Positions 1-64,000 of a stretch of 64,000 bases of DNA are shown in pieces; position 1 is the stretch's first letter; each line of letters begins with the position of its first letter. Source of the stretch: Cymbomonas tetramitiformis (Eukaryota; Chlorophyta; Pyramimonadophyceae; Pyramimonadales; Pyramimonadaceae). The stretch covers positions 17,010-81,009 of the forward strand of contig LGRX02027218.1 in NCBI GenBank assembly GCA_001247695.2, given 5' to 3'. The notes beneath the pieces were generated by a model. That model searched no databases. It was not told the DNA's origin and was given only the letters and a program-made list of their open reading frames with translations. Position numbers and translations under genes: made by a program.

Positions 1-237
1 CCCCACTGTAAGGGGGTGGCAGTCCTGTCCGCCTGTGTCACCCCTCGACCCGCGGTGCCGTCTTGCCTGGCACGGTCATGCTCAGTTCAGGGAATAAAAC
101 ACTCCCCGTATATTATTCAATCATCTTCGCACTGTGAAACCCGAAGCGCCTGCTTGACAGCTTTGTTCTAGGTTTCCGTGACATATATATATACCCGACT
201 CCGTCAACTACATATATATATTTCGCTGTTTCTGTCA
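1..237 (+). repeat. 5' LTR (3' part) of element B
   Basis: Matches 17659-17895 except at two bases. It contains a GGAATAAAAC polyadenylation-like signal and two short ATATATATA tracts, and ends in CA as expected for an LTR. The first internal bases after it (238 on) begin GGTTATCGG; I do not recognise a clear tRNA primer-binding site there. Confidence 0.65.
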
Positions 238-561
238 GGTTATCGGTTCACCACTTAGTGGGTGTTTCGATTTTCACTGCTCTAAGATCCCGCGGAACCA
301 GCGGCCGCTTGCAGCGAAACAAGCTGCTTGCATTTGGCTGAGCGCATTACAGTTATTGCATAACTTTTTTCCTCGTCGATTTGGCCAGATTCTATGAGGA
401 GATTTGTCGCGCGCCGCGACTGCATAACTTGTCAAAACTCCTCATGAAACCATCGAGCGTGTTCAAAATGCGATATCGCGTGAAAATGAAAAGGTGAGGA
501 GTGAGGAGTAAAAGGGTGGGGCTCCTCCAGAGGTGCCCGACAGAAAACTCCTCATGAAAGT

Positions 562-1144
562 TGTCAGGGTTATGACCGATGACATATGTGTCATACATGT
601 CATACGTGTCATACCATGTCATGTCATGTCATGTCATATATTATTATGACATTCGACAGTATGGTCGATCATGACTGTACAGGTCGAGTCGCGTCATACA
701 TTTATGACAGTCGTGAGTACGGTCGACGATGACTGTACATGTCGCCAGATGATTATGTCACATCATCAGGCATCCCTGTCATCGAGAGTTCGTACTCCGA
801 ACTCGAAGATGACAGAGCAAAGATACATCTTGTCGATTCTTCAAGAACCATCTTTCGCTTTAGCATGCACGGAACATGCATGCGCAGCACGAACGAACTA
901 GTCGTTTATACAATGCTGGTCGTTCAACCTACGTCTCGGGTTCACAACCCAATGGCGGTACCATCTAAGATGATGGGAGACGTAGGTACTTAAGTGAGGA
1001 AGCGTTGTGCTTCAGCAGCTCTGGATTCATAGACTGCACTCACAAACCCGCACATACGTTCACTTGTGTATGCTGTTCAACTGCACAGTGATTATTGATA
1101 ATATTGAATATTATAACAGGGCTTGCATACCTCAGCCCTTATCA
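562..1144 (+). repeat. 5' LTR of LARD element 1
   Basis: Starts TGTCAGGGTTATGACC and ends CAGCCCTTATCA. Near the start it carries a short run of the pentamer CATGT and several TGACA/TGTCA boxes. The sequence just inside (1145 on, GTGGTATTCTAAAAG) is conserved in element 2 and is the likely primer-binding region; its first TGGTAT matches the initiator-tRNA type, the rest does not. Confidence 0.9.
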
Positions 1145-1145
1145 G

Positions 1146-4100
1146 TGGTATTCTAAAAGTCGTCAAGGCGCGACACTCGAGAACTCAAGTGGGTGCAGTG
1201 ATATACGCGTAGTATATTTAATATTGTTCGCAGGTTTGCAGGAGGGCGCATATACGACAGCGTTCGCAAATATTGAATATCTGCAGCCCGAATAATAGTT
1301 CGCATATCGACAGCGCATAATTGTGCGAGGAGATTTTCCGCAGCGCACTTGCACAACAGCTGATCGCACATATACGCGATAAGGTGTGCATATGGCATAT
1401 ATCGGCGCAACAATGAAATGTATACGATAAACGGTTCACGGATATATGCATGTTCGCGGATGCGATGAATTGTTGGCGGAATCGTTTCCGCGCGGTAGAA
1501 TCATCAGCGCAGTATCGCAATTTTATGATTGCACTGAATTGCTTTTATATGGCATCATACACGCATACTGCGCGATTGTTACTAAATTGCATATGGCAGC
1601 ATGCGCTATGTTCGCATACTGCGCGATTGTTACTAAATTGCAGGTGGCAGCATGCGCGGTGGTTGCATACTGCGCGATGGTCACATATTTTGCAGAAGTT
1701 GATTGCAGCATGCGTGTGCCCGCATGAATCACGCTTGAAAAATATGCTGTATCATATACTAATGAATGGCGACGACAATTCATACTTGTCATCAACAGCG
1801 CACTCGCATCAGTATACAACATACATCAGCTATTATTGCAAATCATCTCTACGCACTGTTTACAATCACTGCGTGCAATGATTTATGGCCTGTCAGCATA
1901 CATACTGCTGTGAATGCATTATCATCATACTGCAGCAGATTCCAATGTTCTGATGACCACACAATACTTTTGATCATCAGCATTATACTAAGTGGCAGCA
2001 CAATGATCTATGCACAACATGTGTGTGCAGATCAGCACACACACACATACAATTATTCCACTTGCAGCAATCATCAATATACAGTGCATGCACTTCTATA
2101 TCATGCACACATCTTATGACTGAATGATTGCAATGTTGTAAATAGTACATACTTATTATACTTTACAGCTTGAACACGTTAACAGCTGTATTACATAGAG
2201 CACGAGCATATTTCAGTGAATGCTAATATATATTAGAATTCATGTTGCAAAGGGTGCCTGACAATAATCATAACACCATAATTACTTTGTCGTACCCTGG
2301 TGGAGCCGAGATGCTCTCCAGGTAACACGTACATTCTATGGTGGATTATTTGAAGGAATGCTCACCTGAGCTTCATGTAAAAATTTATCATCAACTCATA
2401 ATGAGATTATCATGGAATTACAACAATCCCTAAGCTATATATATCATGTTAGATATAAACAGTACGTGGTATACTGACTGTCTGCATGATTGTTAGGATA
2501 TTGTGATATCCATAAAGATACTGCAAAGTGTGTGCAAACAAATACACACACACACACACTAGTACTAATCAGCAGTACTATACACTGCACAAACACTATC
2601 ATTCATTATACATTGACATTCACTGACTCAGAGTGAATATATCAATAACAATGTATACAATAATGTGGATAACATCCAGTAAACACATGTGCGTACTGGA
2701 TGTCAGCGATGGCGATAGTAATGGTAACAGGATTAAACAACATGCTGTAGGGCTGGATGGAGAATATCTCCAGACCCGAAGGCAGTATCAGTGCTCAATA
2801 TGCAGCTGGTAACTGCTGAGCACTGCCCATGCCATATTCACTATCGCTGGAGCAACATCAAAATCTACATTGCATATGACAGTTGATTCAGAACTGATCA
2901 CTCACATGCATGTACCAACTCAGATCAGCAACCATAAATGAACTGACAAAGGCTATGGACATACACACACAAACATGGTGTTGTGTAAATACTGCTCAGA
3001 TTATATCTAGCAGTGTCCAGATGTATTTGAACACAAAGATATCACTTGATATACTCGTTGTGTACATTCAAATATATCTTAGGATCTGACACAACTGTGA
3101 ATCCACTTGCAGTTGATTTATCTTTATGTCACCAGAGAGTGCAATAGCCTGTATGGGTTTCAATCAGAAAAACCCATATTTCATGTTCACCATACATGTT
3201 GAATTTTTGAGATATTCACTATTGTGCCATGAAAAATATCATGTGCAAAAGTGAAGAAAGTTGCAGCATTTGTTTAGCTTGCAACTCACACACACACTGA
3301 GATGTGATATATATATATATATATATACGGCTGAAAAAGCTGTAAAATAGGTAAAAATGCTCCACGCATGATTTCAAAACGAAAAATGTGTGCCCATTTT
3401 ATGTGAGATTATGATTTTATACCTATTAAGGTATCAGGAAATCATAATGACACATGTCATATCTCATGTAACACCCTAGATATTAGGTGTTGAATATATA
3501 TGGGTAACGCTATTGCTATGGCAATAAATCTCTCAAAATGCTGTACGTAAAACACATTTTAAAAATTTCGGATTGATTTTTTTCGATAAAATGGATGTTT
3601 ATATATCAAATGTCAATCCCTGATTTATGCAGCATGTGTAACGCCCTGTAACAACCCTAAAATTAAATGTGTGTAACAGGGGTGTAACCTACCTCCTAAA
3701 AAACACTTTACGTTTATATGGGTATTAAATGCAGTTTTGCTTAAAAAACTTTGCAAAAACGTTATGCTGCTTATTTTTTACCTGTATTAGGGTTACTGAT
3801 ATCAAGTAACACCCTAATCACCATATTGAGTAACAGGGCCACTGTAACCACATATGCCAGTTTTATTTCGAAAAACTTCGTTTTTTGGCATTATTATATC
3901 ATGCTGAATCAGCACGGACATGATAATACTACGGGCAACAACCCAAGAACTGTCGGGCAGCAACCCAAGAACTGTTGGGCAACAACCCTAAACTGTAAGC
4001 TATAAACTATAAGCTATAAGCTGCTATATGCTATGGAATATATAAGCAGCTGACTGCCTATGAGTTTACACTTCCTCAAGGGGGGAAGAAGGTGGATAGG

Positions 4101-7100
4101 ATTACACATATATCCATTTTATATTCCGATCTGATGATTTCTGATGGATTGCTTTTGATAAAACCACTGCATCCACAAGTAACGTTGAAATCTGTACAAC
4201 GTTAAATCCACCATCACTAATAAAGTGTAAACTCGGATGGGAAACTATATTCCAATGACTATAAGTTGACTCTTGCTCAGCATTTACACTCTCGAGTAAG
4301 TTTGGAATGCTGAACTATATACATAACATATAACCTGATACCATGCTTAATTGCATTTCCTGGGTCAGAAGATGATAGTTATATAATGTATATATATATA
4401 TATATATGTCCCACCTGATACACTTTGGCACTATAGCCGTACATAAGAGTGGGAAGGACAAGTGCATCGCTGTAAAACTGGTTGATGTAGTCCCAGTGCT
4501 GAAGGCAGAATTTGGCACCTGAATAACAGCTGATAACTGTTGGTGACCATCATGCAAGACCTTTTAAGCGTAACTCCTTTGATCCTAAGATGCAAGTGAA
4601 TTGTTCATAATATGTTGACATCACATAAAAGCATTCTGATAAAAATCCTATATATTCATATGAGCTGTCATCACTACAATGACACGGGTTTTTGAATCGT
4701 CGAAATAAGTATAACTTCGATGAATTCATTAGTACAGAATAAGCTGTTGAGATTATTCTCCGGCTGGATTGCAATCATTCACAATCCCTGTACATTCCGG
4801 TGACAAAATATTGCACTGGACTGATCACCACATTGGTATAATCTGTGATATATAAGTCACCAGAGAAAGCATTGCAATCAGCACAATGTTATCTAGACTC
4901 ACAAAGATGAGTAACATATATTATCAGATGTAATAAACAGAGGCACAATGTGACCTACGCTAAAATCGCGTATGCTCGGGCACTGTATTGTGACCTGCGC
5001 TAAGATCGTGTATGCATGGACACAACATGACTCGTGCCAATGACGTGGACATATTTTTTGCCACGACATCACATCTGAAATCAATGAATCACTCAGAGAG
5101 AAGGTGTTGACATCAGTATACCACCATTATATATATAGTCATGAGGATTTTAAAGAAGACATAGTCTCTCCGATATTGACAAACATGGTACATATATATA
5201 TATATATCCATGCTCTCTGATCATATATTGACATCCCACAGCATACGATAATGGTAATAGCAAACCACTTCGCTGCTGGAGGGTAGTGTTGTATTTTATA
5301 CAGCACATGCATGGGCACTATATGACCCACGCTGATGACGTGAATTCGGGCTGCATCCCAAGAACTGCAATGCACCTTCGGTGCAATGGGCTGCAACCCG
5401 AGAACTGCTATCCAGCTTCATAAAAGCTTCCACGTCATCACATAGAGGTCGGACCTCTGTTGTATTTGAACGGCGCTTGACAACCGCCTAGCAATACACT
5501 TCCTTGAGGGGGGAAGATGGTAAGCTAGAAATACAACTAAAAACCAAATAATAATAAAGACAAATAATAAAACAAGTAAGTTGCATCATTGTTTTTGTTT
5601 TGGTAAGCCTGACTGTATACAGTCAAACCATGCAGAACTCCATGAAGTTGACACATACATCAGCCATGACATACATATGAGCTTGATTTTGAAGACCTAA
5701 GACATTGTATACATCTGATCTAGCATGTATCCAGATTAGAATTGTATATTGACACGGCGCAAGCACTATAGCCTCTGCCACCGATGATCATTGAAAAGGG
5801 CAACCATTCCTGATATTTCATACACATCATCTAATTGTATCATTAAAGGTGTCAAGAGTACTCAATGCAATATGCAGGCTACAGCCTGAGTACAACACCT
5901 AAAAAGGTCAAAGCCACTGAGCTGCCCAATGCAGCATAAATGCTAGCTACCTTGAAGGCTATACAATAAGCCTATTGCCCTTATGTCTTGATATGTATCC
6001 GTGTATTGGCATCTCTTTGAGGTAATTATACCTACTGAATGAGCCATACCAACCATCTTGTCTTCACTGATCATTACATATCTGATCATATCGCCATTGA
6101 GCAATGCCTATTCTGTGAAATTATATATCACGAGGCATTTCATTAGTGCACATTAAACAATTATAGTGCAACAAAGATCATCAGCTCTTCATCCTACCAA
6201 AAGGTTGAGTTGTTGTCAAAAGTATTGGATTTTCAGACACCATTTCTCAGAGGTCTATTCATCATGAAAGACAGAGTTTGTGCAATCATGGCTATTCAGC
6301 CTCCGACATAGCTGACATAGCTATTTAGCTTATGACCCAACCGTTGTTAAGCAGCCTCCACGCTATATGTCTAAAAAAATAGCAAGCAATCTCTTCGGTC
6401 ATTCTTGGGCATAGGGCAACCAAGCACAGCCAATCCAGGATGTTTTTCCCGAAACTCTCCAAGAGTTATTCATGTTTTTCATGTGTCATATGAAAACAGC
6501 TATTATACCGCCCTATGATGGGAGTCATCTCCTTAAAAGGGGAAGTGGTTATGCTGTAAAGTTGACCAATCTGATCATCATAAAAATGACAGATTTGAAA
6601 AAATCTATTGAAAATGACTATTCCTTAAGATAAGGTATTGCACCTAAGGGAATAAAGGTTTCATCCTCTGAAATAGGAAAGGAGTTTTTCATTGACTCTA
6701 GTTCCTGAATCCAGAATCGCATAGAAAAATTGTTCTATCCTGTGCATATAGAAAGCACATTAGATTCAGATTCTGAGCATACAAATGGACTTGAATGCAC
6801 TCGGGTTTGTACTAAGTTGCAACTGTCCAAAGTTTTCATTCTGACATCACTATCTTATTTGTGGAATAGCATATAATGGTATAAACCATCCACATATAGA
6901 TTGACATCATACATGTGGTTCATATCATTCTGGCACAAAAGACACGCATGCTTCATTGAGGAATCATGACTCTCTGAAAGTTCATTCTGGAATGTTTAGA
7001 AATTTGTTGCCTCGACCATTAGGCCACGAAGTCTTGGAAAAAGCCAGACTACCGCAATCTGCAGCTGGTTTCCAAGCGCAGTTCATCCTCATTCTGGAAA

Positions 7101-9981
7101 ATGACAGAAATTTTATAGTCATAAAACAAGTTACAACTCTATCGGATTAAAATGACACATTCATCATTCATACTTCTTTATTATGATAAATCTCTGAATA
7201 GTGTTTGCCCAAAAATAAAATGGGTACCATTGAGATAAGTGATCATGTGCTGAGGAATATACACATATCACTAGGCAATGCCATGTTCTTTCATAATAAA
7301 TGACATGTCAGCCATCCATCAACTACGAAAATACAACTCGTAGTAAGTTGTTGTCATTACGGACACTTCTTGATTGACTCTCCATTAGCTTCGATACCAA
7401 AGTTAACTTCGGTACCATCACTGATTTCTTTGTTCATCATGACAATCATTTTCCAGAATCATTGTCTAAGTTGGGTACACTATAGTGACCCTGAACTGAC
7501 AAAGTATGTGGGCTGCAATCCAGCATTTGACATCATCTGGCATTAGCCACATTCAAAAACGTCAAACATATTGCCAGTATGACGTAGAAAGACTCAATGT
7601 TCAGATTGACATTGTTACCTCTAAATCATTCGATGAGTAATCTCAATCTGATTCTCTATCAAACCATTTTTTCACATAACATGATGATTGAATAATATCC
7701 TCCATCACCATCTGATTGGTTTGATACATCTCTTTTTGCGAGGGGGAGAAAGAGTATAGATTCATTCATTTTCATACAGCTGCCACAAATTGATTCACAT
7801 CATTGTGATTTTGCTTGGAAGATTAAAAATCTTATCAAAAGTCCCAGCATCCGTGTCTAGCAGCCATAAAGTTGATGACACGGTACATCATGCCGATTGA
7901 AACATCAAATGAAGTCTTATTTGACTTATTGACACATCAAGTTCATTATGAAGAAATCATAGATGCATATTTCTCCGGCTCTATCATATTATATGAAAGG
8001 CACTGACATAGGAGAACGATGGTTTTTCAAATGTGAATAAGCTATATTGTAAGCTTACGACCATCACTTTGACGTCAACAGCCTGAGATGCTGATTGTCG
8101 AAATTCAAGAGTTGAAGGATTCATTGAATCAACCTTGATACATGTGTTTTGATTCATAAATTGTTGATCCATGATTTCTCCCCAAATCTTGAGAAGCTGG
8201 CACACAAGTTGTTGCCAATGTCTTGAGGAAAGCATCTGAGAGCAAAGGATTGCCAGTTGTGCCATCAGGCATCGAATTCCATAAACAGCAAAGCCGAGTG
8301 AGTAAATCCGCCACTCTAGCTAAATTGCCCGTCATTCCTTCCAGGTTCATGACAAGAGACAATTCATCAAAGTCATACACCAATGCATAAGTCACATGCA
8401 TGGTTGCACAGTTTGTATCCGAATGCCATTCCATCAAGGCTAAGCATCTTGACAGTAACTCTGGCCAACCAAAAGCCTTCCTGTCTTCGGATATCTTGAG
8501 CATTCTCATTTCCAGCTCCATTATGGACTAGGAAGCATCATAACTGTGCCTCGCCAGGACGCTAATCCTCAAAGCCGCACACTTGAGGCGAGCCTTATGA
8601 GACAGTGACCTTTGGCTTGTGGGGCGTCAACCCCTTATCAAATCCTGAACACTTGTTAACACCTGGATAAATTTATCATGATGCAACTTAAGTGGGATTA
8701 TAAGTTCCATATAATCATATTGTCTACGTATGCTGAAGGCATAACTGCCGCATATGATCACAATAGGTCGCAGCTTCTATAACATTGTGGCTTCTAAGTC
8801 AAAAGCTGATAGCCAATGACTTTTTGCCAAAAATTGCCGACCATATAAAAATCAGGCCATGGAAACATGTACCCAAGAGGTTTTCGTCCATCGGTCACAT
8901 ATATATATCAGGGCTGCATCCCAAGAACTGCAGGGCTGCATCCCAAGAACTGCACTGCGATGCACCTTCGGTGCAATGGGCTGCAACCCGAGAACTGCAG
9001 GGTTATATCCCTAACATTTTTTACCCTGCATCAAATTGATATGACAGGAGCAGGAATTGATCCTTCCTTGCTAAGGTGTAGTGAGCCTTGTATAAATCAT
9101 ACCCTTACACAGATACGCATATGCGGGTACCAATATCTGTGAAAAACTGCTAATGCTACCTTTGCCAAAGCCGTGGTTTGTCATCGGATTCTTGGCCAGT
9201 CATCCGAAGCTACCGGAGATATCGACTGAGGTAGACGGAGTTGTGATCCTAAGTTGTGCTTGACAAACATAACTAAAGAAATTTCACATTAGTACGTGGC
9301 GAATCCATTCTCACTCATCGCGACAGATGTTCGTCAAAGCGCGCGTACCGGACCAAATATTGAGGAGTTGAGCAGACCGGGTAAAGGATTATAAGTCCAA
9401 TCCCGTTAAGCAGGGCCACTCCGTTTGCATTAAAAACAAGCCCCAAAAATCGGGCTCCCCATCGCCACCTATGATCCTCCAAAGTAGCTTAAGGAGGGGA
9501 GGAAGGGTTGGGTGCACTATATATAACTGTGGAAACATGTACCCAAGGGTTTTCGTCGATCAGTCATATATATAAGGCCGAGAATCGTGCGATTATAAAT
9601 CGTTAAATCGTGGGATCATCGTTCGCTAAAGCGACGACGGCTAGCGCAAATAATCCGTAACGTAGACTTCGGATGCTTTGAATCGTCTAGCACATACATG
9701 ATAACGTGTGGATCAATCAGTAATCCAGCGTAGGATTGTATCGCGAAAACGCTCTTCATTGAACCTTGGAACGTCACTCAACGATACGATGTCCGGAAAG
9801 GTGGGCTACATCCTAAGGACTGTAAGGTGAGGGACTAAAGTGGACTCAGTTCCCCCCAATAACCTAAAAACACCATGAGGGACGCCTCAAATCGGTGTAA
9901 GAAGACTGGTACCAGCAAGAAGCGACAACAACAAAGACATCAAAGACATATACAAAGGTATGCCCGTTGTGAGGTCACAAC
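1146..9981 (+). other. Non-coding interior of LARD element 1
   Basis: AT-rich with many stops in all frames. It holds a roughly 54-bp tandem repeat at 1563-1700 (unit begins CATACTGCGCGATTG), short AT and CA microsatellites (3307-3327, 4388-4405, 2547-2559) and CTGCAG-rich 21-bp arrays at 3945-3995, 5345-5410 and 8909-9005. It aligns as an inverted repeat to 36610-38941 and 40617-49172. I see no gag, pol or host gene other than the small antisense frame at 8129-8521. Confidence 0.7.
8129..8521 (-). CDS. Hypothetical 130-aa frame antisense to the LARD element
   Basis: This is the only well-composed open frame in the element 1 interior: it starts MELEMRMLKISEDRK and runs 130 codons without low complexity. 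The homologous stretch of element 3 (about 42083-42480, plus strand) begins with the same residues and then degenerates by substitutions and indels. It may be a captured host gene fragment or an element-encoded antisense protein. No family is recognised, and chance openness is possible. Confidence 0.25.
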   Translation of the reverse strand: MELEMRMLKISEDRKAFGWPELLSRCLALMEWHSDTNCATMHVTYALVYDFDELSLVMNLEGMTGNLARVADLLTRLCCLWNSMPDGTTGNPLLSDAFLKTLATTCVPASQDLGRNHGSTIYESKHMYQG

Positions 9982-10000
9982 TCTCTTAAGAGGGGAGATC
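9982..10000 (+). promoter_or_regulatory. Polypurine tract of LARD element 1
   Basis: TCTTAAGAGGGGAGATC immediately precedes the TGTCAGGG of the 3' LTR. The same tract occurs as the reverse complement at 40617-40632 next to the LTR of element 3. This is the expected site for plus-strand priming of reverse transcription. Confidence 0.7.
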
Positions 10001-10583
10001 TGTCAGGGTTATGACCGATGACATATGTGTCATACATGTCATACGTGTCATACCATGTCATGTCATGTCATGTCATATATTATTATGACATTCGACAGTA
10101 TGGTCGATCATGACTGTACAGGTCGAGTCGCGTCATACATTTATGACAGTCGTCAGTACGGTCGACGATGACTGTACATGTCGCCAGATGATTATGTCAC
10201 ATCATCAGGCATCCCTGTCATCGAGAGTTCGTACTCCGAACTCGAAGATGACAGAGCAAAGATACATCTTGTCGATTCTTCAAGAACCATCTTTCGCTTT
10301 AGCATGCACGGAACATGCATGCGCAGCACGAACGAACTAGTCGTTTATACAATGCTGGTCGTTCAACCTACGTCTCGGGTTCACAACCCAATGGCGGTAC
10401 CATCTAAGATGATGGGAGACGTAGGTACTTAAGTGAGGAAGCGTTGTGCTTCAGCAGCTCTAGATTCATAGACTGCACTCACAAACCCGCACATACGTTC
10501 ACTTGTGTATGCTGTTCAACTGCACAGTGATTATTGATAATATTGAATATTATAACAGGGCTTGCATACCTCAGCCCTTATCA
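10001..10583 (+). repeat. 3' LTR of LARD element 1
   Basis: Near-identical to 562-1144; the differences seen are G/C in the TCGTGAGTACGG stretch and G/A in CTCTGGATTC. It is followed directly by the AAAGT target copy. Confidence 0.9.
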
Positions 10584-10797
10584 AAAGTTGTCCATGGTGG
10601 CATCTGAAAATTTTAGACCAATAAAAATACACAGCGTGGATCTCTTTCTGAGCATGAAATCTGGTTTTTCTTCGCATCGTTAGCGTTTATTGCTGTTCTG
10701 CGGAACTTACGGGAGAAGTCTCACTGCCTGTTTGACCGTGTATATTGCACAAAAAAAATGATACTAAGCACGCGCATGCACAGAATCATGTTCTTAA

Positions 10798-11216
10798 GAC
10801 TGTTGGTACCAAGTAGGTACCAACAGTCTGAGGATCCGCTAACGCATTCTTCACATTTTCAGATTCCACTCAAGCGGGCAACTTGCGCCCGGTTTCGGGA
10901 GTATGTGTTTTCACGCAAAAGCGAATTCGCCTCCAAATTCGCCGCGATAACTTTCGCCTCGCTGACCGCGTTAACAAAAGTAAAACAGAAATGGAATGCT
11001 GAGACTCTTGCGCATCGATTGCACTCATCCGATATACCCCAAGAGCGAGTGGGGTATAGCGGATGCTCGATTGAGCGTTCGGTTCGGAGGGTAGAGCGAG
11101 CCAAATCACACCCGATGCGAAGATTTGCTTCAGTTCTTGTAACTTAACAACAACTGGACAGCATGGAACCACCGGTATGCTTCCTTAGACGCATACCAGT
11201 AGGTCTGAAAAGACCT
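10798..11216. repeat. Cluster of four strong inverted repeats
   Basis: GACTGTTGGTACC (10798-10810) pairs perfectly with 10816-10828 across a 5-nt loop. CATCCGATATACCCC (11026-11040) pairs with 11051-11065 with one mismatch. GGTATGC (11174-11180) pairs with 11191-11197. AGGTCT (11201-11206) pairs with 11211-11216 across GAAA. All lie inside the TA-flanked transposon; their role is unknown. Confidence 0.6.
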
Positions 11217-11516
11217 GGGGCGCAAATTTTCATTTTTGCGGCCACGAAAATTAATACCCTGACGCCGAAACCCTGAATTTTCGATCCCGCGGCACCGTTA
11301 CTATCTTTTCTGACGTGTCGACGGCCATCACAGCTCTTCGCGAGGAGTTATCTGAAGTTATGCAACCCAGGCGGCTCCTGACTCCTGTTCGATTTGCTGA
11401 GAATCCATGAGGACCGCAAACTTTTCGACTCCTCGCGCGATGGCTTTTTTCAGTCGCGGTCCTCACGGATTTCTGATGGATTTTCGTGAGGAAAAAAAGT
11501 TATGCAATAACTGTAT

Positions 11517-14100
11517 TGCCAGCCTCTTCGTTAATCACAACCGCGTGTTTTTTACGGCACCGGTCCATTTCCTCGACACATCATGATGATGACACTATGA
11601 CGCCTGGACGCTAATTCATTTACCGATCCGCTATTTACGTTGTTAGTTCTCCTATTTTTCCGAGCGTCGCGCACCTCACCGAAAATTCCAGAAAACATCG
11701 CTGCCAAAAAAAATAGAGGCTGTTACTTCAATATTTTTTGTAAAACATGTGTTTTGATAGCTCTGAGAAGTGGCGAGACGCGGGATGGCGTTGAGGCTGA
11801 GATAACCGCGGGAGTATGCCGTTGGTTTGCTAGTTTTCCGAGCGCCGGCTGAGTCTCACCTTCGCGAGAAAAAGCAAATAATCATTTTCAAGGGCCTAGA
11901 GCGGTTGCAAGTTTGTTTAGACTTTTGTTTACGAGATTTTTGAGGATCGTATGATTTCTGATTTCTCCTTTTCGGCAAAATATGTCGGGAAGAGAGTCTT
12001 TTTTCGTCGTCAGTCGATTTCCCGCTGATCGACCCGGTTTTGGGTTTCAAACGTTTTCCATGGCTAGGCATTATGAGACTCTCGATGCGCCCAGAATTTA
12101 GTGAAAATATTATGTTGGAACACTTTTATTTTTGTCGCAGGCATATCCGTGGGGCTACGAAGACGCTTTTCGACCGGACAGCCGAATTCTCCGATTTTCG
12201 GGTCTGGCGGCAGTGCGTGCCTCTTACGAAAGGATTTCGTCTCTTGTCAAGGTGAGTACACTTTATCAGCCTCTAACCTTATCTGAGGAACGAATATTTT
12301 GGCTTGGTTGGGAGTTTATATGCGCTTAGTTGTTATTTGCTGCATTGTACAACTTATGTTTTGCAGGGATATTTCGCCTTCGCCGATTACAGTAGAAACG
12401 GCCAAATGAAAACGTTTCTATACGTGGGTGTGGCAGTATAAAAGTTCCCAAATGCCAGAATATCTTGGAGTTCGCCCCGAACAACTCTAGCTTTACTGAG
12501 TATCTCACCACTTGTGACACGGAACCGATAAATCTATCCCACCGCACTGACCAGAAAGTTCGGGTATGCAGCCTCTTTGGTGTGACAGTCTGGAAGTTTG
12601 GCGAATGCCACTCCAGCTTGGGCTTAAACCCAATCACGCCTAGCTTTCTCGAGTCCTTCGCCATATGTGGTGAAGGGTTCGAGAAAGCTACTCGACAGAA
12701 CTGCGCGGACCACACAGTTCAGGTGTCATCAGCACATTTGGTGTGGTAGTCTGGAGGATTGGCAAAAGCCACCCCAGCTTGGGATTGACCCCAATCACGC
12801 CTGGCTTACTCGAGTTCTTCGTCACGAAGGATGAAGAACTCGAGTAAGCCACCCATTGGAGCTGTAGAATCGTGCAGCTCCGTCGGTTTCCAACTCCCCG
12901 GAATTTCAGAACCCTACGAACCCTGAGCACTTCACAAGTCTGCATTCCTTGCATCTGCATCCCTTAACGTGTAGCTAGGCACGCAGCTGTATTTCCGTCC
13001 TCTACTGCACAATGATACTTTGTTGCATGTTAATGTTTGGAAATTGCACATGTGTGTGTTCGCGAATATCACAGGTATTCATTCTCCATAGCACGGCTTG
13101 ATCGAGACGAAGCTTTGTAGCACGGCCGCATTCGAACGAACAGAAAACTGTATTATGTGTGGGTGTGTTATGTATTAAAAGCAAAAGGTTATATTTGACT
13201 AAATATGCTTCATGGAAAACTAAGTGAAATAGCTAGTTAGCGCACGAGCATACAGTACAGGGCACTCTGAGGAGTGATAATTTGGAAAGGCTATGGCCCG
13301 CCCCAAAGGTTAGAGGTGGCTTTCATAGAAATGCAACACACCGTCGTTGCTGAAATACGCCTAGGCTGAATTTAGGAAGCCAAATATACTATCCCATATG
13401 GGTGGATTCTCATCTTACACCACACGTACACGCATACGCATATATACCCTATATACGATATGTCATTATGGGAATATGAGCGATTTGTATTGTGATGCGA
13501 CGCCCTTGAAATATTGGGAATCATGCACAATCGAGGTTACCATCAACTTTTTAGCATCGAAGTACGTTAGTAACATCGTACTATATGCATATAAATGTAA
13601 CGATTGCATCGGAATTCGAAACCCAAACCCTTATTGGCCTTTTCCCCCCGCGAACTCTAGCGTGTGTTCAAAATATGCCATGCTTGCACCACAAGGCATG
13701 ATTTCTTGTGAAGCAAGGCATCAAACTTGCTAAAACGATATCCGAACTGAAGTCATATGATACCAATGTCACCCTGAAACGATATTTGCGCAATAAATAC
13801 TATGTGCGCACAAACCCTATGAATTCGGGTTGTATAGGGGGATTTCAGGCAGCTGTAACACCCCTAATTACCGAGAACCAATAAATTTTGAGGTCACCAT
13901 CGTTTTCCTCAACATCGAAATGGGTTATAACCATTGAATTTTGAATCTAAATGCAATACTAGCATCAGAATTCAAAACCCAAACCCTTATCGTCCTCATT
14001 TTTGGCATTTCGTGGTGATGTGGAGCGGAACCAGCTCCCGGATTTCGTGCGGCATTCGCACTCCCAACCCGACGCCATTCCACACTACGTTCTTCCAGAG
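11517..14100 (+). other. Leader of element B, non-coding
   Basis: No convincing gene. It contains a diverged tandem duplication with hairpins (12575-12890, listed separately) and a second diverged duplication: about 13530-13640 and 13888-14000 share the GAGGTNACCATC...AACCCAAACCCTTAT pattern. In the composite model this is the remaining 5' untranslated region of element B. Confidence 0.45.
12575..12890 (+). repeat. Twin ~160-bp repeats, each with a covarying 22-23 bp stem-loop
   Basis: Copy 1 forms a stem of 12641-12663 with 12668-12690 (loop TATG); its three mismatches are G-U pairs as RNA. Copy 2 pairs 12802-12823 with 12830-12851 (loop ACGAAG, 21 Watson-Crick pairs and one G-U). Where the two copies differ in the stem the partner base has changed too, at four positions at least. 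A smaller TTGGG/CCCAA hairpin precedes each large one. Confidence 0.65.
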
Positions 14101-15445
14101 ATGAGCGCGGACCGCGTCTCCCTCGGCAGCCGCCTTCGTGCTGCGAGGGGTTCTCCTGGAGGGCATTCCTCCGCCAGCCCCACTTCATCGGCTAGCCCTG
14201 ACCGTGGCGGCGCTGGAGGCTCGATTGTACGCATGTCGCAATTGACCGCCAAGCCAACGCCAGTCTCTCGGGCGGCCACCTCTGCGGAATTTCACGCTGA
14301 CCCTTCGGTTTGGGTCTCCACGCCTGTGAAGCCCTCTCAGCGTACGGAATTCGCGGACAAACTCGACTACGCCTTCTCCTACGGCGAGGAGTTGGCCAAG
14401 CTCTTACGGACACATGGCTTCAAGAGCTCCGTCGGCCTTACCCTTGATGGGCCTGAAGCTGAGTCGGACTTCGCGGTCTTGCTCGCCAACATGGCCCATG
14501 TTTTCGGGCTTGTTTCCCGTGATGACATCGCCAAGCTTCTGGATCTGGACGACGAGTACTCCGACTACCACATCGTCCTCAACGAGCTCGTGTATGCCGT
14601 CCTCCCCACGGTCCTCCGCTCCACTGCCCTCACCCTGTATGAGGAGTCCGTGGAGGTGCATCCCCGCGATGGCCGCTGCGCATTGCAGCGCCTTCGTTTC
14701 CATGTGGAGGGCATCGGGGACCCCGACACGCATCGCTTCTGGGTCCGCCTCAGGGCAATCATTCTCGACGAGACCGTCGACCCCGCCCCGCAGCTCGCGG
14801 CCTTCCGCACGTTGGCCGACAAGCACAAGAAGATCCACCCCCAGTACGGCGACACTGACATGGTCGCGGACCTCTACAGCGTCCTTCGTACTTCTGCGGC
14901 CGTCTCCCCCCACGTCGCGCCACTTTACCTGGTGGTGTTGCGCGACCTTGGGGCCAACGTCCCCTTCACCTTCGCCGCCCTCACCTTGCGCATCGCCAAG
15001 GTGTTCCGTGACGAGTACACCTTGGCCCGCCTGTCCGCGCCTTCCCCTCCGACATCTGGTGGTGCTGGGCGCGGTGGTGCTGGCGGCGGTGGTGGCAGGG
15101 GCGGTGGCGGCAGTGGTGGCGGTGGCAAGCCCACCGTCGGCTCCATGCATGCCCTCGGCTGGAAGAAATTGGCGCCCCCCGTCGGTGAGTGGAAACCCGT
15201 CCGCAATGCCCGCTACCTGCAGTGGGAGGGCACCGGGCTCGTTTGTGTCACCTGCTTCCGCCTGTGGGCGGTGACTACGGGCCACCTTGACACCGATGGC
15301 GTGTGCCCCTACTCCTGTTTGGCATCCTTCGCTCCGGGACGGGCGCCAGCGACCGCCCCCACGGCGGCCCCTCCTCCTCCGATGTCGGCGTGGCCGCCTG
15401 CGCCACCGCCGGCAGCCCGTGCCAACTCACTGCAAGCATTGGAGC
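14101..15445 (+). CDS. gag-like protein of element B, first part
   Basis: The open frame continues upstream only from a non-ATG codon at 14002; the first in-frame ATG (14101, MSADRVSLG) is preferred. GC-rich coding differs sharply from the AT-rich leader. Residues about 1-60 are Ser/Gly/Arg-rich, the middle is helical and Leu-rich, then a long Gly/Arg tract occurs at about 15060-15126, followed by a possible zinc-binding segment CVTCFRLW with later H and CPYSC. A Pro/Ala-rich tail ends at the hAT insertion. Joined to 17197-17465 the coding length is 1614 nt, an exact multiple of three (537 aa). No pol follows. It would act as the structural protein of retroelement particles; family assignment rests on position and composition. 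Confidence 0.55.
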
Positions 15446-17188
15446 TAATAAATTCCCCAAATTTCGCTAAAATTCACCTAAATTTATTTCGCAAATTTCG
15501 CATGGAGGCCCCTAAATTTCTCGCGAATTTCTCCGAAAATTTGCCCCTCTAAAATAACTGCCCAAATTTCGCATAAATTTCCCAAAGTTTTAAAGGGGGT
15601 TTACAACTTATATCTGATACGTTTGATAACTTGAAATGACGACATTGAACTCCTCTACACGCGACACGAAATTACGCGACGAAATTGCGCGAAATAAGGT
15701 ATTTATGCATGGTTTGAGGCTTCTAGCATGCATGCACAATGAATGTGGCTGTAGTGGGAACGGTATGTGCGACAGTAGGCCGAGGACAATAGGTACTAGT
15801 GGGAATAGTAGGTACCACAAGAAATGGGTATCGGATTTTGGGTTTTACTAATCCTATCACAACAAACAATATTGTTGGATTTGGCACGCCGACAGTGTCA
15901 TCATCATCTGTGTCATCACCGATATGGTTCGACTACTATGACTTCTTCACTGTCATCAGCGCCATCTCCGATATCGACTTCGGTAGTCAGACAGTTCATA
16001 GCATCTGTCATTTCCACATCTGACACCTTAGGGGCTGTCATCACATTCTTTCGGCGGAAGCTATAACACTTCGTATTATCTTGTGTATAGCTTCACAGTT
16101 TCACGGTTGACATATGCGAGCGTAGCACCTTGTCTTGTAGTGCTTCACTGTGTGTTTGTTTTCACAGGTTTGCGCCCACCACCGGCCTAAGGTGGTTATT
16201 TAAAACCGCCAATTATGGCTGGCTAAAGCCTTTATAGGGGCTCGGGGCTGAAGATCGGGGCATGAGGTTCTAGGACGCACTAGTCACGAAAGGGGTAGAG
16301 TGAGAGAGAGGATGATTTTCCGTACGTGAGCACAATTGCCTAGGACTAAGATGGACCGGTCTAGCTAGCCGCAGTCTCCGAAGCAGCACGCGCGTCAACA
16401 TCAAGCCTCACGACACGATCGCCACCCTCTCTTACCCTATCCTATTTCGCGGCTGTAAATATATCGTAATTTCGCTTCGTGGCTGTAAATGTATCGTAAA
16501 ATATATCGTCGTGTTTGTCTATAAACGATCGGTACGTATGCCAAGTTTCAGCCGGAAAGACCCCGTGACTCAAAAGTTATTCAAGGTCAGGAAACCCTAT
16601 TATTTACGGTTAGTATATAGCCACAAGAAATGGGTATCAGATTTTGGGTTTTACTAATCCTATCACAACAAACAATATATCGTTGTGTTTGTCTATAAAC
16701 GATCGGTATGTGTGCCAAGTTTCAACCGGAAACTCTTCAGTTTCTTCTTCCTCAACTTCACTCTCGAATCCATCATCGTTATCCGCATAGCAACTAGCTA
16801 GTTGACTAGCCCAGCCTTCATCCCCCATTTCGACTGTTCCTTGGTGCGGTCGGGTGCGCTGCGTGTCAAGTCCTGCTTCTTTGTTGATATGCGAACTCCA
16901 AGACCTTACGAGCACAACGAAACCGTGCAGAACTGTGGTTTCATGTTGTGGGCGCGATCAGACGATTGTACAAACGGAGTGTAAGCCGTAGGATTGCGGG
17001 GGATCGCGTAAAAAGTCGCGAAATTCGTCGATCGCGTGGGTTTCGTCAAATTTCGCGACTCGTTGAAGATTCCGCGGTCAAATTTCGCGATTTTACCCCC
17101 CAAATTTCGCGAAATTTCAAAAAAATTTGACCGGAGAAAAAGCACCCAAATTTCGCAAAAAAATTCGCGAAATGTGGGGAAGGGGCTA
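15446..17188. mobile_element. hAT-like non-autonomous transposon inside gag
   Basis: It is flanked by the perfect 8-bp direct repeat ATTGGAGC (15438-15445 and 17189-17196), the duplication length of hAT elements. The ends are imperfect inverted repeats (TAATAAATTCCCCAAATTTCGC left; the complement of TAGCCCCTTCCCCACATTTCGC right). Both subterminal regions are studded with AAATTTCGC boxes. The interior has two pairs of direct repeats (15819-15885 with 16622-16680; 16500-16560 with 16675-16733). No transposase is visible. It interrupts the gag frame of element B. Confidence 0.8.
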
Positions 17189-17196
17189 ATTGGAGC

Positions 17197-17465
17197 CCCC
17201 GCCGCTGGACGACTCCACTCAGCCGGGTGCGGCAGCCATGACCGTCCGATTCTCGGGCGTTGACCTCTGCGATGAGCAATCCGACGAGGAAGTGCCTGAT
17301 GCCACGCCGCCGGCTTTCCATGCCGTCCACGGTGACGACGACGAGGAAGACTGGCCGGCATTCCGCTCGTCTCCTGTGTGGATTCGGTCTTTCTCTGGCG
17401 GCACGGCTGCAACGGTGTCGATCACCGACGTGACACCGTCCGGTGCATCGGCAAAGACCCCTTAG
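17197..17465 (+). CDS. gag-like protein of element B, C-terminal part
   Basis: The frame resumes immediately after the second ATTGGAGC and is in phase with 14101-15445 once one target copy and the insertion are discounted. It is acidic (a run of Asp/Glu near 17335-17350) and ends SGASAKTP followed by TAG at 17463. The 3' LTR follows within about 40 bases, so no room is left for pol. Confidence 0.5.
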
Positions 17466-17505
17466 AGCATCGGGACCCATGCCCTGCAATCCTACGTAGA
17501 GCCAC

Positions 17506-17895
17506 TGTTGTGAGTCAGCTACTTGGCATTCTCGTTAGCTGGACCTTAAAGTCCCCTGGACTTATAACATTTGTATCTCTAGGGTTTAGGGTTGGGTACT
17601 GCCTTGGCACCTCACCTCTTCGGGGTGGGTGGTGTCATGGGAACAGTGACTTTAGCCCCCCCACTGTAAGGGGGTGGCAGTCCTGTCCGCCTGTGTCACC
17701 CCTCGACCCGCGGTGCCGTCTTGCCTGGCACGGTCATGCTCAGTTCAGGGAATAAAACACTCCCCGTATATTATTCAATCATCTTCGCACTGTGAAACCC
17801 GAAGCGCCTGCTTGACAACTTTGTTCTAGGTTTCCGTGACATATATATATACCCGACTCCGTCAACTACATATATATATTTCACTGTTTCTGTCA
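17506..17895 (+). repeat. 3' LTR of element B
   Basis: The last 237 bases are shared with 1-237. The left limit is a guess: TGTTGTGAGTCAGC at about 17506 is a plausible TG start. It contains a GGAATAAAAC polyadenylation-like box and two ATATATATA tracts. A related but diverged LTR tail lies at 25240-25490. Confidence 0.5.
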
Positions 17896-18033
17896 GGCGG
17901 CTACATATAAGCAATCCCAATATTAACGCTATAAGTATTTAATCTTGGAATTTATCTCCGTCGCGTTTTTAAATATGGTCTTAATACGCGGTACTGCCCA
18001 CCATCGTCCTCAACCTACTCTTGTCCCCAGAGC

Positions 18034-18240
18034 TTATGGATGAAAATAGACATTTAGGGTTTGTAACTCTGTGGGGTCCATAAGCTCTGGCATGACTCGG
18101 CAGGCCTCCAAATCGATGTCCTCCAAAGTGCACACCACTTCAGGGGCTTCAGCAGGAGGGCCAAACAAACAGAAGTTCTGCTCAACACATGCCCAGAAAT
18201 TGACCTGATCTCTAGTTATGGTCTTATGGAGGTAAACGTC
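18034..18240 (-). CDS. Terminal exon of an unrecognised host gene (68 aa)
   Basis: Read on the minus strand, GCAGTTTTCAG at 18241-18251 is a good splice acceptor followed by an open frame that begins DVYLHKTITRDQ and ends LQTLNVYFHP then TAA. The composition is ordinary globular protein with several Cys, Trp and acidic residues, unlike the surrounding AT-rich DNA. It lies downstream of, and on the same strand as, the RecQ-type exon and could be its last exon or belong to another gene. The family is not recognised. Confidence 0.35.
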   Translation of the reverse strand, partial: DVYLHKTITRDQVNFWACVEQNFCLFGPPAEAPEVVCTLEDIDLEACRVMPELMDPTELQTLNVYFHP

Positions 18241-18750
18241 CTGAAAACTGCCCGGTTTTCAGTGAGCTGCAAAAGTCTGGCACCAAAATCATTCAAAATT
18301 ACATAACTTTAGCGTACTCTATCCAACTTCAACAAAGTATATAGAAAACTTCATTAGTTTTTCACGACTTACGCACTCCAACCATTTGTTTGTACAAATA
18401 AATGGGCTAAATCTCCATATTGTGACTTGGCCGACCTAGATGTTGATTCATAAGGGAGGGTATCGAGTCGTTAATCTTCCGTATTAATGCTCTTTCCGCA
18501 TGATTTCGAGTATTCTATCAGTATGCTACCTTTCGATGTTTGGCCATTACAATATGGTTGATCACATTATCCTACTGAAACACCTTTGAATAACGTTGAT
18601 ACATATAATGCCACATTATTGATTATTCGTACGAGGTGTTACGCTCTGAGAAGTCGATGACTATAATCATATCAAATTTTAATTTACCATGATATCGGAG
18701 TCTTTATCTGGGCATAACACAATGACACAAGGAGCCGATGTTTCGTTATC
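18241..18750. other. AT-rich gap, possibly intron
   Basis: No open frame of note. A consensus-like donor (ATG followed by GTAAAT on the minus strand, about 18690) lies downstream of the RecQ-type exon, so part of this stretch may be intronic. Confidence 0.3.
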
Positions 18751-19149
18751 TTAAGCAGGGGCGGATTTCCGCCTTCGACGAGCATTTGCCAGTGGAGGTG
18801 AGGAAGCAGCTCTCTTCCCAGCGATTCCCGCGCTCGCTGCTCGCCGTGGCCTTGTTGATTTTTTGGGGATTGAGGATCTTGATTCGCGGCAAGCATCGCA
18901 CAAATTGCTACACAACTTTGTGTCACCTTCCTCCGCGAAGTGCTCCATAAGTAAGCGATGTCTGCATATTTCCTTCACATTTTGAGAAAATTGTTCTATT
19001 TCGACCAATTTGCGCCTCCGTGCCTCCTTCGTGACCAAATCCTTTTGAAAGTTTTTCCTAATCACTTGAACAGTTTTTGCTGAGAACAACATCAGGCACT
19101 TGGCAATTGCCCCATCTCTGCCGGCCCTGCCAACCTCTTGGACATACGC
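18751..19149 (-). pseudogene. RecQ-type helicase, C-terminal part of a disrupted exon
   Basis: The minus-strand frame resumes with YVQEVGRAGRDG, which is helicase motif VI of RecQ enzymes (Q..GR.GRDG). It continues through LMLFSAKTVQVI to the RecQ zinc-binding segment with CRHRLL...CSNLCDACRES, then a Lys/Arg-rich tail to TAA at 18751. RecQ proteins are ATP-dependent 3'-5' DNA helicases acting in repair and recombination in the nucleus. The upstream half of the exon is at 22710-22926; the two are separated by a TR-GAG element with a TACGC duplication (19145-19149 and 22710-22714). Without the insertion the frame would be continuous. Whether another intact copy exists cannot be seen. Confidence 0.75.
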
Positions 19150-19404
19150 TACCGGAATATCCAAGTACACTAGATATCAGAAAGTCCCGTACTCGTGTGG
19201 ATAAACTGTATAAGATAAATAAACCCTAAGCTAGATATACCCGGAACGGTCTCGGACGGTCTCGGTGTCTAGCCTACCTGTGACACAGCGTGTGTCACAG
19301 TACGAACCTACAGATCAGTCAGTAGTCCAGTGTTGGTCCTAGGAATCTGTCATAGGGGCCTGCACCGGGACTCCCAGTCAGGGCTGCCTATACAGATTTC
19401 AGCA
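19150..19404 (-). repeat. 3' LTR of TR-GAG copy 1
   Basis: Base-for-base the same as 22455-22709 on reading. It is bordered by TACGC at 19145-19149 on the host side. Confidence 0.9.
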
Positions 19405-19731
19405 CACCACCCCAGCACTGTGGGTGGTGACTGGCTAGGAGAGTCAGAAAATGTAAGATACTAGTGTTAGGGCAGAAGCTAGGTGACAAGTCTAACTGCC
19501 AATCCAACTGTGCTATTCTGATACACAAATTGGAAACCTCTAGGTAGCACGTGAACAAAAGCATACGGGCAATTAAGGCACCGCTAAACAAGTGAAAAGA
19601 ACCGTGCTAGCAAGTCAGTTTGAAGATTATAAAGGTGTCAAAGCAAAACATAAACCAGATTGAAGAAGTCCTTAAGGTCACGGGAGTTCTGCACACCACC
19701 ATGTCGGTGTGCCTCCAGAGTGAGCAAGAAG

Positions 19732-22317
19732 TCAATCGACAGTACCAAAGTAGTCAGCGGTGGCCTCACGGAAGTCCATCCCATAGTAGGAAGTAAAGTA
19801 ACCAGCTCCATAATAGTGCCCCGCATCAAGAGGACCGCTCTCATGTAAGGCCATGCCGTAGTAGAATGCCATGTCAATACCCAAATCCGCTTGAGCTGCC
19901 TGAAATGCTAAAAAGCTCAAAGTGTCAGGAGGCTCGGGCGGCTGAAGCTGTGGCACATCGCCAGCTAACAAGAGATCCCGAGCTGGCATCACCGAGTCAA
20001 TAAAATCATTCGTAGAGTAAAATGACGGAGCCTCCCAACCGAGATCACCACCAGGCGAAGGCATCTCCGTAGCCGGTGCACATGCCGACACAGCAGAAGC
20101 TGTGGACGCCGAAACAGACACACCTGCAAAAGAAATGCACAACAGAGAGAGCACCGCGAGAGCGCCGATCGCCGGCGTGCCAAAGCCGAAAGGCGGCACA
20201 CCGCATCCGATAGCACCGGACGGAGCCCGCGGCTTCACCGCGAAAGTACCGTCGGCGTAATCCTCGTAGTCGTCCGTGTCATAGCCCGTCAGGTCAGACG
20301 GGTGGACGGCGGCGTGATTCACCGTCTGCACGAAGCCTCCGAACTCACCGCATGTCGCCTCTGTGGTGGTCACCCGCGCCGATTGAACTGGCGCGGGCCG
20401 TACATCCTTCGCCTGCGAAACAGGCATAGCAGGGGCCGGCACGGCGGACGCCGATGCCGCCGCACCACCTGCCGGAACCTGCCCCTCCGGTGTGATCCCC
20501 GCCGCAGCGGCAGGGCCACACACCAGAGCCGACGCATGCTCCTCAACCGCACTCCCAGGAACAAAGGATGCGTGAGTGTAATGTACCTTCTCTTGGGCGG
20601 CCTGAACCTCAGTGGTGAGGGCATCAAGCCGCCGCAAGATGTCCTCGTCGTCCGCGCCGTCGGCCGCAGGCTGCACGCTGAAGCCGTAGGCCGACACGTC
20701 GATGCCGCCAACACCGCCCGCGGAAAGCACAGCGGGAGGACCGTAAGCCGACGCCGCACGGGCGAAGGCCTCCGGACCATCATCCGCAGCCTCCTGGAAG
20801 ACCTGCACAAGCGCCAAGGTGTGGAGGCCCTCCGCATCCTCCTCCTCAATAGGAATGCAGAAGGCCGCTGCCGTGGCCGACGAATGCTGGCGCCCACCAA
20901 GAGGGCAGTCGCGGTACGCGTGATAGGTGTCACCTTTGCCCGCTTTCCGGCAGCGGTGGCAGAGGGGTTTCGCCTTCATGTTGTCCCTGTCGAACCCCAC
21001 AGACGGTGCCGGGTGCACACCCACCCGATGGCCTCGCGGATGCTGCTTACCGCGCGGCTGCGGCTGCGGCTGTCGCTGAACCGCACCCGTGCGATTGCCT
21101 TGCACGAGCGCCTTCAAGGCGGCGATCTCCTCGAGCAGAACGGCGTACTCAGACGACGTGATAAGCGCAGAGGGCTTACCGCTCGCCCCCAGTGTCTGCT
21201 TCTCACGCGCTGACGCCCCCTCGTCCGACTGTGCCCATGCCTGGAAGATGGCCACGACGAGGGCCTGGAGCGAGCGGAGAGTCACCCCGCTGAGGTCACC
21301 CGCAAGCGGATAACGCACCTTCACCGCCGCGTAGAAGACCGGGTCGAGGCGGTTGTACAATGAGAGCTTGCGGGTCTCGTCGGTGGGTTGCCAGTCAGGA
21401 GCGCGGTTATCCCGCACCAGACGTTGCTCGCGAGCCAAGATCGGCTGCGGGTCAACGCCCGCGGGATAACGAAGAGCCGCGTGCTCCTGCTGGTGACTCT
21501 CGCGTAGGGCTGCCGGTACGCTCCCCTTGATGATGTCGATAAGGGCACGACGTCCATCTCGGTCAGCCGAAGAGTCCGTACCCCGAAGCCAAGTGTCGGC
21601 CACAGAGTTGCGCTCCACGACGAGGGCCAAGACGTCATAGAGCAGTCCATTAACCTTCTCGATAACCAAAGAGGTGGGGTCGTCGAGGTCAAAGGGGGTC
21701 AAGTCCAGCCCAGCGGACTCAAACTCGGTACGAAGCTGCACCACCAGCTCGGAGAGGCGGTCCGCGTCGTCAGTGCCACGATAATGATGTTTCTTGGAAC
21801 CAAGGATATCCTCGCGGATACCCTTGGCCCAAGCCCGATGTAAACGCCCCTTGTACACCGCGTCAACCGTGGCATGTTGGTCGACTAGGTGCTTCCGCAA
21901 CGCGACAGCGGTGTCGGAGTTGCTGGAAGCAGCAGGGGGCACCACAGGTGGGGTGCCAGCGGTCGGAGTGTCCCGAACCGCATCCAAAAGCCGTATTGAG
22001 GCGTCCAAATCGGAGTCCTTCAATAGGCGTTTGCGAGCTCGAGTAGATGTTGCCATACTGTTGAAAGCCAGAGAAAAGATGATGCGCGGCAGCACGTTTG
22101 GGTGTTGTGGCGGAAATGGAATGAAGACGTAACGGCAGAACGTGCGGAGCGGCGAAAAGAGCGTGGGGCACTTGCAAATGTCGATGTGGTCGAAGGTGTC
22201 CGGAGCACCAGCCCAAAATACGTAAACCAGCGGGATCAGTGCAGGCAGAACAACGCAAATGAACATTGCCACAACCGAGCAATAGCAACGCGCGGTGCCC
22301 ATGACTCGCAGCCGCAA
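19732..22317 (-). CDS. gag-like protein of TR-GAG copy 1
   Basis: The open frame is 861 codons. The conventional start may be Met88 (22056, MATSTRARKRLL) because residues 1-87 contain a hydrophobic stretch (about 12-37) unusual for gag; the truncated copy 2 keeps the same 87 residues with few changes. A zinc-knuckle-like CHRC...H....C (CX2CX9HX4C) lies near residue 420, after a basic Gln/Pro/Arg segment, as in nucleocapsid domains. The C-terminal third is Ala/Pro-rich and acidic with a second hydrophobic segment (ALAVLSLLCISFAGVSV). It is inferred to be the particle structural and RNA-binding protein of the element. No protease or polymerase motifs were found. The frame is intact, consistent with recent activity. 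Confidence 0.7.
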   Translation of the reverse strand: MRLRVMGTARCYCSVVAMFICVVLPALIPLVYVFWAGAPDTFDHIDICKCPTLFSPLRTFCRYVFIPFPPQHPNVLPRIIFSLAFNSMATSTRARKRLLKDSDLDASIRLLDAVRDTPTAGTPPVVPPAASSNSDTAVALRKHLVDQHATVDAVYKGRLHRAWAKGIREDILGSKKHHYRGTDDADRLSELVVQLRTEFESAGLDLTPFDLDDPTSLVIEKVNGLLYDVLALVVERNSVADTWLRGTDSSADRDGRRALIDIIKGSVPAALRESHQQEHAALRYPAGVDPQPILAREQRLVRDNRAPDWQPTDETRKLSLYNRLDPVFYAAVKVRYPLAGDLSGVTLRSLQALVVAIFQAWAQSDEGASAREKQTLGASGKPSALITSSEYAVLLEEIAALKALVQGNRTGAVQRQPQPQPRGKQHPRGHRVGVHPAPSVGFDRDNMKAKPLCHRCRKAGKGDTYHAYRDCPLGGRQHSSATAAAFCIPIEEEDAEGLHTLALVQVFQEAADDGPEAFARAASAYGPPAVLSAGGVGGIDVSAYGFSVQPAADGADDEDILRRLDALTTEVQAAQEKVHYTHASFVPGSAVEEHASALVCGPAAAAGITPEGQVPAGGAAASASAVPAPAMPVSQAKDVRPAPVQSARVTTTEATCGEFGGFVQTVNHAAVHPSDLTGYDTDDYEDYADGTFAVKPRAPSGAIGCGVPPFGFGTPAIGALAVLSLLCISFAGVSVSASTASAVSACAPATEMPSPGGDLGWEAPSFYSTNDFIDSVMPARDLLLAGDVPQLQPPEPPDTLSFLAFQAAQADLGIDMAFYYGMALHESGPLDAGHYYGAGYFTSYYGMDFREATADYFGTVD

Positions 22318-22454
22318 AAGACGTCTACCGTAAAATCATGTCCAAATCCTAGTCGCACCCAAACGCGCAAGTGCGCACCACCTCTTCAAGCGGCTGCTTA
22401 GCCAATCATGGCCAAGATAGCAAGTGGAATGAAAACGTGGATGGGGCCACGACC

Positions 22455-22709
22455 TACCGGAATATCCAAGTACACTAGATATCAGAAAGTCCCGTACTCG
22501 TGTGGATAAACTGTATAAGATAAATAAACCCTAAGCTAGATATACCCGGAACGGTCTCGGACGGTCTCGGTGTCTAGCCTACCTGTGACACAGCGTGTGT
22601 CACAGTACGAACCTACAGATCAGTCAGTAGTCCAGTGTTGGTCCTAGGAATCTGTCATAGGGGCCTGCACCGGGACTCCCAGTCAGGGCTGCCTATACAG
22701 ATTTCAGCA
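22455..22709 (-). repeat. 5' LTR of TR-GAG copy 1
   Basis: Identical to 19150-19404 and bordered by TACGC at 22710-22714. The internal sequence begins GGTCGTGGCCCC on the minus strand; the same junction is present in copy 2 at 23413. Confidence 0.9.
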
Positions 22710-22926
22710 TACGCTTCCATGGATTGTGGCATGTTGTGATGCACGATCCAGCGAACATCGCCCTTGTCCACCCCCATCCCAAATGCAGTGGTTGCTACCA
22801 CTATTCTAGTTTCTCCTCGCATCCAAGCATTGTACACTTGCGATCGTTGTGCCGTATTCAATTCTCCATGATAGTGAGCTGCTTTAATACTGTCACCGCC
22901 ACGGCATTTAAGCGCGTCTGCCAACT
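22710..22926 (-). pseudogene. RecQ-type helicase, upstream part of the disrupted exon
   Basis: The minus-strand exon starts after an ATTAG acceptor at about 22927 with LADALKCRGG. It shows RecQ helicase motif IV (AAHYHGEL) and motif V (VVATTAFGMGVDKGDVRW, then HHNMPQSMEAY). The frame then enters the LTR of the TR-GAG element and stops. The missing continuation is at 18751-19149. Earlier exons with the ATP-binding motifs were not found in the window. Confidence 0.75.
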
Positions 22927-23158
22927 AATGCCAGAGTTTCTCCGTGCCTCTTCGATCAATAGTAACGTCGACCCTCACTCGCGGCCGCGCAGCGGCCGCG
23001 CTCGGAGAAACTCTGGGAACAAGAGTAGTCCTCAACCGGATTTACCGTCGCAAGTCACTCGTAGCCGACGCGGACACGCTCGTGACAAAATCTGTGAATC
23101 AGGTTCGCGAGTGACAAATTTTTAAACAAACGCCGCCGTGTGTATTAACAAATGATTT
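22927..23158. other. Probable intron with an 86-bp inverted-repeat insertion
   Basis: CCAGAGTTTCTCCG (22931-22944) is the exact inverse of 23003-23016; between them lies a GCGGCCGC-GCA-GCGGCCGC core (22981-22999). The unit resembles a tiny hairpin MITE placed directly against the RecQ exon acceptor. No coding sequence is seen. Confidence 0.4.
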
Positions 23159-24245
23159 TGCTGAAATCTGTATAGGCAGCCCTGACTGGGAGTCCCGGTC
23201 AGGCCCCTATGACAGATTCCTAGGACCAACACTGGACTACTGACTGATCTGTAGGTTCGTACTGTGACACACGCTGTGTCACAGGTAGGCTAGACACCGA
23301 GACCGTCCGAGACCGTTCCGGGTGTATCTAGCTTAGGGTTTATTTATCTGACACAGTTTATCCACAAGAGTACGGGACTATCTGATATCTGGTGTACTAG
23401 GATATTCCGGTAGGTCGTGGCCCCATCCACGTTTTCATTCCACTTGCTATCTTGGCCATGATTGGCTAAGCAGCCGCTTGAAGAGGTGGTGCGCACTTGC
23501 GCGTTTGGGTGCGACTAGGATTTGGAGATGATTTTACGGTAGACGTCTTTTGCGGCTGCGAGTCATGGGCACCGCGCGTTGCTATTGCTCGGTTGTGGCA
23601 ATGTTCATTTGCGTTGTTTTACCTGCCCTGATCCCGCTGGTTTACGTATTTTGGGCTGGTGCTCCGGACGCCTTCGACCACATCGACATTTGCAAGTGCC
23701 CCACGCTCTTTTCGCCGCTCCGCACGTTCTGCCGTTACGTCTTCGTTCCATTTCCGCCACAACACCCAAACGTGCTGCCGCGCATCATCTTTTCTCTGGC
23801 TTTCAAAAGTATGGCAACATCTACTCGAGCTCGCAAACGCCTATTGAAGGACTCCGATTTGGACGCCTCGATACGGCTTTTGGATGCGGTTCGGGACACT
23901 CCGACCGCTAGCACCCCACCTGTGGTGCCCCCTGCTGTTTCCAGCAACTCCGACACCGCTGTCGCGTTGCGGAAACATCTTGTTGACCAGCACGCCGCTG
24001 TTGACGTGGTCTACAAGGGGAGGTTGCATCGGGCTTGGGCCAAGGGTGTCCGCGAGGATATCCTTGGTTCCAAGAAACATCATTATCGTGGCACTGACGA
24101 CACCGACCGTCTCTCCGAGTTGGTGGTGCAGCTTCGGACCGAGTTTGAGTCCGCTGGGCTGGACTTGACCCCCTTTGACCTCGACGACCCCGCCTCTCTG
24201 GTTATCGAGAAGGTGAATGGGCTCCTCTATGACGTCTTGGCCCTC
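23159..24245 (+). mobile_element. TR-GAG copy 2, 3'-truncated
   Basis: The LTR at 23159-23412 (TGCTGAAATCTG to GATATTCCGGTA) and following leader match copy 1 with scattered differences, in opposite orientation. The gag frame (23550 on; Met88 equivalent at 23811) matches copy 1 for about 230 codons, then sequence identity ends abruptly near 24245 in a rearranged repeat. There is no 3' LTR. Confidence 0.85.
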
Positions 24246-24254
24246 GGGGCATGA
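23550..24254 (+). pseudogene. Truncated gag-like gene of TR-GAG copy 2
   Basis: The first 232 residues parallel the gag of copy 1 (MRLRVMGTARCY..., internal MATSTRARKRLL). The frame leaves homology at DVLAL and stops two codons later. The zinc knuckle and C-terminal region are absent. Confidence 0.8.
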
Positions 24255-24440
24255 CGTCTTGACTCCTCTATGACGTCATGCCCCGAGGCGTATGCCCCAT
24301 GGGGAAGTGGAAGCGTGGTGGTCCTACGCCGGTCCACTGCGCCTCGGCCTACGGTCCACTGCGCCTCGGCCCATACGCCTCGGGGCATGACGTCTTGACC
24401 CATGGGGCATACGCCTCGGGGCATGATGGACCTGTGCCAA
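24246..24440. repeat. Rearranged block of direct and inverted repeats
   Basis: Units such as GGGGCATGACGTCTTGAC, CTCCTCTATGACGTC and CATACGCCTCGGGGCATGA occur two to four times, some inverted around CCATGGGG. It starts exactly where TR-GAG copy 2 is broken, with a repeated CTCCTCTATGACGTC at the junction. This suggests microhomology-mediated repair or template switching. Confidence 0.55.
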
Positions 24441-26152
24441 CTCAGCTGGGAGATACGAGAGTGGAGGGGGTCATCACGGGTTCCCGGACGACTCCGGCTT
24501 CCTCTTTAACTATTTGTGGGGTAAAACACTCCGTTCCGGGGATGAACATGTCTTTTTGGCATCAGAAGGCTTTCCGATAAGTCTCGTTAGTGCCCCATAT
24601 CGGCATTGGAGGACTATCTTTTGATCATGAGGATTTTGAAGCTGGATATTGCACGAGGTTTTTTGTCCAGACCTGCCAGATTAGGCGTGATACAAAACAT
24701 CCCGATTAACAGGAGGCCGATGAATTCGAACCTGAAGTATTGGTTAAAGCAGGGTTGTTCAATGGTGAGCCATTCTTTAGCATCCGGACTGCGGGAGCGA
24801 TTGAGCTCTTTCTGGAAGGGTCCGATTTCGCGATTTGCGGCAGGTCATGGGGCAGGCATATTGGAAAAACGAGAGGATTGCAAGGCATTATATGAAAGTT
24901 CGGCAGGTTTTAGGGATGTCATCCTCGGGGAAGATAGAGAAACATCTCAGCGAAGAATTATCTGGAACTTAATGCGGCACAAGCCTTTGTGCGAGTATTT
25001 TTGTAATTTGTAGTATCTTTGATGGCTCGCTCGAGTTGAGAGTTGGGTGGAAAGGCGTCAAGAGGCGGAGCTTTGAGGTTTGGGCGGAGAGGCGATGTTG
25101 GGGTGGTGCCTTGTTGTTTCGCCTTACTTTCCGCTCTTTTTCTCACAATTCCTAACCAACGGGAGCGGATCGGATAGACGATTGGACGGCTTACCCGTTT
25201 GCGGCGAATCCGCATAACCAACATCACGGGGAAGCCGCGATTTCCCCCCCATTGTATGGGGGCCTGCGTCTCCTTGTTATTCACCCCTCGCCCTGAGTGC
25301 CTGTCATCTTGTCATCTGTCACCGCTCCGACCGTTCCGCACCGCTCTCGATAAAACACCTACAACGTTGTAAGTATTTTATCTTATGCAGTTTTTAGACC
25401 GACCGGATCACCACCTGTGTTTGATGTGTTTCGGCGATATATATCCCTTATATATATATCACTCCTTTCATCACAACAGCATCACTGTTGGTCGTCGTCA
25501 AGATTCCCCCCATCATCGGCGATGACCGTCATTCACGAGGCGGATCGGCCGATTTCGCTTCCCGGATCGGGGAGATGAAGGATCACGGTGTGGTTGTTCA
25601 CCTCCAACTTCGAAGTCGAAGTGCCGCATATGTGTCGCTATTCGTAGTTTGAAAATTGTGCGGTAAATCCTCATTTTTTCCTGCCTGCTGACGACTCTGC
25701 GTTTTATCCTGCGTTTCTAACACATTTTTTCCTTCCCTGCCCACCCACCCTGGAAAATATGTTCTCCAACTCAGGCTCCGATCTGATGCTGGGGTGGTGC
25801 CTTGTTGTTTCGCCTTACTTTCCGCTCTTTTTCTCGCCATTTCTAACCAACGGGAGCGGATCGGATAGACGGTTGGACGGTCATGGGTCATCATCCCGTT
25901 TGCGGCGAATCCGCATGACCAACAGCATCACTGTCATTCAGCACCCCTTGCCCTTCAAACAGAAACTTGCCCTTCAAGGCTTTATGATCGGTCGAGTGTC
26001 ACTGTTCCGGAACATGGAATTTCTATTTGAACGACGGATGCTTGACGCGGAACGAGATCGGGTGTTCTCTGTTGTGCTATCGCTCTTTCTGAACGTAATT
26101 GTTGGCCTTCCGAGACCGTCAACTTTTGAAAATTGGAAATCCCCGCAAAGAT
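24441..26152. other. Gene-poor stretch with old retroelement debris
   Basis: 25240-25490 resembles the LTR tail of element B (ATTGTATGGGGG, then CACCCCTCG, ATAAAACAC and ATATATATA boxes). About 130 bp at 25085-25215 recur at 25790-25925 as a direct repeat (GGTGGTGCCTTGTTGTTTCG). 24602-24900 gives a broken protein-like frame (GGLSFDHEDFEAGYC, a TAA, then EFEPEVLVKAGLFNGEP) that I cannot assign. Nothing else is supported. Confidence 0.35.
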
Positions 26153-28615
26153 ATGGAGCCACAACCGTCCGAACTGGAGCCCTTAAGCTGCGATATCGAA
26201 AAAAATATGCTTACAGAAGGGGAAGCTGCTATTCCGAGAACAAAAGGTAGTGTGGATTTGCTTTAGACTTTTCGATGCCAGGAAAACCTGAGATGTTTTC
26301 TAGCTGTCCCAACAGATTCTGATCCCGCTTAAAGGCTTTTCCCTATAACGTTTGAGGGCTAGCAGGTAAAGAGGAGCAAGAAGGCCTTCGTGAGATCATA
26401 GCAGCGCTTTTGAAAACCGAGCTGTCCTCTTTCAAAAGAGAGCAGGATGATAAGCTGCAAGCCAGCCTCGCAGTACTGCAAGTCAGCCTTAACGAAGCGC
26501 GTGATCAGGCAAAATTTAAACAAAGCTTCGGTGATCGCAAGGTATAGCTCTCTGCAAAATTGGTGTCTTATTTCCATATCGCAAGCGCGAACTTTGTCCG
26601 TGGTCTGCGCAGCCCTTTGTTGAGCTGAGACGAGCGGCAGTTGTCTGCGCGGCCCTTTGTTGAGCTGAGACGAGCGGCAGTCGTCTGCGCGGCCCTCTGT
26701 TGAGCTGAGACGAGCGGCAGTCGTCTGCACGGCCCTCTGTTGAGCTGAGACGAGCGGCAGTCGTCTGCGCGGCCCTCTGTTGAGCTGAGACGAGCAGCAG
26801 TTGTCTGCGCGGCCCTCTGTTGAGCTGATACGAGCGGCAGTTGTCTGCGCGGCCCTCTGTTGAGCTCAGACGAGCGGCAGTTGTCTGCGCGGCCCTCTGT
26901 TGAGCTGATACGAGCGGCAGTTGTCTGCGCGGCCCTCTGTTGAGCTCAGACGAGCGGCAGTTGTCTGCGCGGCCCTCTGTTGAGCTGAGACGAGCGGCAG
27001 TTGTCTGCGCGGCCCTCTGTTGAGCTGAGACAAGCGGCAGTTGTCCGAGTATGGGCTTCACTGTATGTTCAATCACTTGCAGCTCGATCCCAAGCACTAT
27101 GTCTATTTTTATCCTCTGGAATTACGTTTATGAAGCCATGACAACCCGTTTATGAAGTCAAGCCTTACCCCAACCCCATCCTCCACTTGCCGGGTCATCC
27201 AAATGCAGTAACTGCGCCATGCCTCTCACTGTCGCGCCGTTCGCCTGCAGGCCATATCGGACCTTCTGCTCCCAGCAGCTCTGAAGCAGAGTTGCCCACG
27301 CGCCCTGAACCTTGTTGCATGGTGGAGAAAGCCTGGCTCTACAAGGGTCCTGGTGGGGCGCGCGTTTGGACTCCCCGGCGTAATATACTGACAGGCGCTC
27401 GAGGAGCTCGTGAAAACCGAGGTGGCCACCAAGTTCCACCGGCTCGACGGATTACAGAAGCGCGAGGAAGGTATCATGTCGGCAAAGGACAAGCTCGAGG
27501 TGAAGGAAATGATCCTCATGAAGCGCGAGATCCGGGAAGAGCTGGCGACCCTCAAGCGACTTCGAACATCCGTTACAGGACTGCAAGTAAGTCACGTGGA
27601 ATGCTCGTGAAAGTTACCACTCCTCATTTTTTTAAAGTAAAAAACGCATATTTAGCTGAAGCAGATGAGCAGGTTTCCAGTGTTTTCAGCTTCAAGTGAG
27701 ATCTGTGGGATTCGCGCAAGGCCTCCACTCCAAGTCTAAAGACGGAATTGAGTCCTCGCTCGATATTCGAACCTTTGTGGGTGCCAACCATTTGTATCTC
27801 ACGAGTGTGAGGAGTTTTCGTGCCAGGAGAGAGTGGTGAACCTGGAGCAGAAGCAGGGGCTCCTCAAGCAGGCGCTGGAGGTTGCGACGAGCGCCATGCA
27901 GAAGCAGGTGGTTGAAGCTGTCTCCAAGTGCCAGATCGACATGCAACCCTTCGCGGCACAGCACGAAACGGATACGCACAATCTGAGCCAAGCGCTCTCT
28001 GTGGCGGTGGCCTCCCTGAGTGATGAAATCAACTCCACGAAGACCACAATGAATCATATGCTCAAAGCTCACATGCCGGAAATAAACGGCAAGGTTAGGG
28101 AAGTTGAGCAAGCGGTGAAGAACGTACAGCAGGAGGTCGCAGATGACATCCAGAGCATTCGACAGCAGGTTCGCGGGAACTTGAAAGCGATAGGGGTGGA
28201 AGTAAAAGAGTCCCAAAAGCACGTCGATGAATTGGGAGATGAGATCCTAGACAGACTTCAGGACGGCACCGTGAGCGGTGGCGGGGCCGATGGCGATGCG
28301 CTACTACAAAAAGCCAAACAAGACATGGACACTGTGAATCGCACTTTAACCTTGAACATCACGGCAGTGAGTGACAGCGTCACCTGGTTGCACGACCGCG
28401 TCGCTGGGATGGAGAGCAAAAGCTCCGACAGCACAATGATAGTGGAAGAGATTAATGCTAAGCTCATCGACGTGCAGCCGAAGATTCAACTGCTTTCCTC
28501 AGGCATGCAGGACGTGAGGATGCAGGTAGAATCTATTCAGAGTAGACTTGCCGCTGTGGAGCGCATGGAGAAACTTGAAAAACTGGAGAAAATGGAACAA
28601 CTGTTTAGCGATTAA
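26153..28615 (+). CDS. Four-exon coiled-coil protein gene (416 aa predicted)
   Basis: Predicted exons are 26153-26246 (ATG, MEPQPSELEPL), 26366-26541, 27395-27586 and 27827-28615 (TAA). All borders are GT-AG: donors GTAGTG, GTATAG and GTAAGT; acceptors GCTAGCAG, CTGACAG and GTGCCAG. The phases agree (1, 0, 0), giving one uninterrupted product. It is almost entirely charged heptad sequence: LREIIAALLKTELSSF, then LDGLQKREEGIMSAKDKLEV, and in the last exon MNHMLKAHMPEINGKVREVE and VERMEKLEKLEKMEQLF. A Gly-rich break (SGGGADG) lies near residue 300. It is probably a structural or oligomerising protein. It is not recognised as a named family; exon structure is by inspection only. The second intron carries a minisatellite. 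Confidence 0.55.
26600..27046. repeat. 40-bp minisatellite, about 11 copies
   Basis: The unit is TGAGCTGAGACGAGCGGCAG followed by TTGTCTGCGCGGCCCTCTGT, with a few substitutions between copies (TTGT/TCGT, GAGA/GATA/CAGA). Since 40 is not divisible by three, every frame reads through it and open frames here are artefacts. It lies within intron 2 of the coiled-coil gene. Confidence 0.9.
27827..28615 (+). CDS. Last and largest exon of the coiled-coil gene
   Basis: An open frame of 262 codons following the acceptor TTTTCGTGCCAG; the preceding in-frame residues of exon 3 (TSVTGLQ) continue the heptad pattern smoothly into ERVVNLEQKQGLLKQ. It ends MEQLFSD, TAA. Confidence 0.65.
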   Translation, partial: ERVVNLEQKQGLLKQALEVATSAMQKQVVEAVSKCQIDMQPFAAQHETDTHNLSQALSVAVASLSDEINSTKTTMNHMLKAHMPEINGKVREVEQAVKNVQQEVADDIQSIRQQVRGNLKAIGVEVKESQKHVDELGDEILDRLQDGTVSGGGADGDALLQKAKQDMDTVNRTLTLNITAVSDSVTWLHDRVAGMESKSSDSTMIVEEINAKLIDVQPKIQLLSSGMQDVRMQVESIQSRLAAVERMEKLEKLEKMEQLFSD

Positions 28616-28916
28616 GTTTTTTGAGTCTGCTGTCACGATGATGTTGCTGGCGACAAGCTGATAACATTGGCAACGTGTCTTGTAAATACAGTTTACAAAA
28701 ACGGTGCAGCACATCGATACAGACCTTCCTTATTTCATGACACCCTTCCGCATCATATTCTTCATAATCAAGAAGATTATGGTGACTAGATGATTCTCTA
28801 TCCACCATCCTAAAGTTGCCGACTGGACAGTCCACCCTAACACCTGAATTCCTGTCTCTACTTCCTTTGAGGGTCAAATATGAAGTCCTCCTTAAAATTT
28901 TCACGCATGGCTCTTC
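28605..28916 (-). CDS. Possible exon of an unrecognised gene, convergent with the coiled-coil gene
   Basis: On the minus strand an AATGTCCAG acceptor (28917-28925) is followed by about 100 open codons (EEPCVKILRRTSYL ... HNLLDYEEYDAEGCHEIRKV). The composition is protein-like and not repetitive. It ends by overlapping the 3' end of the coiled-coil gene by 11 bp, so the true exon probably stops earlier at a donor. No family assignment. Confidence 0.3.
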   Translation of the reverse strand, partial: EEPCVKILRRTSYLTLKGSRDRNSGVRVDCPVGNFRMVDRESSSHHNLLDYEEYDAEGCHEIRKVCIDVLHRFCKLYLQDTLPMLSACRQQHHRDSRLKKLNR

Positions 28917-28925
28917 CTGGACATT

Positions 28926-31554
28926 AATTTATGATGTGCATCATAACATTATGCAGAACATGTCATAATGGCATGAAGTAAAATCATAAACAGCGGTGAG
29001 ATAAGGGCATGAATGTGCCCCCAAAATCAATACCTATCAATCGGGGGTATTGGAAATAAAATACTTTGGGGTGTTGTGCGCTTACTTTATCTGCATGTGC
29101 CTTATTGTGCTTTGCACTCGTTCTGCTGTCGTACAACATGAGAAGGCCCACGGAAACTTTCCCACTTCCGCTCATGTGGGTGCAGTGTGATGCGATATGT
29201 TCTTCGCGCTGGAGCAGAGTAAATAATTCATTCCATGAATGTGCAACAACACTTGCCTATGTGACCAACGAAGCATGCAGTCAAGAGCGCACTTCAAAAA
29301 AAAAAAATCTCTCGGGAAGGCCAACGGACCATTCATATCTGCTCTCTCGGCATATTTGATATTACCGGGTCTTTAGAAAATTACAAAAATTTAATTGGTT
29401 TGCTCGATTCCCAGTGGTGAAAAAAAACAAAAGTCAATTAATTAATTAATTAATTGTAGGAGTCGGCCGTAACACTCATACTTAACAACTATGCGAGACT
29501 ACGGATGGGTCATATACGGAGCTGCATATATGACTAACTGCCTAGGTACGACTGCTAGGTCAGCTCTTCAGGCATAGAAACTGCTATGCCCAGACTCAAT
29601 GCACATATTTGCAATAAGAATTAGGTTATACTACACAAGTGACCTGGGACAGGTGGTGATGGATCCCTTCATGGAGTTGCGGGGTGGCGGCGATAGGGAA
29701 GGGGCGATGCTTCTACGGGTTAGAGCAGAAGCAAACCAACTTCTTTGCAGCATTGTTGCATCTCTGGAAGCGCCTTTTTTGTGTCGCGAGGTGTATTTTT
29801 TTTGTCGTGTCGCAAACAGATCCGATTATACTCAACATTATACACCGACGGTTCGCAGCTTTTTCAAAAAAAAGCTGCAAGGCCCTGCGTTTCCCTTATA
29901 GGAGCGAAACAGGTTTTCCTGGAAAAAGTGACATCGACGCACACGATACTACCAGAACTGTCCACCTTTGGGGCCCTTTTTTACGGAAACAGTGTGATTT
30001 CCCTGTCAGATCGGGAGTAACCGCCCATATATAATTATATTGCAGTCCACACCGGTCACCTTAAGATGGCAAGCAGGAGAGTTATACAAATCGGTGGAGC
30101 ATTGCCGCCAATCAGAGACGCATAGAATATTCCTGGGCGTAGTATCGAATTATGGATATTCATGCAGAAGTTATCAGCGCGACAGATTTCAGATGGCGTA
30201 TAAAAGAGATTTCCGACTGATCGCCAATCAGAGGAGCCATGAGATTAGATAAACTCCATGAATATGGGTCACACGCGAAATACCATAAGCTGACTGTGCA
30301 CGTACAAGGAGCACGTTTTTTTTGTATAATTATAGAAGGCGCACGTGCTACAGATTTCAGGGTGTTTTACATGAGATGTTTTGGACTGATCGCCCATAAC
30401 CGCCAATAAGAAGTGCGAGCGCCTGAGATAGGCACCATGAATATGGGACGACAAGGGAAAGGGATCACACGACAAAAACGAGATGGTTTGCAGACGATGG
30501 ATAAGCCAATCAGCGACGCGATCAGTTTCGATTTATATATTGGTAAATTAAAAAACTGCACCACAAAAAGCCCTTAAGTGTGGCTCCCTCGCGACAAATG
30601 CGATGCGACAGGTTCCAGACTTTCGCAACATGCTGACATGGCATGGGTTTGCGACACGACAAAAAAAATTCACCTGGCAGACATGCTGACGTGGCATGGG
30701 TTTGCGACGAAGATTACAGTGTCACAGTTGAATGACACACCCGAAACACTGTGTCTGTCATCAACTTTCATTCTGAATTTTCGCTACAGGTATCTCCATC
30801 CGCTATCTTCATCCAGACATGAGACCCACGCGGGCCGCGGCTGGCTGATTTCACATATCAGATATTGACTCACACGTTAATTCATTAAGCTTTCGTTTTG
30901 CGGCGCACCTGACACCGTTGCCTGCTGTGTCCCGTTTTGTTCTGCTGAATGTATCGTGCATACTAACTATTTCCCGGTTAAATCCCATCATCCTTGCTGA
31001 GTAGCGTTTCCTTGTTTTACAAGTCACGTTCGTTGTTGCGCTTTGTCCGATGCCGCCAGCAACATTCGGTTGCTGGCGCCCCTTGCATGTCTTCGTAGAG
31101 GGCAATCTTGTAGCGAGGCTGACTGACGGGCTGTACTGCTGCCCAACGGATTTGTTGTTGTTACAAGCCCTCACTGACTGATATTCTTCAGGAATTTGCT
31201 ATTTGTTTTCAAGCGCCTGTTTTGTGTTCGTTCTGCGTGTTTCTCGTATGGTGTTTTTTTTTCGAGGGCGATATCTGCACAGATTGTGCAGCGTGGGTTC
31301 GAGTCCCACCACTCTCACTGACTTTGCTCTCTGTAATTTTGCAGGATATCCTGAATGCCTGTTTCGCATTCCTGAATTCCTGGCCTGTTTCGCATTCCTG
31401 AATGCCTGTTTCGCGTGTGTGCTGTTTCTCGTTGCGTGTGCGGTTGGTTTGTCGTTCATCTTATTTCTGACATGTTTGCGTTTACCGTGTGCAGGTATTT
31501 CAACTATTTCATGCTCGTTGGCGATACGCATGTTGCTGTGTGGAATTAGAAAAA
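28926..31554. other. Gene-poor stretch with short repeats
   Basis: Contains (AATT)n at about 29436-29456, two diverged direct repeats of roughly 200 bp (30168-30300 and 30352-30475, each CAGATTTCAG...GACTGATCGCC...CCATGAATATGGG), a pair of GCTGACATGGCATGGGTTTGCGA repeats (30630-30710) and three units of CCTGTTTCGCATTCCTGAAT (31356-31420). No gene is convincing. Confidence 0.4.
31266..31319 (+). ncRNA. tRNA 3'-half-like sequence (T arm and B box)
   Basis: GTGGG-TTCGAGT-CCCAC forms a perfect T arm, and GGTTCGAGTCC is an exact RNA polymerase III B box. It is followed by seven bases and A, as at a tRNA 3' end. A short CTGCAC/GTGCAG hairpin lies upstream. The complementary 5' acceptor strand (GAGAGTG) and an A box are not found upstream, so this is a fragment or a tRNA-derived SINE relic, not an intact tRNA. 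Confidence 0.35.
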
Positions 31555-31559
31555 TAATT

Positions 31560-31645
31560 AAATTAGATTATTTCTTTGTGATTTTAGATTAACTCAATTT
31601 CTTGTGAATTTAGATTAAGTTTTCTTTATGTCATCCGGCTATTAC
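31560..31645 (+). repeat. Left terminal inverted repeat of the Mutator-like element
   Basis: The inner 30 bases are an almost exact inverse of 36516-36548; the outer part is AT-rich and matches the other arm more loosely through TTTAGATTA boxes. Confidence 0.65.
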
Positions 31646-31727
31646 CGGTGGTCCTTTTCACGACTCGTGTTCAAAGTGTTCAAATAATGTGCACACAGGT
31701 CAAACGCTGTAGTTCCCGCTTGCCATC

Positions 31728-32468
31728 ATGAGGAAGCCTCCAAAAAGCTTCAAGAAGGTTTGTCTCACTTGTGATAATGGTGGGCGCCGTTGTAATAGAC
31801 ACTCCCGGCGTGTTCTGCTTGAAAATAAGGCCCCCCACTATCAACCCACAGCTTTCAAAGGCACTGTATTCGACGCGTATGTCCAAACTGGCTTCCGGCT
31901 AAAGTATACAGACACTGTGAACCTATGGGAGAGTGACGATAGTGACGGTAACCCTATATGGGACTTTCGTAACCGCTATGTGTATCTCGAATACACGGAG
32001 GGTATGCCTTGGGGAGGGGTTGTACCTTCACGTGGGAACTGGGGATATTCACCGTGCCAGCGACACTTGTTCTCTGGGTCGTTTCCCTTGTTTCACTACA
32101 CTAACCATGTTGCAGGGTGGCAACTCGACGATATTTTGCAAACTTTCTTATCGGTGTTATACAACCGGGAAAGAAACATGTCATACATGGCTCGATTCTT
32201 GTATTGGTTATCACTATTAGCTACTAGGGAGCACCGTAGCGTCCACCATTGCTCAGCGGGCGCTATGCTTACAATTAGGCAATGTGGAAACACTATTGGC
32301 AAACTTTGTGCAAGTTGTGCTTCAGAACTAACTGTGCACAATAGGGGGTACGATTTAAGGCACGAATGGTGTGCTTCATCACCTACGGGGGTGAGTCTAT
32401 GCAAATACGTTATGGTTGACTCTCCTGATTTCGCAGAGGAGTTCTTACCTTGCACTGTTGTACGTTAA
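31728..32468 (+). CDS. Cys-rich 246-aa protein of the Mutator-like element
   Basis: Begins at ATG 31728 (MRKPPKSFKKVCLTC). Cysteines are spaced as possible zinc ligands near the N-terminus (CLTC...C..H) and in the C-terminal half (CSAG, CASCASE, EWCASS). It is rich in Tyr/Trp and has no transmembrane segment. It converges on the methyltransferase-like frame; the two stop codons overlap at 32465-32468. Its placement inside the inverted repeats makes it an element-encoded accessory protein. No family is recognised. Confidence 0.45.
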   Translation: MRKPPKSFKKVCLTCDNGGRRCNRHSRRVLLENKAPHYQPTAFKGTVFDAYVQTGFRLKYTDTVNLWESDDSDGNPIWDFRNRYVYLEYTEGMPWGGVVPSRGNWGYSPCQRHLFSGSFPLFHYTNHVAGWQLDDILQTFLSVLYNRERNMSYMARFLYWLSLLATREHRSVHHCSAGAMLTIRQCGNTIGKLCASCASELTVHNRGYDLRHEWCASSPTGVSLCKYVMVDSPDFAEEFLPCTVVR

Positions 32469-33749
32469 ATATAATGTGGTGGCCAATACACCGGGGCTGG
32501 TTTGCTTAGACGCCTATCATACATTTTGTATAAAGTAACGCAATAGCGCACTCCCTCAAAACCTTCAGAAGCTACTCTATGTTTGCACCGCGCATCGCAC
32601 TTTAAAACCTTATGGCTTTCGGAGAATTGGAGAAGGGTGCCCTTGCTATCCTCTCTAGGCGACTCCATCTCCAGAACCGCGTTCTTGTAGTTTCCAAGAA
32701 AAATTATGTATTCATGTGACACATCTTTTCTGTCCTCGTGTCGCTTCACTTCGCACTTCCCGGCTAGCATGCACGACACATACAAGCACCAATCGCCGTC
32801 TCGCTTGTAATCCGCGTCTATTATTTCTAAGATTTGACCTGCTAGGATGTAAAGCTCTTTCTTCCAATACGGCTTGCTTGCACTTGTTAGCGGATCGTCC
32901 ATGTAAACTCCTTTTTTCTTGTGCCAAGGGTGGGGCGTCCCGAAAGCACATGTGCCATCTAGCTTAGGGGCAAACCCCTCTTGCTGCACTGTTCTCCCCA
33001 TGTTAAACCACCACCCAACATTCCATCCCTCCTTCCCTCCTTTCTTGCCTTTTGCCTCGTTTGCGCAGCCACGCTCTATTATCTTGCACGTTTGTGCATG
33101 CAACGTTGCTTCAAATTCCGTGAGTAGCACCTTTAGCCTTTGGTTATCACTTATGAGCACCGGCCGCCTGTTTCCGCGAATCCCACAAAATAAGTCCTCG
33201 ATCCTTGAAAGATGCAACGTTGTGCTCTACGCCATCATAAATAAAAGGTACGCTCCCAGCACTTTCCGGGTATCCTCTGTCTTTGTACAGCAATTTGTGA
33301 AACTCACTAACACTTTTCTTTAGTAAAACTTTTGTTGTCGCTGAGTTGAAAAATATATACCAGGCTTCAACTTCTCCTAAACTACGGTCGAACCCCGGAT
33401 ACTTTGCAGGCGGTAGCAAAATCTTTAAGCCAAGTCTTTGGAACGCACTAGCTCTACTATCCCCAACCACAGGACGTTCGAACGAATGCAATAGCTTCAA
33501 ACACACGATCGAGGCGTTGGATTGAAGACACGCAGCTAACAAAGGTTCGCACTTCCCTCTTGCATATGGCAAGGACGATATTATGATGTCTACTTGCGGG
33601 TTGAATTCTGCCCACTTGATTTTCTCTAAGTCTAGGCGTCTTATGCCTTGCGCAGGATGCTTATCGCTCAGAAAGATCGTCTTCGGTTTGAACCGAACTA
33701 GGTTGTTGTAAACGTAGCGAGGTCCCTTACCACAGCAAAAATCCCCAAT
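32465..33749 (-). pseudogene. Amino-methyltransferase-like domain in the -1 frame behind the transposase
   Basis: From the A7 run (33749-33755) the -1 frame reads IGDFCCGKGPRYVYNN, a class I AdoMet motif I (D..CGKG) at 33743-33723, then TIFLSDKHP (acidic loop) and VDIIISSLPYA, matching motif IV of N6-adenine or N4-cytosine enzymes (usually (D/N/S)PP(Y/F)), here SLPY. It continues to VCLKLLHSFERP and AWYIFF, as in Dam-type folds. A second frameshift (+1) is needed near 33190-33215, after which the frame runs 250 codons to TAA at 32465 (GIRGNRRPVLISDNQ ... PAPVYWPPHYI). The altered motif IV and the second shift suggest decay in this copy. The function, DNA methylation by the transposon, is inference. 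Confidence 0.55.
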
Positions 33750-36517
33750 TTTTTTCCGTGAAACAAACTGCCAATAACTGCTAATAGAGGCGTGTATTGT
33801 TGTGCGATTGTGGGATAAAAACTAGTGCCTTTATCACATACCCTTGGTATCGTTATTTTAAATGGTAAATTTTTCATAGGAGCACACCTCGTTGACAACG
33901 CACTCCGTTTTCGTTTCGGAATCAACTTCCTCGCGTTGTCGTCGTTTGCATTGTCGTTCGCATTGTTGTCCACAACGCGCTCCGTTGTTTCATACGGTTC
34001 AATCTCGTCGCATGTCGCAATCTCCGCGTTCACATTGTTTTGCCCTATGGGTTCAGTATGTTGGCATACATCGGAGAGTGTTGGCGACTGGTTTGAAAAA
34101 AAGATTTCGTCCACCCATGCGTCGTAAGCTACCATTGTATTATGCCTATCACAGCACACTTCGAGCCCGCTGTTCGTAGGCCGGATTGAAGCTAACGCGG
34201 AAAAAAATAAAGCAAGTTGACCTTCTTTAATTGCATTCTCACTCCCTAAGATATGTACGAAATATGATTTCAACAAAATCAAGAGCTCTCCAACTTTATA
34301 TTGCGAATACCCATCGCTGATACCCGTCGCTGGAGGGTGTTCAGGGTCGCGCATAAGGGCGAGGAACTTTACCACAAGGGGAGCAATCTCTTTCCTTTTA
34401 TCCGCGATAGTGGAAGCACTCAACTTCTCGAAGGTCTTAAGGGAGGGAACGACATAGGAAGGACTGTCTGTAACCCCCAAGACGCCGGTCGTGCGCGTCA
34501 TAAGCTCGAGCATGTTGTTGTCAATCATAAGTAGCGCCTCCCGCCAAATAGCTTGTGTAATAACTGGAGTCGTAGGTATTGGGTGTTGCCCGTCGTAGAT
34601 CGTCTCCTCGTGCATGTATTTTAGCGCAGAAGGATGGAATACCTCGAGTTGGAGTTGCTTACGCAGGGTCATCTCGTCTTTCACGTGTCTATTCACGCAC
34701 TCGGGACTATTCTGCGTAGATTGGATCCCTTCTGGCATGAAGCCGAGAACCCACCCACCCCACTTGCCCCACCAAGTCTCCACGAACCAGTTGCAAATAT
34801 ACTCTTCATCACGCTTGTATAGTTCGATGAAGAGCTTGAATGCACTATCACGAGCACCAACGATGGTGATGTTGTGTATTTCCGTAACGCCATGCTTGAA
34901 GCCGTTAACGTTATGAGCGTCGTTGAATAGCGCGGTCTTCTCGTTAAGCTTCATCATGCAATGCGACCAACATATCCCTTGCGTAATCTCTTCCGCGACA
35001 AGTGTACAGAGGTTCGTAGGTAACCTCAAATGCTCTAGGACATGCGTGATGGTTTCCGGAAGCTTGGCGTTAGCGTTGAAGAAAGCGAGGGAGTGATCCA
35101 AAGTATGATAACGAGGTTCCCACACTTTCTGGAAACCAAGTTGCATAGCCGCGATCAAGCAAAAGTCCACTATTTGCGAAGCATAGGCGTCCTCGTGCGA
35201 TTTGATGGCGAGCGCCCCGAGACGAAAACGCTTATCCAAGTAGGAAGACCCGTTGCATTCAAGGGGTAAGCCTTGCCAGTTCGTCTTGTACGTGTCGTCG
35301 CGTGAGCGGTGATCCTTTGCGAGAAGTACCTCGAGTTTCCCCCAAGTGGTGTAAATCACGCACCACCTTTTGCGTTTCTGCGCTGCGACATAATCCTTGA
35401 CGAGTTCGGTGTAGTTCTTGTAAAGGGCACGCAAGTTCAACTTCCCTTTGTAAAACCGTTTCGAACGCGTACTCCACCCTTGGACGACAAGCATGTTCTC
35501 TAAGATATGCACGAAGTACTCAGCAGACTCGCAAGCAAGAATTGAGTTGAAATGTGCTTGAAGGTTCCGTTCATAAACGGAAAAGTCTTCATTCCAACCC
35601 GCCAGCTTCCAAGTAGTAAGCTCATCTTGGGTTGCTTGGGCTTCGAAAGGAATAGGAGGCAGGGTGTTCGCGGAATTCTCGGCGTAATGTTCCACGGTTT
35701 CGAAGCCGCTCGGTTGGAGTACTTGTCCTTCAAACATGCAAAGCGTCCCCGCCGTTTTGCGATCGGTCACGGGGATGGCCAACAAGTTGGAGGTCTGGCA
35801 AACCTCCATGAACTGACCGCAAGTCTTTATGGTTTTAAGCCCCAAGATTTGTTTGCGATTGTTGTACACAAAGTTCTTTATGACCTTGTACTCAACGTCG
35901 TCATCGGCTTCCATGGCTGTGGTGACTGCGGTACTAAGCTTCTTAAAAATGGCTTTAGGCGGAAGCTTTTCGTGGATCGCCTCCTTACACTTGTCCTTTA
36001 CAACTTTCGACATACCCTTTCCTATGAAATTAGTATGGTCGTGTGTCCCACGGGAGTACAAGTTGCATGTAACAGTAGGGCCTAAGGTCGTCCCCTTGAC
36101 AATTTTATAGTGAACTCCACAACCGTGAGTAAAGTTTAAAGAACACTTGAAGTTTTGAGTCACGGCAGAGGTTTTTTTCGATTTATATTGCTTGTTAGCC
36201 ATGGTCACACCCTCAGGGCTCAAGGTTGCCATCATGTCTTGGCACTCTACAAAAGATACACCGTTCAAGACCGTACTCCACACTATGGGGACACGGCTAC
36301 GCTTCCCCTTCCCCTTTGGTGCAACGAGGAAGTCCTCTTCTTCCTCTTCTTCTCCCTCCGAAGGATATATATCGTCCACATTTTTGCCCGGGCTTGTGAA
36401 CTCAAAGCCGTCGGGCTCAGCCATGTTATTTTCCTCTCGTTTGGCTACGCGACAACTCTTCGCATGGCATGGCGATAGCTCAACAGGTACAACGTCATGG
36501 ATGCATGCACCGGTCAT
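33698..36517 (-). CDS. Mutator-like (MULE) transposase
   Basis: 939 codons from ATG 36517; Met32 (36424, MAEPDGFEF) is an equally good start because the first lies in the terminal repeat. An acidic stretch (EGEEEEEEDF) is followed by a zinc-finger-like segment CSLNFTHGCG...C....HDH of the FLYWCH/WRKY-GCM1 type. The central region has TLDHSLAFFNA and GICWSHCMMKLNE, the C..H signature seen after the second catalytic Asp in MULE transposases. NSPECVNRHVKDE supplies a candidate catalytic Glu. It is expected to bind the inverted repeats and move the element. The frame closes at TAG 33698, 17 codons past a slippery A AAA AAA; the methyltransferase-like domain follows in -1. The superfamily call is by motif only. 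Confidence 0.55.
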   Translation of the reverse strand: MTGACIHDVVPVELSPCHAKSCRVAKREENNMAEPDGFEFTSPGKNVDDIYPSEGEEEEEEDFLVAPKGKGKRSRVPIVWSTVLNGVSFVECQDMMATLSPEGVTMANKQYKSKKTSAVTQNFKCSLNFTHGCGVHYKIVKGTTLGPTVTCNLYSRGTHDHTNFIGKGMSKVVKDKCKEAIHEKLPPKAIFKKLSTAVTTAMEADDDVEYKVIKNFVYNNRKQILGLKTIKTCGQFMEVCQTSNLLAIPVTDRKTAGTLCMFEGQVLQPSGFETVEHYAENSANTLPPIPFEAQATQDELTTWKLAGWNEDFSVYERNLQAHFNSILACESAEYFVHILENMLVVQGWSTRSKRFYKGKLNLRALYKNYTELVKDYVAAQKRKRWCVIYTTWGKLEVLLAKDHRSRDDTYKTNWQGLPLECNGSSYLDKRFRLGALAIKSHEDAYASQIVDFCLIAAMQLGFQKVWEPRYHTLDHSLAFFNANAKLPETITHVLEHLRLPTNLCTLVAEEITQGICWSHCMMKLNEKTALFNDAHNVNGFKHGVTEIHNITIVGARDSAFKLFIELYKRDEEYICNWFVETWWGKWGGWVLGFMPEGIQSTQNSPECVNRHVKDEMTLRKQLQLEVFHPSALKYMHEETIYDGQHPIPTTPVITQAIWREALLMIDNNMLELMTRTTGVLGVTDSPSYVVPSLKTFEKLSASTIADKRKEIAPLVVKFLALMRDPEHPPATGISDGYSQYKVGELLILLKSYFVHILGSENAIKEGQLALFFSALASIRPTNSGLEVCCDRHNTMVAYDAWVDEIFFSNQSPTLSDVCQHTEPIGQNNVNAEIATCDEIEPYETTERVVDNNANDNANDDNARKLIPKRKRSALSTRCAPMKNLPFKITIPRVCDKGTSFYPTIAQQYTPLLAVIGSLFHGKKLGIFAVVRDLATFTTT

Positions 36518-36605
36518 AGCCGGATGACATAAAGAAAACTTATTCTAAATTAACGATGAAAATGGGGTATTCTAAACTTATGAAAAAATATTCTAAATTA
36601 AATAG
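36516..36605 (-). repeat. Right terminal inverted repeat of the Mutator-like element
   Basis: ATAGCCGGATGACATAAAG leads outward into three TATTCTAAA(T/C)T boxes. It overlaps the upstream ATG (36517) of the transposase frame, so the promoter probably lies in this repeat. Confidence 0.65.
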
Positions 36606-38138
36606 CCTACCGTTGTTACAGTTCTAGGGTTGCTGCCCGAAATATTATCATGTCCGTGGTGATTACAGCATGATATATTTATGCCAAACATGAAGTGTAT
36701 CCAATATTTATGTGGCATTTTAGGGCATATCACGTTACAGTGGCCCATATCCCCTACAGTGTATTTAGGGTGTTACTTGGCATCAGTAACCCTGACATAG
36801 GTAAAATTAAAGCAGTATAAATATTTTGCAAACATTTTTTAGCAAAACTGCATTTAATTGCACACTGTACGTTACGTGGTTTGCAGGAGGCATTTTATAC
36901 CCCTGACACACACATTTAATTTTAGGGGTGTTACAGGGTGTTACAAGTGCTGCATGAATCAGGGAATATTTGTTGATAGATAAATAATCACATCAGCAAA
37001 ATAAATTAACCTGATTTTTTCATTTTGAAATCATGCGTGGAGCATTTTTACGCATGGTTTTACAGCCAATATGCACACCCCTATATATTACACACCTAAT
37101 TGCTCCAACGATATCTGAGAGTGGATGGACTGTGCTCAACAGTTACCAGCTGTTATAATGAGCACAGTATTCTGCCTTCGGGTCTGGAGATATCTCCATC
37201 CAGCCCTACAGCATGTTGTCTTATCCTGTTCCCATATCTATCGCCATCTTTGACATTCCACACGCACATGTGTTTGTGGAATGTTATCCATATTATCATG
37301 CACACAACGGACAATATAGATGATCAATTCACTCTGAGTCAGTGAATGTCATCACATACAGTAAATGTCGTGTAGTGCAATGTGCAGTACTTATTGATTA
37401 GTACTTTTGCCAGTGTGTGTGTGTGTGTTCACTTTTCACACTTACAGGAAGATAACTTCTGGTATTACAATATTCCCAGATAGTGTTCATGCAGGATGGT
37501 TTCAGCATACCATGTGCTGAATGAATCTAGCATGATATATATCAGGTTAAGAGTTATTGTAATCCTGGTATAATCTCATTCACAATAATGAGTTGCTGAT
37601 TGATTTTACATGTAGCTCTGGTGAGTATTCCTTCCAGTAATCCACCATAGAACGATATGTGATCCGAAGAGCATCTCGGCTCCACCGGGACATAACGAGC
37701 TAATTATGATGTTAAGACTACTTTCAGGCACCTTATGCTAACATGGTTCTAATATAACCTAGCATTCACTGCAATATGCTCGTGCAATGTTCAATGTACT
37801 GCAATATGATGCTAGTGTACCAGTTGCTAACGTGATCAAACTGGTATATATATACTACAGCTGATATCGTGATCAAGCTGCTTTTGTGATGCATGCATAG
37901 TTTACAATATTGCCTCACTCAGTATAAAATGTATACATGGTGTAATGCTGCATGTATTCACTATGTGCTGCATGTCGGTGAATGCTGCAAGTGGAGTATT
38001 AGTGTGTGTGCATGTGTGTGTTGCAATCATCGCAATCTCAGTACACACATATCTTGCACACTATATTGCATATAAGCATACAATTCTGATGATTAGAAAT
38101 ATCTCTGCAGTCACCAGGACATAGTGTGAACTGCTGCA

Positions 38139-38232
38139 GTATGGTGATCATGCGTCCACTGCAGTATGGTGATCATGCGTCCACTGCAGTATGGTGATCA
38201 TGCGTCCATCATGCGTCCATCATGCGTCCATC
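38139..38232. repeat. Tandem 25-bp and 11-bp repeats in LARD element 2
   Basis: CTGCAGTATGGTGATCATGC GTCCA occurs three times, followed by three copies of ATCATGCGTCC. These are not expanded in element 1. Confidence 0.8.
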
Positions 38233-38941
38233 CAAAGTATCCCTGCGAGTATACAATTATTCTGCAGAGGATATTGACGCGCGTAACACATATTGTATGT
38301 CTCGCTGCATGTAGACGCGTCAGGAATCATGCGCCCTAAAATCGTGCGTCCATTGCATCCGATGAAATCATGACAGGTGCACATCGCGCTGACGAGCTAA
38401 AATCATCGTAAGTGCGCTTTATTGTGAACGATTCGTGCGGATCATTAGCGAAAATCGATGTCGCCAATTATTTTGCAAAGTATATCATTGTCGCTGGTGT
38501 ACGTCGCATGAATGAATGCGAGCGCGCTGTTAAACGAAATTTCGTGCGTCCAGTCTCAGTTGATATGTATCATAAGTACTGACGAGCATTTTTCGTTCGC
38601 GCATCTGCATCTCACATATCGTACCAACCCTGCGAATTTTGACATCATATGTATGCGATCCGTTCACTGTGCGCACACCTTGTCGCTTATAGTATTAAGA
38701 CGATTTCTCTGCGAATGTTGTCAGCTGCGAATATGTTCGCGATGATAAATCCTCGCGCAATCCGTGTGCTGTCGATATTCAAGCGTATGTTATTATTCGA
38801 TTTGCAGATATTCAATATCACTGCGAGCGCTGTCGCTTATGCGCAAACCTGCAACCTGCGAACAATACAATATATAGTATGTCTGACACTGCACTCACTT
38901 GAGTTCTCGTTATCGTGCCTTGACGAGTTTAGAATACCATC

Positions 38942-39570
38942 TATTAGGGCTGATTAGCGAGCCCTTAGTATATCAATGATAAGCTGGTGTTTATTGAACA
39001 GTAAACACGCATGCAACGTATGAGCGGGTGATGAGTGCAGGCTTCAACAGAAGATACTGCTCTAGCTCAATGCTAGCTCATATACCAGATGTCTCCTATC
39101 GCATAGATAGTACCGCCATTGGGTTGTGAACCCGAGACATTGGTTGAACGACCAGTATAGGCAGAACGAATGATGCGTTCGCCCTAATATACTGCGCATG
39201 CTTGTTCCGCACATGCTAGAAGCGAAGATGATTTCTTGTTTGTACTTCAACATTGTATCTTGCTTTGCCATCTTCGAGTTCGACGTACGAACTCTCGATG
39301 ACAGGTATCATTCAAGTCTTTCCTTGAATAAATGACAGATGATGTGACGTATCATCTCGATGACATGTACAGTCATAGTCGACCGTACTGACGACTGCTT
39401 GACGACTGTCTGACGACTGTCTGTCATTATAATATATGACATGACATGACATGACATGACATGACATGACATGACATGACATGACATGACATGACATGAC
39501 ATGACATGACATGACATGTCTGACAGGTATGACACGTATGACACATGTGTCATCGGTCATAACCCTGACA
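38942..39570 (-). repeat. 5' LTR of LARD element 2
   Basis: On the minus strand it starts TGTCAGGGTTATGACC at 39570 and ends CAGCCCTAATA. It is longer than the element 1 LTRs mainly because of the expanded pentamer array at 39436-39512. Confidence 0.75.
39436..39512. repeat. (ATGAC)n microsatellite in the LTR
   Basis: About 15 perfect copies of the pentamer. The homologous position has about four copies in the LTRs of element 1 and five to six, interrupted, in element 3 (40499-40540), so it is a fast-changing tract. Confidence 0.9.
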
Positions 39571-39968
39571 AAGCGAAACTTTCCTGCCTTTTTGACGAAC
39601 ACCTTCGGAATATGTGTTAAACATCTTATCCACTTTTGGATGCCCCATACTACAAGGCGAGTAACGCAGCGGATCAAAGAGAACCCTGAGCGATAAGCGG
39701 GGGACCCAACGTAGTGGAATGTTAACGATACGTTCGGGAGTGACACTTAAAGTATTTTGGAAAGAAACCTTCAGTTTGAAAGATTCATCGGAAGGAAATC
39801 TTTCAAATCTCAGGCATCATGCGCCAAATTGGAAGGCGGAAACGATCGGGCGGGAACCCCTACCCTAGGGCTCTCGTTAGCAGGCGGGAATCCTGCGAAC
39901 GAGAAGAAACCCTCCCGATAGATCGAACCGCCGTGAAAAGTTGACCTTAGCACAGCTTTGACCGGAAG
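39571..39968. other. 398-bp spacer between LARD elements 2 and 3, hairpin-rich
   Basis: Not part of the LARD family. It has a dyad TTTGAAAGATT / AAATCTTTCAAA (39776-39812) and a larger nested hairpin at about 39841-39930, where CGATCGGGCGGG pairs with CCCTCCCGAT and CTCTCGTT with AACGAGAA around CAGG...CCTG. No gene; it looks like a structured RNA or an organelle-derived fragment, but I cannot assign it. Confidence 0.3.
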
Positions 39969-40616
39969 TGATACGGGCTGATATGCGAGCCCTTAGTATA
40001 TCATATAATATAATAGAAAGGACGGTGTTATGGGACGGTAACACACGTGCAAGTTATTAGCGGGGATGAGTGCAGACTTCTGACAGAAGATACTGCTCTA
40101 GCACAACGCTAGTTCATCTATACCAAATGTCTCCCATCGCATAGATGGTACCGCCATTGGGTTGTGAACCCGAGACATTGGTTGAACGACCAGTATCGGC
40201 TAAACGAATAATGCGTTTGCCATATGATACTGCGCATGCTTATTCAGAACATGCTAGAAGCGAAGATGCATGCTTGTCCGAACCATTTCGGTTCTTCAAG
40301 ATGGATCTTGCTTTGCCATCTCGAGCCCGCGACATACGGCCTCTCGATGACATGTGCCATTCAAGTCTTACCTTGAATGAATGACAGATGATGTGACTTA
40401 TCATCTCGATGACGACATGTACAGTCATAGTCGACCGTACTGACGATTGTCTGACGAATGTCCGACGAATGTCTGACGACTGTCTGTCATTATAATATAT
40501 GACATGACTCGACATGACATGACATGACATGACATGGTATGACATGTCTGACAGGTATGACACGTATGACATGTATGACATGTATGACACATGTGTCATC
40601 GGTCATAACCCTGACA
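39969..40616 (-). repeat. 3' LTR of LARD element 3
   Basis: On the plus strand it begins TGATACGGGCTGATATGCG and ends ATAACCCTGACA, next to GATCTCCCCTCTT (the polypurine tract inverted). It is clearly diverged from both element 1 LTRs, so this is an older copy. Confidence 0.75.
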
Positions 40617-41619
40617 GATCTCCCCTCTTAAAAGAGTTGTGACCTCACAACGGGCATACCTTTGTATATGTCTTTGATGTCTTTGATGTCTTTGTTGTTG
40701 TTGCTTCTTGCTGGTACCAGTCTTCTTACACCGATTTGAGGCGTCCCTCGTGGTGTTTTTAGGATATTGGGGGGAACTGAGTCCACTTTAGTCCCTCACC
40801 TTAGGCATTAGCCTTACAGTTCTTAGGATGTAGCCCCCTTTGAATTGCGTATCGTATTTCAGAGTGACGATTCAAGGTTCAATGAATTGCGTTTCGTGAT
40901 ACAGATTGACGCTGGATTACTGATTGATCCACACGTATCGTGCGTCAGAGTGACGATTCAAAGTATCCGAGGTTTACGTTACGGATTATTTGCGCTAGCC
41001 GTCGACGCCTTTGCGAACGATGATCCCACGATTTAACGATTTATAATCGAACGATTCTCGGCCTGATATAGTGCACCCAACCCTTCCTCCCCTCCTTAAG
41101 CTACTTTGGAGGATCATAGGCGGCAACGGGGAGCCCGTGTTTGTTTCCGGAGTTATTTCACCGGGGGCTTGTTTTAATGCAAACGGAGAAGGCCCTGCTT
41201 ACGAGATATCGGAGGGTCTTTATAAGTCCACTTTAAATCCTCACCCGTCTGCCAAACTCCTTTTTTCGGTCCGGTACGCGCGCTTTGACGAACATTTCAT
41301 AGGGTGGATTCGTCACGTACTAATGTGAATTTTATTTTAGTTATGTGTGTCAGGCATAACTTAGGATCACAACTCCGTCTACCTCAGTCGATATCTCCGG
41401 TAGCTTCGGATGACTGGCCACAGAATCCGATGACGAACCACGGTCTTGGCAAAGGTAGCATTAGCAGTTTTTCACAGATATTGGTACCCGCATATGCGTA
41501 TTTGTGTAAGGGTATGATTTATACAAGGCTCACTACACCTCAGCAAGGAAGGATCAATTCCTGCTCCTGTCATATCAATTTGATGCAGGGTAAAAATGTT
41601 AGGGATGTGACCCTGCAGT

Positions 41620-41706
41620 TCTCGGGATGCAGCCCTGCAGTTCTTGGGATGCAGCCCTGCAGTTCTTGGGATGCAGCCCTGCAGTTCTTGGGATGCAGCC
41701 CTGATA
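41620..41706. repeat. 21-22 bp CTGCAG array in LARD element 3
   Basis: Four copies of CCTGCAGTTCTTGGGATGCAG. Equivalent arrays occur at 3945-3995, 5345-5410, 8909-9005 and 47125-47215, with different copy numbers and a GTTGCAGCC or ATGCAGCC variant. Confidence 0.8.
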
Positions 41707-43192
41707 TATATATATATACGACCGATGGACGAAAACCTCTTGGGTACATGTTTCCACGGCCTGATTATTATTCGGTCGGCAATTATTATTGGCAAAAGTC
41801 ATCGGCTATCAGCTTTTGACTCAGAAGCCACAATGTTATAGAAGCTGCGACCATATGCGGCAGTTATGCCTTCAGCATACATAGACAATATGATTATGTG
41901 GAACTTATAACCCCACTTAAGTTGCATCATGATAAATTTATCCAGGTGTTGACAAGTGTTCAGGATTTGATAAGGGTTTGATGCCCCACAGGCCAAAGAT
42001 CACTATCTCGTAAAGCTCGCCTCAAGTGTGCGGCTTTGTTCAGTGTCCCGGCGAGGCACAGTTATGATGCTTCCTAGTCCATAATGGAGCTGGAAATGAG
42101 AATGCTCAAGATATCCGAAGACAGGAAGGCTTTTGGTTGGCCAGAGTTGCTGTCTAGATGCTTAATCTCGATGGGGTTGCATTCGGATACAAACTGTGCA
42201 ACCATCAATACATATGACTTATGCATTGGTGTATGACTTTGATGAATTGTCTCTTGTCATGAACCTGGAAGGAATGACGGGCAAATAGCTAGAGTGGCGG
42301 ATCTCACTCACTCGGCTTTGCTGTTACTGTATGGAATTCGATGCCTGATGGCACAACTGGCAATCCTTTGCTCAGATGCTTTACTTAAGACATTGGCAAC
42401 AACTTGTGTGCCAGCTTCTCTAGATTTGGGAAGAAAATATGGATCAACAATTCATCAATCAAAACACATGTTATCAAGGCTGATTCAACGAATCCTTCAA
42501 CTCTTGAATTTCGAAAATCAGCATCTTAGGCTGTTGACGTCAAAGTGATGGTCGTAAGCTTTCAATATAGCTTATTCACATTTGAAGAACCATCGTTCTC
42601 CTATGTCAGTGCCTTTCATATAATATGATAGAGCCGGAGAAATATGCATCTATGATTTCTTCATAATGAACTTCATGTGTCAGTAAGTCAAATAAGACTT
42701 CATTTGATGCTTCAATCGGCATGATGTACCGTGTCGTCAAACTTTATGACTGCTATGCACAGATGCTGGAACTTTTCATAAGATTTTTGATTTTCCAAGC
42801 AAAATTACACTGATGTAAAATCAATTTGTGGCAGCTGTATGAATGAATCTATACTCCTTCCTCCCCCTTTTAAAAAGAGGTGTATCAAACCAATTAGATG
42901 GTGATGGAGAATGTTATTCAATCATTATGTTATGTGAAAATGGTTTGATAGAAAATCGTACTGAGATTACCCATCGAATGCTTTCGAGGTAACAATGTCA
43001 ATATGAACACCGATTCTCTCTACGTCATACCGGCAATATGCCTGACGTTTTTTTGAATGTGGCAAATGCCAGATGATGTCAAATGTCTAATGTCAATATG
43101 CAGTTTTTGGGTTGCAGCCCACATACTTTGTCAGTTCAGGGTCACTATAGTGTGCCCAACTTAGACAATGCTTCTGGATAATGATTGTCATA

Positions 43193-43731
43193 CAGTAAAC
43201 ACTCAGTATTAAGGAATTCACCGTTAAGGAATCAGCCAGCGTTTGGGGAGGGGGGGTCACGATTTTAGTGATTTGGCTGGCTGGACCAAAAAAAATAAGG
43301 AAGAGGTCCGAAATAAGGAAGGCCGTCGCTGGCTGACATGCTTTCGGCAATCTTAAAATAAGGAATTGACGCTGGCATAGCTTGACGCGGTGCACATGGC
43401 TAATTATTGCACATGGCATTAGGCAATTGCAGGCAGTTCTTCGTAGTGAGACTGTGATAGTATGCCGTCCTTCATGTCCGTGTGAAGCTCTCTAAGCTGT
43501 TGCCTACTCACTGGGTCAATTTTATCACTTCGAAAAATCAGCACACAGTTTTCTCGAAAATTTCAGTTTGTAAGGCTGAGGAAGATAACGAATGGCGCTG
43601 GCTGGCTCATGAATCGCGTTCCTTCTAATGAACGAATTCATTAGCACGCTGGCGCTGGCCGGGGGGGGTCACGATTTTAGTGATTTGGCTGGCTGGAGCC
43701 ACTTTGTTTCATTAAATATGAGTGTTTACTG
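43193..43731. mobile_element. 539-bp MITE with TA target duplication
   Basis: Terminal repeats CAGTAAACACTCA (43193-43205) and TGAGTGTTTACTG (43719-43731) are perfect inverses and are flanked by TA on both sides. The corresponding region of element 1 (about 7440-7480) lacks the insertion and gives the empty site. The interior has two direct copies of about 45 bp (TCACGATTTTAGTGATTTGG at 43257 and 43667). There is no transposase. Tc1/mariner-type by target and ends. Confidence 0.8.
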
Positions 43732-46700
43732 TAATGAACAATGAAATCAGTGATGGTACCGAAGTTGACTTTGGTATCGAAGCTAATGGAGAATCAATCA
43801 AGAAGTGTCTGTAATGACAACAACTTAGTACACGCTGCATTTTCGTACTTGATGAATGGCTGGTATGTTATTTCATTATGACTAGAACATGGCATTGCCT
43901 AGTGATATGTGTATCTTCTTCAGTACATGATCACTTATCTCAATTGTGCCCATTTTATTTTTGGGCGCACACTATTCAGAGACTTGTCGTGGTAAGGAAG
44001 TATGAAGGATGAATGTGTCATTTCAATCCGATAGAATTGTGACTTGTTGATGACTATAAAATTTCTGTCACTTTCTAGAATGAGGATGAACTACGCTTGG
44101 AAACTATCTGCAGATTGCGGGTTCAAGTTCTGCCATGGCTTTTCCCAAGACTTCGTGGTCTAATGATCGAGGCAACAAATTTCTAAACATTCCAGAATGA
44201 GTTTTCAGAGAGTCATAATTCCTCAATGAAGCATGTGTGTCTTATGTGCCAAAATGATATGAAACCACAAGTATGATGTCAATCTATATGTGGATGGTTT
44301 ATACCATTGTATGCTATTCCACAAATATATAATGATGTCAGTATAAAACTTTGGACAATTGCAACTCAGTACAAACTTGAGTGCATTCAAGTCCACTTGT
44401 ATGCTCAGAATCTGAATCTAATGTACTTTCTATATGCACAGGATGTAAAACTCTTTTCCTATTTCAGATGATGAAACCTTTATTCCCTTATTAGGTGCAA
44501 TACCTTGTCTTAAGGAATAGTCATTTTCAATACAAGTTTCAATCGATTTTTTCAAATCTGTCACTTTTATGATGATCAGATTGGTCAACTTTACAGCATA
44601 ACCACTTCCCTTCGCTGAAGGAGATGACTCCCATCATAGGGTGGTATATTGGCTGTTTTCATATGACACATGGAAAACATGAGTAACTCTTGGAGAATTT
44701 CGGGATAAACATCCTGAATTGGCTGTGCTTGATTGCTCTATGCCCAAGAATGATCGAAGAGATTGCTTGCCATCTTTTAGCCATATGGCGTAGAGGCTGT
44801 TTAACAACGGTTGGGTCATAAGCTGGATAGCTATGTTAGCTATGTTGGAGGCTGAATAGCCATGATTTGCACAGATTCTGTCTTCCATGATGAACAGACC
44901 TTTGAGATATGGTGTCTGATGAATCAATACTTTTGACAACAACTCAACCTTTAGGTATGATGAAGAGCTGATAATCTTTGCTGCACTACAATTGTTTAAT
45001 GTGCACTACTGAAATGCCTCGTGATATAATAATATCACAGGATAGGCATTGCTCAATGGCGGTATGATCAGATATGTAATGATTAATGACGACAAGATGG
45101 TTGGTATGGCTCATTCAGTAGGCATGATTACCTTAAAGAGATGCCAATACACGGATACATTTCAAGACATAAGGGCAATAGGCTTATTGTATAGTCTTCA
45201 AAGGCAGCTAGCATTTATGCTGCATTGGTCAGCTCAGTGGCTTTGACCTATCTAGGTGTTGTACTCAGGCCGTAGCCTGCATATTGCATTGAGTAATCTT
45301 GACACCTTTAGTGATCTAATCAGATGATATGTATGAAATATCAAGAATGGTTGCCCTTTTTCAATGATCATCGGTGGCAGAGGCTATGGTGCTTGCACCG
45401 TGTCAATATACAATTCTAGTCTGAATATGTGCTAGACCAGATGAATACAATGTCTAGGTCTTCAAAATCAAGCTCATATGTATGTCATGGCTGATGACCT
45501 TAGAAATGTTTGATACATATATGTGTCAACTTCATGGAGTTCTGCATGGTTTGACTGTATATAGTCGGGCTTACCAAAACAAAAACAATGATGCAACTTA
45601 CTTGTTTTATTATTTGTCTTTATTATTTACGTTTTGGTTTTTAGTTGTATTTTTAGCTTATCATCTTCCCCCCTCAAGGAAGTGTATTGCTAGGCGGTTG
45701 TCAAGCGCCGTTTAAATACAACAGAGGTCCGACCTCTATGTGATGACGTGATAGCTTTCTATGAAGCTGGATAGCAGTTCTCGGGATGCAGCCCAAATCA
45801 ACGTCATCAGCGTGGGTCATATAGTGCCCATGCTTGTGTTGTATAAAATACAACACTACCCTCCAGCGAAGTGGTTTGCTATTACCATCATCGTATGCTG
45901 TGGGATATCAAATATGTGATTAGAGAGCATGGATATATATATACCATGTTTGTCAATATCGGAGAGACTGTGTCTTCTTTAAAATCCTCATGATTATATG
46001 TATAATGGTGCTACACTGATGTCAACACCTTCTCTCTGAGTGATTTATTGATTTCAGATGTGATGTCGTGGCATAAAACATGCCCACGTCATTGGCACGA
46101 GTCATGTTGTGTCCATGCATACGCGATCATAGCACAGGTCACAATACAGTGCCCGAGCATACGTGATTTTAGCGTAGGTCACATTGTGCCTCATTTATTA
46201 CATCTGAGAATATCTGTTACTTATCTTTGTGAGTCTAGACAACATTGTGCTGATTGCAATGCTTTTTCTGATGATTTATTTATCACAGGTTATACCAATT
46301 GTGATGATCAGTCCAGTGCAAAATATGTCACCGGAATGTACAGGGATTGTGAATGATTGCAATCCAGCCGGAGGAATAGTCTCAACAGCTATTCTGTACT
46401 AATGAATTCATCGGAGTTATACTCATTTCGATGATTCGAAACCCATGTCATTTGTAGTAATGACAACTCACATGGATATATAGGGTTTTTACCAGAATGC
46501 CTTTATGTGATGTCAACATATTATGAACAATTCACTTGCATCTTAGGACAAAGGAGTTACGCTTGGAAGGTCTTGCATGGTGGTCTCCCAACAGTTATCA
46601 GCTGTTATTCAGGTGCCACATTCTGCCTTCAGTACTGGGACTATATCAACCAGTCCTACAGCGATGCACCTGTCCTTCCCACTCTTATGTACGGCTATAG

Positions 46701-49172
46701 TGCCAAGTGTATCAGGTGGGAAATGTATATATATATACATTATATAACTATCATCTTCTGATCCAGGATATGCAATTAAGCATGGTATCAGGTTATATGT
46801 TATGTATATAGTTCAGGATTCCGAACTTACTCGAGGATGTAGATGCTGAGCAATAGTCAACTTATAGTGATTGGGATGTAGTTTCCCATCCGATTTTACA
46901 CTTGGTTAGTGATGGTGGATTTAATGTTGTACAGATTTCAACGTTACTTGTGGATGCAGTGGTTTTATCTAAAGCAATCCATCAGTAATCACCAGATCGA
47001 AATATAAATGGATATGTGTGTAATCCTATCCACCTTCATCCCTCCTCAAGGAAGTGTGAACTATAGGCTTGTCAGTTGCCTATATACCTCATGATATAGC
47101 ATGCAATCCTATAGGAAGCAGCTGTTACAGTTTTAGGGTTGCAGCCCTACAGTTCTTGGGTTGTAGCCCTGCAGTTTTTGGGATGTAGCCCTACAGTTCT
47201 TGGGTTGTTGCCCAAAATATTATCATGTCTGTGCTGATTACAGCATGATATATATATATGCCAAACACGAAGTGTATCCAATATTTAGGTGGCATTTAGG
47301 GTATGTAACGTTACAGTGACCCCTATGTCCCACAGTGTGTTTAGGGTGTTACTTGGTATCAGCAACCCTAAAATATGTTAAATTAAAGCAGTATAAACAT
47401 TTTGCAAAGATATATAAGCAAAACTGCATTTAATTTCACAATGTATGTTACGTGGTTTGCAGGAGGTATGTTACACCCCTGACACACACATGTAATTTTT
47501 AGGGTGTTACATGGTGTTACAAGTGCTGCATAAATCAGGGATTATTTATTGATAGCTGAATAATCAGATCAGCAAAAAAAATCAACCCGAATTTTTCATT
47601 TTGAAATCATGCGTAAAACATTTTTACGCATTTCGTAACAGCAAATATGTACACCCCTACATATTACACACCTAATATCTAGGGTGTTACTTGAGATATG
47701 AACATGGTCATTATGTTTTTATGATACCTCAACAGGTATAAAATCATAATTTAAAATAAAATGGGCTCGAAATTTCAATTTTGAAATTTATCGCCAACGA
47801 TTTTCACCCATTTTACAGCTTTTTTGACCATCCGATTTATTACCTCAGTAACATATCTCGGTGTGTATGTAAGTTGCAAGCTACAGAACTACTGCAACTT
47901 ACTTCACTTTTGCACATGACAAATTTCATGGCATAATAGTGAATATATCCAAAAATCAACATGTGTGGTTGATCAAAATGTGGGTTTTACTGATTTGAAA
48001 CCCATGGAAGTTAATGCACTTCCTGATGATATATTAGATGTATCAACTGTAAGCGGACTAACCACTTAGGTGATAACTTATCAGATCCTATGATATGTTT
48101 GAGCATATGGCTGTGCACTAAGAGCATATCAAAAGGATATCTCTAGATTTCAAACATATCAGGACACAGCTTGAATATAATCCAAGCAGTTTAGCACAAC
48201 ACATGTATATGTGTGTGTGTCCACAACAACCTATGTCAGCTCAATATATATATGTACTGATCTGAGTAGGTACATGCTTTTGTGCTGATCAATACTGAGT
48301 CAATTGTCAAAATGCAGTATAGTGGTTGTTGTTGCTCCAGCGATATGTGAGAGTGGATGGACTGTGCTCAACAGTTACCAGCTGTTGTAATGAGCACAGT
48401 GTTTTGCCTTCGGGTCTGGAGATATCTCCATCCAGCCCTACAGCATGTTGTTTTATCCTGCTCCCATATCTATCGCCATCTCTGACATTCCACACGCACA
48501 TGTGTTTGTGGAATGGTATCTATATTACCATGCACATAATGGACATTATAGTTGATCATTCACTCTGAGTCAGTGAATGTCATCATATACAGTAATATCA
48601 GTGTGTGTGCAATGTGCAGTACTTGCTGATTAGTACTTTGTAAGTGTGTGTGTGTTCACTTTACACACTTGCAGGAAGGTGACTTCTGGTATTACAATAT
48701 TCCCAGATAGTTTATCATGCAGGATGGTGATCAGCATACCATGTACTGAATAAATCTAGCATGATATATATCAGGTTAGGGGTTATTGTAATCCTGTTAT
48801 AATCTCATTCACAATAATGAGTTGCTTGTTTATTTTACATGTAGCTCCGGTGTGCATTCCATCCAGTAATCCACCATAGAACGTGCATGTGATCCGAAGA
48901 GCATCTCGGCTCCACCGGGACATGACGAGCTAATTATGGTGTTGAGATTACTCGCAGGCACCTTATACTAACACGAGTTCTAATATAACTTAGCATGCAC
49001 TGCAATATGCTTGTGCAATGTTCAATATATTGCAATATGATGCTAGTGTTCCAGTTGTTAACGTGATCAAACTGGTATATATACTACAGCCGGTATCGTG
49101 ATCAAGCTGTATTGGTGATGCATGCACAATTCACAGTGTTGCAGTCACTCAGTATATAATGTATATGTGGTG

Positions 49173-49740
49173 TGTAACAAACGCCGGCTTCTCATGGTAC
49201 CGCGCCGGGTTTGTCCAGCTGGTGACACGCGTGACAGAGGTGACAGTGTGACAGGCTTTGCTGAGATGACCGCCTGAGAGATGCAGACCTGCCAGAGAAG
49301 ATATGGTCATTATCGGGTGATCAGGGAATGGTAAGATGAAGATGGCAGTGACTCCTTTGCCACTGACGTGTCAGTCAGAATGTGGTGAACGGTAACATTG
49401 TTAGAGCTGGCATGGAATAATGACTTTCCATTGGCCAGATGAAGATTTGAGGGCTAGAACCCGTTACAGTTTTGGGAAATGTGACAGAGCATTGAGATAT
49501 AAGTAAACTCAGACCATAGGTCAGGGTAGTGGACTCATTATTGTTTTGCTTCGCAAGTACTAGGTGGCTGTTCGCGTGCCGGTGCTAGAGTGCTAAGACA
49601 GTTCTGCTCACAGCTTTTGTGCACAATAATTCGTATTTTGTGGTTATTATACCAAGTTTGATGAATATGTTTTACTGCTGTTTTCATACTTTTTCAAAAC
49701 AATAATGTCCTGCGCGGAGCGGCTTTTTATTTCAGTGTTA
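49173..49740 (+). repeat. 5' LTR of the Gypsy element (right limit uncertain)
   Basis: The left edge is fixed by the break in LARD homology at 49172. The right edge cannot be set because the 3' LTR is outside the window; candidates for the final CA lie between 49640 and 49740. No clear tRNA primer-binding site was recognised. Confidence 0.5.
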
Positions 49741-49812
49741 ATCCAGAAGTAAAGACCCTTTGGCGAGAAGTCAGCAGCAGTTTGTAAGAGCGGATTCGGA
49801 AGTCAGGCGACT

Positions 49813-51244
49813 CCAGGGGCACCCACGGTGCACTGGCGGACCCTTCTTCTTCCCTGAACTTGGTGGTACTTGCACTGAAAGAGGTCACCAGCGACGGCGG
49901 CAACGGATCAGCTCTGAATTCACTGGTTGATGAGCGGCCTTCTTCTATCCGGTGATATGCTCAGCACCTTGTTCTGCAGTGAATCCAGGGGCACCCCTGG
50001 TGCACTGGCCTAACTGCTAACAGGTGTTCTTCAGTTTAGAGCTAATCAGCACGGCATGAGCTTGGGCGGCGGCGGCGACAGAGTGGATCAGCAGTGAATG
50101 TCCACCTTGATGAGCTACTTCTCAGTGGTTTCTCCAGCTGGCCACCTTGTCTGAAGTGAATCCAGGGGCACCCCTGGTGCACTGGCCTAACTGAAAGGCA
50201 AGTGTGCGTGACCTGGAAGCTAATCAGCGGCGGCATCAGCCTGGACTTACTAGTTAAAAGCGGATCAGCAGTGAGTTGCTGCTCTATGTCTGGAACTTCA
50301 CCTTACGGTTTCTTTGGCAGCTCCACCCTGTTTGACGGTTAATCCAGGGACACCCCTGGTGTACTGGCCTAAACCTGAAGTAGGAAAGAGCTTGCCAGAG
50401 GACTAGCGGCGACATTAGCTCTGAAGGCGACAAGTGAGTGGTCTTTTTATGCAATATTCACTGGTGTGATACAGCTATCTGGTGGATTCAGAGTTAATTA
50501 CTTGCCCAGCCTGGAGTGCTGCTTACCACTGGAGGGACTTTCTAGTTCTTTATCATAATGTGTGGGAGAATTCTTTTATCTTTTCTACAGTATTGGTTAG
50601 CTGGTGAGGCCCTCATATCACCAGTGACCTTCTGAATTAGCAGTGGTGTTGCGAATCCAGGGGTGCTCAGCACACTGGCTTATTAGCTCCCAACTCTGTG
50701 TGGCGACTTTGTTCTTGCTTACTGGACCGGGGGGTGAACTTCCATGCCAACTCCGGTACCCTTGATTAGCAGTGGTGTTGTGAATCCAGGGGTGCTCAGC
50801 ACACTGGCCTAGCTCACACCGCTGCGTATTTGTGCTATTCCTGGTGCCTTGGTGGAGGAGGAGTTGTCCTCATGTTCTCTGTGCTTTTGATGAACTTTGG
50901 CTCAGCTAATCCAGGGGTGCTCAGCACACTGGCCCAGCTTTAAGCCCTTCTTGCACGAATATTCTGCATCTGCTGCGGATTCAGAGCGTTGAGACACAGT
51001 GCTGGACGTTTAGGCTTTCGCTGGCTGCACGCGTTTCGTTCTTCCGCTTGTTCAGAACGGTGCTAATCCAGGGGCACTCAGTGCACTGGCCCAAACCAGT
51101 CTGAATTAAGCTTCCGTCCTACATCTGCTGCTGATTCAGAGCGCTTACACGTGGTGCTGGACCTCTGGGCTTGCGCTGGCTGCACGCACCGCGTATTTTT
51201 GCCTGGTCAGCGCGAGGTGAATCCAGGGGCACTCAGTGCACTGG
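49813..51244 (+). repeat. Nine dispersed 22-24 nt hairpins with covariation in the Gypsy leader
   Basis: Copies are at 49813, 49985, 50162, 50344 (24 nt each) and 50657, 50786, 50911, 51068, 51223 (22 nt each). All read CCAG-GG-[5-bp arm]-loop-[5-bp arm]-A-CTGG, and seven of the nine are preceded by AATC or its close variant. The inner arm varies in compensated pairs: GCACC/GGTGC, ACACC/GGTGT, GTGCT/AGCAC, GCACT/AGTGC. The loop is CAC or CCT in the first four and a single C in the rest. Spacing is 110-310 bp. The structure is seen; packaging, priming or translation roles are guesses. Confidence 0.85.
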
Positions 51245-51458
51245 CCTAAACCAGCCTGAATCAGGCCTCCAGTCTGCTGGTGAACGAGCTTTGCGCTGAG
51301 GGAGGGGACTCTTCCTTGGTCCCACTTGCTGAGCATTAACGCAGTACTTTACCACGGAGGGTGAGGCGGAGCCAAGCGCTGCCTCTGCCCAGTCCAGAGA
51401 TCGTGAGGCACGACGACTGGCGCGAGAGAGGGTCAGTCAGGATCTTGACACGGGATAT
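51245..51458 (+). other. End of the Gypsy leader
   Basis: GC-rich, with no further hairpin copies. It leads into the ATG at 51459 that opens gag. Confidence 0.4.
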
Positions 51459-54400
51459 ATGAGCACAGAGGGGTCGGGTCCAGAATCCATCCCCTCCACA
51501 CCGGTATCACCAGTAGCAGCAGTGCTCGCAGCAGCAGCAGCAGCCTCAGAGCCTGCAGCCAATCAGTTCCTCTTTGCGTTTGACGACGTAGACGAGATGG
51601 GCCATTATGACAAGGATAGTCACACGCTTGTATGACAAGGATGATGTCAAGCTCCACTACACTGGTGGCAAGAACGAGGATAGGGCGCTCTTTATCAGGC
51701 GTTTCGTTGACATGGTAGCAAAAGTACAGCGGGCTTACGAGGCTAGGAAGCGCAGGCACATGAGGTCAGCGGCTTTTCACGCGCTCAGTCAGCAGGCGAA
51801 GAAGGCTTTCGTTGACTCCAAGCAAGACTACAGATCGTTGTGGGATAGCCTGCCCTCGTTCCTAGCAGGGGACGATCATTCAACCTCAGTCGCCTATGAC
51901 TAGTGGTGCGCTGCATATCTGAAGGATGGCATCATGGCCTCACACTCGTGTCATGTCTTGAGGGATCTCACCACGAGAGACGCTTTTCAGGGCTCAGTGC
52001 GCTGCGCACAACCTCCTTTCCATGAGCTGGCGCCAGGAGCGACATGGGCAGTCTGCAAGGTGTTCGAGGAAGGCGATGCCGATGGCGAAGAGTCTGATGA
52101 GTGGGAAAGCGAGGGAACCTCCACTAAGCGTCTCACGGGGACAGATGGCACGGAGGATTCTCACTATTTTTGGGCCTTGAGGGCTTTCATTGCAGAGCTC
52201 GAAGCCAAGTTCCTGATGAAGGGCACCAAGGAGAAGGAGGGCCTGTTGATAGCCAAGTCGCAGACCACCGAGCAGGACGGCCTCGCCTACGTGAAGAGCT
52301 GTCGCCGCAGGGAAGCAGCGCTCAACGCCGGCAAGATGGCGGAGGACCCCATTGTCAGGCAGGACATCGAGGAGTGCATTAAGGGTCTGCGCACCAAAGA
52401 GTACCGGGATCGCGTGTCCGAGCAGTTACGAGTCAGTCATCCTGCCCCCAACAAGGTCACGTGGGAGGACCTGGAGGTCATCGTGGAGGTGCAGGACAAG
52501 CTTAAGAACGATGCGGAGTCTTGGGCTCTCGCACTCCAGCAGGAGCTGGTTCGCAGGCTCACCTGCGTGTACTCTTGCTACGAGGCCAGGCAGCTGGGGC
52601 TTGACCTGGCTGCACTAGTGTCCGCCATGAGGCGCTCTGGTCCTGCCCCCAAGACCGGAGACAGACGCAGGGACCCCAGGAAGAAGGAGTCAACACAGCA
52701 TGGTGGTGATGACGCCAAGAAGCCTTCGAGGGAGGTGAACAATGCAGAACGCCAGAAGCCCACCTACGGCAGGGTTCCACCACATGACGCTTCAAAGGAG
52801 TTCCAGTGTGATTGGTGCTTCACACGCTTGCCCCACCCTCCGGAGCGTTGCTACACGGGGTGCCGTGATGCCCGCGTGCCTCCGAACTTCCACAAGGACA
52901 GGCAGAACTCGAGGTGGCCGAATGAGGTCAAGAATGCCCAGATGCGTGCTTACAACATCGCGCACCGCTTCGAGAACAACAAGATGGGGATCACCACGAA
53001 GGAGTGGCTTAAGCTGCCAGAGGCCAAGCAGAAGCAACCGCAGCAGCAGCAGCAGCAGCAGGTGGCAGCCAGCGCTGAGGTCAAGGAGAAGCTCGCTGCA
53101 GAGTTGACAGGCCTTCAGACAGGGACACCTCCAAAGGGGGACAAGGGCGCCGATGCACAGGCCCAGTCAGAGGACAGCGATGCTGAGACTGAGTACAACT
53201 CCAACTTCAACCAGCAGGCTGAGTATGAGGAGGATGAGAAGGACTGCCCTGCTGATGATGGGCTGGAAGATAGTCATGATGTTGGCATCAGTCACGCACC
53301 AGGTCTCCAGGCCAGGGCCGCAGTCGCCCTGGGCAGCACTCAGAAGATGCAGAGCTTCCAGGTCAAGACGCCGGAGGAGTTCGACAAGGCCGCTCAGGTG
53401 CCCAGAGCCGTTCCTCCCAACGTCCTCAGCAGGAAGTTTCACCTGCTGGCTTCCAACCTTCGCAGTTCCGTGCGCACTTGCTCGCAGATTGCGGCCATTT
53501 TGATATCCCAGCACGCCATCGACCTCCCAAAGGACATCGAGAACCTCCTGGCGCTGGAGGAGCTCATGGGCAACGAGCCGAATAATGCGACAGAGCAACC
53601 CACCGAGGTCAACGAGCATGAACTTGAGGACGCGCACGCCACAGTGGTGCAGGGGGTAAGAGAGGGAGCAGATAGTGCAGAACACCGCACGACCGAGGAG
53701 GTGCCGCTGGACGAGATGCCCGACGGCGTGGTCGACAGTGCCGCCGCCCGGTGTGCAGCCGCTGCCTGTGTGAACGACCTGGGGGTGGTTGACTTCAGCG
53801 ACCATGGACATGTTCGAGCTGGCACCATCAAGACCCACGCCTACGACGCGCTGAGGGCGAAGATGAAGCAGCACCTGACCGACGAGCAGGTGTTGCTGAT
53901 GACTCAGGTTCAGCCCATCTGCAAGTTGCAGAATGCCACCCTGTATGAGGGTCTGGCGTTGGTGTCGTCTGGTGGTGAGCTTATGCTGTATCGGGCAATC
54001 CTCATGGACACCGGCGCCAACTGCAACATCATCTCCATCGCGGTCGTGAGGCGGCTGGGCCTCACGGTGTACGAGGCCAGCACCGACGCCAAGGTCACCA
54101 GGTGTGACAACAGCCCTACGAAGTTCACGCATTACTGCTATGTGGACGTCATACTGGCTGCGGGCACACCGCACATGACGCTTCACCGGTTGTACGCCTT
54201 CGTGACCTTCGAGCCCGAGAACTCTTGGGATCTGCTGATAGGCACCGGGCCGATGAAGAATTCCTTGATGATCGACCTCAAGCTTGGACGTGGCGTGGCC
54301 GTGTCACATGCGCCAACAATTTTGGGCATGGATGCTCAGGTGGTGCTTCCGTTGGTTGACATGACACCACCCAGGCGTCCCGACCTGCCCAGGCGGGTGG

Positions 54401-54640
54401 ACCCAGCGGTGTGTCTGAATTCGGAAATCTTTGGGCAAGGAATGGAGTGTGAGTGGCTAAAGCACCCACCTCTGAGCACAAGGGAGGAGAGATTTGCTGC
54501 TTCTGGGATTCAGCTTGAGCACATCGATGACAATGACGAGTCACCATTGGGTCACCAGCGCCTTCGCCAAGACCTCTTGCTGACCGCCCACGACCTCGAG
54601 CCATCACGCGAGCGGAGCTCGAGGAAAAGTGCAGTGTCGC
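51459..54640 (+). pseudogene. Gypsy gag and aspartic protease (damaged)
   Basis: ATG 51459 starts MSTEGSGPESI with an Ala run; the frame fails at 51633 because an 11-bp motif (ATGACAAGGAT) is duplicated 25 bp apart. It resumes as LYDKDDVKLHYTGG, meets an in-frame TAG at 51901 and continues from 51904. Capsid-like helices (LAYVKSCRRREAALNAGK) are followed by a possible zinc cluster CDWC...C...C at about 52808-52863, a Gln run (53039-53062) and acidic spacers. The retropepsin has catalytic DTGAN at 54007 and WDLLIGTGPM near 54229. The frame runs into hAT sequence near 54630. Gag would form particles and protease would mature them; this copy could not make a full product. Confidence 0.7.
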
Positions 54641-57600
54641 TGTCATCCGATATCGGACACAGGTCCGGATTTGAGAAAAGCATAGGTCCCATATAGGTCC
54701 GCGCGGTCCATCATAATACTTCGACAGGTCCCCTATAGGTCCGCGCGGTCCCAAAAAATTCGGTCCCAAAATATCAAAAATGTATGGATCTCGCTAGAAC
54801 AAGCGTGCTTGCGGACCGAATGTGATATGTGACTTCGCTTATATCTTATAGGAATAAACTAAGGTACATCACAAGTTTAAATTCACGATCGTCGGGGCTT
54901 CAGAAGTGAAAATTTACACTTTCGAGAACACATGTAAGAGCATAACAAATCGGTGAAAACTCCACGGAAATAATATAAATTAAACCTTTCCCATACATAA
55001 GAAAATAATGTCACGAAACCATATCAAACTGATAAAACAAATCGAAAACCAGAAACGAAAACAATATCACTGAGTGCGGCCTACTTAAATATCCTTTCGA
55101 GCTATTGCGGCCTTTTTCACAAATACCCAGTCTTTATCCACACCATAGTTGGCAACTTCCAACTGGTGCTTGTAAATAAATCGATCATGTGCATAATAAA
55201 AAGCTTGCCACCCTTTCAACTTGCCAGAGCGTTGCACATATTTGAACACGCCAATGTACCAACCTCTGTCAAAACGATAGGCTATCCATTTGCCTTTAAG
55301 TGATTGCGTAGTAAGCTCTTCAGGAGCTTTTGACACTAAATTGAATCCATCTGGCGGTACAAAGTCATCTAAACACTGGGATTCCTGGACATTATCACTC
55401 TGACCCTCTTCTGCCATGACATCGGCCTCAACTGAGTCCTCATTGATATCATCGTTGGCGTCATTGGTAACATCGTCCTGCTCATCATCATCGCTTGCAT
55501 CGAAAATGCCTTCCAGCACAGCCTTCGCATCACATCGATTTGATTTCCTGTTTTTCTTTGGCTTTGCACACCGAACTGACTTGCCACTATTTCGGGCTTT
55601 CGCTGCACACCAGAGCTTATACGCTCGCATGCAGATGTCATGAACAGCCCGTTTGTCGGAAATAGCTGGCCCATTGATATTGACCATCATCAACATAGAA
55701 AGCAAAGAGCTGCCCATACGATTACGCTTGTCTGTTTTGATCCCATTCATACAAGAAAAGCCGCGCTCACAAGGAGCATTGGCTAAAGGTAATATCATTC
55801 TGACGGCGACAATGCGCAAAATCTGCTCAAATGTTGAGCAGTGCCTTGCACTTTTGAAATAGTGCTCCCAAAACTCGTCAAACGCCATTAAGGATTGAGC
55901 TGCGGCCACACCTTCGACTGCGGCCTGCAGTGCTTTCTTATCATCATTTTCCTCAGCTTCTTTCAACTTCTAATCTGCTGCCGCCTGTGCCTCCTGTGCA
56001 CCTGCTATGCGATTGCTGATATCCGATTTCAGCGCCTCCCATTGCTCAAGAGTTACTTCTGTGTTGAAGCTCTCAGGTGCCTTCGAAAAGTGATTCATCA
56101 ACAACTCCAATTCCCCATCCCCATAATCACTCACCAAATTGTCATCTGTTGGAAAATTTGTAGGTGTAAATATACCGAATGCTGCGATAATATCTCGAGG
56201 GGGAAACCTGTCTTCGAATTCCGCAAACAGAGCCTCAGCAAATAATTTGATGTGCTGCACCACCACTGTATAGTCTGCATCAACATACTGCACTCGATAT
56301 TCACCTTGTGGGTGCTTAAAGAGAAAAGAGTCGGATTTTTCCGAATTCATTTTCAGAAGAGCTTTCAGTGTTACTCCACCTGGCGTCGCGGGTGCAATAT
56401 ATAAAGTTTGCAAACCACGCTTCGTTGACTCCACTAAACCCATAGCATAATCATAGTCTACCGTGTCTTTCTGCAGGCTGACACTCAAAATATTTAACTT
56501 GCTGAAAAAGTCTTTGTGAAAAGCTAACGTGGCTAGAAACGTGAAGGAAGTGACCTCCTTGTGTAAGACACTTGCCACTGCACACCCAGAAGCTTGCAAC
56601 CTAAACTCTTCCTCAAGTGCTGGCAATAACTTGTAAATAGACTCCACACTGTCACCCTTCGAAAGCCACCGAGTGACGACGTCAGAGAGCACTACTGTTG
56701 TGCCTTCGAAGCCTAATGCCTTCTGGATCGAGGCAAACCTGTGACCTCGTTTTGCTGAGCGGTTGAAATAGGAAGCGAGGCTGTGTAGTGTACTCTCAAA
56801 AGTTGAAAAGAAGGGAATGTCTTTACCAGCCCCTTTAGCACTGAGCTGCAGTTTGTGTGCCATACAGTGAAAAGAAAGCATACAGGGGTTCATGCACAGG
56901 TCCCCAATACGCAAGCGGATTGCAACTCCATTATCGGCACCAGTCATAACAGAGCACCCGTCACTCCCAAAGGCAAAAAAAGTCTCAGGCGACAAATCCC
57001 ATGCTCGCACTTTATCCACGATAGCTTGTGCAATAGATGAAGAATCAGCTGTTTCAAGGGGAACCAAGCCAAGGAACCGTGTAGCTGGTCTCCCCTCACG
57101 CACATACCAGACATATATCACCATCTCCTCAATATTTCCGATATCGTTGCTCTCATCAACAGCAATTGCAAAAGCAGGAGAAGATTTCACCTTAGCTAAT
57201 ATATCTTGCCTGATGACCCCTGCGATAAACCGCACGAATTCCTTGCAAGCATCCTTGTTACGGTATGCCTCCACGCCCAAATTGAAGCGTGAAGTCAATC
57301 CATCATCCAAGAAGAGAGACTCAGCTGAGAGGCACATAGAATGAAACTTTTCAGGAGGTATATTCAACTTAGCGATCTCGTATGCTTTGTGAAATAAGTT
57401 GACGAGGCCCGCACGCTCCTTCAGCAACGCATTTTCTTCAGCTATTTCCCAGCACCTGCGTTGCTGTATTGCGTTCTTTGTTGCCCACACATGATCCGAA
57501 CTCCCTTCGTGTAAAGCTATCACCTCTTGCCTCATACGCCCACAACCTGGATGAACAAAAATATTTATCTGCTTGGCTGCGATACAGGTTGAGCAGGTCA

Positions 57601-58190
57601 TTAACTTGGTAGTAGGATCAAATTGTAACCAGGCACGACCCTCTTTCCACCTAGGTAGAAACTTCCGGTCGCTCTCAAGACGGGATTTTGTCTTTCCAGA
57701 TGTTTTAGTACGCATAGATATTGCTGTCTCATCAGGCAGTTCGTTGGTAGCGAGCGACTTCCCTACATCTAGAGGAAACAAGTAGGATTTCGAGCGGGTG
57801 CTCTCAAGCTCTGAGCTAATAGGCGTATTCCAACGCACAAGTGCACACGAGTTCGCAATGGTGTCTCCATCTGAAGTAACTTCTTGCACGACTACACCTA
57901 TCCCAAACATGCAGTCACGCACTCTGACACCGGCAGTGATATCTGCGTACTTCTGTCCGTGCGCTCTGCGCTCGTCAGTAATAGGTCCACAAGCATCGCC
58001 AGCAGGCGGCAAGCTCGCAGGTTCTTGGGTGATCTCAACCCTTTGAGAATCAGGTGGAGGGGCAGGCGACTGCGACGTTTTCTCGGAAGTATCCTGCAAA
58101 AGCACAACGGAAATATGAGTTGACGGACATCGATATACGTATGTACGCAGCGAGGTAATAATGCGTGCGCTTGCGGCGATGTCCCCCTGC
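54620..58190 (-). mobile_element. hAT transposon inserted between protease and reverse transcriptase
   Basis: It splits the Gypsy pol region; Gypsy coding ends near 54630 and resumes by about 58195. The left part carries two direct copies of TATAGGTCCGCGCGGTCC (54693 and 54735). The element encodes a minus-strand hAT transposase. Precise ends and the 8-bp target copy could not be fixed: both borders contain AAGTGCAG in inverse orientation, which may be part of the terminal repeat. Confidence 0.7.
54700..55084. other. 3' flank of the hAT transposase gene
   Basis: AT-rich, with the duplicated GGTCCGCGCGGTCC motifs at its left side. No coding frame; it holds the transposase 3' untranslated region and element end. 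Confidence 0.4.
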
Positions 58191-58192
58191 AC
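55085..58192 (-). pseudogene. hAT-family transposase with internal TAG
   Basis: The minus-strand frame from 58192 (possibly spliced in after TTTTGCAG at 58096) runs 740 codons to TAG 55970. It continues in the same frame as KLKEAEEND for another 294 codons to TAA 55085. A BED/TTF-like zinc segment (CSTC...H...H) lies near residue 215. The catalytic core shows VDESND, then SDGCSVMTGADNGV and HCMAHKLQLS; the C-terminal dimerisation region has NAPCERGFSCMNGIKTDKR with the catalytic Glu. A last domain (GKWIAYRFDRGWYIGVF) resembles Tudor/Agenet-type folds, inferred only. It would bind the ends of the element and catalyse its movement in the nucleus; the stop probably inactivates this copy. Confidence 0.8.
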
Positions 58193-60374
58193 TTCTTGGG
58201 AGGCTCAGCAATCCTCGAGGCAATGGGAGCCGGGCTGGGAAGCCAACGTCGCGGAGCAGGATGAGGTCTTGCCGTACACCGTGCTGGACGAGCTTCAACC
58301 TCTAGGTGACACGACAGTGACCAAGGACGAGGCAGCGTGGCTCGACACTGAGCTCAATGCCACGTTTGGAGGACATCCTGACTTCAAGGAGGAGCACTGG
58401 GAGGAAATGCGAAATGTTCTTCGCAGGTGCAAGACCACTTTTGCCAACAGTCCTCACGATCTGACAGGCTACAAGGGCAAGGCGGAGCACAACACGTTCT
58501 CCATTCCTTTCATAGACGAATCCAAGGCCGCCTACCAGAGACCCAGGAAGTACAGCCCGGGCGAGCAGGAAATCATCGATATTCACTGCAAGGAACTTTT
58601 GGAGTATGGCTTCATAGAGCCTGCAGCCAAGCATTGCAGGCATGCGAGTAACGTCGTCGTGGCTGGCAAGAAGGATCATGAGACTGGCCTGTGGACCCAG
58701 ACGAGATTCTGCGTGGATCTCAGGGGTGTCAACCGGCACTCCCTCAAAGACAATACGCTGCCACATCGACCAGAGGAGCTCTATCAGAAGGTGGCGAAGG
58801 CCAAGTTCAAGACCACGCTGGATGCCACCAAAGCCTTCCACCAGATTCCCATGGCCACGGAAGAGGACAGGAGCAAGACGGCGTTCTGGTGGAAGAATCA
58901 GCTGTACCAGTACACCTCGATGCCTTTTGGGGCAGCTGGAGCCACTTCTGCGTTTGTGAGAATCATGGACTACGAGTTACGTCACTTGCAGCATTGTACA
59001 GTGGCATACGTCGACGACGTAGTGGTCTACACGGATTCCACGCCTGAGCAGCATCTGAAGGACGTTGAGGACGTGTTGCGCACCTTGGGGGACGCTGGCA
59101 TCCGATTGCATGCAGGCAAGAGTACCTTTGGTGCAGCCACGGTGGACTTTCTGGGCTACCGCATTGGTCATAACTCCATTGGCGCGCAAGAAGCTAAATG
59201 CAAGGCCATCCAGGAGCTTCCAAGCCCCCAGGACAAGACTGGGCTCCGCTCGATCTTGGGCATGATGAACTACTACAAGGGCCTGGTGGGTGAGCCAGGG
59301 GGGCCAAACTACTCTGAGATGGCCCGCCCTCTCAATGACCTGCTCAAGAAGGAGATCACTGACATCAAGGGAGCTTGGGGGAAGGAGCAAGATCAAGCAC
59401 TTCAAGACCTGAAGGATGCCCTCTGTTCTGGGAGATGTCTGAGGCCTATCGATTATGACAGACCTCTCATATTGTACACCGATTGGAGCACCTATGGCAT
59501 TGGCGCAGTGTTGGGCCAGAAGGACGATGATGGGAAGGAGTACATCTGCATGGCAATCAGCCGATCCCCGAGTAAGACGGAGAGACAGTACGCCAGCTTC
59601 AAAGGGGAGATGCTCGCAGTGGTGTGGGCAGTGCGCACACTGAGGCAGTACTTGCATGGAGTTCACTTCACGTTGGTGACCGACCACTCACCGCTCACCA
59701 CCCTGATGGAGAAGGCCGATCTCCAAGGGCAACACCTACGCTGGGCAATCAGTTTGCAGGAGTTCGACTTCACGGTGCAGTATCGCCCAGGAGCCAAGAA
59801 CAGCAACGCTGACGTGCCGTCTCGCTATCCACTACCGTCCACGACAGACGAGACTGGGGCGAGGCATGAGAGGGAAAAGGTGACTGCGTTTCACGCAGGC
59901 GTGGGGGAAGTTCACACGAAGGACTTCTGTGACAACTTGTGCTTTATGTTGGCTGGGGACGCTTCCCCAGGGGAAGAGGCCACGCCAGAGGTGCAGGTTG
60001 CCAACTACGGCAGGATGGCTGCCATGGAGCAGCTGGGCACGGGACCAGTGCATCGTTTATTCGACTTGCACTACCACGAGGAATTGGAGTGCAATCATGG
60101 GGACATGTTTGACACTGACTCACCCAAGCTGGTGACCGACTCTGGGAGGCTAGCCAGAGCAGCTTGGAAGGCGCTGAGCTTGGTGAGGCCTACGCGAGGC
60201 ACGCACGGCGAGGGAAGCCCCGCTGTGTACAGCAATGAGTACTTTGAAGGCGAGCGCATCTTAAAGCCTGAGAAGGTGGACACTAGGGTGCTGGGCAGGC
60301 AGTTCTTCTCGCAAGCTCGGGAGGAAGGTGTGGTGTGCTACGAGCCATGTGGAGGCCTCTGTGCTGGCCTATAG
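58161..60374 (+). CDS. Gypsy reverse transcriptase and RNase H
   Basis: Gypsy sequence begins within the first residues after the hAT end (about 58195, WEAQQSSRQW). Reverse transcriptase motifs are FCVDLRGVNRHSLKD, LDATKAFHQIPMA, MPFGAAGATSAFVRIMD and the catalytic AYVDDVVVYTD (Tyr at 59007). RNase H follows with LYTDWSTYGIGAVLG, GEMLAVVWAV and VTDHSPLTTL, giving the D-E-D set, then YRPGAKNSNADVPSR. The C-terminal 180 residues lead to YEPCGGLCAGL, which is the start of the methyltransferase motif I, and stop at TAG 60372. The enzyme copies element RNA into DNA. Confidence 0.9.
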   Translation: MRALAAMSPCTSWEAQQSSRQWEPGWEANVAEQDEVLPYTVLDELQPLGDTTVTKDEAAWLDTELNATFGGHPDFKEEHWEEMRNVLRRCKTTFANSPHDLTGYKGKAEHNTFSIPFIDESKAAYQRPRKYSPGEQEIIDIHCKELLEYGFIEPAAKHCRHASNVVVAGKKDHETGLWTQTRFCVDLRGVNRHSLKDNTLPHRPEELYQKVAKAKFKTTLDATKAFHQIPMATEEDRSKTAFWWKNQLYQYTSMPFGAAGATSAFVRIMDYELRHLQHCTVAYVDDVVVYTDSTPEQHLKDVEDVLRTLGDAGIRLHAGKSTFGAATVDFLGYRIGHNSIGAQEAKCKAIQELPSPQDKTGLRSILGMMNYYKGLVGEPGGPNYSEMARPLNDLLKKEITDIKGAWGKEQDQALQDLKDALCSGRCLRPIDYDRPLILYTDWSTYGIGAVLGQKDDDGKEYICMAISRSPSKTERQYASFKGEMLAVVWAVRTLRQYLHGVHFTLVTDHSPLTTLMEKADLQGQHLRWAISLQEFDFTVQYRPGAKNSNADVPSRYPLPSTTDETGARHEREKVTAFHAGVGEVHTKDFCDNLCFMLAGDASPGEEATPEVQVANYGRMAAMEQLGTGPVHRLFDLHYHEELECNHGDMFDTDSPKLVTDSGRLARAAWKALSLVRPTRGTHGEGSPAVYSNEYFEGERILKPEKVDTRVLGRQFFSQAREEGVVCYEPCGGLCAGL

Positions 60375-61340
60375 ATGTTGCTCCGCAGTGGGATGAAGGT
60401 GGATCGCTACCTGTATCAGGACATATCCCCGAGCAGTCGGACAGTTGCCAGGGCCAGGTGCACGGCGTTGCTAAGACGATATCCTGATCTCATTTCGCCC
60501 CGTGCGATAGAGTTTGAGGCTCTACCCCAAGATCTGCACGACACCACCAGTGCCGACTTCATACGAGCAGGAGCCCTTCAAGGACGCCAGTGGGTCATGG
60601 TATGTGGGTTCCCATGCCAGGATCTCTCCCCTGCTGGAACACTCACAGGCCTGGATGGCAGGCACAGCAAATTATTTTATGAAGTGGTTCGGCTTCTATC
60701 CACACTGCAGCAGCTGCAGCAGCAGAGGCCTCCAGGCTATATCCTGGAGAACGTTTCCCCGTTGTCGCACAGACTCGGGACCAAGATCAGGGACGAGGTG
60801 TTCCCGTACATTGCCAGCGTCATTGGCCGACCAGTGTCCTTTGATGCAGCACAAGCAGGCGCTTACGCACATCGATTGCGGGCGTATTGGAGCAACTTGT
60901 TCCAGATCCACCAGTTTCGCTCCGTCATGAGCAAGGTGGCGAGACCAGAAGGACGAATTGTATCGTCAATCCTATGCAAGGGCTGGCATCCCAGGCCGGT
61001 GATAAGAACAGACCGCGCGCCTCACTACGCGGTGAACGTGGTGGGAGAACCGCTGAGGGCACTTCCCACCATCATGGCAACGCAAGGGTCGAGAGCGTTC
61101 AGAAGAGCAAGGATGGGCACCGTGGTGCGCAACCAGGACGATGAAGACGCCGAGGAAGAATCTCGAGAAGTGAACCTCGACGAGAAGGCGCGAGCCATGG
61201 GCTACAGCGCAAGTGAGCTACGCATGGCCGATGGGCTGAACGACGTGGAATTGGCAAGCATTCTGGGCCTGGCCATGGATCGCAGGGCAATGGAACTGCT
61301 CATGTCGGTCGCAGAAGCGAGCAGGAAGGGCCTCCCTCAT
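60330..61340 (+). CDS. Retrotransposon-encoded cytosine-5 DNA methyltransferase
   Basis: The domain straddles the TAG at 60372: YEPCGGLCAGL before it and MLLRSGMKVDRYLYQDIS after it form motif I and its continuation as in DNMT3-type enzymes. The catalytic motif IV is GFPCQDLSPAG (Cys codon at 60615). Motif VI is LENV (60744-60755). Motif VIII is AYAHRLRAYWSNLF, a target-recognition region follows with LPTIMATQGS, and motif X is RAMGYSASELRMADGLND...LASILG. All key residues are present. It transfers a methyl group from AdoMet to C5 of cytosine in DNA. Its position between RNase H and integrase means it would be released with pol. Similar captures are reported in charophyte and dinoflagellate retroelements (established knowledge). 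Confidence 0.85.
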
Positions 61341-63100
61341 AGCGAGGAGTCCCCAGAGGCAGAGAATTCCCCAGGACAGCCCATCGCTGTAGACAACAAC
61401 TGGGCAGACCACGCGAGGTCGGACCTTCAGCAGAGGCAAGCTTTGCTGGCGGAATGGGTTGAGAATTCGAATGCATATACTCAGCAGGTGGCGAAGACCA
61501 TGACTCACCGTGACTGGGAAGAGAAGCTGCAGGTAATGTGCTCGCAAGGGCAGAAAGGTGCAGAAGGAATTGGGGCTCAGCGACAGAAGGCTGGAACCAA
61601 GAAGAAGAAGAAGAAGGGGTGGCAGCTCTACGCCATTGAGCGGTATCGTCAGAGGCACGAGAGTCACTTCGTGAAGGAGGGCGCAACTCCAGCAGCGCGC
61701 GTGGATGTGCCTGCTTGGAGTCCGCCTGCCAAAGATTCAGAGATGAGACTCCCCAGGTTGGCGTGCACCACCAGATTCGAGGACTTGATGGCCAGTGTGG
61801 CCGAGCAACAGGTAGACCGTGACAAGCATCGAGATGTACACAACGATGCATGGTGCCTCAGATGGTTGAAGTCCAATGGCAGCGTGAGGTTGCCAGAGGA
61901 TGGAGTTCGTCGTGTGAGGAGGCGCGCAGCACGACATCGATGGGATGAGGCTACGGACGAGATCTACATGATCACGCTGTCGGGCAAGGAGGTGAGAATA
62001 CCTAAGCCTGCTGACCGTCTTGCATTGGTCAAGGAGTACCATTCCAGAACTGGCCATTGGGGCATAAGGCGTGCGCAGCATCTCCTGTGGCAGCGCCATT
62101 GGTGGGCCGATTTGAAGAAGGACGTGGAGGCTGTGGTCACTCAGTGTGAGACCTGTCAGCGCGTGAAAACTCATTATGCGAGAGAGGAGGCATGTTTATC
62201 CCCCCTCGAGATCGTGTCGTTCATGTATCGTTGGTCGCTGGATTTGGCATGGCCTTCGAGGAGACAGACCAAGGCTGGCAACAACAGGGTGCTCATCATG
62301 ACTGAGCACTACACCAGATTCATAGTCTGTGTACCCATTCCCGACAAAGAGGCGAGGACCATCGCAGCGGCATTTCGCAGTCATGTCCTGGCTGTGTTTG
62401 GTGCGCCAGCAGAGTGCTTGGTGGATGGAGGTAAGGAGTTCGAGGGCGAGTTCAAGCAGCTATGCAGAGACTGCCTGATTGACCGACGAGTCACCTCACC
62501 AGACTCACCAGAAGGCAATGGGCTGACTGAGCGAGTGGTGCGCACTATGAAGTTTTGCTTCAAGAAGCTTCCTTGGAGAAGGGTCTCGATCATGAGTGGG
62601 ATGAGCAGCTCTGGCCGCTAGTGCTGAGTTATAATGCAGCACGCCAGGAGTCCACGGGGGTGGCGCCGTTCACCCTGTTGTTTGCCCAAGAGGCAGTGGT
62701 GCCGCCAGATTTGAAGCAGGCACCCAGCATAGATTTCGGTGCTGAGGTCGAAGATGAGAAGGATGCCAGGGTCAAGGACCTCCTCCGGAGAGCACAGGTG
62801 GTGAGGCGACTGATGGTGCACGCTGGTTGCAGCCTGGAGGTCGCACAGCATCGTGATACATTACATTATGAAGGGAGAAGGGGTGGGGGCTATGATGAGC
62901 CTAGGCCACACCAGTTTAAGGTGGGCGATTTCGTCTACATCAGACAGAAGCCTCGCAGCGGCATGGAAGTCGCGACCAAGTCCGCCATCTTGAAGCTGGT
63001 TAAGATACAGCGGGATGGTGTCGTGGTGCTTGAGGACGCCACCAAGTTAAAAGAGAAGAGCACTGTGCAGAGCATCGCGCCATGTCACCTACAGGTGAAG
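61341..63100 (+). CDS. Gypsy integrase with GPY/F-like tail (one frameshift)
   Basis: A basic linker (KKKKKKGWQLYAIERYRQRH) precedes the zinc-binding YHSRTGHWGIRRAQ...CETCQRVK (H-x4-H, C-x2-C). The core has Asp at 62241 (SLDLAW), Asp at 62424 (LVDGGKEF) and Glu at 62529 (GLTERVV); the last two are 34 residues apart, the classic D,D35E spacing. After RTMK the frame is lost near 62560-62570 and continues in the next frame as LLQEASLEKGLDHEWDEQLW, then FKVGDFVYIRQKP, a GPY/F-like module. Integrase inserts the DNA copy into chromosomes. Outside the shift all catalytic residues are intact. Confidence 0.85.
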
Positions 63101-63808
63101 GACCAGTATGACTGCAGTGCAGCCGTGCCCAGCAGACACCTTGCATGTGAAGTGTGCAGGAAGACGGACGGAGAAGCAGAAATGTTGTTATGCGACGCGT
63201 GCAACAAGGGGTGCCATTTATGGTGTCTTACCCCGGTATTGAATGAGGTACCAGAGGGCGAGTGGTTATGTCCTGGGTGCTTAGGCACGAGGGTGCAAGC
63301 CGCCAATGCTGAGGTACAAGCCCAGGAAACCAAGAACTCTTGGGCCCTGGAGGATCGATTGGGAATTAAAGAACAACAGCTGAACGAGAAGCTGTCCTCG
63401 GACATGCGCCTGCTTCCAGCAGACGTGGGTCCTCGTCGTGTGGTGAAGGGAGGCAAGTCGCAGCCATGGCATGCCGTCTCGTCCAGGGACATGCTGTTGG
63501 ATGAGGAGGACATGTTTCTTCACATGCCAGATCAGATTGATTGGGGCAGACAGGACAAGCTCTCTGAGGCCGTGCAGATCTTCATGCCAGGGCACTGGAA
63601 TGAGGGGCATCGCACGGTGCTGAGCAAGAAATATCGGGAACAGAAGGCAATGGCAAGGCAGCTGAGGGATGCACCTCTTGTGCCTGCTTTGGCTGAAGAA
63701 GAAGTTGAAAAACGAGGAGAATTGAGACATATGACCAAGGCTCAGGTGCGAGAAGCTAGCGCACTGCAGTGGGGCTTGAGCTGGTCATCACAGTGCCCTC
63801 CGAGGTGA
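62555..63808 (+). CDS. Integrase C-terminus with PHD finger
   Basis: This frame continues integrase (see the preceding entry) and then carries a complete C4HC3 PHD finger at 63145-63280: CEVC, LLCDACNKGCHLWC, then WLCPGC. PHD fingers commonly read histone H3 tails, so it may steer integration to particular chromatin, as chromodomains do in other Gypsy elements (inference). The following 170 residues are charged and end at TGA 63806, where the neighbouring frame takes over with the methyltransferase-like sequence. The frame has no ATG of its own; it depends on the upstream pol. Confidence 0.85.
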   Translation: MLQEASLEKGLDHEWDEQLWPLVLSYNAARQESTGVAPFTLLFAQEAVVPPDLKQAPSIDFGAEVEDEKDARVKDLLRRAQVVRRLMVHAGCSLEVAQHRDTLHYEGRRGGGYDEPRPHQFKVGDFVYIRQKPRSGMEVATKSAILKLVKIQRDGVVVLEDATKLKEKSTVQSIAPCHLQVKDQYDCSAAVPSRHLACEVCRKTDGEAEMLLCDACNKGCHLWCLTPVLNEVPEGEWLCPGCLGTRVQAANAEVQAQETKNSWALEDRLGIKEQQLNEKLSSDMRLLPADVGPRRVVKGGKSQPWHAVSSRDMLLDEEDMFLHMPDQIDWGRQDKLSEAVQIFMPGHWNEGHRTVLSKKYREQKAMARQLRDAPLVPALAEEEVEKRGELRHMTKAQVREASALQWGLSWSSQCPPR

Positions 63809-64000
63809 GGCGTTTGGCGACAGAGGTGGACTGGAAGTCCATCGATGGCGTGTGGGACCCATGGGCAGGTACTGGGGTCATCAGTGAGGTGATGGTGGAG
63901 CAATGGCCGCAGTTGAGATTTATGAATAATGATTGGAACTCTCAGTTGGGTTGGTCTGAGGCGCATGCCGCACTTCAGCCAGGTAACTATCGCATATGGA
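63750..64000 (+). CDS. Start of a second, Dam-like methyltransferase domain (runs off window)
   Basis: In the -1 frame relative to the PHD frame the sequence reads ELVITVPSEVRRLATEVDW, then VWDPWAGTGVISEVMVEQ (motif I, Asp at 63856), then LRFMNNDWNSQLGWSEAHA, the position of the acidic loop after strand 2. DPWAGTG followed by an ND pair is typical of phage-type N6-adenine methyltransferases and of the domains in some retroelements. Motif IV is outside the window, so the target base is unknown. It needs a frameshift near 63750 from the upstream frame. The domain call is by motif; function is inference. Confidence 0.55.

Follow-up and report, generated by a model that had tools for sequence, protein, structure and literature searches.

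We identified a second methyltransferase domain in the Pol polyprotein of a retrotransposon family of the green alga Cymbomonas tetramitiformis, lying downstream of a PHD finger and distinct from the C5-cytosine methyltransferase of the same element. The window, that is, the whole 64,000-nucleotide stretch of contig LGRX02027218.1 that we analysed, ends within this domain. On balance, we favour the reading that the window holds the N-terminal portion of a domain that forms the C-terminal end of a Ty3/Gypsy pol polyprotein and belongs to the class I SAM-dependent methyltransferases. In its X-I-(acidic)-IV order and its fold, the domain is similar to gamma-type N6-adenine DNA enzymes as well as to RNA enzymes that methylate adenine; its motif IV is altered (S-P-W-F), and it is proposed to methylate an exocyclic amino group. 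A sequence-only reading of this DNA had proposed a second, separate methyltransferase after the PHD finger of the Gypsy-type element, and this is borne out by homologues, by motifs and by a confident class I model; judged from homology and the predicted model, the domain is real and conserved, and it is probably enzymatic.

Table 1. Features of the element in the window (positions in the 64,000-nucleotide stretch).
Feature	Position	Strand	Basis and remarks
Gag and aspartic protease ORF	51904..54696	+	Open frame of 930 aa; DTGA at 54007-54018
hAT-like DNA transposon, between protease and reverse transcriptase parts	54697..58118 (borders approximate)	-	Minus-strand ORFs
Reverse transcriptase and RNase H ORF	58119..60374	+	Pfam RVT_1 and RT_RNaseH; YVDD at 59007-59018
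C5-cytosine methyltransferase	60375..61350 (end approximate)	+	Pfam DNA_methylase, E 7.9e-10
Integrase, H2C2 zinc-binding part and rve core	62007..62621	+	Pfam Integrase_H2C2, E 2.7e-15; rve, E 2e-7, just below cut-off
Integrase C-terminal part, PHD finger and spacer ORF	62531..63808	+	Open frame of 425 aa
PHD finger	63143..63280	+	Pfam PHD, E 2.6e-10
Second methyltransferase domain, about its first third	63760..64000	+	Homology and motifs; the rest, including motif IV, lies past the window

From 5' to 3', the parts of the element are protease, reverse transcriptase-RNase H, C5-methyltransferase, integrase, PHD finger and second methyltransferase domain; its 3' end is beyond the window. We class it from its reverse transcriptase as a Ty3/Gypsy-type LTR retrotransposon family of C. 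tetramitiformis. The best solved match of the reverse transcriptase-RNase H region was Ty3 Gag-Pol (E 2.8e-66), and reverse transcriptase, RNase H, H2C2 and rve follow one another in the Ty3/Gypsy order, with rve slightly below its cut-off. Pfam matches of the first ORF to Asp_protease_2 and gag-asp_proteas were weak and below cut-off. Among the minus-strand ORFs that follow it, 55085-55969 matched Dimer_Tnp_hAT under the cut-off (E 0.0089) and 55970-58204 matched zf-C17orf113 over it (E 8.1e-10), and these ORFs (55085-58204) suggest a hAT-like transposon inserted into the Gypsy element as a nested insertion; no convincing terminal inverted-repeat pair for it was found among the inverted repeats in 54500-58400. 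The integrase frame shifts near 62570 in the window copy, the same place being continuous in the related protein P0002, and a further frame change separates the PHD ORF from the methyltransferase, where P0001 and others are unbroken; both frame changes are thus absent from at least one other copy. An in-frame TAG (60372-60374) closes the reverse transcriptase-RNase H ORF, directly after a putative C5-methyltransferase motif I (EPCGGLCAGL, 60342-60371, assigned by eye) and ahead of the remaining part of that enzyme; it may be private to this copy or a readthrough stop shared with others. Because of the frame changes, the in-frame TAG and the hAT-like insertion, the window copy is broken and non-functional as it stands.

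The C5-methyltransferase lies between RNase H and integrase and shows a PCQ loop (60606-60638), LENV (60744-60755) and HRLRAYW (60870-60890). Its relative P0013 is a gene model in which the C5-methyltransferase is joined to the start of the second domain in one protein that has no PHD finger and lacks much of the integrase. The best solved match of P0013 was DNMT3A, weakly (E 7e-4), with M.HaeIII close (E 2.3e-3), which makes DNMT3A/B the closest solved relatives of the C5-methyltransferase, again weakly and by way of P0013. For the PHD finger, the nearest solved structures were those of BAZ2B, CHD4, WSTF, BAZ2A and KDM5/lid. Several PHD fingers of the BAZ2B, CHD4, WSTF, BAZ2A and KDM5 types bind histone H3 unmodified at K4, and our guess, by analogy, is that the finger could serve as a tether to chromatin carrying H3 in that state.

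The second domain begins in frame -1 relative to the PHD frame (62531-63808). Here the window reads the motif X-like TVPSEV (63790-63807), then motif I, VWDPWAGTGVISEV (63850-63891, with VWDPWAGTG from 63850), and then NDW (63928-63936), so that the succession of a motif I and an ND pair noted in the sequence-only reading is present in the frame given there. That reading had put it directly after the PHD region; it is indeed downstream of the PHD finger, but motif I comes about 570 nucleotides (190 codons) after the finger. Across all six frames of the window, a regular expression for motif I hit a single time; in 20 mononucleotide shuffles it hit 0.1 times on average and never more than once. 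This single count is weak on its own, and it is homology that decisively sets the domain beyond chance: with residues 395-490 of the protein read through from the PHD finger to the end of the window, 17 proteins among 113 candidates were found at E <= 0.01, the best at 2.3e-55. The 80-residue fragment alone had no match in Pfam or PHROGs, and a PDB search with it gave nothing useful.

All 17 proteins were counted as belonging to Cymbomonas, a prasinophyte, the eukprot rows among them by sequence identity, and the best of them, P0001, is 98% identical to the window over the whole stretch. Five Cymbomonas proteins (P0001, P0004, P0005, P0008 and P0011) extend beyond the window end, and each has SPWF 60 residues after DPWAGTG, followed by a conserved HVPS(Y/H)(Y/F). 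P0001, P0005, P0008 and P0011 reach GPIGRRCMW. Closure of the frame shortly after position 64,000 in all copies had been named as an outcome that would speak against a methyltransferase, and the copies do not behave in this way: P0001, P0008, P0011 and P0018 share a C-terminal end, EQAHI or EQALI. The other 12 of the 17 include P0006, whose C-terminal part is that of P0005; further gene models among them break off or diverge ahead of the domain or inside it. P0002, P0003, P0007, P0009, P0010, P0012 and P0014-P0017 stop or diverge ahead of motif IV, and the lack of motif IV in some models is expected for decayed copies or faulty gene models. The PHD finger and the domain occur in a single protein in P0004 and P0008.

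We then looked beyond these copies. A profile built from five of them picked out 47 of 1928 candidates at E <= 1, and a wider profile picked out, at the same threshold, at least 52 of the 7997 candidates sharing most words, with rows recurring between these and the earlier searches; no relatives were found in viral contigs (three scans) or genome contigs (one scan). This compact domain is shared by several green algae: outside Cymbomonas, its relatives were metagenome proteins and proteins of Astrephomene gubernaculifera and of what we take to be Chromochloris, a genus read from the label Chrzof1, at about 30-47% identity to the Cymbomonas protein P0018. In three metagenome proteins (P0063, P0064 and P0065), a PHD finger is followed by the domain in one protein, so the order of PHD finger and methyltransferase is no oddity of Cymbomonas; by eye, the N-terminal region of P0063 also resembles the C-terminus of the window's integrase. 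Seven metagenome proteins (P0029, P0040, P0045 and P0062-P0065) have a conserved F..x.xRPxYFD segment before the methyltransferase with, by eye, the look of a small beta-barrel, and the Cymbomonas proteins differ there.

The aligned relatives are conserved where a methyltransferase active site is expected to be. Motif I is covered by 39 of 45 rows and is exactly DPWAGTG in 16 of them, the others being close variants. After P0030 was set aside, as it covers both motif regions with unrelated sequence at motif IV, 44 rows were left for motif IV, which reads SPWF in 37 and SPLF, SPWW, SPDF, SPPF, SPSF, SPAF or SSLF in the remaining seven; its first residue is serine in 44/44, and its third is W in 38 and L, D, P, S or A in six. 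The distance from motif I to motif IV is 53-60 residues in the 38 rows, of the 45, that cover both motifs, again with P0030 left out. A (D/N/S)PP(Y/F) motif IV had been anticipated within about 40-70 codons, its absence being named as counter-evidence; S-P-x-F does stand at the expected place, but the canonical form is missing in 43 of the 44 rows. The strict amino-methyltransferase form (D/N/S)PP(Y/F/W) likewise appears only as the SPPF of P0078 (1/44), although the domain may act like such an enzyme. With a non-canonical motif IV in nearly all rows, the domain's activity may have changed or been lost. For a count of highly conserved positions we took the 32 rows outside the main Cymbomonas type, with 13 rows set aside as Cymbomonas type (including metagenome P0021, P0022 and P0030) and two divergent eukprot rows kept (P0079 and P0083, the label of P0079 resembling Cymbomonas-assigned ones). 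In these rows, identity reached 90% or more in 35 of the 184 columns tested, and P0018 carries the conserved residue at 33 of these positions; among the most conserved columns are residues of motif I, the acidic position and, in motif IV, S, P and F. Ahead of motif I stands T-x-x-x-E, with T and E in all 23 of the rows outside the main Cymbomonas type that cover it. Motif X has the form TPxxV, and by resemblance we take T-x-x-x-E as a putative motif X.

Family profiles did not place the domain among Dam-like enzymes, as the sequence-only reading had done. In Pfam, MethyltransfD12 (PF02086) matched 5 of 22 members; the best of these matches (E 2.3e-4, 21.4 bits) stayed under the cut-off of 22, and they were confined to the motif I stretch. 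It also matched, weakly, 4 of 10 further members scanned. Enzymes of the Dam/D12 group have alpha order, with the recognition domain between motifs I and IV, and a distance of 53-60 residues leaves no room for it. In the 22 members, Pfam reported no match at E <= 1 to Dam (PF05869) or MT-A70, two families for which profile searches had been proposed; the MT-A70 motif is DPPW, and motif IV here is SPxF. N6_N4_Mtase was matched weakly and below cut-off by P0072 (E 0.0075) and in 1 of the 22 members of alignment A4 (E 0.32). NCBIfam gave weak matches only for the 22 members, including BchM-ChlM in two (best E 0.0045) and a RiPP methyltransferase in one (E 0.019). Matches to Photosystem I PsaA, a membrane protein, had E >= 0.05 and were rejected as chance. 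P0001, P0005, P0008 and P0011 had no methyltransferase family match in Pfam, NCBIfam or PHROGs, and the domain profiles found no methyltransferases in PDB by sequence.

Phage methyltransferase profiles, which had also been suggested, linked part of the family to DNA methyltransferases. The PHROGs family phrog_799, annotated as DNA methyltransferase, matched 8 of the 10 members scanned when E <= 1 was allowed and 4 when E <= 1e-3 was required, and covers the whole core of P0077 (residues 65-218, E 1.1e-7), but the Cymbomonas protein P0018 had no methyltransferase match in PHROGs. A tblastn search with P0077 against 50,697 phage records turned up just two records, with a 28.7% match that spans 36% of the query, and P0048 found nothing in phages. 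The X-I-IV order and the short distance from I to IV are those of gamma-type enzymes. M.TaqI, type I HsdM and PacII are gamma-type N6-adenine DNA methyltransferases with NPPY or NPPF as motif IV; compared with them, the domain has SPWF, is shorter, and shows 12-17% identity over structural alignments. By its order and spacing, we class the domain as gamma-like rather than Dam-like and, because its motif IV differs, as a strict member of no named family.

The confident predicted model has a class I SAM-methyltransferase fold, with a Rossmann-like core of alternating beta strands and alpha helices and the glycine-rich motif I after strand 1. An earlier model from alignment A3, which had many partial rows, reached a mean pLDDT of 37.6 and was discarded. 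At the top of the re-aligned solved matches stood mostly enzymes that methylate adenine, with METTL5, type I HsdM and M.TaqI tied within 1 Z unit; D12/Dam structures were not among the 50 matches listed, an absence that carries no weight. Foldseek ranked O-methyltransferases, GidB and other small-molecule enzymes at the top by E-value, with KsgA at rank 11, a type I subunit at 26 and METTL5 at 27, at TM about 0.4-0.5, and this mixed ranking means that the fold leaves the substrate unsettled. Rather unlikely, in our judgement, is an RNA methyltransferase of the METTL5, KsgA or Dim1 kind, acting on the element's own or on host RNA and not on DNA. The probabilities we attach to these readings overlap, since the broad part of the favoured one, an active nucleic-acid amino-methyltransferase, also covers the RNA enzyme and the N4-cytosine enzyme considered next.

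A leading serine in motif IV is more usual in N4-cytosine enzymes, whose usual form is SPP(Y/F/W). The serine heading motif IV in every row, the SPPF of P0078 and the weak N6_N4_Mtase match of P0072 would all fit an N4-cytosine DNA methyltransferase in place of an adenine enzyme, and 4mC has been reported as a eukaryotic mark (PMC8885841). The order of I before IV, the spacing of 53-60 residues and the best re-aligned folds nevertheless favour gamma-type adenine enzymes, and N6_N4_Mtase was matched in only one of the 22 A4 members; we regard the N4-cytosine reading as unlikely. It is equally improbable that the domain keeps the methyltransferase fold without catalysis and serves the integrase as a SAM- or nucleic-acid-binding module. 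The residues taken by the third position of motif IV, mostly W, are consistent with such a loss, whereas the high conservation of motif I, of the acidic residue and of the S, P and F of motif IV is what a working active site would lead one to expect. We give almost no credence to the view that the open frame arose by chance or as a frame-shift artefact and hides no domain: the window copy is frame-shifted and ends at 64000, and its fragment alone has no Pfam match, but the strong homology, the conserved motifs and the confident fold contradict this explanation.

Under the favoured reading of an amino-methyltransferase, the polyprotein would provide an integrase linked to a PHD finger and the second methyltransferase. 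The PHD finger might hold the integration complex on histone H3 tails, and the domain might then methylate nucleic acid at an exocyclic amino group. The likeliest target would be N6 of adenine in the cDNA or the new insertion of the element, with the separate C5-methyltransferase of the same pol contributing 5mC. For the domain's product, 6mA is a tentative label. Two unrelated methyltransferase domains together with a histone reader suggest the writing of DNA or chromatin marks as part of the element's life cycle, which could be of advantage to it. A bolder proposal, which we hold tentatively and at less than even weight, is that the Gypsy elements of green algae encode DNA amino-methyltransferases of an undescribed family, with S-P-W-F as motif IV, fused to integrase and PHD finger; with the C5-methyltransferase in the same Pol, two DNA marks would be written and histones read, and new insertions would be pre-marked. 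Retrotransposons with one DNA methyltransferase are known.

Several described elements share parts of this arrangement. KnitGypsy-Dnmt3 of Klebsormidium nitens (PMC5890265), like the present element, is a Gypsy-type LTR element from an alga of the green lineage and has a cytosine methyltransferase in its Pol, in its case a Dnmt3-type C5-methyltransferase. The passages that describe it mention no second methyltransferase, and "PHD" occurs 0 times in the main text of that paper. C5-methyltransferases are also described in LINE and DIRS elements of Symbiodinium (PMC5890265), and DIRS retrotransposons with Dam-like adenine methyltransferases have been described (PMC5890265, PMC6338049). The latter likewise combine a retrotransposon polyprotein with an adenine-type methyltransferase domain; compared by description only, DIRS elements have a tyrosine recombinase and a Dam-like domain, whereas the present element has an rve integrase and no Dam/D12 match above cut-off. 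One passage in the literature can be read as placing adenine enzymes in Gypsy elements, but the sentence before it puts them in DIRS. In brown algae, the DNA transposon Ectocarpus Sola1-1 encodes a ParB-methyltransferase predicted as N4C/N6A, with green and red algal cases cited (PMC12477816). It too is an algal mobile element with a predicted N4C/N6A methyltransferase, but it is a DNA transposon whose enzyme has a ParB domain and is encoded by a separate 1104-aa gene, not as a domain of a retrotransposon Pol. The literature searched, as far as its texts extend, yielded no retrotransposon with a C5-methyltransferase, an amino-type methyltransferase and a PHD finger; the likeliest sources of an earlier mention are outside that scope, and any claim of priority would be provisional. 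"Cymbomonas" is absent from the main texts of PMC12344493 and PMC12695648. The Cymbomonas genome paper lists a cytosine DNA methyltransferase among the predicted coding regions of three scaffolds whose coverage exceeds 10,000-fold (PMC5741210). This gene may or may not belong to the present element; the finding suggests copy numbers high enough for 6mA, 4mC and 5mC to be base-called directly.

Elsewhere in the window, a 224-aa minus-strand ORF (33147-33821) looks methyltransferase-like by eye (GDFCCGKG ... DIIISSLPY) and overlaps a 948-aa ORF on the same strand (33698-36544); neither had a Pfam match at E <= 1. Finally, the ORFs at 19732-22335 (minus strand) and 23532-24254 (plus strand) share a near-identical N-terminal stretch, FYGRRLLRLRVMGTARCYCSVV..., and form an inverted pair of some repeated element.
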